A stretch of DNA of 64,000 nt from Tachypleus tridentatus (lineage: Eukaryota; Arthropoda; Merostomata; Xiphosura; Limulidae), in assembly GCF_004210375.1 (NCBI RefSeq), contig NW_027467782.1, positions 28,747,276-28,811,275 of the forward strand, written 5' to 3'. The notes under the pieces were generated by a model. It worked only from the letters and a program-made list of their open reading frames with translations. It did not search any database and had not been told where the DNA came from. Shown here one piece after another: positions 1 through 64,000 of this stretch (position 1 is the stretch's first letter; each line of letters begins with the position of its first letter). Position numbers and translations under genes: made by a program.

Positions 1-923
1 TAGATTTATATCAATTTTAAAATATATGAAACTATGAGCAGACTAAAGACACAACCGAACTCCTTGAAAACCTAGATTGAAAGAACACTAGCTTTTTCGA
101 AGATTAAAATAGCTAAAAAAACTACTTTAGCAACATCTTAAGCTACTGATTGGTTATTCACATGTCATATACTGTAGTAAGAGTATATAAAGGACTGTTT
201 CAAACATTGGAAAGAGTTGAATAGGGCCCACTGTGTTAAAGACCTCATACCTTTTTATTTTATATTCTAGCTTGTCAAAGTTAGTAATCTGAGTTCCTAA
301 TTTGTATGAAACTGTGAACTTAGTATTTTGACACCACAAACATCTAATTTTAAACTGTGCAGCATTAAACATAACATGTGACTCACTAAAATAAATATTT
401 ATGTTCTTTTAATACTTATTTTAAAACTAAGAAATTAACTCATACATAACATTAAATAGTAAAATTATAATCTACAATTTGATTCCAAACTTACTGACAC
501 AAATTCATAAAATATTTGTTCAATACAATCTTGAATGCAAGTCAACAAACACAACAAGATGGCCTCTGATCCATGACCCAAGGATTAAACATTGTTAAGT
601 CCTTAATACTGCATGAAAGTTAGACCACACAATACTGAATATAATGCACCAGATTAAGTCACAGTATAACTATACACTTGCTACATGGATGAAAAGGTCC
701 TGTCACAAACTACAGCTCTTGAAAGAACATGATGACTTGTTTGTACATCTCTTGAATGTTAAAGACCTAAGTGACATACATAGGTTTGTGTACACACTAC
801 CATTTAAAATATTCAATTGCTCTTCATTAAACTATAAGTCAAACTCAGGGTTTAGATGGTAATGTATCAAAAATGGAAACTAATGCTTTCTTAAACTAAA
901 AATGCACTTCTAATAATACTTAC

Positions 924-985
924 CTATGCAGACATTACAGCTATTTCATGATCTCTAAGGATTCCATATTTTGCCCATCTAAGCA
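924..985 (-). other. Candidate short exon ending in TAG at the donor
   Basis: Minus-strand segment between a ttagtattttcag acceptor and a perfect gtaagt donor. The best frame reads LRWAKYGILRDHEIAVMSA and then TAG directly before the donor. Not recognised. It may be a chance pair of splice-like sites in an ATR intron, or a degraded exon. Confidence 0.2.
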
Positions 986-2053
986 CTGAAAATACTAACT
1001 TCAGTCTTTTATACCCAACTTAAATACCTTAGACAAGTTCTAACTAGCAAACTGCTCCACAAACTTTAATGTGCCTTCTAACTAGGTACTGTATATAACC
1101 ATCTCATCCTGACAACACAGTCACTTTTTCTGAGAAATACATTTGGTTTTAGTGGGAAGGTAGAACAGGAGAGTGTCAGTGAAGGTAAGTATTATCGAAA
1201 ATGCATGTTCAGTTAACTTTCGAAATAGACCATCTATTGACACTAGAATCCCATGTTAAGAAGGTGGAGGGGCTGGTGCAGGCATGATCCATACAGAAAG
1301 TGTCTTCATAGAACAGGAGTATACCAAGAAAAAGAATAGTACAAGAGTGGGAGAACTGAACTACCTCCAGAACAGATATGCTCTTCACCTGAAACTTAAT
1401 TTTTATATCCAAGGTGGAACAGAATACGAGTAATCATTCGTATAGGTTAGCCTCAACCAGGTAGCCAAGGTTGGATTTAGGCAGTCATGAAACCTGTATC
1501 TCATGTTAGTGGTTAGGGTTATTGGACCACAATGTTTTTTGTGTGTATATAAATATATATGACTGGATCTCAACCTGTAGCCAAAGAATGATGCTTTACA
1601 CAATGAGAAAGTAACAACAACTAAATGGACAAACCTTCTCCTCTACCTAAAGGAATCTAAAAGGCAACACAACAGTTTTAGAAATACAGGCTAGACTAAT
1701 AATGAAATTAATGTTTTCTTAAAGAACACTGTAGAAAATTTGTTACCCAAAAGTTATTACCACCACTAGCTTCTACAGATGAAAGTCTTGTAGTAAATTC
1801 AATTATTTTACATGAGAAGATATTCTGGTAACTCTGCTTCAAATTTTGAAATTATTACCCTAATAAATCATTACTTATTTCCTAGCAAAGTGACATTTTT
1901 ATGTTGTAAAAACATAATCAAGGCTGTTAATCAATGACTAGAACAGGCATTTTAATTGTTTTATAATATTTACAGTCTTTAATTTCTCAAAGAAAAAGAA
2001 TATAAAATACCAGTAACTTAAGCTCATGATTAATTAATGAGTATTCCAACTAC

Positions 2054-2261
2054 CTTTCCCTTTATTTGCAGGCTTGGAGTTATTCTGGTTTCTAGATCTC
2101 AACATCACAAAATACTGACGACACCAAACCGTTAAACAATCCAATATTGAAAACACAGTCTGGGCACTCAAGTGGCAAAGGTCAGTCTTCTCATGAAACT
2201 TCAATTTGCTCTGTTCAGCTTGGTCAACATGGCTTAGAACAGCCATAATCTCTCTGTAGAT
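2054..2261 (-). CDS. ATR: ATR kinase exon (FAT region, downstream part)
   Basis: Minus-strand exon of 208 nt, acceptor ctatag, donor gtagtt, phase 0 to phase 1. It encodes I-Y-R-E-I-M-A-V-L and then LCHLSAQTVFSILDCLTVW. From memory this matches human ATR (VYAEIMAVL ... LCQLSTQTVFSMLDHLTQW) almost position for position. It is intact. At least one exon between this and 5667-5815 must exist, because the donor there is phase 2 and this acceptor is phase 0; see 2521-2750 and 4092-4202 for weak candidates. Exons further toward the kinase domain would lie left of this window. Confidence 0.85.
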
Positions 2262-2520
2262 CTATAGACCCAAATACATAAAAAGTTTTGCTTTTCTTTT
2301 TATAATAACACATATTAATTCTAAATTTTAGTGAGATTAAAATCTACCTTGATTATCAACATTAAAAAAATTATTTCACATTCCATTTTGCTTTTAAAAA
2401 TTCTACTACTAAAACAAGCAGCAAAATATTTCATAGATTCTTGTAATTTATAATATCTATGATAACGCAAAAACTGCTGTGAACACATTATTCAGCTCAC
2501 ATTTTCAGTTCATTTTGGTA

Positions 2521-2750
2521 TAAATCAGTCATCTTTACACCTCCACAATTCTGGGGATTTCATCTTAATATGTAGGACAACCACCATGAACAACAAAGGC
2601 AGTACAGCACTGATGCTGTGTACTCGAAATCAGAATGTTCATTAAGTTCTAAGGCATCAGTCATCACTCCATTAAAAACAAATACCTTCAGGGCATTTTC
2701 AGTATTCTGAATTATTTCATAGGATGTGATGAAGCTCACAAGAGTATCTC
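2521..2750 (-). pseudogene. Coding-like segment, possible frameshifted ATR exon
   Basis: On the minus strand a frame reads VSFITSYEIIQNTENALKVF and continues open through TASV near 2610. A one-base shift there gives a hydrophobic LPLLFMVVVL, which would fit the LLPHILVYVLL part of ATR expected between the exons at 5667 and 2261. Stops lie before and after and no clean splice sites were found. It could instead be an unrelated old coding fragment. I see conservation-like composition, not proof. Confidence 0.3.
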
Positions 2751-4091
2751 ATGCATGAACAATGGATATGAAGACTGGTGACACACTTCACTCAATCCCC
2801 TCTTTTTGAAGACGATGTACTGATTACTTCTACACAGTTAGAATGAAAATCATAATTCATTATTCATTATGTGACAGAACACAGGATAATAGAATTTAAG
2901 GCATTAGTAGTCCAATCAGAAGATCGTAAAACAAAGTCTTCCAATGTTCATTACTGTCAACACCAACTTGAAACACCATCATATGTACAATGTCTCCATA
3001 TGAATATGGTATTTAACCTGACTCTCAGATACTCATCAAATAAGCACATAGCTGTTATGTGGTAGCAGGGTGAGACATAGCTCACTTGTAAAATTACTAT
3101 TCTTATATTGTTGGTCCACTTGGTATGTTCTTGGCACAATAAGAAGCAAGTCATTTCCTGCTATATGTGAGCATAATGCACCTTAGTAGGTGTGTGAAAT
3201 ACAAGCTATCCTCGTATAATCTCTATTTTAGTAGTCTGTATACTTACAGTGCCAAAGTAAAAACTACAGACATTTGACACAGTCTAAGAGCAAGTTTAAC
3301 CAACCAAACAGAGCTTTAGACACCTGACTCAACCTAGATGCAGTATTTTTAAACCTATCTCCCTGTGCATCATTTACTATTGCAGTAACACTGTAGTCTT
3401 ACACTGCACAGCATTCAAAAAACAAACAATGTTGTCTTATATAATTATATAAATCAAAATCACTGTTCAACTGGTATTTTTAATGCTATAACATTTGGTG
3501 TAACATGCAAAAGTGGATTATAGTTTATTTTAACACTCGTGTTTTTCATATTACATTATATTTGTTGAAAGCTATGACAAGACTTCAGTGCACATAAGCT
3601 AAGTAAACATGTACGGTAAATAAAAACAAATTATTCTAATAATTCAAACTATTTCTTCTTGAATGTTACTGTTAAGTTTATAGCACTCATAAGATACACA
3701 TAAATAATTTAATATCTATTAAAAAAAAACATTATTAGATATAAATTCATGCTGTCCAAGAATACTCTTAGCAAAAATATTGTTAATTAGACTGACAAAA
3801 GTAACGTTGATCTCAATTTCAAAGATCTGACCATAGGTCACTCATACATTTTTGACAGTTTTATCTTTGTTTCTGGCAGTGACAGTTGTAACTGGCAAAA
3901 TAAACTGTCAAAAGAAATAATGTTACTTTCAATCAAGTTGAAATTGACTAGATATGTAAGATGGAACTAGGATTTGTAATCAACAATAAGAAAGAAAGTA
4001 AATTTTTTGATAAAAGGAAGTACTTTTAATATTATTTTGAAAATAGTTTCTCACAATAGAATTCACATCCTGAAAAACGACTGAAAGACTA

Positions 4092-4202
4092 AAGTTAAGT
4101 AAAATGTTCCAAAAGTCAGAATACCTTTGGCTGACTGATGGATAATTAACCAATTCAGAATCTTTTCTATTTACTGTAAACATCAAAGCAGATGTACTGG
4201 TA
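4092..4202 (-). other. Weak candidate exon in ATR intron
   Basis: On the minus strand a frame open over NRKDSELVNYPSVSQ ends at a possible donor (AAAG|gtattc). Two possible acceptors exist upstream (ttacag and taccag); only the second matches the phase 2 donor of the exon at 5667, and it lacks a pyrimidine tract. The position suits the poorly conserved ATR linker between two exons, but sequence similarity is not convincing. Confidence 0.2.
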
Positions 4203-5666
4203 CTGGTATTTTCTTTCTGTTCCCTGCTTTCTTACCCCTTAAAATATTTTATTACCAGATCTAAACAAAATTAATGATTGGCCAATCTGATAAGAGAAGA
4301 TGCAGAAGTCTGTCAAATGGCTATCAATGCTAAGCTCTGTCTTTAAAATTTCACAGCCTATCAGTTGTATTACATTCTTTACTTCTGAAAAAAGAAAATG
4401 TCATATAAAGAATTATGTACATTTACTTCTATACTTTATATTAATTCTTAAAACAAACATTTTCCTTTTCTTCATTGCTTGCATCTTGTAAAACATTAAC
4501 CATGATGTGAGGAAGAAGAAAAACTGCTGTCTTCACATCGTTTTTGACAATCATGAAGCATGACTGAAAAACTCTAGCTGTATTCTCTCGCTTTATCTGA
4601 GAAATTAAATACACAAAACCATATAAATTTTATAAAACTAAGGGCATTTAAAAACATGCTAATGAGCATGGAAAAGTTAGTTTTAAATTGAAATGATTTT
4701 GGTTGTTTTTCTCTATGGCATAATCTGTTCTCAAAAAGCGGTTTTATAAAAAACTATTTTGCATTATTTCTTTTCTTTCCATTAAAAACAGAAAATTAAC
4801 ATATACAAAGACAAAATGAGAGAATTTTAAGTGTAATGTGGTGATTATAATCTAGTACTTGTCTTTGATACTACAGTAGTCTACCCCCAAAAGAAATTCT
4901 AAAAGTGTATACCACCTTTATGTTCTAAACATATTTGTAGAGTAAGTTTCAATAATGTGCTCCTAATGGGCTAAAACTGTGACAAATGTTACAGAACTGT
5001 GTGCACGTTACTTAATAGTTGAAATTAACATTCTCCTGAATTAGAAAAGGAAATGAAACTCAGACTTACAAGAACTGTGTGAACAGATATGTTTAGCTGA
5101 ACTGTGAGGTGCCTCTGTTTCAGTAATATTTTTATCTACACAGTCTGATCTCTAGTTCAAATTTTGTCATGGTTTTAATTAATATAATAATCACCTATGA
5201 CAATAATATTGATTAGCAACCTAATTATCTCATTTCTTTTATCACAGAAAAGTGCTTCTTACCTTCTGAGAAGACAAGATGCCCAATTACAGGCCTAATC
5301 TTTAAAAGTGCTTCCTAGTTTGCTCCCATATATTGGGCATGGAAAGGAAGTCCTCTTGTTACTAGACATAATGTACCTATCAAATAATAACAGAAAACCT
5401 GATGAACTTTTTTTTAACTTTTATTAAAAAAGCAGAACAACTTCAATAGTCAAATAACTTTTCAGTTTATGTGAAATATTAAAAAAAATTGAGTTTTTAA
5501 TGTTTAAACTATGCTAAAATACTGTTGAATTGTAATGTTTTATAACACAGTAAAGATAAAAGAAAAACATAACACAATGAACAATGTTAGAAAAAAAATT
5601 GATAAGAAAGAAAATAATTGAAAATTACTGTCTAAATTTCATTATAATAAAAAATAAAATACATAC

Positions 5667-5815
5667 CTAGAGTGCTGCAAAGGTACCAAAATTTCTTGAA
5701 CCTCTTCTGAAAACCTGTTCCAAAGACTACCACTTGGTCTCACAATTTGTGACAACTCTCCACTTTGACAAGTATATATCTGTAAGGTTTCCTGCAGTGC
5801 TTAAGATGCACAGTC
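5667..5815 (-). pseudogene. ATR: ATR kinase exon with in-frame TAA
   Basis: Minus-strand exon of 149 nt, acceptor ttcttttttgtag, donor gtatgt. Phase 0 entry fits the upstream exon at 9008-9143. Translation gives D-C-A-S-stop-A-L-Q-E followed by an open stretch containing SLWNRFSEEVQEILVPL, matching from memory the ATR sequence after DSAAYAIQE. The stop (TAA, 5801-5803) sits where ATR has tyrosine. An internal acceptor CTGCAG at 5791/5792 is in the same phase and would skip exactly eight codons including the stop. Either this copy is decaying, the base is an assembly error, or the inner acceptor is used. Confidence 0.78.
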
Positions 5816-5951
5816 CTACAAAAAAGAAAAATGTGTATTTTACATAAGAAAACAGTCATAAACACAGCATGAAAAACTTCAGTTCCAGAAAGAAAGAAAA
5901 ACGTTAGGAAGTGGAGAAATAAAAATAACAATAAATACACACAATACCATA

Positions 5952-6130
5952 TGTTTACTGTGAAAGGCCTACAGTATCATACGTGACTATGTTTACTGTG
6001 AAAGACATAAGGTATCACGTGTGACTGTGCTTACTGTGAAAGATATAAGGTATTATGTGTGACTGTGTTTAATGTGAAAGATATAAGGTATCACGTGTGA
6101 CTGTGCTTACTGTGAAAGACCTAAAGTATT
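5952..6130. repeat. 38-bp minisatellite, about 4.7 copies
   Basis: The motif starting TGTTTACTGTGAAAG recurs at 5952, 5990, 6028, 6066 and 6104, an exact 38-bp period, with a variable TATCACGTGTGACTG half. It lies in an ATR intron beside a purine-rich unclassified repeat. Confidence 0.85.
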
Positions 6131-8290
6131 AAAAGGAATATGAGAGGATAATGGATGATGATTTCCTTGATAAACAAATCCCAATTCAAGAGGAGTGGAA
6201 GACTTGTAGTATGCATGAAGAAAAAGTTCACATACAAAGGGCAACACTAAATAAGAACAGTTAATCTTGTGAGAGATGGCAAGTACATTGAAAATACATT
6301 TTCAGTATAGGGAAAATTAAGACTTCTGATATGGTAATTATCTACTCTCACAATATTAGCTAGAATCTTACATTGATAACAAGGAGGGACCAGTGTGAGG
6401 ATATGACAAAAGAATATTTTAAAATTATCTGAAGGATATCTTGGAAATGAAAGAATCAGATCTGAAGATCATAGAAAGGGGAAGTGGACCATTTCTAAGC
6501 CAGGGATACTCTTCATCCGATTATGGAACGTGTGAAATATAAGGGAAAAAAATGAGAGGAGTACATCAGAGTGAGAGAGAATGTGGCAAGAAAGTGGTCA
6601 TAACCAATACTATAACTCAATCTCAAAATAAAAAAGGCAGGTAAACAAAAGATACACCCCTAGGTGTACAGCAGCTTGGATGCAATGGACTACACATAGT
6701 AAATCAACTACTTTCAAAACATGCCCATGGGATACCAACATCCATGTGAGTGTAGAATAAAGAGCATACCCTCTTTACCTCAATCCCATGAAATGGGGAA
6801 TTGAAACCCACTCTAATTCCTGGGTATGACACTAGGATTAGATCTGAGCTATTGAATTGGTATCAACAGAATGTCTGTTGCATGTAATCAACTCCCATAA
6901 CTATGAAATGGGCCAGGACCATCCATAGACAATATCATACCCCTAATATTAAGATGAGAAAACAAGAAACAAGAGGTAGCCAATGACAGAACCAGAACAA
7001 TTTCACAAATCATTGCTGTGACCCACAGCCAAGATGGAGGAAATTGAGTTCGGAAGATAGTTAACTTGAAATATGTGTGAGAACTTAAGTAAATGCGTTC
7101 ACTCTAAATTCAAAACCTTCTTATAGTGTAACAACATTTAGTTGAGAGTAGGATGACAGTTTCCTATAAAAGGGATGAATTACATCTTGATGTCTCATTC
7201 TGTTGTCAATGGTTATCATAAAGAGAAGAATATCACATCATCTACACCCATAAAATACCACCACCCTATTCTGTAATTGATTGGTTATTGTGAGTAACTC
7301 ATTCAGCTGGGTGCCTTCAGGGTCAACCACCTCAGCAATTTGGAACTGGAGTTGTAAGGATGCCCATACTTCACTTGAAGCAAGGAAGGTGACAATGTGG
7401 TGGTGAAATCCAAAGCAGTATCACCACATAACCACAAAATCTTATTTTGAAAAATCAGACCATACTGAGTTATTAATTCTAGGAATGATTGGGATGGACA
7501 ACAAACCCCTTCTGTTTTCCCATTCAGTCCAAGGGTGATACAGTCTAGGATGGGCTTGGTTATGAAACACAAAATATTATGAAAATCATGAACCTATATG
7601 TGATTTTGTGGAACACCCCATCTCAATGATGAATGTGTGAAGCCATGGAAGATAAATTGAACACATCATGGAAGTACAGTGTGGATTTAAAGTATAAAAA
7701 AATCCTGGTGTCTGACCACAGAACAGGATCAAAATAATGATGAATGAAAAGAAGACCTGTGAAACGAAAAAGGAAAGTATAAATAGAAACTTAACAGTCA
7801 GTCACACAGAATTATGAAGAATGGCTACAGGTGGAAGATAAAACCCCAAACAAAGAGGAAACTGCAATATAATGGAAGACTTAGAATGGATGACAAAGGC
7901 AAGCAAGGGAAAAGTGAAATTGTCAGATCTGATAGGAGTATACCTAGAACAAATTCCAGGAGAAATAGACCAACTGAAACAAAAGATGGACCTAACTGGC
8001 AAAAAAAGTAGGTAAAAGATCATGAACAGAGGAGGATTGCCAGAGGATAAAGAAAACGTATCCTGGTAGGAAGCAGTATGTCAACAAAGAGCTCTCACTG
8101 AGCACAGAAGCCTACACGGATAAAGTCAAGGGGAAAGATGGAAAATGGAAGAAAAGGAGGAATCACCATCTCGAGCTGCTAACAATAATGCCATATCCCC
8201 AAAAGTGATAGAACCTTGTGAGCAGTAAATACAACCTTAAAAAAGAAAAAGCTCTTCCAAACCTAAGCACTGTCAAATGAGAAGTGATAG
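6131..8290. repeat. Unclassified purine-rich interspersed repeat, copy 1
   Basis: About 2.2 kb of GA-rich DNA sharing collinear blocks with 46970-47700: for example 7540-7570 with 46974-47004 (ACAGTCTRGGATGGG), 7612-7650 with 47040-47080 (CCCCATCTCAA), 7816-7870 with 47267-47320 (ACAGGTGGAAGA) and 8100-8170 with 47610-47680. The copies are old and gapped. No intact ORF is seen; the frames at 7303-7572 and 7814-8011 look like chance. Class unknown. Confidence 0.5.
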
Positions 8291-9007
8291 TTCAGTAGAG
8301 GATCTTTTGATAGTTTATTTATTCTATTTACCTGATGACGATTTAAAACTTTCTCCATTTACAGTGTGTTTCAGTGGCGAGTTATGATTGTCACAATCTG
8401 TATTTTGTTCAAAGCATATATACAATCCAAAATGGTATGCAGTATTTGAAATATATAAAAGCACATTCTGCTGTCATTCGTAAGTCCAGGATTTGGAAAC
8501 ACACCTTAAAATGTGGCTTATGTTTTGTTGCACTGAACTTCTTCACCCATTTGTATCCTTATTTTGAAGACCACAGGAGATTCAAAACATGTTTGTCCAT
8601 ATTTCAGAACATCATGTTACAAACCATTTGTTGGGTAAGAAAGCAACTGGGTAATGTAAACTAAATGTTATATCTCACTGAATATCTAGTGATTACTGTG
8701 ATCAACAATTTGTTTTGAGATTTCTGAAAAAAATTAATATCTCATGTATAGTGAAAGAAATAAATGGCAAGATTCATAGATAATTAAGATTATATTTTAA
8801 ACTAATTTTTTAAAAAATAAATGATTAAGTTTTAACAAATGAAAAACTTAAATTTAAGTAAAGTGAAAATAAAGTATTTTTCAAATCTGTGCAACTTTTG
8901 TGTAGGTAGTCTAATTATTCTAACCATTTCTCATAAGTATGTCAATGTGAAATAAAACCAATAACACAGAGTCAAAAGACACACTTCAGTATAAAATAAC
9001 CACTCAC

Positions 9008-9143
9008 TTGCATTCTGATGCCTTCAGCTGCTAGGAAAGACCTAACAAGCTCTTGAACCAAATCATAAGCAAAGTTTTCATCTTCTACACTTAAATAAAA
9101 AAATGAAGACTTTTGGTTCTCACTCAATCTCCTCATTTCTAAT
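9008..9143 (-). CDS. ATR: ATR kinase exon (FAT region, upstream part)
   Basis: On the minus strand an acceptor (tttgtttttag) and a donor (gtgagt) bound 136 nt: one base completing a codon plus 45 codons, ending phase 0. The peptide contains VEDENFAYDLVQELVRSFLA, which from memory aligns with the FAT-domain segment of animal ATR just before the conserved DSAAYAIQE stretch. ATR is the nuclear PI3K-like Ser/Thr kinase that senses replication stress with ATRIP. The exon is intact. The next exon toward the C-terminus lies at 5667-5815. Upstream exons are not visible; three LINE copies occupy the next 8 kb on that side. Confidence 0.82.
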
Positions 9144-9225
9144 CTAAAAACAAAACAAAAGAAGATAAACATTTATTTAAGTTTCAACTCAAACTTCTTT
9201 ACTTCAAAATAATCTGTATTCCTAT

Positions 9226-9430
9226 ATGTATTCTTGAGACAGCTAATATGGATATTAGAACTTTAATTAACATAAAGCACAGAAGAATATTTTGGTCTTC
9301 TCATGTAATCTTCAGGTTAACAAAGAGAGAGTTTGCAACTGACTCTGCTTTATGTTAATTAAAATTCTAATATCCATACCAGCTGTCTTCAGAATACATT
9401 TTTACTTGAAGTGTGTTTCTCATCTTCACG
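9226..9430 (-). mobile_element. Short palindromic element (MITE-like), copy A
   Basis: Arms at 9226-9280 and 9346-9400 are inverted copies of each other (core ATGGATATTAGAA ... TTAATTAACATAAAG), separated by about 65 bp. The right flank to 9430 matches, in reverse, the left part of the element at 23165-23307, so the two are copies of one family in opposite orientation. Non-coding. Likely moved by a transposase in trans or a foldback-type element. Confidence 0.65.
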
Positions 9431-10144
9431 AATGTATTCCTATATATTACAAATAACTTATGAACTGTTGTTTAGAGATGCACATAAATTATTCATGCAA
9501 GTTAATGTAAAAAATAAAATAAAAAAATGAAGGGCTTTCCAACATCTTTTCTAAAACTTGTCATTTACTGGGATCTATTTTACTGATTTTAACAGATACA
9601 CGAACTCCAATAAACTAAGTTTATTATATTTTGTAACAAAATAATTGCACTGAATACAATAAATAAACTGCAGTGAGTCCAATACAGCTAAAAAACAATA
9701 GAAACAGGTTACTGAATAAGTACTACTGAATTCTTCAGTCTTCATGTTCCCTTAATTATACTTTTTCAATTTCAGTGCAATAACAAGTGATATGAGCCTT
9801 GCATCTTTTTCCCTAAATACTGTTCTTTACCTGCAGTTTGCAACAAAAATCAACTTGTATTTATTGAACACATTATTTCAACTTGCCAAAAGGATTGCTT
9901 TTAAACCTGACTGACTGCTTAAACATAAAATACATCACCATGCAAAATAATTAAGTAAAGTAGATTCAGTCATATTGTCATGAAAAACTTCCTTCACATT
10001 ATTATGTACATAACCACTATTTTAGACTTTGTGATGTTTCTATATAATTGTATTTCATGACTGTTAAGCACTTTCTCATTTTATTATGGCAATTCCTCAT
10101 AACAAAGAAATGGAAACTTTGTTAATCAAAACAACTTTGATATT
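9431..10144. other. AT-rich stretch, nothing recognised
   Basis: Between the palindromic element and LINE copy A; presumed ATR intron or upstream region. Confidence 0.4.
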
Positions 10145-12150
10145 TCCACATTGTGTTCAGTTGGTTGGTGTTTATTGGCACAAACCAACTAGACTATCTA
10201 CACCAAACAAGCAGTAAAATAGGAAAAAGGAATGTCTTATAAAAGGCAAAAAAAATAAATTAAATTAAAACAAAACAATGTCCAAAATTTGGATAAAAGA
10301 TCTAAATAGAATTAAAATGGCAAATGGCCCATAAAAAGTTAAAGACATGAGGAAGTCGGACAGTGTTACCATTTCCAATGTCAAGGGTTAACCCATACTT
10401 AAGGCATATCAAAAATGGTGCCTTCACTTATGATTGTAATGATGGTATGACAGTAATACATGGTTTATTGTGACTTGAGTGTTACAAAGGCCACAAATTG
10501 GTGACTCAGTCGCAGATGAAAGAAATTAATGAGTTAAAAAGCTGTGACCAATGCATAACCTAGTAAGGACAACTACCCCCTCTCAATCATTTGGAGAAAA
10601 ACCTTGGCAGGTTGTACAGAGACACTTTACTTTAAACCATATGCATAAATAGGAATAGAAGAATGGTTTGAAAGATATTTATTAAAGAGATAGTACATTC
10701 AATTGGAAATATCTGCCTTCCTCAGATGACTCAAAGAAAGATAAACAAGTGGGAATGATAATAAGCTATTGCAGTTTGGGCTGATCAGTGGAAACAGCAA
10801 TGACATCCAATGGAACACCCAATTCTACCAGTGCACCTGAATATGAAGGCTAAAAAGAAGAGTGGCACACTGTCTATTCTAAAAGAGCACAGCTCACTGA
10901 GGAAGATAGAACCTCAAGGGAATGCTGTAGTAAGGATTAAAGTTTAATAGCATATCGCCAGAAGCAGGGCTGAAAAACCTGGACCTGGGCAATCACTTAT
11001 CCAAAGAGGGCAAAATACTCTTCACATTGTTAGAAAATAAATCTTTCTGCACTCGCACTGCAGCAATGGTACATAGTGCAGAAGCATATATCTGAAATGG
11101 AGTTGGGGAAAAATAATTTCTGAGTTTCAAGCTAAATGTTGTCAACTGTTTTAAAACACTGCACCTCTTTCTCCTCCACCCACCTAAGACAAGGACAAAA
11201 GTAAAAGAGGTGACAACCACTACTTTTAATGCAATGTGGTTCCAGTTTGTACTCATATGCATTGTGGTCTTTGCCACCACAAAAAGTGCACGTCAAAGAA
11301 CTACGATGTGATGTCTTTGAAATCAAAACTGCTGGCACTGAAAAAATCAGAGAGGGTTAGGAATATACCCACACCTTACAATTCAGGTAGATGTCAAGGC
11401 AGATAGATGTAACAATTTAAATGTCAAAATTACGACACTGGTTGGCAGCATAATTTTGTCCTTGCAAGTGAAGAAATGGCTGCACAACAGAAACTCCTTG
11501 GTTGGGGAAACAAGCAAGAATCTCCAACTCAGGAATGTTCTTCAAATTACTCTCAACAATTACTCCTTGTAAAGAATTCACAGCAGCAAGGGGGAGTAAC
11601 ATCAATGGGTATATCGCCAATGGCCTTAAAATTCAGGAGGTGTTCACTGTGTTTTGGGGTTGATATTTCCACAAAGATGTCCCCAAAACATAGCTTCTTG
11701 ATGGACTTGGGAAAGCCAATATTCCACTCTAATCCCTTTTAAATGAAAAAGGGAGACATATGCCCTAAGGATTAATCAGATAAAGAATGAAGGATTAAAA
11801 ATTGAGCTACAAGATCTGATGGTTGTGGTGATTTTCAAGGATTACAGAATTCATAAGAGTGAGAGGAAGATTTACTACCCATTGACCCTGCCTACAATGG
11901 AGTCCTATGAGGCTACACGTTACAATGCTAAACAAGGGCATTTCAGCTACACCAGGGTTTCATGAACATCATACCCGAACACCAACATCTGACACAATGT
12001 CCACAACACCTGTTGAAAACGTCCAAAACTGGTTCTCAGGTTAATCCTGGAAGGGGTCACCACAAGGCCACCCATCTACAGAAAGTAAACTAAAAATATG
12101 GAGCCTTTCCTGGTAAGACCCCTTACCACACAAAAGAATCACACCAAGCA
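10145..12150 (-). mobile_element. I/Jockey-group LINE, copy A, internally deleted and decayed
   Basis: Minus strand. The right part (11870-12150) matches the 5' leader of copy B (15540-15960). ORF1 follows, broken into pieces at about 10990-11745; the piece at 11132-11338 still shows the zinc-knuckle motif FCGGKDHNAY. The left part (10380-10990) translates to the C-terminal end of ORF2, with a CGLCNTQVTINHVLLSYHHY Cys-Cys-His motif typical of I/Jockey-group elements. A 3' leader to about 10145 is inferred. Most of endonuclease and reverse transcriptase are missing, so ORF1 abuts the ORF2 end. Dead. Confidence 0.65.
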
Positions 12151-13370
12151 CACAGTGTTCAGCCTTTACATTTTCTTATACAATAATATCTATTATTTAA
12201 AACACAATCCATGAGTTAGGGAAACATTTATGGTGGGTTCATCCTTCTCTCAAAGTCTAAGAGTACAATACAAGATTTGGTTCTTCTGTTCTGTAAAGCC
12301 ATTTTCTTTGCACTAGGGAGGGGACACTATACTTTACTTGTTGATTTAAGATAACTAAATGTGAGGGATGCAAAAAGAAAACACTTTTACTATTTTGTGC
12401 AAGAGGAACAAAATCCAGCCAACTGTCAAAAAAAGGACAGAGTGACACACATGTAGCTCATTAGATTTAGGGCATGTATCTGACTTTACTTTACATGCAT
12501 GCTTTTGAATCACATGTCAAAGTTAATTTCATTATTAGTATAGATGTATATGTAGATTTTACTAAGTAATAACAATAAACACATCCAACTTTTTGTTTCT
12601 GATCATGGTTTTATTAACCAGGAAATCACTGCTCATGGTCCTGCAAACAGTTGTGGATTAATGTTATAAAAAATAGCCCTAGTCATTCTTATTCCTCATA
12701 TCAACTTCATTTAAGGTGGGTGTAGTGTTTTGTGTCTGTGACTGTGCTGTGCACATTGGAGGAGACACACTCCACTTCAGAGGTGCTACCTGGAAGGGCT
12801 GCAGCAGTTGTCACAAGTTGGTGAATTAGTGAAGAGAAATGTGTGATTTTATAAATGAGAACAGAATGTGATTATATGTAGTTCTTATTGGTGTCTTTTA
12901 TCACTTCCTTCAGCTGGACAGAAGATTCATCAATATCAAGGCTGTACTATTTTGATGATCTCTATTCCACTCTTATAAATTAATAATTTTTACAAATATT
13001 ATTCATTGAATACGACTTTAGTAGTATCTGTTCTTCACTGTATAAATAAAAGCATAAATATTCTTCACTTCAAAAAATGCAAAAGGATCAACCAGAAAGT
13101 GTTCTGGACTTGGAAGGATATAAATAGGCCTTTACAGTTACAACATATCAAGAGTGTTCTTAAAAATGAAAGAACCTACAACATCAAATTACTATGAAAG
13201 TGGTAAATTCAAAAGGACACAATGTTACATCCTTATGAAAATCATTTTGATTTTGAACACCTTTGGTAGACCTGTAATATTGCATCACCATGAAAGTTTT
13301 CTCAGCTCTAAATGTTACAAGACCTGTAATATTAGGTAGTCATAAAAGTGTTTTTGGTTCTAAAATGCTA
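12151..13370. other. AT-rich stretch between LINE copies
   Basis: No repeat family, splice-bounded frame or RNA gene recognised; small plus-strand frames at 13006-13339 look like chance. Confidence 0.4.
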
Positions 13371-13502
13371 AGTGGCAAGCAGGATTCCACCACGGACGAG
13401 GATATCGTGGAAAACGTGTCGAGGTTTTAGGAATACACTGAGCAGCTGCATGTGTAATACAGTTAGTTACCGCTGCTACACAGTTGTCTATTGATGGCTG
13501 AT

Positions 13503-14252
13503 TTACGATGGCAGGATCAAGTTCTGCGAGAGCAGTGAAAGTGGACCAGTCTGCCTGATCCAGCTTCCACCGCCCACGCGGGTAGGGTGGCATCGACCAC
13601 GGCCAGTCTCTCTCAAAAGGATCGGAAAATGATCACTGCGAAGTGGATTACTGTCAACCCTCCATGAAAAATGGGAGAATAAAGAAGGGGAGCAAACTGA
13701 GAGATCAAAAGCGGTAAAGGACTGACTAGGTGCATGAAAGTAAGTGGAAGAACCAGTATTGAAAAGAGAAAGATTGTGATCAGAGAGCATCCGCTCTACA
13801 GATCGGCTCCTCCCATCAATAATAGCACTTCCCCAGAGGGGATGATGTCCATTAAAATCCCCTAGGATTAGAAATGGAGATGGCAATTGTTCAACGAGAG
13901 CATCAAGATCTGATTGATCATATGTCTCTCCAGAGAACAGGTACAGAGAACAAACAGTGATGATATGACCCAAGGAAACACGGATGGCTACAGCCTCCGA
14001 GGGTGTGTTGAGTGACAAAGACAGGGTGGGCACGTGTTGATCAGCCAACAGTGCCACCCCTCCATGTACTCGACCATCACACAATCTGTCATTTCTGTAC
14101 AGAGAAAACTGCCGAATGGAGACAGTATCAGCAGTTTTGAGAAATGTTTCTTGTAAAGAAAGACAAACATGATGGTAGGAAGCAATCAGCGTTTTGATGT
14201 CATCCAGATTAGAACGTAAACCTCGACAGTTCCATTGTATCAAGGTGGCCAT
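13503..14252 (-). pseudogene. LINE ORF2 endonuclease domain, truncated
   Basis: A 249-codon frame starting MATLIQWNCRGLRSN. It is an exonuclease-endonuclease-phosphatase (APE-like) domain: N of the WNCRG motif, catalytic E in LQETFL, GDFNGHHPLWG, and the final RSDHFPI motif. This nuclease nicks target DNA so that reverse transcription can be primed. The frame shifts near 13570-13590, continues in another frame to the motif PRPWWNPAC at about 13385, and then the element stops. Reverse transcriptase and RNase H are absent, so the protein cannot act alone. Confidence 0.8.
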
Positions 14253-14328
14253 TTTTAGGAACGGGTAGGTGAAGTGGCTGGAGAACCCTTCGGTTTACGA
14301 CCACGTCTTTTTTCTTTACTGTCTTTAG

Positions 14329-14598
14329 TCAGAGGAGGTCTATCAACCTCCATGGATCCTGCTCTGGGTAGGGTGGGCAGGTTTTTGTTATTGAAAGGGT
14401 ATCCAGTGACTGAGCACGCGAACGAATAATTGTTTTGTCTCTTGTGGTGGGAGAAAAAGATGTATCAGAAGAAATGCCTGTATTTGAAACTGAAGGACGT
14501 GGATCTTGAGGTTTGTTGGAAGGTATGGGAGGAACAGAGATGGGTGTGGAAGTCGATTCATCAACCTTTTTAACCACGAAGGTCAAAAGGCCTTTCAT
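14329..14598 (-). pseudogene. LINE ORF1 continuation after frameshift
   Basis: This 89-codon frame overlaps the end of the preceding ORF1 frame by four bases at an A-run and continues with a Pro/Ser/Thr-rich stretch, then a basic tail in yet another frame (about 14250-14330, KEKRRGRKPKGS) just before ORF2. That is the normal low-complexity end of such ORF1 proteins. Its own ATG is probably incidental. Confidence 0.6.
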
Positions 14599-15473
14599 TT
14601 TTTTGAAAACGATTCTCTTGGAGGCACAGAGAGATCTGTCTGCACTCCCACTGTAGTTGTGGAATGAAGTGCAGCAGCATATGTCCGAGATGGAGTTGTT
14701 GACAGCAATTTCCGAGCCTCAGGATAACTAATGTTATGTGTCGTTTTCAAACGCTGCACCTCTTTTTCCTCCAACCATTTTGGGCAAGAATAAAAGTAAG
14801 AAGGGTGAGAACCATTGCAGTTTACGCAATGTGAGTTCATGTCACAGTCATAGGCATTGTGGTCCTTGCCTCCACAACGAGCACATGTCAGGGAACCACG
14901 ACAAGATGTCTTTGAGTGGCCGAATCTCTGACATTGGAAACATCGAAGAGGGTTTGGTATGTATGGCCGCACCCTGCAAATGAGATAACCTGCCTTGATG
15001 GTAGATGGTGCACGTGGTGAAGTAAATGTTAAAACGAGGGTATTTGTTGGCAGTGTAACTCCATCTTTGGGAGTGGAGATGCGCCTCACTGCAGAAACTC
15101 CTTGAGTGGAGAGACCAGCGAGAATCTCTGACTCGGGAACGTTCTTCAAATCCCTTTCAACAATAACTTTTCGTGAAGAATTCAAGGTAGCATGGGGTGT
15201 AACCTCAATAGGTATATCCGCAGTTGCCTTTGAATTCAAGAGGAGTTCACTGTGTTGGGATGTGGATGTTTCAACCAATATGTCACCAGATCGAAATTTC
15301 TTTACTGACTTTGGAGAGCCAGCAAGTCCCTCTAGTCCTTTTTGAATAAAAAAAGGGGACATTTGCCCTAAAGGTTTTTCCGAAAGAGAATGTAATATAA
15401 GAAAATGAGGTACGTGTGTTACTGATGTTGAAGATTGCTGTTCTGAGTATTCAAGACGTGGTCGCTTACCCAT
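14595..15473 (-). CDS. LINE ORF1 protein (Gag-like, zinc knuckles)
   Basis: A 292-codon frame encoding the RNA-binding ORF1 protein of copy B. Residues about 175-225 hold CCHC-type zinc knuckles: a CFQCQRFGHSKTSC motif, then CARCGGKDHNAYDC and a further Cys pair, as in Gag-like proteins of I and Jockey elements. ORF1 coats its own RNA for retrotransposition. The frame ends in a run of A just where another frame starts (14598), so ORF1 was probably longer and carries a one-base shift in that homopolymer. Not expected to be active. Confidence 0.8.
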   Translation of the reverse strand: MGKRPRLEYSEQQSSTSVTHVPHFLILHSLSEKPLGQMSPFFIQKGLEGLAGSPKSVKKFRSGDILVETSTSQHSELLLNSKATADIPIEVTPHATLNSSRKVIVERDLKNVPESEILAGLSTQGVSAVRRISTPKDGVTLPTNTLVLTFTSPRAPSTIKAGYLICRVRPYIPNPLRCFQCQRFGHSKTSCRGSLTCARCGGKDHNAYDCDMNSHCVNCNGSHPSYFYSCPKWLEEKEVQRLKTTHNISYPEARKLLSTTPSRTYAAALHSTTTVGVQTDLSVPPRESFSKK

Positions 15474-15966
15474 TAACTGTTTTTTTTTACAATTTTATTT
15501 AAATTTTTTGGAGGATCCATAGGAAAAGGAAAAAATTTCGGTACCCACTGACCCCACCCACCATGGAGCCCTACAAGGGGACGCACTACAAAGTCATGCA
15601 AGGAGAATGCAGCAACGCCATGGTTTCGTGAGCACTATACCCAAACACCAGCATCAGGCACAATGTCCACAACACCCGTTGAGAACTTCCAACACTGGTA
15701 CTTGGTTGACTCTAGCCCAAGTGGACCAGCCGATTGACCCAAGGGGGGCCACCCAAAGGTCGCCCGTCTGCAGGAATTCGAGGTCAAAGTGGTGTGTTAG
15801 GGTTGGGCCCCTCAACCACCAGGATCCTCTCCTCCCCTTCACGGGTCGCCACGCACGACAAACACGTATGTGGATGTTTAGATCCCAGAGAAGGTAACCA
15901 GACAGAACAGAACCTTCCCTGGGAGATCCCCTCACCACGTACAGGAATCCACACCGAGGGGTCACC

Positions 15967-17080
15967 TTTTGGCAGTTTTCTTTATGTTGAAATAACAGGT
16001 TGTGTGATGGATAAGTTTGTGAAGGGATGGCATTGTTGGTTGACCAGCAAGAACCCACCTTGTATGTGCCACTCAGTATACACTTGGAGGCTGTAGCTAT
16101 CAATATCTTCTTGTGTTGTACCATCACTGGTTGTTCTCTCTACTTATATCATGGAGGAACTTTAAACTTTGATGCTGTTATAGAACTGTGGCTACCTTTC
16201 TTTTATCTGTTTTCAGGCATCTAGTCAGTCTTTTACTGCTAATGATCTGTCTGTCTGTTCCCTTTCATTTTTTCTGTTTCTCTTTTTTTCTTGGAAGGTT
16301 TACAGTGACACTGGACAGTGATAATATTCCTATCATTTTGAGAGAGACTGGGTGTGGTCAGTGTCATCCAACCTGAGTGCCACAATGTTAAATGGCCCAA
16401 AACTGGTCCTGCTGTTTTTAATCTTCCAGCTATTAATGATTAGGTGGAGAAAACAGCTAATTGTATCATTTTAGCAGCTGTTTGTTATACACTCAGAACC
16501 TCAACTTGTTTTCCATGGTGGTTTCCTGCCTGCTAGCAGACATGAAAGACTCTGAAACAGGCCTGGAATACCTTTTGTGGGTATTCCACTCTTTCTAATT
16601 GCATTGGTGTTTAGTGGGTCCATGCTCATTCTTTGCAGGTCCAAAGTCAAAGCCAAAAGGGATCTTGAACTGAGGGCTGTATCTTGAGTGTCATGCTTTT
16701 CAATGTGAAAATCAGTACTATTACAATCAGATGTGGCTGTTATTAGATGACGGTGCTGTCAGCTTGTCCCTCTGAGGCTAATTACTATCCTGACCTGTGA
16801 TTTTTCTTTGTGCCATTTGAAGAAGGTGAATACTCTTTATTAGAAGTAACACCCTTTCTTTGCTAAGCATTTTTCTACTCCTGTTTGTACAGATGGTTTG
16901 AACTGTAGTTACTCTGTTGGCTCTCTTAAACTTTGTTGTGGCCCTGTGGTTCTTCATAAAATTTAGTTTTTTTTCTCCTTATTTTCTAGCATATGTGCTT
17001 CGAATTTTGCTAAGGAATGCTTTGAACTTGATATTAATGGTTCCATTTTTCATTCAACATTTGTTTTTAATAATTAAAAC
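15967..17080 (+). mobile_element. I/Jockey-group LINE, copy C, 5'-truncated and decayed
   Basis: Plus-strand remnant beginning inside the ORF2 endonuclease. The segment near 15973 (QFSLYVEITGCV) matches copy B, 16313-16374 reads DSDNIPIILRETGCGQCHPT like the endonuclease end of B, and 16502-16535 matches its PWW...PAC linker. Weak similarity to the region before the reverse transcriptase continues to about 17080. Many stops and shifts. Much older than copy B and in the opposite direction. Confidence 0.65.
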
Positions 17081-18249
17081 ATAAACAGAAATGTTTAATG
17101 AACATGTATAATACTATGTCCAATTTGGATAATTGTACTGAATTTTATGTCTGAAAGAGGAATACACCTTGAAACTTTATTGAAAGAAAACTGAAAATCA
17201 TTTCTTGACCACTGATCATTCATTGCCTTAAACTTTATTACTATTTGTATATTTAATGTAGCATTTGTATTAGTTATAAAACTGTTTTTACTTCTCTGTT
17301 TATTTTGGAAGTTGTACAGTTTACTTAATTGGATGCTTAGTATACACATGTGTTTGCATGTATATTTTCTCAAACTTTTCTTGAACTAAGATCGGTGGTT
17401 GTTTCATTGTGGTTCATTATGTGATAGATGATGCTTTATTGCATTAACTACCTGATTCACAGATAAAATACAATCAGTGTGTTAATTATTTATTCTTGAA
17501 TTACTGTGTATTTTATTAGTTGTCAGCATTTATAAAGGCTTTTATTCATTCCACCAATCTACAGTTCCATTTTAAATAACAGTGACACTAAATAATTACA
17601 CTTTATTATACTACAAACTGTTAAATTACTGTCATACATTAGATAGGTCAGTGTTTAGTAACTCAAATGGTATAAGGGTGTCAGAGAACACATGTATTGA
17701 ATTTAATAGTTATAATGACATCAGTTGCTGGAACAGCTGGTTGTAAAAGACAGAAGTTATTTTCTGTTAATATTGTTATTCAGTATCTTCACTTAACTGT
17801 TTTTGTATTTCTTATAAAAAACAACAACAACAAACAAAAAAACATGACCTGAATTACCGAAAAGATGTATCAAAATTTAGTCAGACTATTAACTGTAAAG
17901 ACTAGGTGATATTCTGTTCTACTAAAGAGAACACTTCATTAGTGTCTGGAATTCTTTATCTGAAATAAGCTTGTGAATTATGCTTAAATTTGTATATAGT
18001 ACATATCCAAAATATATATTAATCAGAGGTTAGTAAAGTTTGGTCTTATTAAAGAAAGTAAATATTATGTATTTATTTTAGGTGTGCGTTTTTGTAAGCT
18101 TTCTATCCATCAAACTGCAAACAAGAATGGAAATTTTATGAAGCTAAATTACAATTTTGAAACTTTTTCTTTTGATAATGTCTAATATGAACTGTTTGTT
18201 TCTTTCTGTAATGTGAGCAGATTTGATGCTACCTATTTGATTTCAAAAG

Positions 18250-18343
18250 GTATGAAACCAAACCTGATACAGATCCCTTACAAGGTTTAACAGAGGCTGA
18301 GGAAACAGTAGAAGAACAATGTGAGGATAAAAGTTGTATGTAG
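18250..18343 (+). other. Candidate C-terminal exon
   Basis: A plus-strand frame after a possible acceptor (gatttcaaaag) reads YETKPDTDPLQGLTEAEETV and on to an acidic end and TAG at 18341. Composition is protein-like, and an in-frame TGA at 18224 means the exon must begin here. The gene was not recognised and no partner exon was found. Confidence 0.3.
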
Positions 18344-18770
18344 AACTGTAGAAAGATGTTTAGGATGATGAAATGTGGGTTGTGTTGATGTGTGTTTTAC
18401 TTGTAATAACTTATTTATTATAATTGAATTTTTATTATTAATAACTTTACATTAACAATATTGTAGTCCTCTAATGGTAAGTTTCTTGAAATCTATAATG
18501 TAATGCTCTCTACAGTAGTTATTTTATAAATTATAAAGGGATGTTTTAATTAGCACTTGAAAGAAACATACATTGCAAATAAAATAAAGCACCTTCAAAC
18601 AAATATTTATCTTATCATGAAATGGAAAGATCTCACCCTGTGTTCAAAACATCAGATAATTGGAAAAACATTACACTAATAAACAAAATCATCATTCATT
18701 AATGTTCAGATTTTTTAAACATAAAGAACAAAAACATTTAAGTTATGTTGCTAACAGTGGTTTACAAGTA

Positions 18771-19033
18771 GTTTGGTTTGGTTTTTGGAATTTCGGACTA
18801 AGCTACTCGAGGGCTATCTGTGCTAGCCGTCCCTAATTTTAGCAGTGTAAGACTAGAGGGAAGGCAGCTAGTCATCACCACCCACCGCCAACTCTTTTAC
18901 CAACGAGTAGTGGGATTGACTGTCACATTATAACACCCCCACGGCTGGGAGGGCGAGCACGTTTGGCGCGACTCAGGTGCGAACCTCAGATTACGAAGAG
19001 CACACCTTAACGTGCTAGGCCATGCCAGGCCCA
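18771..19033 (-). mobile_element. tRNA-derived SINE, full length, 12-bp target-site duplication
   Basis: The family has a tRNA-like head (GGCCCGGCATGGCC box A region, box B near GGTTCGAACC in better copies), a body of about 200 bp and a CAAAC-rich 3' tail. Here the head is at the right end, so it is on the minus strand. GGTTTACAAGTA flanks it at 18759-18770 and 19034-19045, a perfect duplication that proves insertion by retrotransposition. Confidence 0.88.
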
Positions 19034-19045
19034 GGTTTACAAGTA

Positions 19046-21839
19046 ATATTAACACCTTTTGTATTTAATGAAAGGAGAGTTGAAAAAGAATCTCTATATA
19101 TATATCATTGTAACTACTTATTGACAAGTTAGTATTCTTATGTTAGCTTCTCTTGAACTATGTTGAGTCTAACATGTTTCTGACAATTCAACAGGAACTG
19201 ATACAGAAATACATTACGTTTAATCCTGTTAACAGGTGGTTAAGGTCTATTGATGTGTTACAGTTTTTACCAAGTTTAAATATTTTTTTCATGTTGCGCA
19301 ATCTTAAGAAGATAAACAGCCACTACCAAGTTAAGCATCAGTTTTTTTAATAAATATGAGTCATACTAAACAGCTTGTACAAATTGTAAACATCAGTTCT
19401 TGTTTAACAAACTTTACAACTACAATTGTTTCTGTTGAACATAAATGACACGTGCTAATCAGCTGTTATCAAACTTGAATAGCAGTTATTATTGAACAAA
19501 CTTTATGCATATTAAACAGCTGTTTCTATAAAACAATTTTGGGACTTGTTAATGAACAGTGTGTAATCACCTGTTAAATTTGTATTGGCTTATCCGAGTT
19601 TAAATTAATTATTACAGATACCATTCTCGGATCCTTTTACACAGTCAAGACACATGTGCTCAGAGAATATAAATATGGCTATGGGTATAAAAAATTTATG
19701 TTTTCTTAAAGTTTCAACATTGTGAATATCAATTAATAAAATAAGTATAAGATTAAGTCATCATGAGTACCTTACCATAATTGTCTTACATCTAATGTAA
19801 GATATACATACTTTGTCACGTGACAAAATTAAAACCATGTAACTTGTATAATAAAGTTACAAGAAAGAGGCTACATCAACACTGTGAGATAATAAATTAT
19901 GTTTTTATATTTGGTTACTGTTTTGTTAGCATTCATTTATTATTCCTTCTATTGTCCAGCTTATCTCTAAATTTTTAATTGCATTAAAATAATAGCTTAC
20001 CTTCCAAATGATCATGTTTAATTTGAGTACACATGCATGTAGTGTGAACCTGGCATCAGTTTTCCCTGGTGGTGATGTACAGATATCATAAACGTTGTAC
20101 ATTATGAAAATTACAGTTACATGGTTTGTAATCTTGTGATGTAACAAGTGAATGAAAATCTTACATTGAGCTTTCACAAGATATTGATGAAGAATATTAT
20201 TACTGATTATTACTAATTGTTGTTAGTGATTTTGTTGTTGCTTTTTACTCCTGATTCATTTATAAATTGAAATATTTATTATTCTGAATTTATATATTGT
20301 ATTGTTCATAACATTAATTTCCCTAGCCTCACACACATTCATTTACTGTGTGGTAAGTTAGCAACTTTGTATTTCAATAATTTAAAAGTCACCCTTTGGA
20401 TTTCTGTGATTGTCAAAGTATTATTTTTTTTTTGTTCTATTCTGGTTGCAGTGACAAATTACTCTAGACCATTGCAACATCTTTTTCTACTGATGTCTTT
20501 TTCCAAAACAACATTACTTCCTCTCACCCAGAGGTATCTCAGTCCTGGTTTGCCCTTTAAGCACTGCTATAAAAATGTTTGCTGTCAGTGCACCAGTCTT
20601 TTCTACTCCTTTATTTTCTCACCATTTCAGAACCTGTGCTGATCATGTGACCACCCTCCATCAATCATATTGTGTCATTTATTACTAGCATTGCTAACTA
20701 CTTCTGCCACTCTAGCACTATGCTAACTTTCTCAGTTAGCATTCTATTGTATAGACATGTGTTTTTAAATCATTCTTCATGTCACAAACTTTGGACCATG
20801 ACTGATCACAAATTAATATCACTTTTAAGTTGTGTTTGATTTCTGTTGTTTCTACTTGTTTGTTTTCAATAAACTTCCGTTTTCTTATTTGTTAATATAT
20901 GAATTTGAGATTTAACCCTTTTGCCCTGGGTATCCTTTACTGTGCATGAAACAAAGTTTTAGTGTCTTATGTTCAAAATTTATTAATGTGCTTTTATGAC
21001 TACATTAAATGAATTAACAGAGGGTAAAGTTTCAACTAATAATCCATATTTTAATTCTTTAAGTTTTAAGGTATTAATTCTGCAAGGTAATATTTAAAAA
21101 ATACTGCATTTCTCCAAGTGTGACACTTTTTCTAAGCATCTTTTCTCATCTGTTTTATCCATCACCCATTCATAAAGTACAAATTTAAAGTTACTCACTG
21201 TAAAATTTTGATTGCTCAGACAAAACATAATTTTCAATTTTGTATGGTTACAAAGCTGTCATAGAATATCAGACCCCTCTTGCTGTACCCACCTGTCACA
21301 TCCTCTTTTTGTTAATAGTTGTCTTTTACATTTAATTATATTTTGCCTGTAACTAATAGAAAATCAAGGTTTGATCTATTAAGTTACATCTGAATAGACA
21401 AGTGTCAGTTTCTCTTATAATACAACATTTGTTACAATGGGAATCACAACAGGTAACTTGGATGAATTTGTAACAGCTTTTGTTGCATAGTTAGAAAAGC
21501 CAGAAAAATTGTAATTGTTTGAGAAACGTATCTTCCTTTTGCATGTCATTAGTCTATGTTCTTTGGTGTATTAGTTAATTAACAAAATATTTCGTACATT
21601 GCAATCATTACTATAAAAATATGCTTAAGTGTTCTCAACATTTGACACCAAGAAAAAAAAGAAATTGGATAAGTACTTTATTTCTTGTTTTTCCTGTTTA
21701 TTCTTTATTCAATACTCTAAAGGCAATTAAAATGTAAAAATAGAGATTCTGTAAGGTTAGTTAAGATTAGATTAGGTGAAATGAATAATAATAATGTAAT
21801 AAAAATGTTTTACAAGACTATAATGCAAGCAACTAGGTA
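19046..21839. other. AT-rich stretch, nothing recognised
   Basis: Contains a plus frame of 91 codons (20367-20642) that starts in a T-rich run and has no recognisable motif; I do not call it a gene. Confidence 0.4.
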
Positions 21840-24552
21840 GTAGTTCATGGGTAGTGTAATTCAATAACATAATGAGAGCTGTGTGCATATTGAGTGATGC
21901 AACTTATAATGGCAAGAATAGTAGTTACAGTTCAAAGGGTAGTCAAACGGGGAGAAAAGTAAGGTTTAATTGTAAATGGATGTATACTGTTAGGAGTATA
22001 GCTTCATGTTACAATTTGAAATCATTTTGGAAAGAAAAGAAGAGTAATTTTGATTTATTTTACATTTTTTGGACAAAGTCTCCCACTCTCACCTCTAGAA
22101 GCAGAGACAGAACCTTCTGCAATTGTAATTAATGAGAACAGAGGCATCTATTTTACTCCAACATCATGAAAAGATCCCACGTGAGATGGACCTGTTCCAA
22201 CCAATTAGTTTATTATTTTATCTATCAATACCCATCTGGGAAAAGCTGATGATTTTGATATTATGGGTGTCACTGAGACTGGGTTAACTTTGAACAATTT
22301 TGATGAAGGAAATTTGTTTGAAATACCAATCTACAGATTATTTACTAGATATAGAATATTGAAAAAAAAGTGTGAGTAGTAGCTTTATGTGTGAGGAGTG
22401 AACTACATTCTGTTGAGTTAGAATATATCAAAGATAACAGCAATAAGGTTGAGTCAGCTTGGGTTAGTGTTAATGGATATCAATGAAAAGATGTTATTAT
22501 GGGATATTTTAATTTTAGGGGTATCGATTGGGATAATTTTGCATCTGACAATGAGAGGAATAGGCTTTTGGAAATTGTTCAGAATTCTTTTGTACACCAA
22601 TTGGTGACAGAATTTAGAATAAAGGAATTTATATTCTATATTAATTTCCAAAGTCAATAGGATAGAGTTGTGGTTGGTGAGCTTTTCAGTACATGCAAAT
22701 ATGGAACTATTAGATTTGGTATTTTATTACATGTAAAATTGAAGACGAATTGTATCCTAATTCCAAATTTTGGTAAAGATAATTTTGATGGAATGAAACA
22801 TGATCTAGTTCTGTAGATTTGGTTAAAGAGCTGGCAGGTGATCTTGAACAGATGTGGTAAGAACTTAAGGTAAAAAATTGATATGTATACATGACATGCT
22901 TATTGATGTAAAATATATCATTTGAAGTTCTGAAACTGTAAGACTAAAATTGGGAAACATGAAAATTGATAAATCCATGGACCAGACAACTTTTATCACA
23001 GAGTTTTAAAGAAACTTAAAGATTATATTTATGAACCACTAGCTAATACTTTTTATGAGTCATTGAGTAGTGGAAGAGTATTAGAAAACTGGAAGTTGGA
23101 TGTTGGTCTAATATTTAAAGAAGGTGATAAACATTTCCCACGCAATCATAGGCCAGTTATTCTTGATGATGAGAAACCCACTTACAGTAAAAATGTATCT
23201 CAGGCCAGCTGGTATGATTAACCTGAAAATGACCTAAGAAGGTTGTAACATTCTTCTCTGCTTTATTAATAAAAGTGTTAATATCCATACCAGCCATCCT
23301 GAGATATATAGGCCAGTTAATCTTAGATCAGTAGCTGGAAAGTGTTTGGAGTGTGTAATTAAAGATGCATTACAAATTTACTTAAAGCAGATTAACATAA
23401 TATGAAAGAGCCAGCATGCTTTCAGTAAGGGAAAGTTTTGGTTAACAAATATTGTGACATTCTTTGTGGATGTTACTGAAAGAGTTAATTAAGGAAATAC
23501 CATGGATTTGGTTTACCTTGATTTTCAGGAAGCATCTGATGATAAGATGCCTTACAAAACACTCGCTACAAAAACTAAATATGTGGTTCTGGGAGGAATG
23601 TTGTTAAATTGGATAGAAAACAGTAATAAATGGAATTAGATCTGACTGGGTCATATAAACAAGTAGTGTGTCTCAGGGCTCTTTACTGAGTTATCTGCTA
23701 TTTGAGACTTGCATTAATGATATTTATTCTGGAATGAGTAATGAAATTTTGAAGTTTGAAAATGACATTAAGGTTTTTGGGGTTGTTAACAGCATCAGAT
23801 ATGCTGCAGACTTACTAGGAGGTTTCGATTATTTAATGTATTGGGCCAATACATGGCAGATGTTTACATGTCCAAAATGTGATGTGGGTTTTCTCAATTC
23901 AAATTATTCTTAAAATTTAAATATGAATATATTAAATACTGCACGTAAAAAAAAAATATCATGATGTTGTGATAGAAAAAATCACTTAAGTCACCTAAGC
24001 AGTGTATTGTAGCTAGCAATACGGTTAATAGGATTTGGAGTAGTATATATAGAATACTGAATACAAGACAAGAGGTATTATTGTTTTACTGTATAGATCA
24101 TTTTCAAGGTCAAATTTAGAGTACTTTATACAGTTTTGGTATCTCTTCCTCAACAAAGATATTGAATTGTAAGAAAAGATTCAGAGAAGAGACACTAACA
24201 TGAAACCTGGGATGGCTGGATTGTCCTATGAGGACAGACAAAAATATCTGAACTTGAATTCTCTAGAGAGGAAAACTTCAGAGGGGACTTGATTAAGTGC
24301 TTGAGTTTATTAAGGGTATTGATAGTATTTATCATTCAAACTTTTTCATGTCTAGCAGAGACAACAGTAGAACAAGGGAGCATAAATTGAAACTTTGGTA
24401 GAGTTGGAATTATTTACAATTTAGATAGGATTACTTTTTAAACTGAGTTTAAGAAAAGATTGAATGAATACATGAGTAGTAAGGGGTGACCATATTTGGG
24501 AGTTGGAAGGGACATCGTTGATGAAATAATAAGCTCCTTTTGTGCATTTAAA
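21840..24552 (+). mobile_element. CR1-like LINE, decayed
   Basis: Plus-strand remnant of a non-LTR element. Endonuclease-like pieces lie at 22200-22700 (GYFNFRGIDWDNF). Reverse-transcriptase blocks follow: RPVNLRSVAGKCLE near 23310, LTNIVTFFVDVTE and MDLVYLDFQEASD near 23440-23540, then LLFETCINDI and the polymerase region to 23880. A C-terminal part follows (24100-24480). Stops and shifts throughout. It is interrupted at 23165-23307 and runs into the 69-bp array at its 3' end. Confidence 0.75.
23165..23307 (+). mobile_element. Short palindromic element (MITE-like), copy B, nested in the LINE
   Basis: Inserted in the reverse-transcriptase region. The 17-bp flanks ATAGGCCAGTTATTCTT (23148-23164) and ATAGGCCAGTTAATCTT (23308-23324) differ at one base and look like a target-site duplication. 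Removing the insert restores the RPVNL coding motif. Near its ends it has inverted motifs (TATCTCAGG..CAGCTGGTAT and ATACCAGCCATCCTGAGATA). It belongs to the same family as 9226-9430. Confidence 0.75.
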
Positions 24553-25863
24553 ATTTTATAAAATATATAGCTTACCAGCTGACACCCAATGGAGAATAGG
24601 ATTCTTATAGTATTGGTGAAGATTTTATAAAATATATAGCTTACCAGCTGACACCCAATGGAGAATAGGATTCTTATAGTATTGGTGAAGATTTTATAAA
24701 ATATATAGCTTACCAGCTGACACCCAATGGAGAATAGGATTCTTATAGTATTAGTGAAGATTTTATAAAATATATAGCTTACCAGCTAACACCCAATGGA
24801 GAATATGATTCTTATAGTATTGGTGAAGACTTTATAAAATATATAGCTTACCAGCTGACACCCAATGGAGAATAGGATTCTTATAGTATTGGTGAAGATT
24901 TTATAAAATATATAGCTTACCAGCTGACACCCAATGGAGAATAGGATTCTTATAGTATTGGTGAAGATTTTATAAAATATATAGCTTACCAGCTGACACC
25001 CAATGGAGAATAGGATTCTTATAGTATTGGTGAAGATTTTATAAAATATATAGCTTACCAGCTGACACCCAATGGAGAATAGGATTCTTATAGTATTGGT
25101 GAAGATTTTATAAAATATATAGCTTACCAGCTGACACCCAATGGAGAATAGGATTCTTATAGTATTGGTGAAGATTTTATAAAATATATAGCTTACCAGC
25201 TAACACCCAATGGAGAATATGATTCTTATAGTATTGGTGAAGACTTTATAAAATATATAGCTTACCAGCTGACACCCAATGGAGAATAGGATTCTTATAG
25301 TATTGGTGAAGATTTTATAAAATATATAGCTTACCAGCTGACACCCAATGGAGAATAGGATTCTTATAGTATTGGTGAAGATTTTATAAAATATATAGCT
25401 TACCAGCTGACACCCAATGGAGAATAGGATTCTTATAGTATTGGTGAAGATTTTATAAAATATATAGCTTACCAGCTGACACCCAATGGAGAATAGGATT
25501 CTTATAGTATTGGTGAAGATTTTATAAAATATATAGCTTACCAGCTGACACCCAATGGAGAATAGGATTCTTATAGTATTGGTGAAGATTTTATAAAATA
25601 TATAGCTTACCAGCTGACACCCAATGGAGAATAGGATTCTTATAGTATTGGTGAAGATTTTATAAAATATATAGCTTACCAGCTGACACCCAATGGAGAA
25701 TAGGATTCTTATAGTATTGGTGAAGATTTTATAAAATATATAGCTTACCAGCTGACACCCAATGGAGAATAGGATTCTTATAGTATTGGTGAAGATTTTA
25801 TAAAATATATAGCTTACCAGCTGACACCCAATGGAGAATAGAATTCTTATAGTATTGGTGAAG
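24553..25863. repeat. 69-bp tandem array, 19 copies
   Basis: The unit begins ATTTTATAAAATATATAGC and ends ATTGGTGAAG. Unit starts run from 24553 to 25795 in exact 69-bp steps, nineteen units with very few changes. Units 4 (24760) and 10 (25174) share the same three variants (AGCTAACACC, AATATGATTC and the following AGACTTTAT), exactly six units (414 bp) apart. It starts at the 3' end of the CR1-like LINE. Confidence 0.95.
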
Positions 25864-27420
25864 ATTAAGAATGCTGAAAGGAAAATGAAACAAAGTGAGA
25901 AGACTTATCCAATCAAAGGCAAAAGAATGTGTGTATAGTTGTAAAGGTAGGAAGATCATGAGTGACAAAAGTACTAGGAGTAGTTACATCCCAGCCTTGA
26001 CAATCTCCTTTAAAGGACAGTGAAGGCATGCAGCAACAGATATAGTAATGGCATGAATGTGATGTGATGTTGTGGATATGGCAACCTATCAGAGATAAGT
26101 TCAAACAGAAGTTGATGAACCAAATCAGTAAGCATAAAATGAAAAGGCCATTGGAAATGGAATGGTTCCAGGGAATGAAAGGTTGGGATTGTGAACCCCA
26201 AAAGGAGACAGTACATGCCATATATCATCTTAAGGAATGAATTGGACAAAGAAGTTGATCAGGACTGGAATGGGAATATAGGTTTGAAATGGAAGGTTAA
26301 GAAAAGGTGAGAGAGTGAAAAACAATTAAAATTTTGGCACAGGTCTCAGAGAAGAAGGACCAGTTTGGATAAAGAATGACATAAGAGGGATGATACAATG
26401 TGTGGGTAACATTAATGACATAAGTAACTGAACTATGACTGCAAGGAAGGACGAGAAGGAAAGAGGTCTTTAGGAAGAGCAGGTAGATAGAACATGAAGA
26501 CAAAAGAGCATTAAGGCTTGATGAATCAGGAAAGGAAAAATGTAACACATTCAACCAGAGACTGGGCTGAGACAATGGAACTGATTAAAGCCATACATGT
26601 AGGTAGGAAGTGTTGACACCCACAAAATGAGGGGCCACTCCATGAGGAGAAACTTGGGAGAAAATAATCAATTTAACACCAAATTAAGGGAGCCAGGAAA
26701 ATGGAAAGCTACAATCATAATGTGGTGGACCATGAGCACAGAGACCTAGAATTGGTACCACTGGCTCTATGATATAAGTGACCACTTTGAAGATGTTGTG
26801 ATGCACCATAACAATCACCATCCCAGCAGAAGTAGAGGGAAGTGGGACAAAGCTTAGGAACCTCAGTAAAGGTGGTATGGACGGAACACTCCATAGTAGA
26901 CCAGAGATTGGAAGGTGATGAATGTGTGAAGTATTCATTCCAAACGTGAAGATGAAGGAGGAAGCTAAACTTTACTGAAGTTGAAAAGAAGAATTCATCA
27001 TTGAATGAGGTATTGAGAAGGGTAAGAAGAGACTTCTCTCCATCATTAGGAATCCTATTCAATAGTGCATCTTGTTAGAGCAGAGTAGTGTGGTCTCTGG
27101 ACTTCAAATGGATGGAAGCAAGCAGGAGCCAATAATCCACAGAATGAAGTGTGCAGAGACTCAGAGTCACAAAAAAGTTTGTACCTCCAAACAACTTAGA
27201 GTCAAGGTTAGTCTGAATGGTAGGGTCTTGAATTTGAGAATTGGACTTAAAGTTGCAAACAGCTATCAATAAAGTGGACACTATGGGGCAGAACAATAAA
27301 GTGTAGATTACTGGGTTTAAATTAGGTTTCTGGTATCACAGGTTTCTATTAGGTTTCTGTCACGTTGAAGTAGCCAAAATCAAGTTTAGCCATGGGAAAT
27401 AAATGAATACATAACAAGTC
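25864..27420. repeat. Unclassified GA-rich region
   Basis: About 1.5 kb of GA-rich sequence similar in style to 6131-8290 and 45740-48960, with overlapping minus-strand frames of 80-115 codons that show no recognisable domain. I could not align it convincingly to the other two, so common origin is a guess. Confidence 0.25.
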
Positions 27421-27956
27421 AAAAGATTTTAAGTCCCACTGATGAAAATTAGGATAATAAGATATACAGTTAACAATAATGAAAAAGAATCAGACAGAAT
27501 AAATGAAATATTACAAGTAGTAAAGCTGTGTAATGTAGAAACTATTAAAGCATAATCAGTAAACAAAATACTGATAAATATCTTATGGACAAACCATCTA
27601 ATTGTATCTAGCCCACAAAGTATGGAATAAAAAAGAATGTGCAAATTGACCAGAATTACTTAAAAAAACACGTGAATAATTAATTTCTAACTTAACAGAT
27701 ATCTGAATTAACAAGGACAATGAAGGACACATAATTAAGTCCTGCACTTCTAAAAATTAGGATTATAATAGCAATAAACATCCAAGACAATTAAGTTTAC
27801 CCAGAAAAAACAAAGTAGCAATCAGTAACTAACTTTCAATTCATCTAGAGTAACTCAGATGACAGAGGACATAAATATCTAACTTACCAAAGTATGAGCA
27901 CTGATGACAGGAAATATATAATTTCCCCATGTTTGAATTAGGACAAAGCTATTCTT

Positions 27957-28091
27957 TGGTTAAAGAGCAGCCCAAGAGTTGGCAGTGAGTTGTGATGACT
28001 AGTGCCTTCCCTCTAGTGTTACACTGCTGAATTAGGGACGGCTAGCGCAGATAGCCCTCGTGTAGCTTTGCGCAAAATTAAAAAAACAAAC
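27957..28091 (+). mobile_element. SINE fragment (3' half)
   Basis: The last 135 bp of the tRNA-derived SINE: CCCAAGAGTTGGCAGTG, then TTAGGGACGGCTAGC and an A-rich CAAAC tail. The head is missing, as expected for a 5'-truncated insertion. It lies just upstream of a reverse-transcriptase remnant. Confidence 0.8.
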
Positions 28092-29350
28092 TAAAACAAT
28101 AACAAGAAAGGAAGTGAAACTCACAATAAAATCTACAAAAGACAAGACACCAGGAGAGGATGACATACAAGTCATTCTCCTTTTTGAAAAGGCGTTCAGG
28201 GACTGTGTGTACACATAACAGCAATCTTTAACTTATCACTCAGTTCTGGATACATCCCGGTGTTTTGGAAGCAAGCAATAGTCTTTGTGTTCCATAAAAA
28301 AAGGAAAACCAACAAGTAAACCAAACAATTACCCCCCGATCAGCCTGGCCAGCTGTGTAGGAAAAATTCTCGAAAGAATAATTAGTAATAGACTATCAAG
28401 TTGTTTAGAAATAACTTGAAAATCACTAGAATTAAAAATGAATTCAGAAAATAAATAGACAGACCAGAGATCACCTGGCTATCTAACTTCCTGGAAGATA
28501 GAAGTTGGAAAATAAATGTCAGGGGAACCTTATACATGTAAAAACGGCTCGTTTGGGTTGAGAAAATATTTTACGTTGAGGAGCGAACAACATTTCGACC
28601 TTCTTCGGTCATTCTTTGTGAACCTGGCGATGCCGTTTTTACATATATTTCTCTACAAGTGGGTTTTTTCAACATCACTGATTATTAGTTCATCAGGGGA
28701 ACCTTCTCCTTTATTCCAGAGGTTGGTGTTCCCCAAGGAGGGGTAATTAGCCCTATTCTGTTCAACAATATGCCCTTAAAACACCCAAACTTGGAGTATG
28801 CATCATAATTCGCAGATGATGTTGTAGTCTGGAAAAGTGCTCCCACCTCATCAGTAACAACGACAAATCTACAACTGTTGTTAGATAATACAGAAGAATA
28901 CTGTGAGAAATATTGTGTTAAACCAAACTTACCAAAAATCAATTAGTTACATTCACAAACAAAACATAAAAGAGATCCTTCCAAATTACACACGAGGGAA
29001 ACACTTCTCCAGACCACAACAAACCTGTTAGATTTAACCTTCAATATGAAACTAACATGGGTGAAACATGCAAATAATATATTTTAAAAAAATTGGAAAC
29101 GCACAAATTATGCAAATAATCTAACCGGCAAAAACCAAGGAACCTCACCAGATAACATAATAAAAACCTACAAAACATATATACTATCGAATATGCATTT
29201 CCAGTATTTCCATAGGACTGAAACACATAAATAAAATACAATCAATACAACTCTTAATAATTACTGCAGCATACAAAGTCTCTCGTAGTACATTGTGAAA
29301 ATTTATGTACAAATATACAAACCACAGCCAACAGACTCTTGCATAGTTCT
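28092..29350 (+). pseudogene. Non-LTR reverse transcriptase remnant
   Basis: Pieces in several frames give the order of a reverse transcriptase: STKDKTPGEDDIQ near 28140, GYIPVFWKQAIVFVF near 28250, the fingers motif (NYRPISLASCVGKILERII after shift correction) near 28330, VPQGGVISPILFN near 28735, and FADDVV near 28812 with the catalytic Asp pair. A thumb-like part continues to about 29350 (TYKTYILSN). Likely an I/Jockey-group element. Broken by shifts and by a 161-bp insertion at 28532-28692. Confidence 0.7.
28532..28692. mobile_element. 161-bp nested insertion with 13-bp target-site duplication
   Basis: TCAGGGGAACCTT occurs at 28519-28531 and 28693-28705, flanking the insert. Removing it rejoins the reverse-transcriptase frame. 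The insert has near-terminal inverted motifs (ATGTAAAAACGGC and GCCGTTTTTACAT) and an internal small hairpin (GACCTTCTTCGGTC). Non-coding; family not named. Confidence 0.75.
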
Positions 29351-32300
29351 CTAAATTACTTTTAAAAAATTTACAAAAAAATGATCTACTGTGTGAACTT
29401 GATCATTACTCCAAAAATGATGAAAGTATTAAAATTAAAAATTGTCAAATTTCCTTTGTGTAACCTACAAAATCTCCTAATTGAACACTACTCGTTTTTA
29501 AACATTCCAAACCAAAATTGTGAAACAATCACAGCTATATGTATAATACACTTTTTGTTCTGCTACTACAATAAGAAAATGTAAGATTGTATGTTTATTA
29601 CACATTTAGTTAATAAACTATAAAAATTCAGAATGGCCATTTCAGTCACATGTAATCTAAAATTATACACCAATAGTTTAAGTTTTGTTTTTTTTCAAAT
29701 TCAAGTGCTTCCTTCCCACCAACACTTAATTTAAGCACTTTATGTATACACACACACTATTGTTCAGCTTTCTTTACACGCCTTGCAAGTTTATAAGTCT
29801 TTAATCGTTTATGAGTTAACGTTCGTTGTTTTTCACGTGTAAATAATATAAATAAGCCATTCTACTTTTAAAATTATTAAAATTTACAGAAAATTTGCAA
29901 ACAATATGTATGTTAAATATAGTAAAGTAGCAATTTCTAATAAAGAGAAAAATAATTGAAAATATTAGAAAAATAAATAGAATGATACTAGATAACAGTA
30001 CTACAGGTCTAGGATGAGAAGTTAATTTTTTATTGGTGGAAGCTTCTTGAAAAAAGGCATAGAAAAGAGGTGATGAGTCAATAGTGTAAAACTGTCATCG
30101 TTTTCTTGTAAGCAAGTTTTTTATTGGAAGTAAAAAAATGATATATAAAATATTTTTACAGACTCATCTTGTGTTATCCCTATTACTAACAGTAAACCTT
30201 GAATTTACAAATGAAGGCAAAGAGAGCTTTGAGAACATGGCTGTGTCATGCTAAAAATATCCCTGGCAAAATGTTAATTTACTTTATTCAGTGAACTTTC
30301 TTCAAAGATAATAACAACTGGGGCAAAATCTTGCTATTTGCCAATCAGCTATTTAAGGGGGAAGATATACATACAAACGTGACCACCAAGGAAGGGAATG
30401 ACTAGGATTGTAAAATTTGTACAAGGATTATAACATAGGATGGGAAATCAAAAGATGGAATCTCTAACAGAAAAATCTAAAAATGTCTTAACTAAAGATA
30501 AATAGCGATGTATAAATAAACTTGTTTAATCCAGATTGTTAAGTCCTCATTCTTCAAAAAGAACATTATGAAATGATTCAAGCAAATAATTCAAAATATT
30601 CAAATATCCTGTATGATGTTAAACATTAAATAAATTTTCTTTTTCCTTCACAATCACTGTATTTAATATCACATTAGGACATATGATTGCATGAACAAAA
30701 GAAAGATGAACACTAAAAAATTTATCAGACAAGGATACATTGCTACAGCTGTACCAAACTATCCTTAAAACATCTCAAACTGAATGTTATGAAATAAAAT
30801 ATAATGCCACAATAATAATGTATGTTGAATAAAGTTGTAATGTTTACTTCCATAAAAATAATTTTACGTCATTATAAGCAGAACTATCAAATGAGAGGAA
30901 CATCTTGATATTGTGTCATAAAAATTGTCTTCTTATTTTAGTTGTTAAAAACAAACAGTAACAAAGGCTGTAGATTATATTCATCATGTTTTTATGACCT
31001 ACAAATGAAATGATGTCTGACAAAAGTACTTGAGGGAGAAGTATATGTATCTAGAGTTGCACAGTAAATGTTACTACAAAGAACTGTGACTATACAGCAA
31101 TATCTGTAAGTCACACACAGCCTATAATAAAAACAATCTACAAAAAACATTTTTTTGGAAACTGTGTACTAGCCATTCTGTTAATAACTGTATTATTATT
31201 TCTTAACTTAAAAAAAACAACCAACATCTCATTGAAGTATGCTTGTTTGTTATTGGATAAAACAATATAGTTTCATATAATATAGTACTGGTTAATACAA
31301 ACAAATTACTGTTTAAAACATTAAAAATAAACACCAGCTATCAAAACAACACTAAGTATACAATTAAATTTTAATGTATTCTATCCATTCATCCATCAAT
31401 ATTTTCAGAAACTAAAACAAATAATAAATATACTGTGTACATAAACATATAAATATAGCTCTATATACAACAAGCAAAAAAATGGTATTATTAAATAGGA
31501 TCAATTTACCAAAAATTTATAAACTGATTTTATGGAAATTGTTTGGTTTGCACACAAAAGGCACTTGAAAACTATCTCCCAAAAACTCAGCAACAAAGGT
31601 ATAAACAGATAGTTACAATAAACTATTTTGTGGAAAACAAATGTACCCCACAAACAAACAAAACGTACAACGTACTATGCAGATAAATATCTTTCTTAGT
31701 TACTAAACAAAAAAACATTCCACAATACTTGATTTCTTCAAACTGAAAAATATCAACATCTAACACAACCAGAAAAATAAGTATGTTATACAGTTTCTTT
31801 GCAGCAGTTATAAGTTTATAATGATTAATAAAATATTTTCCAAACACACAAAAAAAAACAGTTCTGACTTGTTTCATTTGAAATCTACTTATAAATATTA
31901 TGTTTTAAAGTTAGTTTCTCTGATAAATTTTTATTATTTACACAAAAGCAAAAACATGACAATATTATCAAATTTTATAACCTTTTAACTAGTGTTAAAA
32001 TCCCAATTCAGTTAAATGGGTTTAGCTGTTTCCAGAAGTGTAAAACTAAACATAAAGAAGCACTTCATAGTTCAAAACGTCAAAGCAATATACACATATT
32101 TACACTAATTATTCATGTCCACAGTAACATACTATTCTGAGAAAAAAAATTGCCTATGGTCAAAACAAAGTAATACAAAAGGCTGGGACAAGAAACAACT
32201 AAATGTTGAACATTCAAGAGTAAGCAGTTTGAATCATGATGTGACCATTGAAGTCCAACCTGACAAATGGGACAAAAAACAACTAAATGTTGAACATTCA

Positions 32301-35010
32301 AGAGTAAGCAGTTTGAATCATGAAGCGACCACTGAAGTTTAACCTGACAAAATGGATTGTAAACAACTATGAGTTTTTGTGAAAACATTTAAGAAACACA
32401 GAGGCTGATATCTTACAGAAATTTCCACCCTTCATGATGGTTATTAGCTTACAAAGATTTTGAATCCTTAAGACAACTGATGGTCACAGAAAATGTTAAC
32501 CCTTATCACTAATCTTTGTAACTGTTGAAGGCCTGTGCAAAGGAACTTGCATTATCATTAACAAATTGTTTTATATTAGTTAAAAGGCTACTCTGACTTT
32601 TTTTCACAAAACATGAAAGTTTTTTACTAATAATCTAAACATGGCTATCTTTTGCTAGAATTTTTATATTGCTCTGTACCTTTTTCATTTGTCTGAATCT
32701 CTTGTGTATCTAATATGATACACAATAGGTATTCCATGAATTAAAAAACAACAACAACATGATGTAGTACTATATTTGTACCAACATAAAATAACATCAC
32801 GAGTACTAAGCCTTCTGTTTACAATCAGTAACAGGAGTAATGTTACAAAATTTCATCATTAACAAATGTTTACTGGTAGTTCTAGTGCTTTAAACATGTA
32901 CAAGTTTGGGACCTTCAAAACTGGTATTTCTATTTCACGTAACAAACAAATTAAAGAAACAGAAGCAGAAACAGTATGGTGTTAGAGAGAAAAAAAAGAA
33001 CCCCTTAATGTTTAATTACATCTCTCCCATGAGCAGTCAAATTTATAAATGAAAAAGCATGAATGATATATAAAAAAAAAGCAACACTTAATGACTGTAA
33101 TTATGAAAAAAATTGGATCTTAACATATTTTTCATAAAGTATGTATTATTCACACAAACAAAGTAAATGATATTATCTTATTATTAACTGCAATGGACTA
33201 TTCCACTAAAACCTCTTTGCAAAGGAAAAGTATTTAACTACACCATCTACCAGATAGTGGGGTTTATTTAACGTAAAGTACAAAAACTGTTGAAAATTAT
33301 ACCCCATAAAAACCTGATGATGTGTCATTCATTATGAGCCTAAAATGTACAGTACAACATAGCTAATAATTATTTTATCTAATTAGTCAATTACAATTCA
33401 ACCAGTAGCATACTTATATGACAAGTAAAAGGCACAATTTTAAATGTTTCATAAAAGTTAAGCACAACTAACTTCTTTCAGTGTCAAATTATTAGAGAAA
33501 CATGTCAAACATAATTCCCATTTTTAAGATTCTTTAAAAGTTCTTTTCCCATTTGTAGACTATCCTACCAAACGTTTCTTACAAGCATGAGATGTGTGAG
33601 ATTTATTTCAAAATAAACTGAACACTGGCTTTCAGATAAGCAGCACGTAAATGGGTTTAATATTAAGTAAAAATCAGCTGCCAGCTATAACTGTCTGATG
33701 TAAGTAAAGGATGAGAAGTCTGTTTATACAATGATAAATAAATTATACTACTTTGTAATATTACTACAGACATATTTGTTTTGTATATGTTACAAACAAA
33801 CTGAATTATTATATAGTAGTAACATCATATGCTCTTCTGCATTAGTTTGGTAAACAGCTTTGTCAAATTATTTAGCACCACAAAACAGTCACCTTATAGT
33901 AACATCAAGGTTCAGCACAGTGACAACCATCTAGCCACTTTTTCATTGTCATAGTACTGTGTTTTTCTAGTGTCTGCCATTAGTTTGCAGCAGTTGTGGT
34001 ATAGTAACAATCATTTAGCCATTTTTGGATTATTATAACGCAATGTATTATTATGTTACAGCATACCAGTCAACTGTATTAAGTACCATTCTAAAAATCT
34101 CATAAAGGCCCTTGGTGTTTGTTTTGAAAACACATCTTTACAGATATTCTTTATACAGATGACTCTCTTAACACAACTATATCAGTGTGTTGAATCATAA
34201 AGAAGACAATTTAGATCTATCATAGCTGCTATTTATTAGACCACAAGGTTTGTTTATATTCTAATATCTGTATGTAACTTTACAATTAGTTGTTAAGTTA
34301 TATTCAGAAAACACAAGGAATTCAGTTGTGTCACAACAACAGTTTATTAGATAATTCAAGTTCATTTTCTACTATCTATATATTACCTTGAGACCAAACA
34401 GTTATGAGCTAGCTATTAAATCAAATGGAAAATTAGAAGAGAACTATTACACTAACCCGTGTTTAATGTCTTTTTTTATTATTTGTGTTATGATCACAAT
34501 TTAATTATAATATCAAATTTCCCTCAGAATCACACTCTTTCCCTATTCTATAACATAATAAATGGGCTAAACAAAAAGTGATTTAAAACTGAGAAATAAA
34601 GCAACATATGGGTCAAATAATTTTAATAATTTAGTGTTATAAACGTTTTTGTCTCTCACAAAATTTTAAAACTATATAGCCAAACAATCAAAAACTGGTC
34701 AATACATTTTGTTAGAAATAAGAAGAAAGTGCACTTCTTGGCCTAATTTCCCCTTTATGGCAGACATTAATATGGTAAGCTCTGCTGCTATAACTGTCCA
34801 TTTTTAACAAAACTATGGTAAAGAATGATAAGAATCTTTATATTTTATTAATGTTAACTGAAAGCCTGGTTCAGTCACTTCTCAGAATAATTGATATCAA
34901 TGTTCTTGACATTGAACAGTCACAATTTACTAATTCATTAAACACACAAAAAACTGAATGGATACTTTCCATCAAGCCAGTAATTATAGGAAACCAAAAT
35001 ATGTAACAAA
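29351..35010. other. AT-rich non-coding stretch
   Basis: No gene recognised. It lies downstream of the EXOC6 terminal exon on the minus strand, so part may be its 3' UTR. It holds an 84-bp tandem duplication (32185-32352) and two diverged copies of about 100 bp near 33905-34070. No splice-bounded coding frame was found. Confidence 0.4.
32185..32352. repeat. 84-bp tandem duplication
   Basis: GGGACAAGAAACAACTAAAT at 32185 recurs at 32269 (84-bp period), nearly identical, followed by a short partial third copy (GATTGTAAACAACTATGAG). As 84 is a multiple of three, chance frames stay open across it on both strands; I see no reason to think they are translated. Confidence 0.85.
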
Positions 35011-35149
35011 TTAAGTACAATTATACTCATCACTGTTTGATGTTAACTGTCTGAGCAGTTTTAGGACGGTTTCTACCAACTTCTTCTTGTCTCGTTAATT
35101 CTTTTTTAATGCTGAAAATATATTTTTCTTCTTGTCTGCTTCTCTCACC
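35011..35149 (-). pseudogene. EXOC6: Sec15/EXOC6 C-terminal exon with in-frame TAA
   Basis: Minus strand, acceptor ttctttactcccttaag. In the phase-1 frame it reads READKKKNIFSALKKN, stop, RDKKKLVETVLKLLRQLTSN and ends at TAA (35011-35013). From memory this is the C-terminus of Sec15 (KKNNIFAQFRKNDRDKQKLIETVVKQLR in human, shown here only as comparison in part). Sec15 is an exocyst subunit that tethers secretory vesicles and binds Rab11. The internal TAA (35095-35097) stands where family members have Asp or Glu and would remove 27 residues. Conservation past the stop says the loss is recent or an assembly error. Confidence 0.82.
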
Positions 35150-36179
35150 CTTAAGGGAGTAAAGAACATTAATTCACACTAAAAGTATGGATAGGTCAAA
35201 TTAATAATATTTTAAAAAATTAGTAAATTATATTATTAAAGTTGTACAAATCCTTTTCATTCACAAGCCTGAACAAGACCTACCTAGAAAAAATAAAACC
35301 CGTTAAAAAAATGTTGCATTATTTGAAACTTGTATTTTTAGCAATAATTTTATTTCTAAAACAACTTGAAAGATAGTTGTACACTTTTCATAAATAAATA
35401 AACATTGCAATTGGTTCAAAAGCATGCATTATAAAATATAAAGTGTAAACACACCATTGTAAAGTAAAAAACAAAAAAAAAAACTTTTTGTTTTTATAAC
35501 ACAAATTTATCAATTAATCAATTCTTTTATAAGACTGCACACACACAAATTTGCCCTAAACAATGTTTTAGGTAACACTGCATAACAAATCATTTGCTAC
35601 TAAAGAAAACTCAAGTGATTCTTGGTAATTAAATAGTTTTGGTTTCAGATATGTAATCAGAATTTGTCCATCACCTCTAGATTTTAAGATACTATAGTAT
35701 CTCACTACTTTACCAACAATATGTGTGATACCATACAATCAGCTCAGTTCAATAGGTTTATACTGTGAAATTAAGTTTACAGAGAAAGTTTAATGGACAA
35801 AAGGAATAAATTTTTGATAACTTCAAACAGTAACTGTATTGTATTGGTGTAAAACTCCATATATATTGTTTACTTGTTCTTGATAAAATTATAATGACTT
35901 GCACCAATTTTGCTTCATTCCCATGTTCACCTTTTCTGCCCAGGAATATTTGAGGAGCCCCTCAACTGAGCTTAAAATGGGCAGAGTGATACACCTCTCT
36001 CTCAACTGCTTTTCACTCACTCACTCAGTTGGTTACTTTGTCTGGCTTTGTGCACACTCAAAACAAAGTCCATCTTCCTCACATCATACCTGTGATATAA
36101 TCAAATAAAATCAAAATTTTGTTTTTAAAATATTTTAAACTAGTTCTGTAAACATAATTATTTTATACTTTTTAGAAAA

Positions 36180-37560
36180 TTATTTGATGTACTGACGGCT
36201 TTCACTTCACGTAAAGTCCAAAAACCACCTAAACAGTTTATGCTACATTTGTGTTGTACAGTTTCCAAATCTGGCTTCACACAGTGGCTAAATAAAAGAA
36301 GAGCAATTGTGTCATTGACAATTTCAATGATACAGTGTGAGCCCAAAGATCATCTAACTAACTGTTATTTTTGCATTAATATTTCTGGATATTCAGACAA
36401 AACTAAATACACTAAATATCCAGAGATTGCATCTGTGATGACACCAGTATCTCATATGGATGATTTTCTTGTGTCACATACAGCAGCAAAGTGGGAAATA
36501 GAAGTTATATTGCAAAAAAGACAATGAATCATCTTTATTTCCTTCATTTAGTAATTTTACCCCTGTGGCATCTCAGCATAAACTGCCTCATCTGATCACA
36601 CAAGATGAACTAAATGATCAGATTTGTGACTTGTTTTATACTGAAACAGCATGGGGAACTTTCATTTACGGCAATGGAATTTATCATAAAAGTCTTGCTT
36701 CTCACTACAGCATGCAAGATACTTTGTGTTTCTGTACAAATGTTGATGCACTAATTGAAGAATCAAGTACTGAATATACTCTCAAGAAAGAAAACATTTT
36801 ACCAATTCATCTAAAGTTAGTGTGAAAACTGTGCTTTTACATAAAGGAAACACTAAGCCATTGGTTCCTGTTATTAATGCTGTAAACATAGCAGAACATG
36901 CAGCTTATTCCTGAAGCAATCAAATATCCACTACTGCTAAGTCTATAAAGTGAGTATACCAAACACTGTTGCTTTTTGTCTGTCTGGGATAGCCAATATC
37001 ATAAAATTAATTTCAAAAAGAAGGAATGGCCAGTGAGAGAGAATTACATTCTAGGTAAACAGAAAGTTGAGTTCCAACTTTCAGTGAATCATCAAAATAT
37101 GTTTCTTCCCTCATTCCATCTATCTTATAAGTTTCAAAAAGTTAGTGAAGTAAAAACTAAAAGGTGGCATCTTTGTTGGGCCACACATTTGGGAAGTGCT
37201 GATGAATGGTGATTTTGAAACACTACTCAGTCAGAAAGAACTTACTGTGAGGAAATCACTCAAACTGGTTGTTAAAATTTTCTTAGGAATTTACAGAGAT
37301 GAAAACTATGTTGTGACGATTAATGATATCCTTGAGAACTAGAGGAAAACTGGGTCCAAGATGTCACTACAGTTACACTTCTCACACTTTTAATTAAGCT
37401 TCTTATCAAATGATCTAGGTGCAGTGAGCAATAATCTTGGTGAGCACTCCCTTAAGTTATGTCTATAATAGAACAGTAACATCAAGAAAGACAGTGGAAT
37501 CGTGATGACAGAAGATTACTGTTGATTCTAAAAGCATGAAACTAACAACATACATAAAAG
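36180..37560 (+). pseudogene. Remnant of a multicopy arthropod protein family
   Basis: Plus-strand pieces in changing frames: EPKDHLTNCYFCINISGYS (36335-36395), LPHLITQDELNDQICDLFY (36580-36640), SVWDSQ and KKEWPVRENYILGKQ (36979-37065), MFLPSFHLSYK (about 37100-37130), then decayed parts to about 37560. I recognise the blocks as a high-copy family in arthropod genomes usually listed only as uncharacterised protein (hallmark LPHLITQDELNDL). Probably spread by, or part of, a mobile element; function unknown. Dead copy. Confidence 0.65.
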
Positions 37561-39390
37561 ATGCAACAAGTCAGTCAGGTATTTTGTAAAAAGAAATAAA
37601 AAAATAATACCATGATGAAAGTTTTAAACATAGCTTAAGTCTATTTTCAGTATATATTTACATGTTTTTGAACATTCTTAAATGCAATTTTCAATAAATA
37701 AATAAAGTTATCAGAGAGAGTTATTTTCACAATATTTTAGAATATTTAGAATAAACCTAACATAGCTCAAAAACTAGAGGTGATCAGTAATACTCAACAA
37801 TTTTTAGAATCAGGATCAACAAATTACTCATGAACAGTTGTATTTTTATTGTGGTAGAGAAGCTTCTTTTGTGCACAGTGTAACTTCTAAACATATAATT
37901 ACTGTGCAAAATTACTCAAACACTTATATGCTTTACATATTTCTAAAAAATTACTTTGATTGAATGACTTAAGGATATTTCAACACACGAACAAAAAACA
38001 TGAATTTTATCTCATAAGTACAACTCAAAACTGATAGTTAAAACCATATATAACTTCTATTATAAAGAAGCTTACACAAAGAACAACCTTAAATATAAAA
38101 TTTTCAAAATTACTTACATATCAACCTGTACAAAATATACACTTCATGATATTCCTACAAGTATCTATATTCAATAGGTGAGCCTTGGGTATTATTTGTT
38201 TTATAATTAAGCTTAAAAATGTACTGTGCAATAGTTTACTCTAAGCTCAATAGACAAAATATCAATTCTAAATCTAAATAATTTCTGAATTAAATTGTTT
38301 TGTTGTATCACCAACATTAACAAGAATAAAAAACAAACCAATATGTATATTAAACATTCACAACATAAATACCATAGTTGATCTAACAATATTAATTGGT
38401 AGTTTTGTTAGAATATAATGATATATATTATAGACCATTACTATTAAAACAAAGAAGCATGACACAAACTGTTTATTATACATATTAACACCAGAGAGAC
38501 ATTTAGAGTGTTCCTTCTACCACACACATTATACTCTATAACACTGTAAATACATGACAGCCATAAAGCTTCTTATTTCCAAAGAATGCAACATGTAGAT
38601 CTTCAATGTTTTCAGTTTAGTAAAATGTTTAGTTAAAATAAAGTTATTTCAATTTTTAAGTCCATCTCATGCTACTTTTATCATTTTTATAACGTACTTC
38701 ATAACTTAATGTTTCATGAAAATTTCAAAATCTTCCTATTAACAGTAAGCAGAGCCAATCTTTATACATATACTCAAAAGGTGATTTACAAAGCTATAAC
38801 TTTTATCTCTGTATTTCTATTGACTGGTGGAACTTTTAGGTGAATAGGTCTATTCAGATACAAATAACTATTTTGAATCTATTCAATGTTACACAGAGTG
38901 GCTTTCAAATGCATTACTAAACTTTTGTAAAAGAAATATCAATAACTAACATACTGAGCAAGAGCAAGAATTTAAACTGAACAAAATACACTATTTGTTT
39001 CAAGCAGGCTAAACTAGCCTAACAATCCTTTGACTATTTACGTACATGTAAAACATGGGAAACTGAATGAGTGCTTAAATCTTTATCAGTACTACATATA
39101 ACCCAATAAAGGTGACATAAAATATCTTAACTAGATTGACTACTCTTTTTTAGGATAATAAAGAGCAATGATTAGTAGGGCACATTACAAGTACAGATGT
39201 TGATGTCATTTATGTCAATAATAACAGAAGACATTCCTGTCTTGTTCAGATGTACATAAAAAAATGTGTGCATTACATGAAAGATGGCAGTGACAGCAGT
39301 TAAAAAAATGTTAAAACAGTTTTCACAGAATAGAAAAATAAAAAAAATAAAAAGGAAAGGGGAATTACAGAAAATGATAATGTAAAGAAA
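37561..39390. other. AT-rich non-coding stretch
   Basis: Presumed intron of the Sec15/EXOC6 locus. Nothing recognised. Confidence 0.35.
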
Positions 39391-40553
39391 TATATAGGAA
39401 ACAATACTAATATACAGGAAATAAAAAATTAATAAAAATACAGGTGATATTAATATATAGGAAACAATAGTAATATATGGGAAATAGAAAAATGAATAAA
39501 AATATAGGTGATATTAATATATAGGAAACAATACTAACATATGGAAAATAGAAAAATGAATAAAAATATAGGTGATATTAATATATAGGAAACAATACTA
39601 ATATATGGAAAATAGAAAAATGAATAAATATATAGGTGATATTAATATATAGGAAACAATACTAATACATGGGAAATAGAAAAATGAATAAAAATATAGG
39701 TGATATTAATATTGATATTAATATATGGGAAACAATACTAATATACAGGAAATAGAAAAATGAATTAAAATACAAGTGACATTAATATGTAGGAAACAAT
39801 ACTAATATACGGGAAATAGAAAAATGAATAAAAATATAGGTGATATTAATATATACGAAACAATACTAATATATGGGAAATAGAAAAATGAATAAATATA
39901 GAGGTGATATTAATATATAGGAAACAATACTAATATATGGGAAATAGAAAAATGAATAAATATAGAGGTGATATTAATATACAGGTAACAATACTAATAT
40001 ATGGGAAATAGAAAAATTAATAAAAATATAGGTGATATTAATATATAGGAAACAATACTAATATATGGGAAATAGAAAAATTAATAAAAATATAGGTGAT
40101 ATTAATACATAGGAAACAATACTAATATATGGGAAATAGAAAAATTAATAAAAATATAGGTGATATTAATATATAGGAAACAATTCTAATATATGGGAAA
40201 TAGAAAAATTAATAAAAATATAGGTGATATTAATATATAGGAAACAATACTAATATACAGGAAATAAAAAATTAATAAAAATACAAATGATATTAATATA
40301 TAGAAAACAATACTAATATATGGGAAAGAGAAAAATTAATAAAAATATAGGTGATATTAATATATAGGAAACAATACTAATATATGGGAAATAGAAAAAT
40401 GAATAAATATATAGGTGATATTAATATATAGGAAACAATACTAATACATGGGAAATAGAAAAATGAATAAAAATATAGGTGATATTAATATATAGGAAAC
40501 AATACTAATATACAGGAAATAGAAAAATGAATTAAAATACAGGTGATATTAAT
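39391..40553. repeat. 64-bp AT-rich tandem array, about 18 copies
   Basis: The unit contains GGAAACAATACTAATATATG and AAATAGGTGATATTAATAT-like parts, with a period of 63-64 bp from 39397 onward. Copies differ by several substitutions each, and one has a 12-bp insertion near 39705. It lies in the presumed EXOC6 intron. Older or less homogenised than the 69-bp array. Confidence 0.9.
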
Positions 40554-43500
40554 AAAAAAATAAAAATAAATTACAAAGTTGTTTTGAAATTTTTTAAGAG
40601 ATGCACAAAGGTCATTAATTCTAGGACTGAGAATGATGTCACACTGTTATAGAATTTAACAGTGCTATCCAATAAACATCCTTAATTTCTTTCTAAAAGT
40701 GGAAAAGATTCACAAATAACAATGAACAGTTATGTTGAAACTTGAGAAAATTAAATAACCTTAAACAATATCAAACCTAATGTAGGGCAGTTGCTTGAAA
40801 CACTAGTTAAATAATGTAACTGTTTTTGTCCTTTTTGTAACTTTAGGTGTTTATAAAAACAATATTTCTTTTGTGAAGTAAGAGAGGATTCCATATACCA
40901 GCACAGTGCTTCCTTGTACCTAGAAAAGCATGAGACCTGTGCAAGTAAAACTTTATACAACCTTCCTAAACAATGGCTAGTGACCAACAAAAGCCAGCCT
41001 ATTAACCTGAGACACACACAAGATCATCCTCTAATACAAAGAAAAAGCAATATGCAACAAAATTCACATAATACAAACTTGAAACTCCCTTGAGTTAAAA
41101 AAAGAGAAAACAGACATCCATGATGGTCACTGAATATTTAAACTACTGTATGTATATCAACCAGTCTCTGTATCAAGAAGACTAATGATTGATTTTCAGC
41201 CACGACCACTAAATAAATAGTTCTTTGAAATTTCCAAGAATATGGAAGCAGATTATTAGTCAAAACACAGGATAAAAAGTAATGAGTAACTAGTATCTAG
41301 TAGTTAATAAAACGTTCTCAATTAACAATCAGACTGAAGTGACCATACAGGTTACTAACTATGACAGTTCATGAGCATCAGAACTATGGGATGAACGAGA
41401 CAAATACAAAAACTTGTTCACCATTTACCATTCAGATAACTAGACTAGACTGATGTTTTAGGCAAGACTAAGAAAAGAGAATTCTAAAGTATTCTAGAGA
41501 TGTTTCTCAAGCAAATTAGAATGACCAAATACAAAGTTCACCAAAATAATTATAGCAGAAGTAAACAATCTGATTAACAATTACTTTGAAATTCTTTTAA
41601 AGCCTGTAGAAAGGTCCAGTGAATTAGTCAACAGAAAAAATATAAAAAAAGAGAATAAAAGCAAATAACTTCATGAAGAAATCACAATTCCAAGAATTAC
41701 GTGACAAAATAAGTCACTCTCACATACAGCTGTGATAAGACATGTAACTGGATTCCTCGAAGTTCAAGAGAGCGAAGTCAACAAAAAATGTATCAATTAC
41801 AAACATGTGTGACATTTATAATCACAAGTACAAATGCCATAAATACATTGACGGATGTCACTGACAATGAATGTGAATCTCGTGTTTATATATCTGGCAA
41901 CCAAATATATAAAGTGTTCTTGACTGAAGCCAACAGGCAAAAAATTCCACATTAAAATGCACACAGAAGCATTTAAATGACATAGTCTTAAGTATTCACA
42001 TCAGAAACTCAATGATGAGTAGTGTTGATAAACAAAATAACACTGAAAGCCATATCTGTTTATCTGATCAGAACAGCAGCATTTTAAAATTAATTTATAT
42101 GCAAATTACTGAATTATGTACAAAATTTAATTAAACATCTTTACAATCCATGCATGTGAATGAAATTAACATTATAGTATATAATTTAATGTTTATGTTA
42201 TCCAAGTTTTAATTCTTTGTTACAACAGAAACATTTAAAATAAATATTTTGCTCACATAGTTTGCTTGTCACATGATCCAAATTATATAAAAAAAAATCT
42301 CCAATTTAACAGAAACTGACTAAACACATAAGCTCGCAATGCATACAACTGTCAAGATGCCAATGTGTTTTTACATGTCCTTTTGAGACATACGATATAT
42401 GCAGTCTTAGAACTGAATCCACTGCAAAACAGAAATAGATTTTACAGCCTTTTAATGGGTGCTATGCCAATCTTCTATACATTGGAAACAAATTTATGAT
42501 GTACAAGTAATTAGTTAATACAAGTGTACAAAGCTGTTATAAAGAGCTCAGTTTACACTCCACTCCACCAACAGTTATTATGAAATTGGTGTACAGTTTT
42601 TGTTCTAAAGTAGAAGTAACAGCCTGCAGTACTATTGTCTACAGCACTTACAGTGGTTTGTTACCTCAAAATAATATAGTTACAGTTGAACTGTACTTAA
42701 ATCTAATTTTTATATTTTAGTTGACTATGTATAATTTATGTTTTAAAAATCATATTTGAGTGATTTAATGGTTTTTATAAGCTTAACTTGTTACATGGAT
42801 TGTGAAAGCTTTATAAACAAGATGGTATCCATAACAGCCATCCTGTTTTTGCAACACATCTATGTGGGAAATTTGTCAAAATAACTTCTTCATAAAAGGC
42901 CTATTGGTATCAGTTAACATATCAGAATAAATAGTGACAAAGAATTTTAAAGGATAATTAAAAATAAACTATAAATGAAAAGATAAAGACGTTAAATTAC
43001 GAATATGTGAAAAAGATGACTATACTAATAAATTTCTATAAAGATGTAAAAGGTATGTACACATTTTTATTTGTTAATTTTAAAATCATTTCCCTGCACT
43101 CTCTGTTGATGATGACAAATAGAGTTAGTAATACGGTGCATAAAAGAGAAAATAAAGTACAAACATTTACCTTAAAAAACAGCAACTGATGTTCATTTAT
43201 GAGGTTCTAGAGGTTATGCAAATGAAATGTAAAAAGTGTAAGGTAAAAAGTATTCTTTATATAAAAATTACTTTGCATGTGAACTACTCAGAGTCCAAGT
43301 GTAAATAACTACATTAAATAATGAATGTTTATTAGAAAAATCCAAAAAATATTTACAAAATAAAACTTTTGCTGAAACTACTTACTTTAATGAAAGTTTG
43401 TTATCAAGTTTTAAGGAAATAATTTCATTAACTAGTTTCATTTTTGAAAGGCATTTCATGAGAGTTGCATTCTTTTCTTCCTATGAGCATATATCATTCT

Positions 43501-43704
43501 TCAAGGTTTAATGTCTTCCATAATGGAACTGTTAATTACATATCTATATACATAATGTATGCCTATGTTACATACGTATACAATATTAATGACTATTCTA
43601 CAGCAACCACATAAAATGTATTTAGTCCAAAAGCAATGTTTACATTACTTGTAATAACTTTTAATATGAACTTAAATAGTAGACTTTGGTAAAGGCTTAC
43701 TAAC
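40554..43704. other. AT-rich non-coding stretch
   Basis: Presumed intron of the Sec15/EXOC6 locus. I looked for the missing WDWSTY exon on the minus strand here and did not find it. The 88-codon minus frame at 40751-41017 is not recognised and has no clear splice sites. Confidence 0.35.
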
Positions 43705-43781
43705 CTGCCTAAGATCAGCAAAGCACATCTGGACTGCACCTTCTTCAAACCCTCTAACAGGTTCTGAATTAGCAAACACTA
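43705..43781 (-). CDS. EXOC6: Sec15/EXOC6 exon near the C-terminus
   Basis: Minus-strand exon of 77 nt, acceptor tttttgtcttcag, donor gttagt: two bases completing a codon plus 25 codons ending phase 0. It reads VFANSEPVRGF and QMCFADLRQ, matching from memory the Sec15 segment ELFASSEPVPGF...LAFIDLRQ. The exon is intact. The next exon, which should carry the conserved WDWSTY...YLRVNP part, was not found in the 8.5 kb before 35149. Upstream exons were not found either. Confidence 0.8.
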
Positions 43782-45090
43782 CTGAAGACAAAAAAGAACT
43801 CAGTTTAGTTTATATCCATTAGTGAATAATTATTATCTGCATTTGTTTTGAACGCCTTAACATAAAATATTTGGATTGCCAACACAATTCAGTTTTATTG
43901 AAGCATAAAATGCTGTTTCGTTTTTGTCTTTGATCTGCTTAAACATAGTCTAGAAAGCCAACCTCCAAATGCAGTGCAGATTGTGTATAAGTTTATCAAA
44001 ATGTGTGGAATAAGATTGACCTCATTTTGTAGAAACTTACAACAATGAAAGAAGTATTTTCAGGCAATAATGCATTATTATGGCCATCAAAACTGAACAT
44101 GATTTACAATGAAATAGTTCCAAGGGCAGCAGGAAGCCTGAAAATTGTTCTTAAAAGATAAATTAACCCTTAAACAAATAATACTGTGTAAAATTATTAA
44201 GTATTCTGATTATTTACACAACTGAAAAATAAATAAGAACAAAACTACAATAAGAATTTCATTAATTAATCAACAACAAAAATAAATCTCTTCACAGAAA
44301 ACTAAATCTCATTAAAAAAAATACAATTCCTAATTGACCTAAAACTTTAAGAAGTTAATTATTCTTGGGTATCTTTGAAATTAGATTTTGATAAAAATGG
44401 TTTTATGTTTCAGATGTGGTTTAAATAAACAGTTTCAATTTTAAGGTAATAACATTAAAGAGTGATGGTCCATAAGGTACAAATTTTCCAAACTCTTAAA
44501 ATTTCTTGATTTGCATATACTGTGTTAACCTTATTTCCCCAGATGTTAAAAGCTTTAAAAAATAACAACAAAAGCACTTTCAATTTTGTCCATAAATCAT
44601 CTATAAAAAGATCATAGCATAATGTGTTTGCTAAATGACCAAATTCCATCTTCAGTCATTGTCTAATTCAGCAGAAATACCTTTGTTGCAATATATGGAA
44701 AATGGTCAAGTAAGGAAACTGTTATTGTATTAAAGTCTATCTTTATACTGAGCTGTTTGTGTCCCAGGAACCACAGTACTTACATTATACATCCATTGTA
44801 TCTCACTCGTATAACAACTGAATAACACAAGCAAAACCAGGTTAATATATGTGATTCATCCTCACTGTCAAGCTGAATTCAGAAAAAGTACACCTTACTT
44901 AAAAAGATGGGACTAAATATTTGTCCACAGAAAACCATCCTTTCCTTTTCACTACTGGCTTACATTATACACTATATCTTATTAGTATGATAAAGCTGAC
45001 TTAAAACTGTAAAATGTTCAAAGTTGCATCACCTACTTCAATCTTTTTTCACATCATCTACCTTTGTATTAAACTCACTGACTCTTTAAT

Positions 45091-45310
45091 ATTTTGGGAT
45101 CTTCTAGAAATTTTTCCCTCCATCCAGGATGTTTTTGTGGCCTCCAAATTAACAAGTTAGGACTGAGAGATGCCTTGGGTCTCTTTTACAACTGGATGAT
45201 ACATCCATATCGAGGCTTACAATATAAAATTGGATATAAGGAGCCTTGTTAATTTGGAGGCCAAGAAAATATACTGGAGAGAGGGAAAAATTTCTAGATG
45301 ATCCCAATTT
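45091..45310. mobile_element. Foldback element with about 65-bp inverted arms
   Basis: Left arm 45091-45156 (core GATCTTCTAGAAATTTTTCC and GGCCTCCAAATTAACAAG) is the reverse complement of right arm 45244-45310 with a few mismatches, around an 87-bp spacer. Total 220 bp, non-coding. No clear target-site duplication seen. Likely a MITE. Confidence 0.75.
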
Positions 45311-45739
45311 TCATGAAAATATAGGTGATTTTCAACAAAATAAGATATTAACCAGGGCAACAGTGAAAGTTATGTTTCCTATACTGAAAATGTATTTCAT
45401 ATAACTAGTCTCATTTAATGCTGCCCTCTATGTGACAAAAATGGAAGAAAAACATGCCACAAGCCTTTTTCCTCCCATCCTTTGGAAATCACTCATTTTA
45501 ATGTCCCTCATGCACATTATCGTGGATAATCCTCTACAAAGGAAAGTGCTATTCACTCATTATACAGGTAACTTCCTCTATTTAGTTCTATCAAATTACT
45601 GTTTTGAGTTTTGGTAGAGAATTGAATCACTCATTTTGAGTGGAGAGGAAGTACATTTTATGTATATAAAAACTAACTTCTAAAATGGTACATCAGCTGT
45701 GCTTATATAATCAGATAGAATCACACACTGAATTGGTGC

Positions 45740-48700
45740 AAGGGAAGAAAAGAAGCACCCTTTGGAAGAGTACAAAGGACACACCTTGAGTCTAAAGAAT
45801 TAGATATGAAGACATGATGTGGGAGACTACACTATTTCTAAACTATCCATACTCTTCACCAATCTCGGAAATGTGTTATATATTCTGGTAGACAAAAACT
45901 GAGAAGTAAATCCAATTAGTATTGGAGAAAAATGGAAGTGTCTCCAGACACAAAGTGGCTAGGGCATGATAAACTGTACTTCACAAGTCAACTACATCCA
46001 AAATCTATGCTGCTGGAAACTGACACAGATAGAGAGGGTGGGTGTAGAATGAGGATCATACCATCTTCACTTAAAATTAATGAGACCAGAAGGGATATCA
46101 AACATCTGACTCCTGAAGAGAGCGTATGTTAAAAACAGAAAATGGTATATCAACTTTGAAAACCTGATGTCCTGGATTGAAAAAATGTATATGAAAGAGA
46201 AATTGACCAGAACCAACCTAAGACAAATAACATCCTCAGAATAAGCTACACAAAAGACAGTTGAAGGGAAAGAACCAGAACAATCCCAAGTTCCTCCACC
46301 ATGCTGTATCATGTAGGACGTAGGCACCTACTGTTTGTAGGCCCTACCAGCCATATAAGTTAATCCAAAAATTAACTTTTAAGGAAAATTTTCATGGACC
46401 TATAGTTTTCATAGGCCCTAGGCACTGTGCCTTATAAATAATTCAGCCCTGCCTCCACAATACAGATAAAGTATAACTGAAGGAGGAAGTCAAACATCCA
46501 TACTACAATGTGCAAAAACTTATGTATTTTGCTTTTACTCTATATCCAAAATCCAGCCAATGGATTTTCATCTGGGACCAGGATGATGAAACCCAACCAA
46601 ACGAGTTAACTGCAATTTGAGGTCTCACTCCTTTGGTCTATATATATGATGTCATCTACACCAGCAGAAAACCACTTCCCTACTCTGCACTGAATTGTAG
46701 ATATTTTATGCCATTAAACAATTCAGGACAATGCCCCACATTCCACTACCACAGTGACTTGGAATTGAAAATTGATAAAGACACCCAGCTCCACTAGAAA
46801 AAAAGGGAGTGTGATACGTGGTGGAAAGTTTGGAAATATGTCAACACCTCAGATAGTGAAATAGGTGACCATGAAACTGTTTTTAAAGTAGACCAAGCTG
46901 ATTTATTCAATATAAGGCATGGCAGGATAGGCAGCTATAACATTCTGTTTTACTCCTGTAGTCCATGATTGGTACAGTCTGGGATGGGTGTATTTGTGAA
47001 GCACTTTTGTTGCAAAGTTAATCCTCAAGCAACCTTGTTGAATGCCCCATCTCAACAGTGTGCACTGAATGGCCATGGAATATATTTAGGTGCGTATACA
47101 TGGCAAAAAAGTGTGGATTTTAAGGTTAAAGAATATTTAATCAGGCAACACTTGCCATGGAGTGTGATCCAAACAGAGAATTACAATGAGAATGGAAATA
47201 AGACCTCTGAAAATGTAGAAAAAGATGAAATATAACTTATCCAGGCTTGTTGTCACATGGAAGTCTAAAGAATAGTCACAGGTGGAAGACAACATCCTGA
47301 AGAGGAAGTAGAAAGCCTATGCAAATAATGAGAGAGAAACATATCACATGTAGTCCATATGCCTAAGAATTTCCTCCGACAGACAATGAAGATGCAATGC
47401 CAGAGAAAAGGTAAAATGCCTAATTTGATGAGAAGACACCTGGAGCAATGTATGGCAGGATAAAGAAACATAGGAATAAACCAACCAAATCAAAAGTTGA
47501 ACCCATATGGTGGAAGGAGAAAAATCACAAACAGAAGATGGTTTCTAAGGGATAAATAGGTGGAAATGGAAATCATGAATGGAAGCTTTGCAATACAACA
47601 ATAAAGAGCACATACAGGACACAGAAGGCCAGGAAATGGAAGGAAGGGAAATTGGAGTAACCATATCTAGCAGCCAAGATTTTAGGAAAGAAAAGAATAA
47701 TCTGGATAAATAAAATATGTTAAATGATAAAGAGTATATGAAACATTAACAGCAAATAAATCAGACTGCCAACATCCATAAGCTAATAAGAGAAAAAACA
47801 CCCACCAAGGGAAGAAACAATTTCATTATAAAACAAAAAAAGGAGACTTAGAAATTGATTGAAAGACTATGACAGATAGCCAGTCTTCAGTTTTAATAAC
47901 AACAAACAGCTGGAATAGAAACTGTGAGAGAGATGATTTCCAGATTCAATGTTCTGTTGGACAGAAGGTCTTGAACTACCTCCGACAGAAGCTGGCTGTT
48001 AATGGGATCCTGAGGAAGAAGGAAAGAAATGGATATCTGTGATAAAAAGAGGAAGGTAAAGGAAGCATAGGACATGCCCAAATAATCCACCAATCTGTGG
48101 TGAAACATTGCCAAAGGGGAAGAAAGTCACACAACTGAGCTCCCATCCAGTTATCAACTGGTACTGTTGATATTATGATGATCTACACTGAAGAAAACAC
48201 CTGGAAAGAGGAACAGGTAAAAGCTGGGAAGCACTAGGATGGGAAACAGAAATAGGGGCTTGTTCTTGATTCCAACTGTGGCAAACGAGCTACCAAAAAC
48301 GAAAGGGTAGAGTGTTGATGCAGGTGTTCCCAGCATGCAATTCCAAAGTGTCTGGAATATGTTTAAAAATATACTAAGAAACAGAGCTACACATGATTCC
48401 CTAAGTGGGCAGCAAATAAGTCTGACAGAAGGCTGCATTTTGACCCAGTATGTTTCAACAACAGAAAAATTATGTATGCAAGGTAAGAGTAGAGAATGAA
48501 AATAGATTCCAACACCTGTGAGTCTTAAAACGGATAGGCTACTTGATGGTTCGTCAAACAAACTATTCACAGCACATAGGAAGCAAGACATGCTGGAACT
48601 CTCAACCAATTATGAAGTAAAATGCTTTGTATGAACCCTAATAACCAAAGAAAGTGGGAAACTGAATAAGGTAAAGAAGAACTAAGAACTATCATACAAC

Positions 48701-48960
48701 AAAAAAGGATGAGGATTGTAGGAAATCATAAAAAAGGATAAAACATCACATACCTGAGGAATCATACCTAAATACGCAATATTAAACCGAGCTGACTCTG
48801 CAGGAGGTGTATAGGGTAACATTAGAAAATTCCTGTGGTGAGAAAATGGTATAAAAATCTTTCTCGGAATGAACAGGTTCAGATTGTTCATGAGGTGAAT
48901 AACTTCAAGAGAAAGTGGCTGACTCACAAAACGATCAGTCTCTCATTGAACAATTGCAGA
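45740..48960. repeat. Unclassified purine-rich interspersed repeat, copy 2
   Basis: Shares collinear blocks with 6131-8290 (see that entry) and extends further on both sides. Frames on the minus strand up to 151 codons (48154-48609) are hydrophobic translations of GA-rich DNA and carry no recognisable domain. A tRNA-like segment sits at its right edge (48975-49055, minus strand). Confidence 0.45.
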
Positions 48961-48974
48961 TAATTCCATTAACA

Positions 48975-49055
48975 GGGTTGCTTGCACCTCCAGGCAAAGT
49001 TACAAAACCGGCACTCTGTGCTCTATCTACCTCACGAGCTTCATAAGCACTCACG
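48975..49055 (-). repeat. Degenerate tRNA-like segment
   Basis: On the minus strand a box A-like stretch (AGCTCGTGAGGTAGATAGAG, with a GCTC/GAGC D-stem) is followed by a possible anticodon arm with TTTTGTAA loop and a box B-like GGAGGTGCAAGCAACC. Stems are imperfect, so it is a tRNA pseudogene or the head of another SINE, not a working tRNA. Confidence 0.35.
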
Positions 49056-49850
49056 AATTTTTCAAAAACAAACATGTACAATATTATATCAACTATACTT
49101 TGCCTTACGATGAAAACGTTTTCTAAACTGATAGAGTGTGATCACAATTAATTATACTTGTGAGAAGACATTGGTAGTAGGCCTGTGATGTTATTAACTC
49201 TACGATTTTTCTATTCAGCCCCCTAGGTATCTTCATGGGAGAAAATAAATAAATTTCTTTGTCTTGTAATTCTGTTCCAACCAGTATCTAAACAGTTTGT
49301 TTATGATGCTTTTATTTTTTAATAATTTAACTCAAATTGGGGAATCTTAAGGGAAGAATAGAAACTTTTTAAATTTCCTATAAAGTCCGAGATCTTGAAA
49401 TATGCATGGAAATAAACCATATTCGAGAGGTAAAAATCATCAAATCTCATAATTTTGATGTTTTATAACTATCATAACAATATCACTTTAGTAATAATCG
49501 GAAAGTACGCGTTGAATGATTTTATTCACTATAATTCAAGCCAATGTTTTGCTGTTGAACTGAATGACTGTCATATATGGGACCTTGTATGATACACTTG
49601 TATCAGACGAAGGACTTTGATTATTGATGAGTGTTTTTGATACATTTATCCATGTTACACAAACATATTCTATGACTAGTCATGTATGTTCTGTAAAGTT
49701 TACATATGTTTATTGTTGAATCTTCTTGTTTTAATCATCTAAATTCCTAAGGTAACTTGCTATTTTACAAATTCTGGTTTTTATGTTATATAGTGTGGTA
49801 TCCAGTTTAATTTTAAATCAAAGTAACCCCTATGATTTTTTTTTTATATT

Positions 49851-50122
49851 GTTTGTTTTGGAATTTCGCACAAAGCTACTCGAGGGCTTTCTCTGCTAGC
49901 CGTCCCTAATCTAGCAGTGTAAGACTGAAGGGAAGGCAGCTAGTCATCACCACCCACCGCCAACTCTTGGGGTACTCTTTTACCAACGAAAAGTGGGATT
50001 GACCGAACATTATAGCGCCCCCACGGCTGGGAGGGCGAGCATGTCTGGCGCGACTCGGGCGCGAACCCACGATCCTCAGATTACGAAGCGCACAGCTTAA
50101 CGCGCTAGGCCATGCCAGGCCC
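49851..50122 (-). mobile_element. tRNA-derived SINE, full length
   Basis: Same family as 18771-19033, minus strand. TTTTATATT flanks it at 49842-49850 and 50123-50131. It lies 350 bp upstream of the duplicated 5' region of the Ig membrane-protein gene. Confidence 0.88.
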
Positions 50123-50473
50123 TTTTATATTGTTACTTGTAAGAGAGTCACGTTTAGATATAACTGTAATATTAATATATTAATTTGTTTTCTTTTTGTA
50201 CGATTTTGTAAATAATATGACTTGTATTTTGTGCGCATTTATTTTAATTCTCCACTATCTGCAGTTAAAATTCTATATTGTTTAGTAGTGGCCATTTGTT
50301 GCTGTTATACGTTTTTCGGCACTCTTCCAGACTGCAACATCACCTGTGAATTGCAAGATAAAAGTGTGGTTTGAGCCTTTCAGAGGCTTGTTTTTAAGTT
50401 ATGTAATTTACCTGCCAGGCGAGTTGTTTGAACTATTTTCACAACAATAACTGTGATTATTTAGCAAGTATTA

Positions 50474-51021
50474 TTGTGAAACAACAATACCTTATTTTGA
50501 AATAAAAATAACGTAAACATTAGGTTTTTTCACACATTTTTGAATTTGTATATTTTAAATTCAAATCAAAGCTGTTTAAAAATGGAATTGTGGTTTCTGT
50601 AGCCTCATCATAAATTTCACACCTTTTAGTTTCTGTACTTTGTCAGTTTTTAGCGTTTAATCCGTAACTTTTATCAGCTTTTAGTGTTTAATCCGGAACT
50701 CCGTAACTTTTATGATATATTGTTTGTGGTGTTTCTTTGTTGCCTCTAAGCATGTTGTGAAACAACAATATCTTATTTTGTAATAAAAATAACGTAAACA
50801 TTAGATTTATTTTCACACATTTTTGAATTTGTATATTTTAAATTCAAATCAAAGCTGTTTAAAAATGGAACTGTGGTTTCTGTAGCCTCATCATAAATTT
50901 TACAACTTTTAGTTTCTGTACTTTGTCAGCTTTTAGCGTTTAATTCGTAACTCCGTAACTTTTATCAGCTTTTAGTGTTTAATCCGTAACTCCGTAACTT
51001 ATATGACATATTGTTTGTGGT
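50474..51021. repeat. Direct tandem duplication upstream of the Ig gene
   Basis: Copy 1 (50474-50730) and copy 2 (50755-51021) are nearly identical over about 260 bp, separated by 24 bp. They differ by scattered substitutions and a small indel in the T-rich part. Each also holds an internal repeat of the motif GTTTAATCCGTAACT. The second copy ends about 120 bp before the start codon of the Ig membrane-protein gene, so the duplication covers its likely promoter or 5' UTR. Confidence 0.85.
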
Positions 51022-51143
51022 TCTTACGTCATTACAATATTTATAATATTAACAATGAAACAGTATCTTAGCAACACAGATAATTAGGAGACATTTTGTA
51101 AAACGTTTAACATACTACTGCAAGCAAACTTTAAGATATAGAG

Positions 51144-51510
51144 ATGGTGAAGTTCTTTTTCAAAACATCGCTTTTTATGGCATTATATGCTGTAATAATA
51201 GCAGTGCCTGGGCACATAAAACTTAAAACTGAAAATATTATACTTGGCGCCCCACAGGTGATTCCATGTGTACCTGATAACTATAAGATCAAATGTTATA
51301 CCTTTGATGTTTTCAGGTATTATTGGTTTGGCCCATACGGTGTAATAGCAACAGATGACGAGAAAATTCGCGTAAACAAAGCCACGGGTGATTTGATGAT
51401 TGATAAATTTGATATTTCTGATGCCGGTGCTTATAAGTGCATTATTGAATACTCAAGAAACTGGGAGATAAAAGCACACAGACCAATTTCCATCACTCAT
51501 TTCTTAGAAG
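51144..51510 (+). CDS. Ig-domain membrane protein, exon 1 (signal peptide + Ig domain)
   Basis: First coding exon of a six-exon gene (coding parts 51144-51510, 53026-53091, 53283-53336, 54706-54781, 55660-55873, 58477-58794; 1095 nt, 364 residues). Residues 1-23 form a hydrophobic signal peptide. An Ig-like domain follows: Cys42 and Cys51 in the B-strand area, Trp61 in the C strand, and the F-strand signature Asp93-x-Gly95-x-Tyr97-x-Cys99. The stretch from Trp61 (WFGPYGVIATDDE) resembles, from memory, sperm-surface Ig proteins (TMEM81, ZPBP); this is inference. The exon ends at a GT donor (gtaaat) after one base of a codon (phase 1), matching the next exon. The ATG is the first in frame before the signal peptide. 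The product should be a type I cell-surface protein. It is not recognised as any named arthropod gene. Confidence 0.75.
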
Positions 51511-51826
51511 GTAAATGCCTATAAGAATCGATTTTGGTAGTGTTTAGAAGTTAAAAAAAAAACACTTTATATTATGAATCGGATTCCATCCATTTTTACT
51601 ACAATTTATGTAAAGTGTTATAAGTTCGATATATATTTAATGATTGTACATTAATTTTCCAAAATCCATGAAATCACCTTTCCAACTACCCACATACAGC
51701 TCACCGCCATTGTTTCCGCGTTAAACCTGAGGTGTTAAAACGTTGAAAATCAAACTTGTCTGGATATAAATTTATCATTACGAAATAATTTTTGGTTTAT
51801 TATTATTATATACAATAACTAAATAC

Positions 51827-51848
51827 ATATATATATATATATATATAT
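51827..51848. repeat. AT dinucleotide microsatellite
   Basis: About eleven AT units in intron 1 of the Ig membrane-protein gene. Confidence 0.9.
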
Positions 51849-52460
51849 GAATAAATGTAATCAATAGCATTACACAATTAATGAAATTAGACATTCCGTG
51901 AAGTCAGAAAACGAGATAACCTTATGTTAGAAATTAGAAAGGTTTTGTTGTTTTCTTTACAAGTCATAGAACAAATAATTTAAAAAATCAAAAGTGTTGA
52001 ATGATTTCTTTAATCGTCTGTGAAAATATTGAAATTGCAAAATGCTACGGTGTTATAGCAGAAAAATGTTTCTTTTGTTACAAACACACAGCCAAGTTCT
52101 GGTATTCAGAGACATTGTTCAGCCACTTTTCACATCCAACGATGAAACAATACATTCTTATCATTTGAAATAAGAAAGTTTGAAGAGCTTATTTGATTAA
52201 CTATATCTGTTACTGAGCATATCTTTAATTCTGATCTGGGTAGACATCTTCATTTGTTGGAAGTTAATATTAAACACGTCACATATTAATGAAAAAAAAT
52301 TCAAGAATAAATACAGCACTGCGTGTTGTTTATTCGCTATTCCGTAAAGCAGAAAACACGCATGATTTCGTAAATAATTTTAATTTTTTTAGTTTATGTT
52401 CTCTCTCACGCTTCACTTTATTGTTCCGTCAGTCATGTTATATATATTTTTAATTACGAT

Positions 52461-52726
52461 TGTTTGTTTTTGAATTCCGCGCAAAACTTCACAAGGCTAT
52501 CTGCGCTAGCCGTCCCTAAGTTAGCAGTGTAAGACGAGAGGGAAGGCAGCTAGTCATCACCACACACCGCCAACTCTTGGGCTACTCTTTTAGCAACGAA
52601 TAGTAGGATTGACCGTCACGTTATAGCACGGCTGAAAGGGCGAGCATGTTTGGTGTGATGGGGATTCGAACATGCGACCCTCAGATTACGAGTCGAATGC
52701 CTTTACACATCTGGCCATGCCGGGCC
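52461..52726 (-). mobile_element. tRNA-derived SINE in intron 1 of the Ig gene
   Basis: Minus strand, with the 9-bp duplication TTTAATTAC at 52449-52457 and 52727-52735. The body lacks the CGCCCCC stretch. The head has a good box B region (GGGGATTCGAACATG on the plus strand), belonging to a second subfamily shared with 56969-57192. Confidence 0.87.
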
Positions 52727-52735
52727 TTTAATTAC

Positions 52736-52835
52736 CAAAATTTGCGTTTTTCATATAGCAAAGCTTCAAAGAGATATCCGCTGTACCTACCGAGGGGAAA
52801 TCGAACCCTCAACTTTAGCATTGTAAATACTTATT
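52736..52835 (-). repeat. Second tRNA-like repeat family, copy
   Basis: Immediately right of the SINE. Contains GAGGGGAAATCGAACCCTC, a box B-like motif, next to TTTAGCATTGTAAATA. Related short degenerate copies lie at about 55430-55530 (GGGGAACTGAACCC) and 63516-63590 (GGGGAATTTATCCC). Confidence 0.5.
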
Positions 52836-53025
52836 TATTATTAATTATGAAAATACATTGATTTGAAACTTCCTGTGACTTACGATACAGTAGATAAAGA
52901 ACAAGATAAGCCATCAACTATATTTGTTAGATTTTGTTTATACCTTACAGGATTTCCAATGTATGACATATTATTTCTTATGTCAACAATACTTGAACTA
53001 CGAACTATCTTATACTTTATTTTAG

Positions 53026-53091
53026 CATGCGTACAACCTAGTGAAAACCACCAATGTCCTGAAGGATTCACACTGAGAAATAACATGTGTT
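53026..53091 (+). CDS. Ig-domain membrane protein, exon 2 (short Cys-rich stalk)
   Basis: A 66-nt exon between a tttattttag acceptor and a gtaagt donor, phase 1 on both sides. It encodes residues 123-144 with three cysteines (124, 133, 144) around a CPEGF motif, giving a short Cys-rich segment between Ig domain and membrane. No ATG begins it, so an ORF search from ATG sees it only as part of a longer chance frame. ZPBP-type proteins also carry a Cys-rich part after the Ig domain, but theirs is much longer. Confidence 0.7.
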
Positions 53092-53282
53092 GTAAGTTGT
53101 GCTTTCCTTTAAAGCGTTTATATGTGTGATCAGTATTTGTGAATTCTAATTTTTAAATAAATCGAAAAAGGAAAAACTGTTTTGAACAAACTAAGCAGTA
53201 AATTAGTTATTATATACTTCATCCATTATTTTATTTTAATTGCCAAAGTTAACATTGTTTATATTTCAAACTTTTTTCTTAG

Positions 53283-53336
53283 ATCCAAGTCAAACAGAAA
53301 CGGAGGAAGAAACATACGTTCCTTCTCCAAAGAAAA
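53283..53336 (+). CDS. Ig-domain membrane protein, exon 3 (acidic linker)
   Basis: A 54-nt exon, phase 1 to phase 1, with a cttttttcttag acceptor and a gtaagt donor. It encodes residues 145-162, a Glu/Thr-rich linker ending in Pro-Lys-Lys, placed just before the membrane span. It keeps the frame of exons 2 and 4 exactly, which is the main reason to accept so small an exon. Confidence 0.65.
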
Positions 53337-54201
53337 GTAAGTTATGCTACATATAAAATTACGTAAAACGTACCTTTAACGTGAGACAATATGTGTGGAA
53401 AGGTTGGTGACAAAATGTCGTGATGTAAAAATATTACTGTGACGATGTTTGTGTTGACGCGTGTTGTTCTTTCTTCCCATTAAATTTCTTCAATCCCTTA
53501 TTCATGAAGGTTAAAAATGTAGTAAGGTGTGAAGACCCGATCTCTTATAATATTCCAGTGCATTGTGGACATTATTTTCTATTCTAAATTATAAATATCT
53601 TACCATTTCACCACTCATAGTAACTTAGGTAAAACATGATTCACCAAACTACGTCTATCATTCCCACTAATTCACTGTTCACAGTTTGGGCTTTTCTGTT
53701 GTCTGAAGTAAGTTTTTGGACCAGTAATTGTATGCCATAAGTATTTTTCTCCTCCTAGTATTGTTGTATTATTTAAACCTTGACTATTTTATAAAAACTG
53801 GTTGTCTAGAGCAGAGTTTTAGATTTGTTTACAACAAAACAACCGTCCATGCACTTTCGCTTCGAATTGTTACCGATAGTTTTCCAATATATTCTCTTTC
53901 GTTTGTAGTTCATTTACACACTAATTACAGATTTCTTTGAATAGAGAAACATATAAACAGTATTCAGTTTACAAATTGCTAGTAAGTCAGTGTCAACAAT
54001 CATACATCCTTGGAAGTCTGAGAACTCGTCACTTTTGCATTGTTACGAATATATATATATGCTGTAATGGTGGTCAGTCATGTGACGCATCAAATGATTA
54101 TCCTAAATATACAGTCAGTGTATTTGGTTCTCATAAGATATGATAAGTTAATATCTTTACTTGGATTATCAAGGAAGAAAGTAAATCTAAAGTGATACTT
54201 T

Positions 54202-54467
54202 GTTTTGAATTTCGCACAAAGCTACTCGAGGGCTATCTGTGCTAGCCGTCCCTAATTTTGCAGTGTAAGACTAGAGGGAAGGCAGCTAGTCATCACCACC
54301 CACCGCCAACTCTTGGGCTACTCCTTTACCAACGAATAGTGCGATTGACCGTAACATTATACGCCCCCACGGCTGGGAGGGCGAGCATGTTTGTCGCGAC
54401 TCGGGCGCGAACCCGCGACCCTCAGTTTACGAAGCGCACGCCTTAACGCGCTAGGCCATGCCAGGCC
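54202..54467 (-). mobile_element. tRNA-derived SINE in intron 3 of the Ig gene
   Basis: Minus strand, flanked by the perfect 15-bp duplication CTAAAGTGATACTTT (54187-54201 and 54468-54482), the longest and cleanest in the window, so probably the youngest copy. Confidence 0.92.
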
Positions 54468-54705
54468 CTAAAGTGATACTTTACACTTCTTTACCCGTAC
54501 TGTTTGTTTCATATGCATTAAACTTATACGTGTTTGAATAAAGAGTGGAACTTCTTCGATTCCAGTAACTTAGAACGCTGTGGTTATCTTGTTATTTTCA
54601 CTGTAAGTATACCAAATGAAACGTAGCCTCCTCCAATACTATCATATAACAAAAACAAATTGCACTAAACTAACTTTCTTTTTAACTTGTATTTTTCCAT
54701 TTCAG

Positions 54706-54781
54706 CACCATCCATGTTAGAATATCCGATTCCATTGGTAACTGCTGCAGTAGGAGTACCACTATTGTTCATTTCTTTAAG
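54706..54781 (+). CDS. Ig-domain membrane protein, exon 4 (membrane helix, GC donor)
   Basis: A 76-nt exon after a strong polypyrimidine acceptor (tttttccatttcag). It encodes residues 163-187, including most of a hydrophobic helix (about residues 171-192, completed by the next exon). No GT donor fits; the only junction that joins in frame to the next exon is AAG|GCAAGA, a GC donor of the accepted AG|GCAAG type, leaving phase 2 (the AG of an AGT serine codon). If this GC-AG intron is right, the transmembrane helix continues without a break. Confidence 0.6.
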
Positions 54782-55659
54782 GCAAGAACAAAACAGTATT
54801 TTTTTATGTTTTGTTGAATAGATCTTAATATAATTTCTATGTTATTAATAGTTGAACCATGTGTGTATATACTTAATAATGAATTTATAGGGGCTGAGAA
54901 ATAAAAAAAATGTTAGTTACTTTATTTTAATTAGAATGATAAATAATCAAAAGGTTACAAACGCTTGCATTGATAAGAAATATGTAAGGAGAAATTAGCA
55001 TCATTAGTTTACAATAAAGTGTATTTTAAGTGTGGAGATTCACTTAAAGCTTAAATTGTGGATCACTTTTTACAATATTACAAGTTCTTCTGATGAAAAA
55101 CATTCCTTGTAAGTATGTTATTGTTCAACCTGTTTTTTATATGTAAATACAATAAGGTACTGTGCGTGTCAGTAGAAATACTTGAAATTGAAACGTGTAA
55201 AATATGGGTAACCTAAACTATTACAATTCGAGTACTTGAGATAAATATAAAAGGCATTTTCATTCAAAAAAGTTCTTTAACTAATTAATGATTTTCAGTT
55301 TATTTCAATATGGTCTTAAAATTGAAATTTATCAGCAAGTATAATAATTATTAAATTATCCCTCATAAGCCATAACATTTTATTCCTGTTTACATTTGTT
55401 AACTTTATTTTAAAGAGATGCAGCAGGGGACTACTTGTCATGTCCACCGTGGGGAACTGAACCCGCCTATTTTAGTGTTATATGTTCATATACTTACTGA
55501 CGTTCCACTGGGAGAGAACGTATCTGTGGCTGTCGTTGTTAAATGTTATTATTTCTAGATTATAATTATATTCCATTTTTAATTGACATAACACTAATGT
55601 ACAAATAAGAGTCAAATTAAATCATCTATGTTATTTATTCGCGCTTTTTTTTTTTGTAG

Positions 55660-55873
55660 TGTCATTATTTGGAAGTGCAATTGTTGTGGATGTGAAGCAG
55701 TAAAATCAGTGAACATAGAAGACCATGCGAATAAAGATGACAGAACAAAAATTAAATATTCACTTGTACCACAAAAAGATGAAGATCAGACTGTTATTAG
55801 AAACGAGAAGAGAAAATGTAAAAGTGTAAAAGAGAAGCGGGCCAAAAAAGTTCAGAATTTTCATCTTCCTAAA
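55660..55873 (+). CDS. Ig-domain membrane protein, exon 5 (end of helix, basic tail)
   Basis: A 214-nt exon after a long T-run acceptor ending tgtag. Its first base completes the split serine codon, then Val-Ile-Ile-Trp ends the membrane helix. A juxtamembrane cysteine cluster (Cys194, 196, 197, 199) could be palmitoylated. The rest is a hydrophilic Lys/Arg-rich cytoplasmic segment (residues 200-259). The donor is gtaagt in phase 0. The ATG-to-stop frame over this region (55628-55981) runs through the donor and is not the real boundary. Confidence 0.65.
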
Positions 55874-56968
55874 GTAAGTATTGTGATAACGGGAAATGTC
55901 ATCACATTTCATGCCGAGTGTCTGGGACTTACAATGTTAGAAACCGGCTACCGACAGTTGTGGTGGGTAGAGCACAAATAAACGAACATAACAAGAATGT
56001 AATGTACCTTCAGTCACATATGTTTACTCACTTTCTATACATTTTTATGCTGGTGTTCTGCGTGAAGTTTAGACACCGTTATAAATATAATGTATTAAGG
56101 CTATAAACTTTACACTATAATCTTCCACCTTCTAAGAAACGTTTAAATTTAATGGTATCGATTTTTAGAAGGAAATTGCAGTCGGTTTAAATGGATACTT
56201 GATAACAAGCTTCTAGAGACGTTGTGTGTAGATATATACATGTAATACAGGTTTCTTCTTTATCATTGCAGCCATCTCAAAACATTTTGGAAATTGTTGT
56301 ACTCTATTGACTCTGTTTATGAGTCATGTGTTTTCACAGTTATTGCGCTATTAACACAGTTACGGATGAATCTTGACTTGTTATAGGAATACAACAACTT
56401 TATGCCATGTCGCTTAGCAACAAAAGTATAACCTGATATTCTTATTAATCTATGTACTCAAAGTATAAAGTGAAATGTATGAACAACAAAATTGTAAAAG
56501 TTACATATTTTCTACTGTATTAACATTTGGGAAGATATATGAAAGATGCTTCTAATATGGCCATTTTAAAACGGTTCCGCTTGGATAGAAGCTGTTTCAA
56601 ATTATAGTTCTAAGCCCGCTACGGGGAAAGGAAGGCGTTTTATCAGTATTTTATCTCATGGTTTTTATTGATCTGGTGACATATAAGGGAGACAATTCTT
56701 CATGTCGTTAGATGACTTTTCATTAATTTTGAATTTACGTAAATTCCGTCCAGGGGACTAGTACTTGCGCTAGTATATAATAACATTTTCTTCATCACCA
56801 TTCAAGCCGTCTCCAAACCTTTAATAAATGTTTATTCTATAGATTTGTACTGTATGACTCTGTTTATGAGTCATTACCTCGTAAAGTTGGGTTGTACTTA
56901 TTCCATTTAGTAGTAGAGAGACATATATACGTATGATGTATAATGTGAGGACTTCCATCCTTCATATA

Positions 56969-57192
56969 CTACAATTGCTAATTTGGTAGTGTAAGACTAG
57001 AGTGAAGACAGTTAGTCATCACCACCCACCGCCAACTCTTGAGCTATTCTTTTGCCAACGAATAGTGGGATTGACCGTCACATTATAATGCTCCCAGAGC
57101 TGAAAGGGCGAGCATGTTCGGTGTGACGGGGATTCGAACCCACGACCTTCGGATTACGAGCCGAGCGTCTTAACCACCTGGCCATGCCCGGA
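56969..57192 (-). mobile_element. tRNA-derived SINE, 3'-truncated, in intron 5 of the Ig gene
   Basis: Minus strand; the head at the right end has the best tRNA likeness (box A TGGCCAGGTGGTTAAGACG, box B GGTTCGAATCC on the minus strand). The body stops at AATTTGGTAGTGTAAG, so the last 45 bp and tail are missing. No clear flanking duplication. Confidence 0.85.
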
Positions 57193-57487
57193 CATTTATA
57201 TTTGCTTATTTTCTTTTGCTGTTTAACAACCCGGCATTAGCCAAATTTTCTTTGCTTGGATAAGTGTAGAACTTTGATGTATCTTATCTGATGTTCAAAC
57301 ACCCCTTTCGTCATGCCAAAATTTTAAACAGCAGAAATTCTCTAACAAGTTGACATTTATGCTAGCTAGAAACTTTCTAATTAAAAATACTGGACTCATT
57401 TACGCACCACATAGAGTTTAAAAATGTATTTTATTTTACTTTTTATGAAGCATCATTATTATCGTGTTTGTATTCTTCTTGCGTTTT

Positions 57488-57751
57488 GGCCCGGCATGGC
57501 CTAGTTCGTAATCGATATTGACTGTAATTTCGCGGCGCCCCGCGTCGCGTTAAACATGCTCGCCCTCAGCCGTTAAAATATTATAATGTGACGGTCAATC
57601 ACCTATTCGTTGGTAAATAGCCCAAGAGTTGGCGGTGGGTGGTGATGACTAGCTGCCTTCCCTCTAGTCTTACACTGCTAAATTAGGGACGGGTAGCACA
57701 GATAGCCCTCGAGTAGCTTTGTGCGAAATTCCCAAACAAACAAACAAACAA
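57488..57751 (+). mobile_element. tRNA-derived SINE with mosaic head, intron 5 of the Ig gene
   Basis: Plus strand, with a CAAACAAACAAACAAACA tail and the 11-bp duplication TCTTGCGTTTT (57477-57487 and 57752-57762). After the first 15 bases (GGCCCGGCATGGCCT) the head does not match the family for about 36 bases but resembles the right-hand flank at 57763-57796. Confidence 0.85.
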
Positions 57752-58476
57752 TCTTGCGTTTTAGTTCAAATCGATATTGACGAATTTCGCAGCGCCATCT
57801 CGATGTTAAGCTGCTTCCAAACAAATATTAAATATTCGAATTTTAAATACAAAGGCACCTATAGATTAAGGACATCTGGTGCAGCCCAGTAATACGACCG
57901 AATACTCCGACTCTAATAGTCTGGTATTAATGCTCTTGGTGAGCAGACACAGATAGTCCGTTTTGAAGTTTTCTAAAAAAACAACGTAGAGTGAAATTCT
58001 CGATAATTGCAGCAACTAAATTAAAATATACATCACGCAATTTATCATTCTCAAAAGTATAGTTGTTAGTACCAACGTTTTTTATTTCAATTTCTTTTTC
58101 AGTTTGATTATTTTTGAAATTCTCACATTTCTAATAACGCTTGTTAGTAATTGTTTACATTTTATTCTGTTTAGTGCTAGAAAAATATGATACTTTCTAC
58201 AGAGTGTTTCCCCAAAGTAAAGTTGTAAATATTTCGATATGCATAAGATAAACATTCCCTTCCCTTTTTACTTATTAGAAATCAATTTATAGAGTCAATT
58301 AGTTTGCTCAAAATTTGGATATTTCAATAAAAGTGTTGTTCGGAAACGTATTTTAATTGAGATCCACTAAACTGATATAGCCCAGTTATCGGTAGTTTCA
58401 TTATATTAATTTCCAAGAGGTAATTTCTATATAATGATAACTAACATCAACCTATCCTGATTCTTGTTATTTTTAG

Positions 58477-58794
58477 AGAGAAAGAAAGGCGAATGTTTTT
58501 ACCAACAGGAAGGACATCAAAAATAGTAATGTCTCAAATGAAATAACAAACATTATCACGAGTCTTGAAGGATCACATGCAAAATATTTTATACCAACAC
58601 AGCCTCATAAATATCAACCAATAATATCATATATATCAGAAACTCTGTTAACTGAAAGGAAGGAGGTACCTTCACATTGTAGACGTAACAAAAAATTTAA
58701 GAAATATAAATCAAAGAGACCTCTTTACTTCAAAGAACTGCGAGATTTGTTTCATGAAAGGAAATCATCAGAGTCAGAGTGTTCCGACGACTAG
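58477..58794 (+). CDS. Ig-domain membrane protein, exon 6 (C-terminal cytoplasmic tail)
   Basis: After the acceptor ttgttatttttag the frame set by exon 5 (phase 0) stays open for 105 codons to TAG at 58792. There is no ATG at its start, so it is only found by following splice phase. It encodes residues 260-364: a basic cytoplasmic tail, Lys/Arg-rich near residues 330-345, ending in an acidic Ser/Glu/Asp cluster. Total coding length is divisible by three across all six exons. Intron 5 (2.6 kb) holds two SINE copies. The same frame reopens after three close stops, see findings. Confidence 0.65.
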   Translation, partial: RERKANVFTNRKDIKNSNVSNEITNIITSLEGSHAKYFIPTQPHKYQPIISYISETLLTERKEVPSHCRRNKKFKKYKSKRPLYFKELRDLFHERKSSESECSDD

Positions 58795-59013
58795 AGTAGA
58801 AAGAAAAATTGAGAAAAGTAAGCCCCTGAAACATATTTAGATCTACAAGAATTTTTTGACAAGTGTTTAACTGAATTAGAAAGCCAGATGCAAGACAACA
58901 ACAGAATAACTTCTATGATCGGACGATTTTCTTCACTAATAAGAGACAGTGGAACTCGATTTATGTTTTCTTGTCCCGAATTTTCACAAACTTCACATCG
59001 ATAAAAAAATTAA

Positions 59014-59041
59014 AATAAAATGTATGTAAATAGAAAATAAA
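59014..59041 (+). promoter_or_regulatory. Two AATAAA polyadenylation signals
   Basis: AATAAA occurs at 59014-59019 and again at 59036-59041, about 220-250 nt past the TAG of exon 6 at 58792. They are the likely 3' end of the Ig membrane-protein transcript. In AT-rich DNA such hexamers are common, so position is the main support. Confidence 0.45.
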
Positions 59042-59270
59042 AGTTATAGAGTATTTAAAATTGTCTGTTTTATCGCGTTAAAATACATGTTTGTTTCAAA
59101 GAAAATGATTATTTATTACAGAGGCTTTATAAATTATAACTTCACTGTAGACACACAAGTTGGGGAAAAATGATTTCAAATTAGTAATTAATATTTTTGG
59201 ATATACAAAACTGTTTAGTTTAAGAGTTATTATTCAATTTATTTGGTGAGTTAATATTTATTGATTTAAA

Positions 59271-59354
59271 AAAGTGATTATTTAAGTTTGGTTGTATAAC
59301 GTGGCAAACAAACAAACATTCCACGTTATACAAACAAACTTAAATAATCACTTT
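59271..59354. repeat. Long hairpin, 34-bp arms
   Basis: 59271-59304 and 59321-59354 are reverse complements with one mismatch, around a 16-nt loop that reads CAAACAAACAAACATT. It sits 24 bp from the rearranged SINE. Confidence 0.92.
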
Positions 59355-59377
59355 CAACACTCTTGCTATGATTTTTT

Positions 59378-59627
59378 GATAGCCCTCGAGTAGCTTTGTG
59401 CTAGCCGTCCCTAATTTAGTAGTGTAAGACGAGAGGGAAGGCAGCTAGTCATCACCACCCACCGCCAATTTTTAGGCTACTCTTTTACCAACGAATAGTG
59501 GGATTGACCGCACATTATAACGCCCCCACGGCTGAAAGGGCGAGCATGTTTGGCGCGACGGGGATGCGAACCCGCGACCCTCAGATTACGTATCGCACGC
59601 CTCAACACGCTTGGCCATGCCGGGCCC
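59378..59627 (-). mobile_element. tRNA-derived SINE with inverted 3' end
   Basis: Minus strand; the head is at the right (CCATGCCGGGCCC). At the left, the 23 bases that should read CACAAAGCTACTCGAGGGC plus TATC are present as their reverse complement (59378-59400), joined to the normal CTAGCCGTCCC body. The tail is absent here, but tail-like CAAACAAACAAAC lies in the loop of the adjacent hairpin at 59305-59320. Confidence 0.82.
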
Positions 59628-62028
59628 AACGTTGTAAGAGTCATACATAGTGTGAGTCAATTATTGACGCCAAGTTACTCGATTCTTCTGTATTTTTGAT
59701 GTTTCCTCAAGTTTGTATTGTTACACTCAAACGTCACTGCGTAGTTTACAGATAGTTTGAGGCCTCAATGAACAATTGATAAATATATGGGCTACCAACC
59801 AACTGTGAGCTAGATTGAGAAAAATTGTTCTTTTCTCAGAAAATTAGTCAATGAGAGAAAACGTGAAGTTAGCTGGTGTGAGAACAATTAACCATATCGA
59901 GCGATATGATAAAGTTAGTTTCAAAGTTTAATAAATATAATAATTTGTATTGTAAAAGGGGGATCTATATTAATTGAACCATTCTCTGTGGATTTTGATG
60001 AGAAGTAGACATTTTTTTAAAGTTATGACACAACTGTTGTAACCCATGTTGTAACTCAGTAAGTTACTGAGTGAATAATTTACTAATAGTACTGTGAGTA
60101 AAAGTAAGTACTGTGAGAAAAATAGTTTATATTGTCAATTATATTCTTAAGTAATTGAATCAGCCCAAATGGATATTTGAAAATAAACATTAATTATTTA
60201 GAGTTTTGGATACAACTGTGATATTTCATGGTGTAAATAATTTTTGTACATACGTTTGTCTTGTTTTGAAGAGATTATTATTTAAAACAAAAACTGGTAG
60301 TTGACTAAAAACAGGAGTTTACCAAAGGTTACATGGGGTGAACAGACAAATGGGTAAAGAAATGTTATATTTGTTATAAAATATGTAACGTTGCGAAAGA
60401 ACGGAAGTCCATTACCAACAAGCAACAGCAGAAATCTCAGTATGAAGCTGCTATAGCAACTTCTATAGATGGTGTTGTTAAGAAACTAGAAAGTTTGACT
60501 GTCAGCATAGATGCTTGGATTTAGGTAATGTTTAAAAATATTTTCTCATAAAAATAACTATATAAATTTGCAATACAAGTAGAATAGTTAACGTCCATTG
60601 AAACTCCTATTATTGTTTAAATTGTTATTGAAAACATATAATTATTATAAATACCGAAACTTAATATATCTTTTATGATTTTGGAGTTAAAGTTTCTTTC
60701 TTCCGATACTGTGAAAGAATAACACAATTGTTCAATTAATGAATTTATAATGGAAATTGAACCTTTAACAGAATTGTGGAGAACAATGTAGTAACGTCAA
60801 TTGTTGGTCCATTCTTTACTTGTACAACATAACTTGACCATTCTAACCACTTACTGTTGTATATACTTACAAAAAAAAAATCACTTGACCCTTCCAACCC
60901 TTTCCGTTGTTTCAATTAACAATAACGTTTTCTACCTAGAAAATGAGAACCAAACGACAGAAAGATTAAAGGTAAACAAAACCATAACGCTATCTTCAAA
61001 CCTATTTCTAATAATAGAACAATAATTTAAGTGGACAAAGTCAAATCCCCCTAGTGACCCAGTGTCATGTCTGCTGAATTAAAACGATGGAATCCAGGTT
61101 TCAAAAGTCAAATAAAACTTAAATGAACGTCGTAGTTGTAATTGGCATAAAATAATGATACATTAAATATATTTTTATTCATAAATACTTTGAGTTAGTA
61201 ATTGACCATTGTCGAGAAACTTTGTAGTTAAGCACAAAACTACACAACGTGTTCTGACCATTACATGTATCGAAACCTGATTTTTAGCGTTGTAATGCAG
61301 ACATACCACTGTGCTGCTAGGGAATGTGTCGAAAAACATGTAACTTTTTTTATATGCACACAGTGAAACTATTAATCACTTTTCCTCATATTTGTTGATG
61401 TTTGAAGTATATGATTACTTTTCGATGCTAAATGTATACAATTATTATAGTTTCAATGTTGATGATACAATAGAACTACAGTTCTTTTCAAATCAGACCG
61501 TTGATTCCTTGCACCATTCGTTACATTAATTAAACGAGTTAAACTGTATTAAGTTTGAGAGCTTGCAACAATCAAATCAATTAATGAATCGACGCATTGA
61601 GGCAGCAAGGTAGCTATAGAAGTAATCAAGATAAAGGAGACATTTGATTGGTGCGTTAAGGTCTTTGTGAATCATGACAGAATCTTAGAGTTCCACGGTG
61701 AGAGTGAATATTTTATACTAGTTATAAAAACACACAAAAATGAAATATTTGTTTTTGCTAGTCAAGGTCTTCGTATTATTTGCACCAATAGCAACACATT
61801 AATGACACTTAGTGAAAGGTTTAAATTGCTCACACTCGGTGATGAAGTGAGTAATTATCTGGTCTTGTGGAAACCAGTCTCTCACGTGAGGTTCTAAAAG
61901 TAGTAAATGCTTAGAACTGAATCATGTAATAATGCCAACTGGTTTTGTTGCACTTGGTTGCACAAGGTACAAGAATGACCTTTAAGAATAATGTGGCTGC
62001 TGCACGTAACACAATCATATTCCTGTTA
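59628..62028. other. Mostly featureless AT-rich stretch
   Basis: Intergenic or intronic. Contains the candidate exon at 60346-60524 and a 76-codon plus frame at 61667-61897 (contains SERFKLLTLGDEVSNYLVLW) which reads protein-like but was not recognised and has no splice sites I trust. Confidence 0.35.
60346..60524 (+). other. Candidate exon, Cys-rich then Lys/Gln-rich
   Basis: After a possible acceptor (ggtgaacag) a frame reads WVKKCYICYKICNVAKERKS and continues open, with KQQQKSQYEAAIATSIDGVV, to TAG at 60522-60524, directly before a GT donor-like site (gtaatg). Composition is protein-like. Not recognised; an ATG-based search misses it. Confidence 0.3.
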
Positions 62029-63359
62029 CACCCTTGTGCAAATTAATTGAAAGAAATGGTCATTTTACAATATTTTCAGCATGGCGGCCGGTGTTGGCTC
62101 GATGGACCCGCTGATTTCCTTTAATACTCATTTTTTCACACAGACGGCGTAATTAGCTATGTTTTGCAGTACGGTCGATCTATTTTGGGATATATGACGA
62201 AATTTTGAGGAATATTACGCCATTCGAAATTGCGTTAGACTTTCTTCAAAAATGAGGCTATTTGTTTTGCTGCTAATTAGTCGTTTTTAACCGTCATACA
62301 CAATGGATGTGACTCCTAGAAAGCGTACAAAGATTGTGACACTGCACTAGTACACCGGCATGACTTACAAGGAAATCGTGGACGTTGTTGGTGTTAGCCT
62401 ATCGACAGTCAGCGCTGTATTCCAGGCCAAGGTGTGTACCGGATCTATCAGTCCGAAACGTAAAGAAAGATGTGGCTGAAAAAGGAAAACAACGCCAAGA
62501 GACGACGCGTACGTGGTAAGGGAGTGTGTGAAAGATTAAGGGAAAATAAGTGACGCCATAAAAGAGATTTTGAGGTCAAAGGAATAAAAATCAGCTCTTC
62601 AACGGTTCGTCGTAAGCTTCTTGATGTCGGTCGAAGGGCACCAGTCAAAAAACAACTTCTTATCAACTCAATGACAAAACAACGGTATCAATGGGGTCTG
62701 AAATATAAGAACTACACGCAAGAAACGTGGAGGAAGGTGTTATTCAGTGACGAGACTCATTTCTTCGTACAGGGTCAAAGAAGTCTGCATGTTCGCAGAT
62801 CTCCAGATGAGAAACTTCGAGAATCTCACATCAATCAGTTCGTAAAACATCCCTTCTACATATCGTAGAAGGTATAACGCGAGAACCACAGTACGTCGAA
62901 GTTTTGCAGAAAATAGTCGTTCCAGAATTGAAAGAGAGATTTCCTGATTGATTTGGCATTTTTCAGCAAGATCTGGCTCCGTGCCACACATCGAAACTTG
63001 TGAAGAATTTTATGACTACAACGCGAATAAAGGTGCTGGACTGGCCTGTAAACTCTACGGACTTAAATCCTATTGAAGATCTTTGGGCGATTTGTAACGA
63101 AAGACTTCGAGCAAAAGACTGTACTACGCAAGATAAGCTAATTGAGGCCATAACTGAGGTGTGGTACCGCGATCCAAAATTAGCAAAGATTGTAGTCAAC
63201 TCGTGGACTCGATACCAAAGCGGATTAATGATCTGCTGAAACATAAAGGCGGTCAAATCATGTATTAATTTGTAATTTTTGGATTCTCAGAAATAAAACG
63301 CAAAAAAATTGAAAAAATCGTAATTTTCCGTCTTGTTTCAATTAATTTGCACAAGAGTG
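62029..63359 (+). mobile_element. Tc1-type DNA transposon, full length, TA target site
   Basis: Terminal inverted repeats of about 25 bp (CACCCTTGTGCAAATTAATT at the left; CACTCTTGTGCAAATTAATT as the reverse complement of the right end) bound 1331 bp, with TA on both sides (62027-62028, 63360-63361), as Tc1/mariner elements insert. It contains one transposase gene, now broken. Confidence 0.92.
62303..63268 (+). pseudogene. Tc1 transposase (DD34E), broken
   Basis: Starts MDVTPRKRTKIVTLH and meets TAG at 62348. An N-terminal helix-turn-helix part follows (MTYKEIVDVVGVSLSTVSAV), then the catalytic domain: first Asp in VLFSDETHFF (about 62740), second Asp in FQQDLAPCHTS (about 62970), and Glu in STDLNPIEDLW 34 residues later, the DD34E spacing of the Tc1 group. 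The C-terminus RINDLLKHKGGQIMY is in another frame after a shift near 63195. With one early stop, later stops (62866, 62949) and shifts, it is dead, though its inverted repeats could still be moved in trans. Confidence 0.9.
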
Positions 63360-63361
63360 TA

Positions 63362-64000
63362 CATACGTGCAATGTGCAGTCAAGTCCTGGCCTTCTAGTT
63401 GACCGAAAACCCATATAAAGGTAAGTCATTGTGACTGACGTCAATACAAACATACACGAATGTAATACAAGTATTTTCTTTCGGAGAATGAAATTGTCAT
63501 GAATATTTGGTTATCTGCTGTCTCTACTGAGGGGAATTTATCCCCTGATTTTAGAAATTTAACCTAAAGATATACTGCTGTGTCATCGCAGGACATCATG
63601 AATATTAATACTAGAACCACAAGAGATTCGAGAACAGGAATAATTTTTGATACAGATCAAACAATCCTACCTAAAACAATAGCCCACAGTTATTACTATA
63701 TATATTTAGGCTCGTACTGAAATATAGCATTAATATATAAACTTTTGTTAATTTGTGAACAACTTGAAATTTAATAACCGTTATATTTTACAATTTTACT
63801 GTAAATCAGGATCGGTAGTTAACTGATACGAAAATAAACTTTTGTTGTAAACTGTGAATGTTGCCTCATTTTAACACATTAATTACATATTTATCATCAA
63901 CACATATTTCCGAAACTGTAATTATATATAGCAGCCTGTAGCCTATAGTAGCCTGCTTGTTTTATGAAAAATGTGATTATTTGGACAGAATCATGCATTA
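63362..64000. other. Right edge, non-coding
   Basis: AT-rich; only a degenerate tRNA-like scrap at 63516-63590 (GAGGGGAATTTATCCCC) was seen. Confidence 0.4.

Follow-up and report, generated by a model that had tools for sequence, protein, structure and literature searches.

Background

The window analysed here, a stretch of 64,000 nucleotides from the genome of the horseshoe crab Tachypleus tridentatus, holds a six-exon gene whose product was described in a first-pass annotation as a single-immunoglobulin (Ig) membrane protein resembling TMEM81 and ZPBP. Horseshoe crabs fertilize externally and have a classic acrosome reaction, and the locus raises the question of which Ig family such a protein belongs to and how it came to stand where it does. 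The reading we favor, at a probability of roughly 0.55, is that the gene belongs to a large, recently amplified single-Ig family with ZPBP-like ancestry, likely sperm-borne, whose amplification was accompanied by divergence between subfamilies.

Gene structure and protein anatomy

The six exons, all on the + strand, have compatible phases (1, 1, 1, 2, 0) and join into 364 codons plus a stop, so that re-derivation returned the gene model first proposed. Exon 1 (51144..51510) encodes a hydrophobic start, the putative signal peptide, and the entire Ig domain, which is matched by the Pfam profile Sp38. Exon 2 (53026..53091) is a cysteine mini-exon, NHQCPEGFTLRNNMC, with similar mini-exons in two kin genes referred to here as the C6 gene and family B, and exon 3 (53283..53336) encodes an acidic stalk. 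The membrane helix begins in exon 4 (54706..54781) and ends in exon 5 (55660..55873), which continues with a cysteine cluster and the start of the basic tail, and exon 6 (58477..58794) supplies the basic cytoplasmic tail and the stop. An extension of the reading frame beyond this stop (58822-59004) was rejected, an in-frame TAG being present in all three copies compared.

The Ig domain begins about 30 residues after the protein start. Its first Ig cysteine is C42 and its tryptophan W61, the region upstream of C42 is free of cysteine, and C42 and C99 probably form the Ig disulfide pair. Residues 1-22 are hydrophobic, a signal peptide being predicted from hydropathy only, and hydropathy peaks in a 19-residue stretch beginning at residue 173 (mean 2.5). 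The C-terminal 173 residues contain 41 K/R against 24 D/E. Hydropathy thus predicts a single-Ig type I membrane protein. The anatomy laid out in the first-pass annotation (putative signal peptide, Ig domain, cysteine stalk, membrane helix, cysteine cluster, basic tail of about 170 residues) is recovered, and with it the claim of a chelicerate protein of this type.

Family relationships of the Ig domain

Sp38 is the N-terminal Ig domain of the sperm protein ZPBP. Against a cut-off of 23.1 bits, exon 1 scores 28.5 bits and the whole protein 26.1 bits, which upholds the suggested link to ZPBP. The cut-off is also passed by three more family copies and by the C6 gene, and Sp38 does not match three contactin pieces or human TMEM81. 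An Sp38 search of the species' own genome, in which 150 of 175 candidates were scored, listed 36 matches of at least 29.7 bits each, 34 of them family copies and 2 the related C6 gene; the list is strict, and exon 1 of the window gene, at 28.5 bits, falls outside it. Profile comparison, to which the first-pass annotation had left the family link, gave a divided answer: the Sp38 cut-off was passed, but in comparison with single sequences the contactin Ig control (95.2%) came out ahead of ZPBP (91.8%) and TMEM81 (88.4%). Pairwise comparison thus does not discriminate, and the case for a sperm family depends on the curated Pfam profile.

Contactins and other I-set Ig proteins have the C-to-F strand motif in common with the window Ig domain; they are multi-Ig proteins, unlike the window protein with its one Ig domain. 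In a comparison with the Protein Data Bank, totals of 44 bits sum several contactin domains, and no single stretch in the four alignments listed exceeds about 18 bits. We rejected a contactin or ordinary I-set identity on the strength of this lower value, yet the rejection is weak, because contactin leads the single-sequence comparison.

It is highly improbable that the gene is an arthropod orthologue of TMEM81, the other half of the resemblance first suggested. A GVI-TDDE-like stretch after the Ig tryptophan is common to the window protein and to human TMEM81, and the passages of PMC11052572 that deal with TMEM81 likewise give it type I topology and a single Ig domain. The same passages describe a disulfide-bonded sheet ahead of the Ig domain and conservation in vertebrates. 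The window protein lacks a cysteine-bonded sheet before its Ig domain and has a long tail, profile support is absent, and the TMEM81 comparison scores below the contactin control; orthology was rejected on anatomy and missing profile support. Of the two resemblances first suggested, the one to ZPBP is supported and the one to TMEM81 is not. IZUMO1 and SPACA6 are also sperm type I proteins bearing an Ig domain, but the roughly 30 residues before the window Ig domain are too short for a four-helix bundle, and the relevant passages of PMC8762341 report conservation of Izumo1 and Spaca6 in vertebrates only. The Izumo-Ig profile does not match the window gene, and gives only sub-threshold matches to TMEM81 and to the C6 gene.

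The ZPBP/ZPBP2 architecture (Pfam Sp38, PF07354, with EGF_Sp38_C, PF20626) agrees with the window gene in its Sp38 Ig domain, and the kin horseshoe-crab genes also join the Ig domain to a cysteine-rich exon. Compared with ZPBP, an acrosomal protein not known to have such a long basic tail, the window protein adds a membrane helix and that tail. EGF_Sp38_C has no match in the window protein, in exons 2-3 or in plus-strand intron frames; the C-terminus of human ZPBP scores 98.4 bits against the same profile. The phase after the Ig exon is identical in the window gene (FLEG|GT), the C6 gene (HIEG|GT) and family B (YLKG|GT), and all three have a CPxG...C mini-exon (QCPEGFTLRNNMC, GCPQGSEENDGKCC and ICPYGYMLGKSDCC, respectively, that of family B located by motif only). 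In the kin genes the mini-exon is followed by an Ephrin_rec_like exon (41.8 and 48.8 bits in the C6 gene, 36.1 bits in family B), which did not turn up when the introns of the window gene were scanned in their plus-strand frames. Among the matches listed in a search of the open-access literature, we found no report of ZPBP-like genes in horseshoe crabs.

Copy number and the amplified unit

The window gene belongs to a large family whose closely similar members are scattered over many chromosomes. In the 2.17-Gb genome, 88 of 149 matches to the Ig exon and 111 of 142 matches to the tail exon were kept, counts that are lower bounds, and 74 of the 88 kept Ig exons are followed by a tail exon in the same orientation. 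For one tail exon (L046) a recognisable Ig exon was not found in the 8.8 kb upstream. Identity over 3.4 kb reaches 99.8% between chromosomes, matching what is seen within a single chromosome. Within subfamilies, exon 1 varies at 2.2% of bases in one and 4.8% in the other (35 loci). The existence of dozens of copies had escaped the first-pass annotation.

The amplified unit that carries the copies measures at least about 40 kb. Its part inside the window (25792..64000) matches the fetched copies at mostly 89-98%, with insertions and gaps, and was sampled piecewise across copies, in no one copy read through. In a neighbour copy the match continues 5 kb beyond the window end, and on the right side of the unit it enters a tandem array of about 53 bp. 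A spliced gene inside so long an interchromosomally amplified unit is unusual. Virus and transposon genes were sought with Pfam scans that covered 46201-51082 and 59011-63892 in six frames, the introns in their plus-strand frames, and nine ORFs, with 25.8-46.2 kb represented by selected ORFs. These scans returned part of a Tc1-like transposase (DDE_3) and a LINE endonuclease at 13.5-14.3 kb, besides weak matches below threshold.

Intactness and selection

The window copy and seven fetched copies (eight of eight) retain all splice sites, and their exons 1, 2, 3 and 6 keep the same lengths. Five of the eight have exon 5 out of frame, two lack one base of exon 4, and one carries a stop within exon 6. 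The reading frame is open from end to end in the window copy alone, each of the other seven being broken in exons 4-6 by a frameshift or a stop. Stops occur in 20 of the 88 kept Ig exons, and the stop-free remainder (68/88) is no better than neutral simulation (0.53-0.87). Many copies may accordingly be dead, given the seven broken whole copies and the interrupted Ig exons. The kept tail exons are stop-free inside the match in 105 of 111 cases, against 0.54-0.79 under neutral simulation; these intact fractions flatter the family, because the dropped Ig and tail matches are mostly fragments of decayed copies.

A codon model gives omega of 0.49 for exon 1 (27 sequences) and 0.38 for exon 6 (8 sequences), and setting omega to 1 costs 7.6 and 7.2 log units of fit, respectively, which shows that both exons are under codon-level constraint. 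Since the splice sites and the lengths of exons 1, 2, 3 and 6 are kept in all eight copies and omega = 1 fits worse, the gene model is not a product of chance. Changes in exon 1 are spread almost evenly over codon positions. Positive selection in the sense of omega above 1 was not found, the values being 0.38-0.49. A replacement excess between subfamilies is borderline, at 17:3 versus 59:46 when changes are counted (p 0.023) and 14:3 when codons are counted (p 0.060), in a test on paralogues from the best-scoring loci that gene conversion could bias.

Origin and possible role of the family

One alternative is that the copies are mostly dead passengers of a repeat or segmental duplication of about 40 kb or more, few of them functional and most decaying. 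We hold this to be possible, if doubtful: matches reach far outside the gene, identity over 3.4 kb is as high between chromosomes as within one, a single whole copy in eight is open throughout, and exon 1 changes fall nearly evenly over codon positions, but omega is below 1 in exons 1 and 6, every splice site survives in all eight copies, and tail exons are stop-free well above the neutral range, though more decayed pieces had been excluded beforehand. Rather unlikely, in our judgment, is a family of innate-immune receptors, single-Ig proteins amplified for recognition and signalling through the tail. High copy number, type I topology and the possible replacement excess would suit it, as would a tail tyrosine site, IKYSLV, that looks ITIM-like by eye, a pattern easily met by chance; the low variation of exon 1 within subfamilies is unlike a diverse recognition repertoire, and the top Pfam profile is that of the sperm family Sp38.

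Under the favored reading of an amplified family with ZPBP-like ancestry, the ancestor probably combined three exons: an Ig exon of the ZPBP (Sp38) type, the CPxG-CC mini-exon and a cysteine exon resembling the ephrin receptor. The window-gene family would lack the third of these and has a membrane helix and basic tail. The Ig domain would lie outside the cell, with a binding partner on another cell or on the egg coat, and the most likely location would be the sperm. Amplification and subfamily divergence may reflect reproductive conflict or dosage. Counted against this reading were the missing EGF_Sp38_C match, the contactin control ahead of ZPBP, the broken copies, an exon 1 intactness no better than neutral and the borderline standing of the replacement excess. 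A bolder version we consider unlikely: that a ZPBP-like fertilization gene gave rise to a family of roughly a hundred membrane-anchored copies, moving between chromosomes in an amplifying unit of at least about 40 kb while its Ig subfamilies diverged under positive selection, an arthropod sperm-egg conflict carried on a mobile segment. If the favored reading is true, a chelicerate family scoring above the cut-off of the ZPBP profile, and having kin genes that retain a cysteine-rich second domain, would help to date the group before the arthropod-vertebrate split and would provide candidates for gamete recognition in the horseshoe crab.

Two smaller features of the locus deserve mention. The exon 4 donor is GC in the window gene (AAG|GCAAGA) and GT in four of the seven fetched copies (L041, L043, L044 and L047). 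Immediately 5' of exon 1 lies a direct repeat of about 280 bp (50474..51021, + strand), which might be a candidate promoter region.

The window gene and its copies

The six exons of the window gene, for which the first-pass annotation had proposed a protein with a single Ig domain, a membrane helix and a basic tail, join into 364 codons plus a stop, bearing out that model, and the window gene is a real gene. On the plus strand, exon 1 (51144-51510), which holds the entire Ig domain, is followed by the mini-exon QCPEGFTLRNNMC (exon 2, 53026-53091), exon 3 (53283-53336), exon 4 (54706-54781), exon 5 (55660-55873) and exon 6 (58477-58794), which ends in the stop. The exon 4 donor of four copies (window gene, L039, L040, L042) is GC; in the other whole copies compared (L041, L043, L044 and L047) GT takes that position. 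From N- to C-terminus, the product has a hydrophobic start, the single Ig domain, a stretch with C124, C133 and C144, a hydrophobic helix at about residues 173-191, a Cys cluster, and an end of 173 residues in which Lys and Arg are abundant. An extension of the frame, open for 60 codons past the stop and shortly before a poly(A) signal (58822-59004), was rejected, all three compared copies having an in-frame stop there.

The gene is a member of a large family encoding membrane proteins with a single Ig domain (family A), which has dispersed recently. The window is C19:28747276-28811275 of the assembly searched (2.17 Gb, 205 contigs), which a coagulogen match on C11 at 9.02 Mb (88-94% identity) marks as that of a horseshoe crab. 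With exon 1 as a protein query, 150 of 185 candidates were scored and 149 stretches matched; the 88 kept, at 63-100% identity, and all other copy numbers here are lower bounds. Those dropped, 61 in all, comprised short fragments, some being 64-83% identical, second pieces from decayed copies, and 37 rows whose identity is 30-34%, including a second multicopy family, family B, with some copies situated 47-106 kb away from members of family A. The kept Ig exons are spread across 12 contigs; they cluster on C7, C11 and C12 and are numerous on C19. Of these exons, 53 span all 122 codons stop-free and 20 contain stops. Exon 6 found 142 stretches (150 of 254 candidates scored), of which 111 were kept and 31, mostly fragments of decayed copies, were dropped. 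No stop falls within the match in 105 of the kept tail exons, and seven stop matching before residue 104; these intact fractions, like those for exon 1, are too favourable, decayed pieces having been dropped. For 74 of the 88 Ig exons a tail exon lies downstream on the same strand, 2.4-13.3 kb away (6.3-9.8 kb in 70 of the 74). Closely spaced groups of tail-exon copies or fragments without a kept paired Ig exon are seen on C8 at 45.44-45.46 and 50.5-50.7 Mb.

Five of the eight whole copies (L039, L041, L042, L044 and L047) have exon 5 out of frame, several of them at A runs; exon 4 is one base short in two (L043, L044), and exon 6 of L040 contains a stop. Real decay, variants with a short tail or errors of assembly could account for these disruptions.

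Affinity of the Ig domain

The window gene matches Sp38, the Pfam model of the ZPBP N-terminal Ig domain, at 26.1 bits as a whole protein and 28.5 bits for exon 1 (cut-off 23.1), and three further family A copies score 27.8-29.6 bits; the window protein's generic I-set score falls under the I-set cut-off. A ZPBP piece scored 169.5 bits against Sp38, and three contactin pieces and human TMEM81 gave no match. When a profile of four family A sequences was compared with single sequences, the contactin control (95.2%) scored above both ZPBP (91.8%) and TMEM81 (88.4%), and pairwise similarity alone therefore leaves the assignment undecided. Of the earlier suggestion of a link to TMEM81 and ZPBP, the ZPBP part is supported, with Sp38 over its cut-off, and the TMEM81 part is not supported. 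Judged by sequence, the best fit of the family A Ig domain is the ZPBP profile, and a sperm function for the protein seems most likely. Membership of ZPBP itself is not established, because no match to ZPBP's second domain turned up in the window gene, whose product, unlike ZPBP, is anchored in the membrane and has a tail.

When the genome was searched with Sp38, 150 of 175 candidates were scored and 36 matches were listed; the limit of that list, E 0.001, equals 29.7 bits and sits above the window exon's own score, so that weaker-scoring other Ig genes are possible. Of the 36, 34 are family A copies and two (L004, L005) belong to another gene, on C6. That gene, found at C6 1.45 and 3.53 Mb (L004, L005, L054) with two Ig-exon copies observed, has (L004, L054) an Ig exon of 31.2 bits against Sp38 ending in the same phase as the window Ig exon, the mini-exon GCPQGSEENDGKCC, and an Ephrin_rec_like exon that scores 41.8 bits in the frame scan and 48.8 bits by itself; it is the best candidate for a ZPBP-like ancestor gene. 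In L045, the one family B member examined, the Ig exon (938-1336; 31% identity) scores 16.1 bits, under the Sp38 cut-off, and is followed by the Cys mini-exon ICPYGYMLGKSDCC, located by motif at about 3206, and an Ephrin_rec_like exon (4532-4711; 36.1 bits). The plus-strand frames of the window gene introns contain no Ephrin_rec_like piece. One ancestral layout may be common to family A, the C6 gene and family B, with the Cys exon subsequently lost in family A.

Divergence and constraint

Protein identity to the window gene is 90-96% in one subfamily (L010-L028) and 74-83% in most other kept copies. Among the window gene, L039-L044 and L047, the subfamilies differ from each other by 12.1% in exon 1, 10.7% in exon 4, 8.8% in exon 6, 8.3% in exon 5, 7.0% in exon 2, 6.0% in exon 3 and 4.1-6.7% in the introns. 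Fixed changes between them make up 39 of 1080 positions for exons but 36 of 2462 for introns (p 0.0001), with the upstream and 3' untranslated segments excluded. Over 35 loci, the differences amount to 10.8% for exon 1, 8.4% for the upstream stretch and 4.0% for the beginning of intron 1. The exon excess extends to silent sites, with an exon 1 silent distance of about 0.21; one possibility is that introns have been homogenised and exons kept apart.

With 20 and 13 sequences from the two subfamilies (L001, L003 and L007 left out), the fixed changes in exon 1 divide into 17 replacement and 3 silent ones, and the variable changes into 59 and 46 (p 0.023); counted by codons, the fixed ones are 14 and 3 (p 0.060). 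Omega for exon 1 was 0.488 in 27 distinct intact sequences from 36 aligned loci (lnL -1307.06, against -1314.66 at omega 1) and 0.477 without the first 22 codons (-1064.43 against -1070.99); for exon 6 it was 0.38 in eight copies (-774.10 against -781.34, kappa also fixed under omega 1), the loci in these fits being best matches and not a random set.

The amplified unit and its surroundings

Window pieces at 42.6-43.7, 46.6-47.7, 59.05-60.25 and 62.9-64.0 kb (40 candidates scored each) are found again next to many of the same gene copies, and also at some sites without a kept copy; the last piece partly overlaps a decayed Tc1-like transposase spread across several frames (62575-63141; DDE_3, 43 bits). 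Matches of fetched flanks, all with gaps and insertions, reach back to window positions 25.8 kb for C12, 29.8 kb for C19 at 27.6 Mb and 38.2 kb for C11, at identities of 94-97%, 89-94% and 93-95%, respectively. The C19 copy continues to match 5 kb beyond the window end, at 98.4%, and therefore shares about 39 kb, sampled and not read through; pooling all copies gives about 43 kb. Across 3.4 kb, identity between copies on C11, C12 and C19 rises to 99.8%, as high as between same-contig copies (28 loci compared). No further genes were recognised in the unit, 25.8-46.2 kb of which was covered by sampling; it may be either a mobile element or a segmental duplication.

On the minus strand, 13503-15494 holds a LINE-type endonuclease ORF (Exo_endo_phos_2, 63 bits) and a neighbouring ORF that we take to resemble gag, with no Pfam match above cut-off; an ORF at 26715-27074 weakly matches the EHMT1/2 Cys-rich region (17.8 bits, sub-threshold), and a tandem array at 24438-25904 has the unit LVSYIFYKIFTNTIRILFSIGCQ in one frame. 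A dispersed repeat, presumably a tRNA-like horseshoe-crab SINE, lies at 49849-50124, 52460-52729, 54199-54467, 56957-57194 and 59362-59628, several of its copies being intronic.
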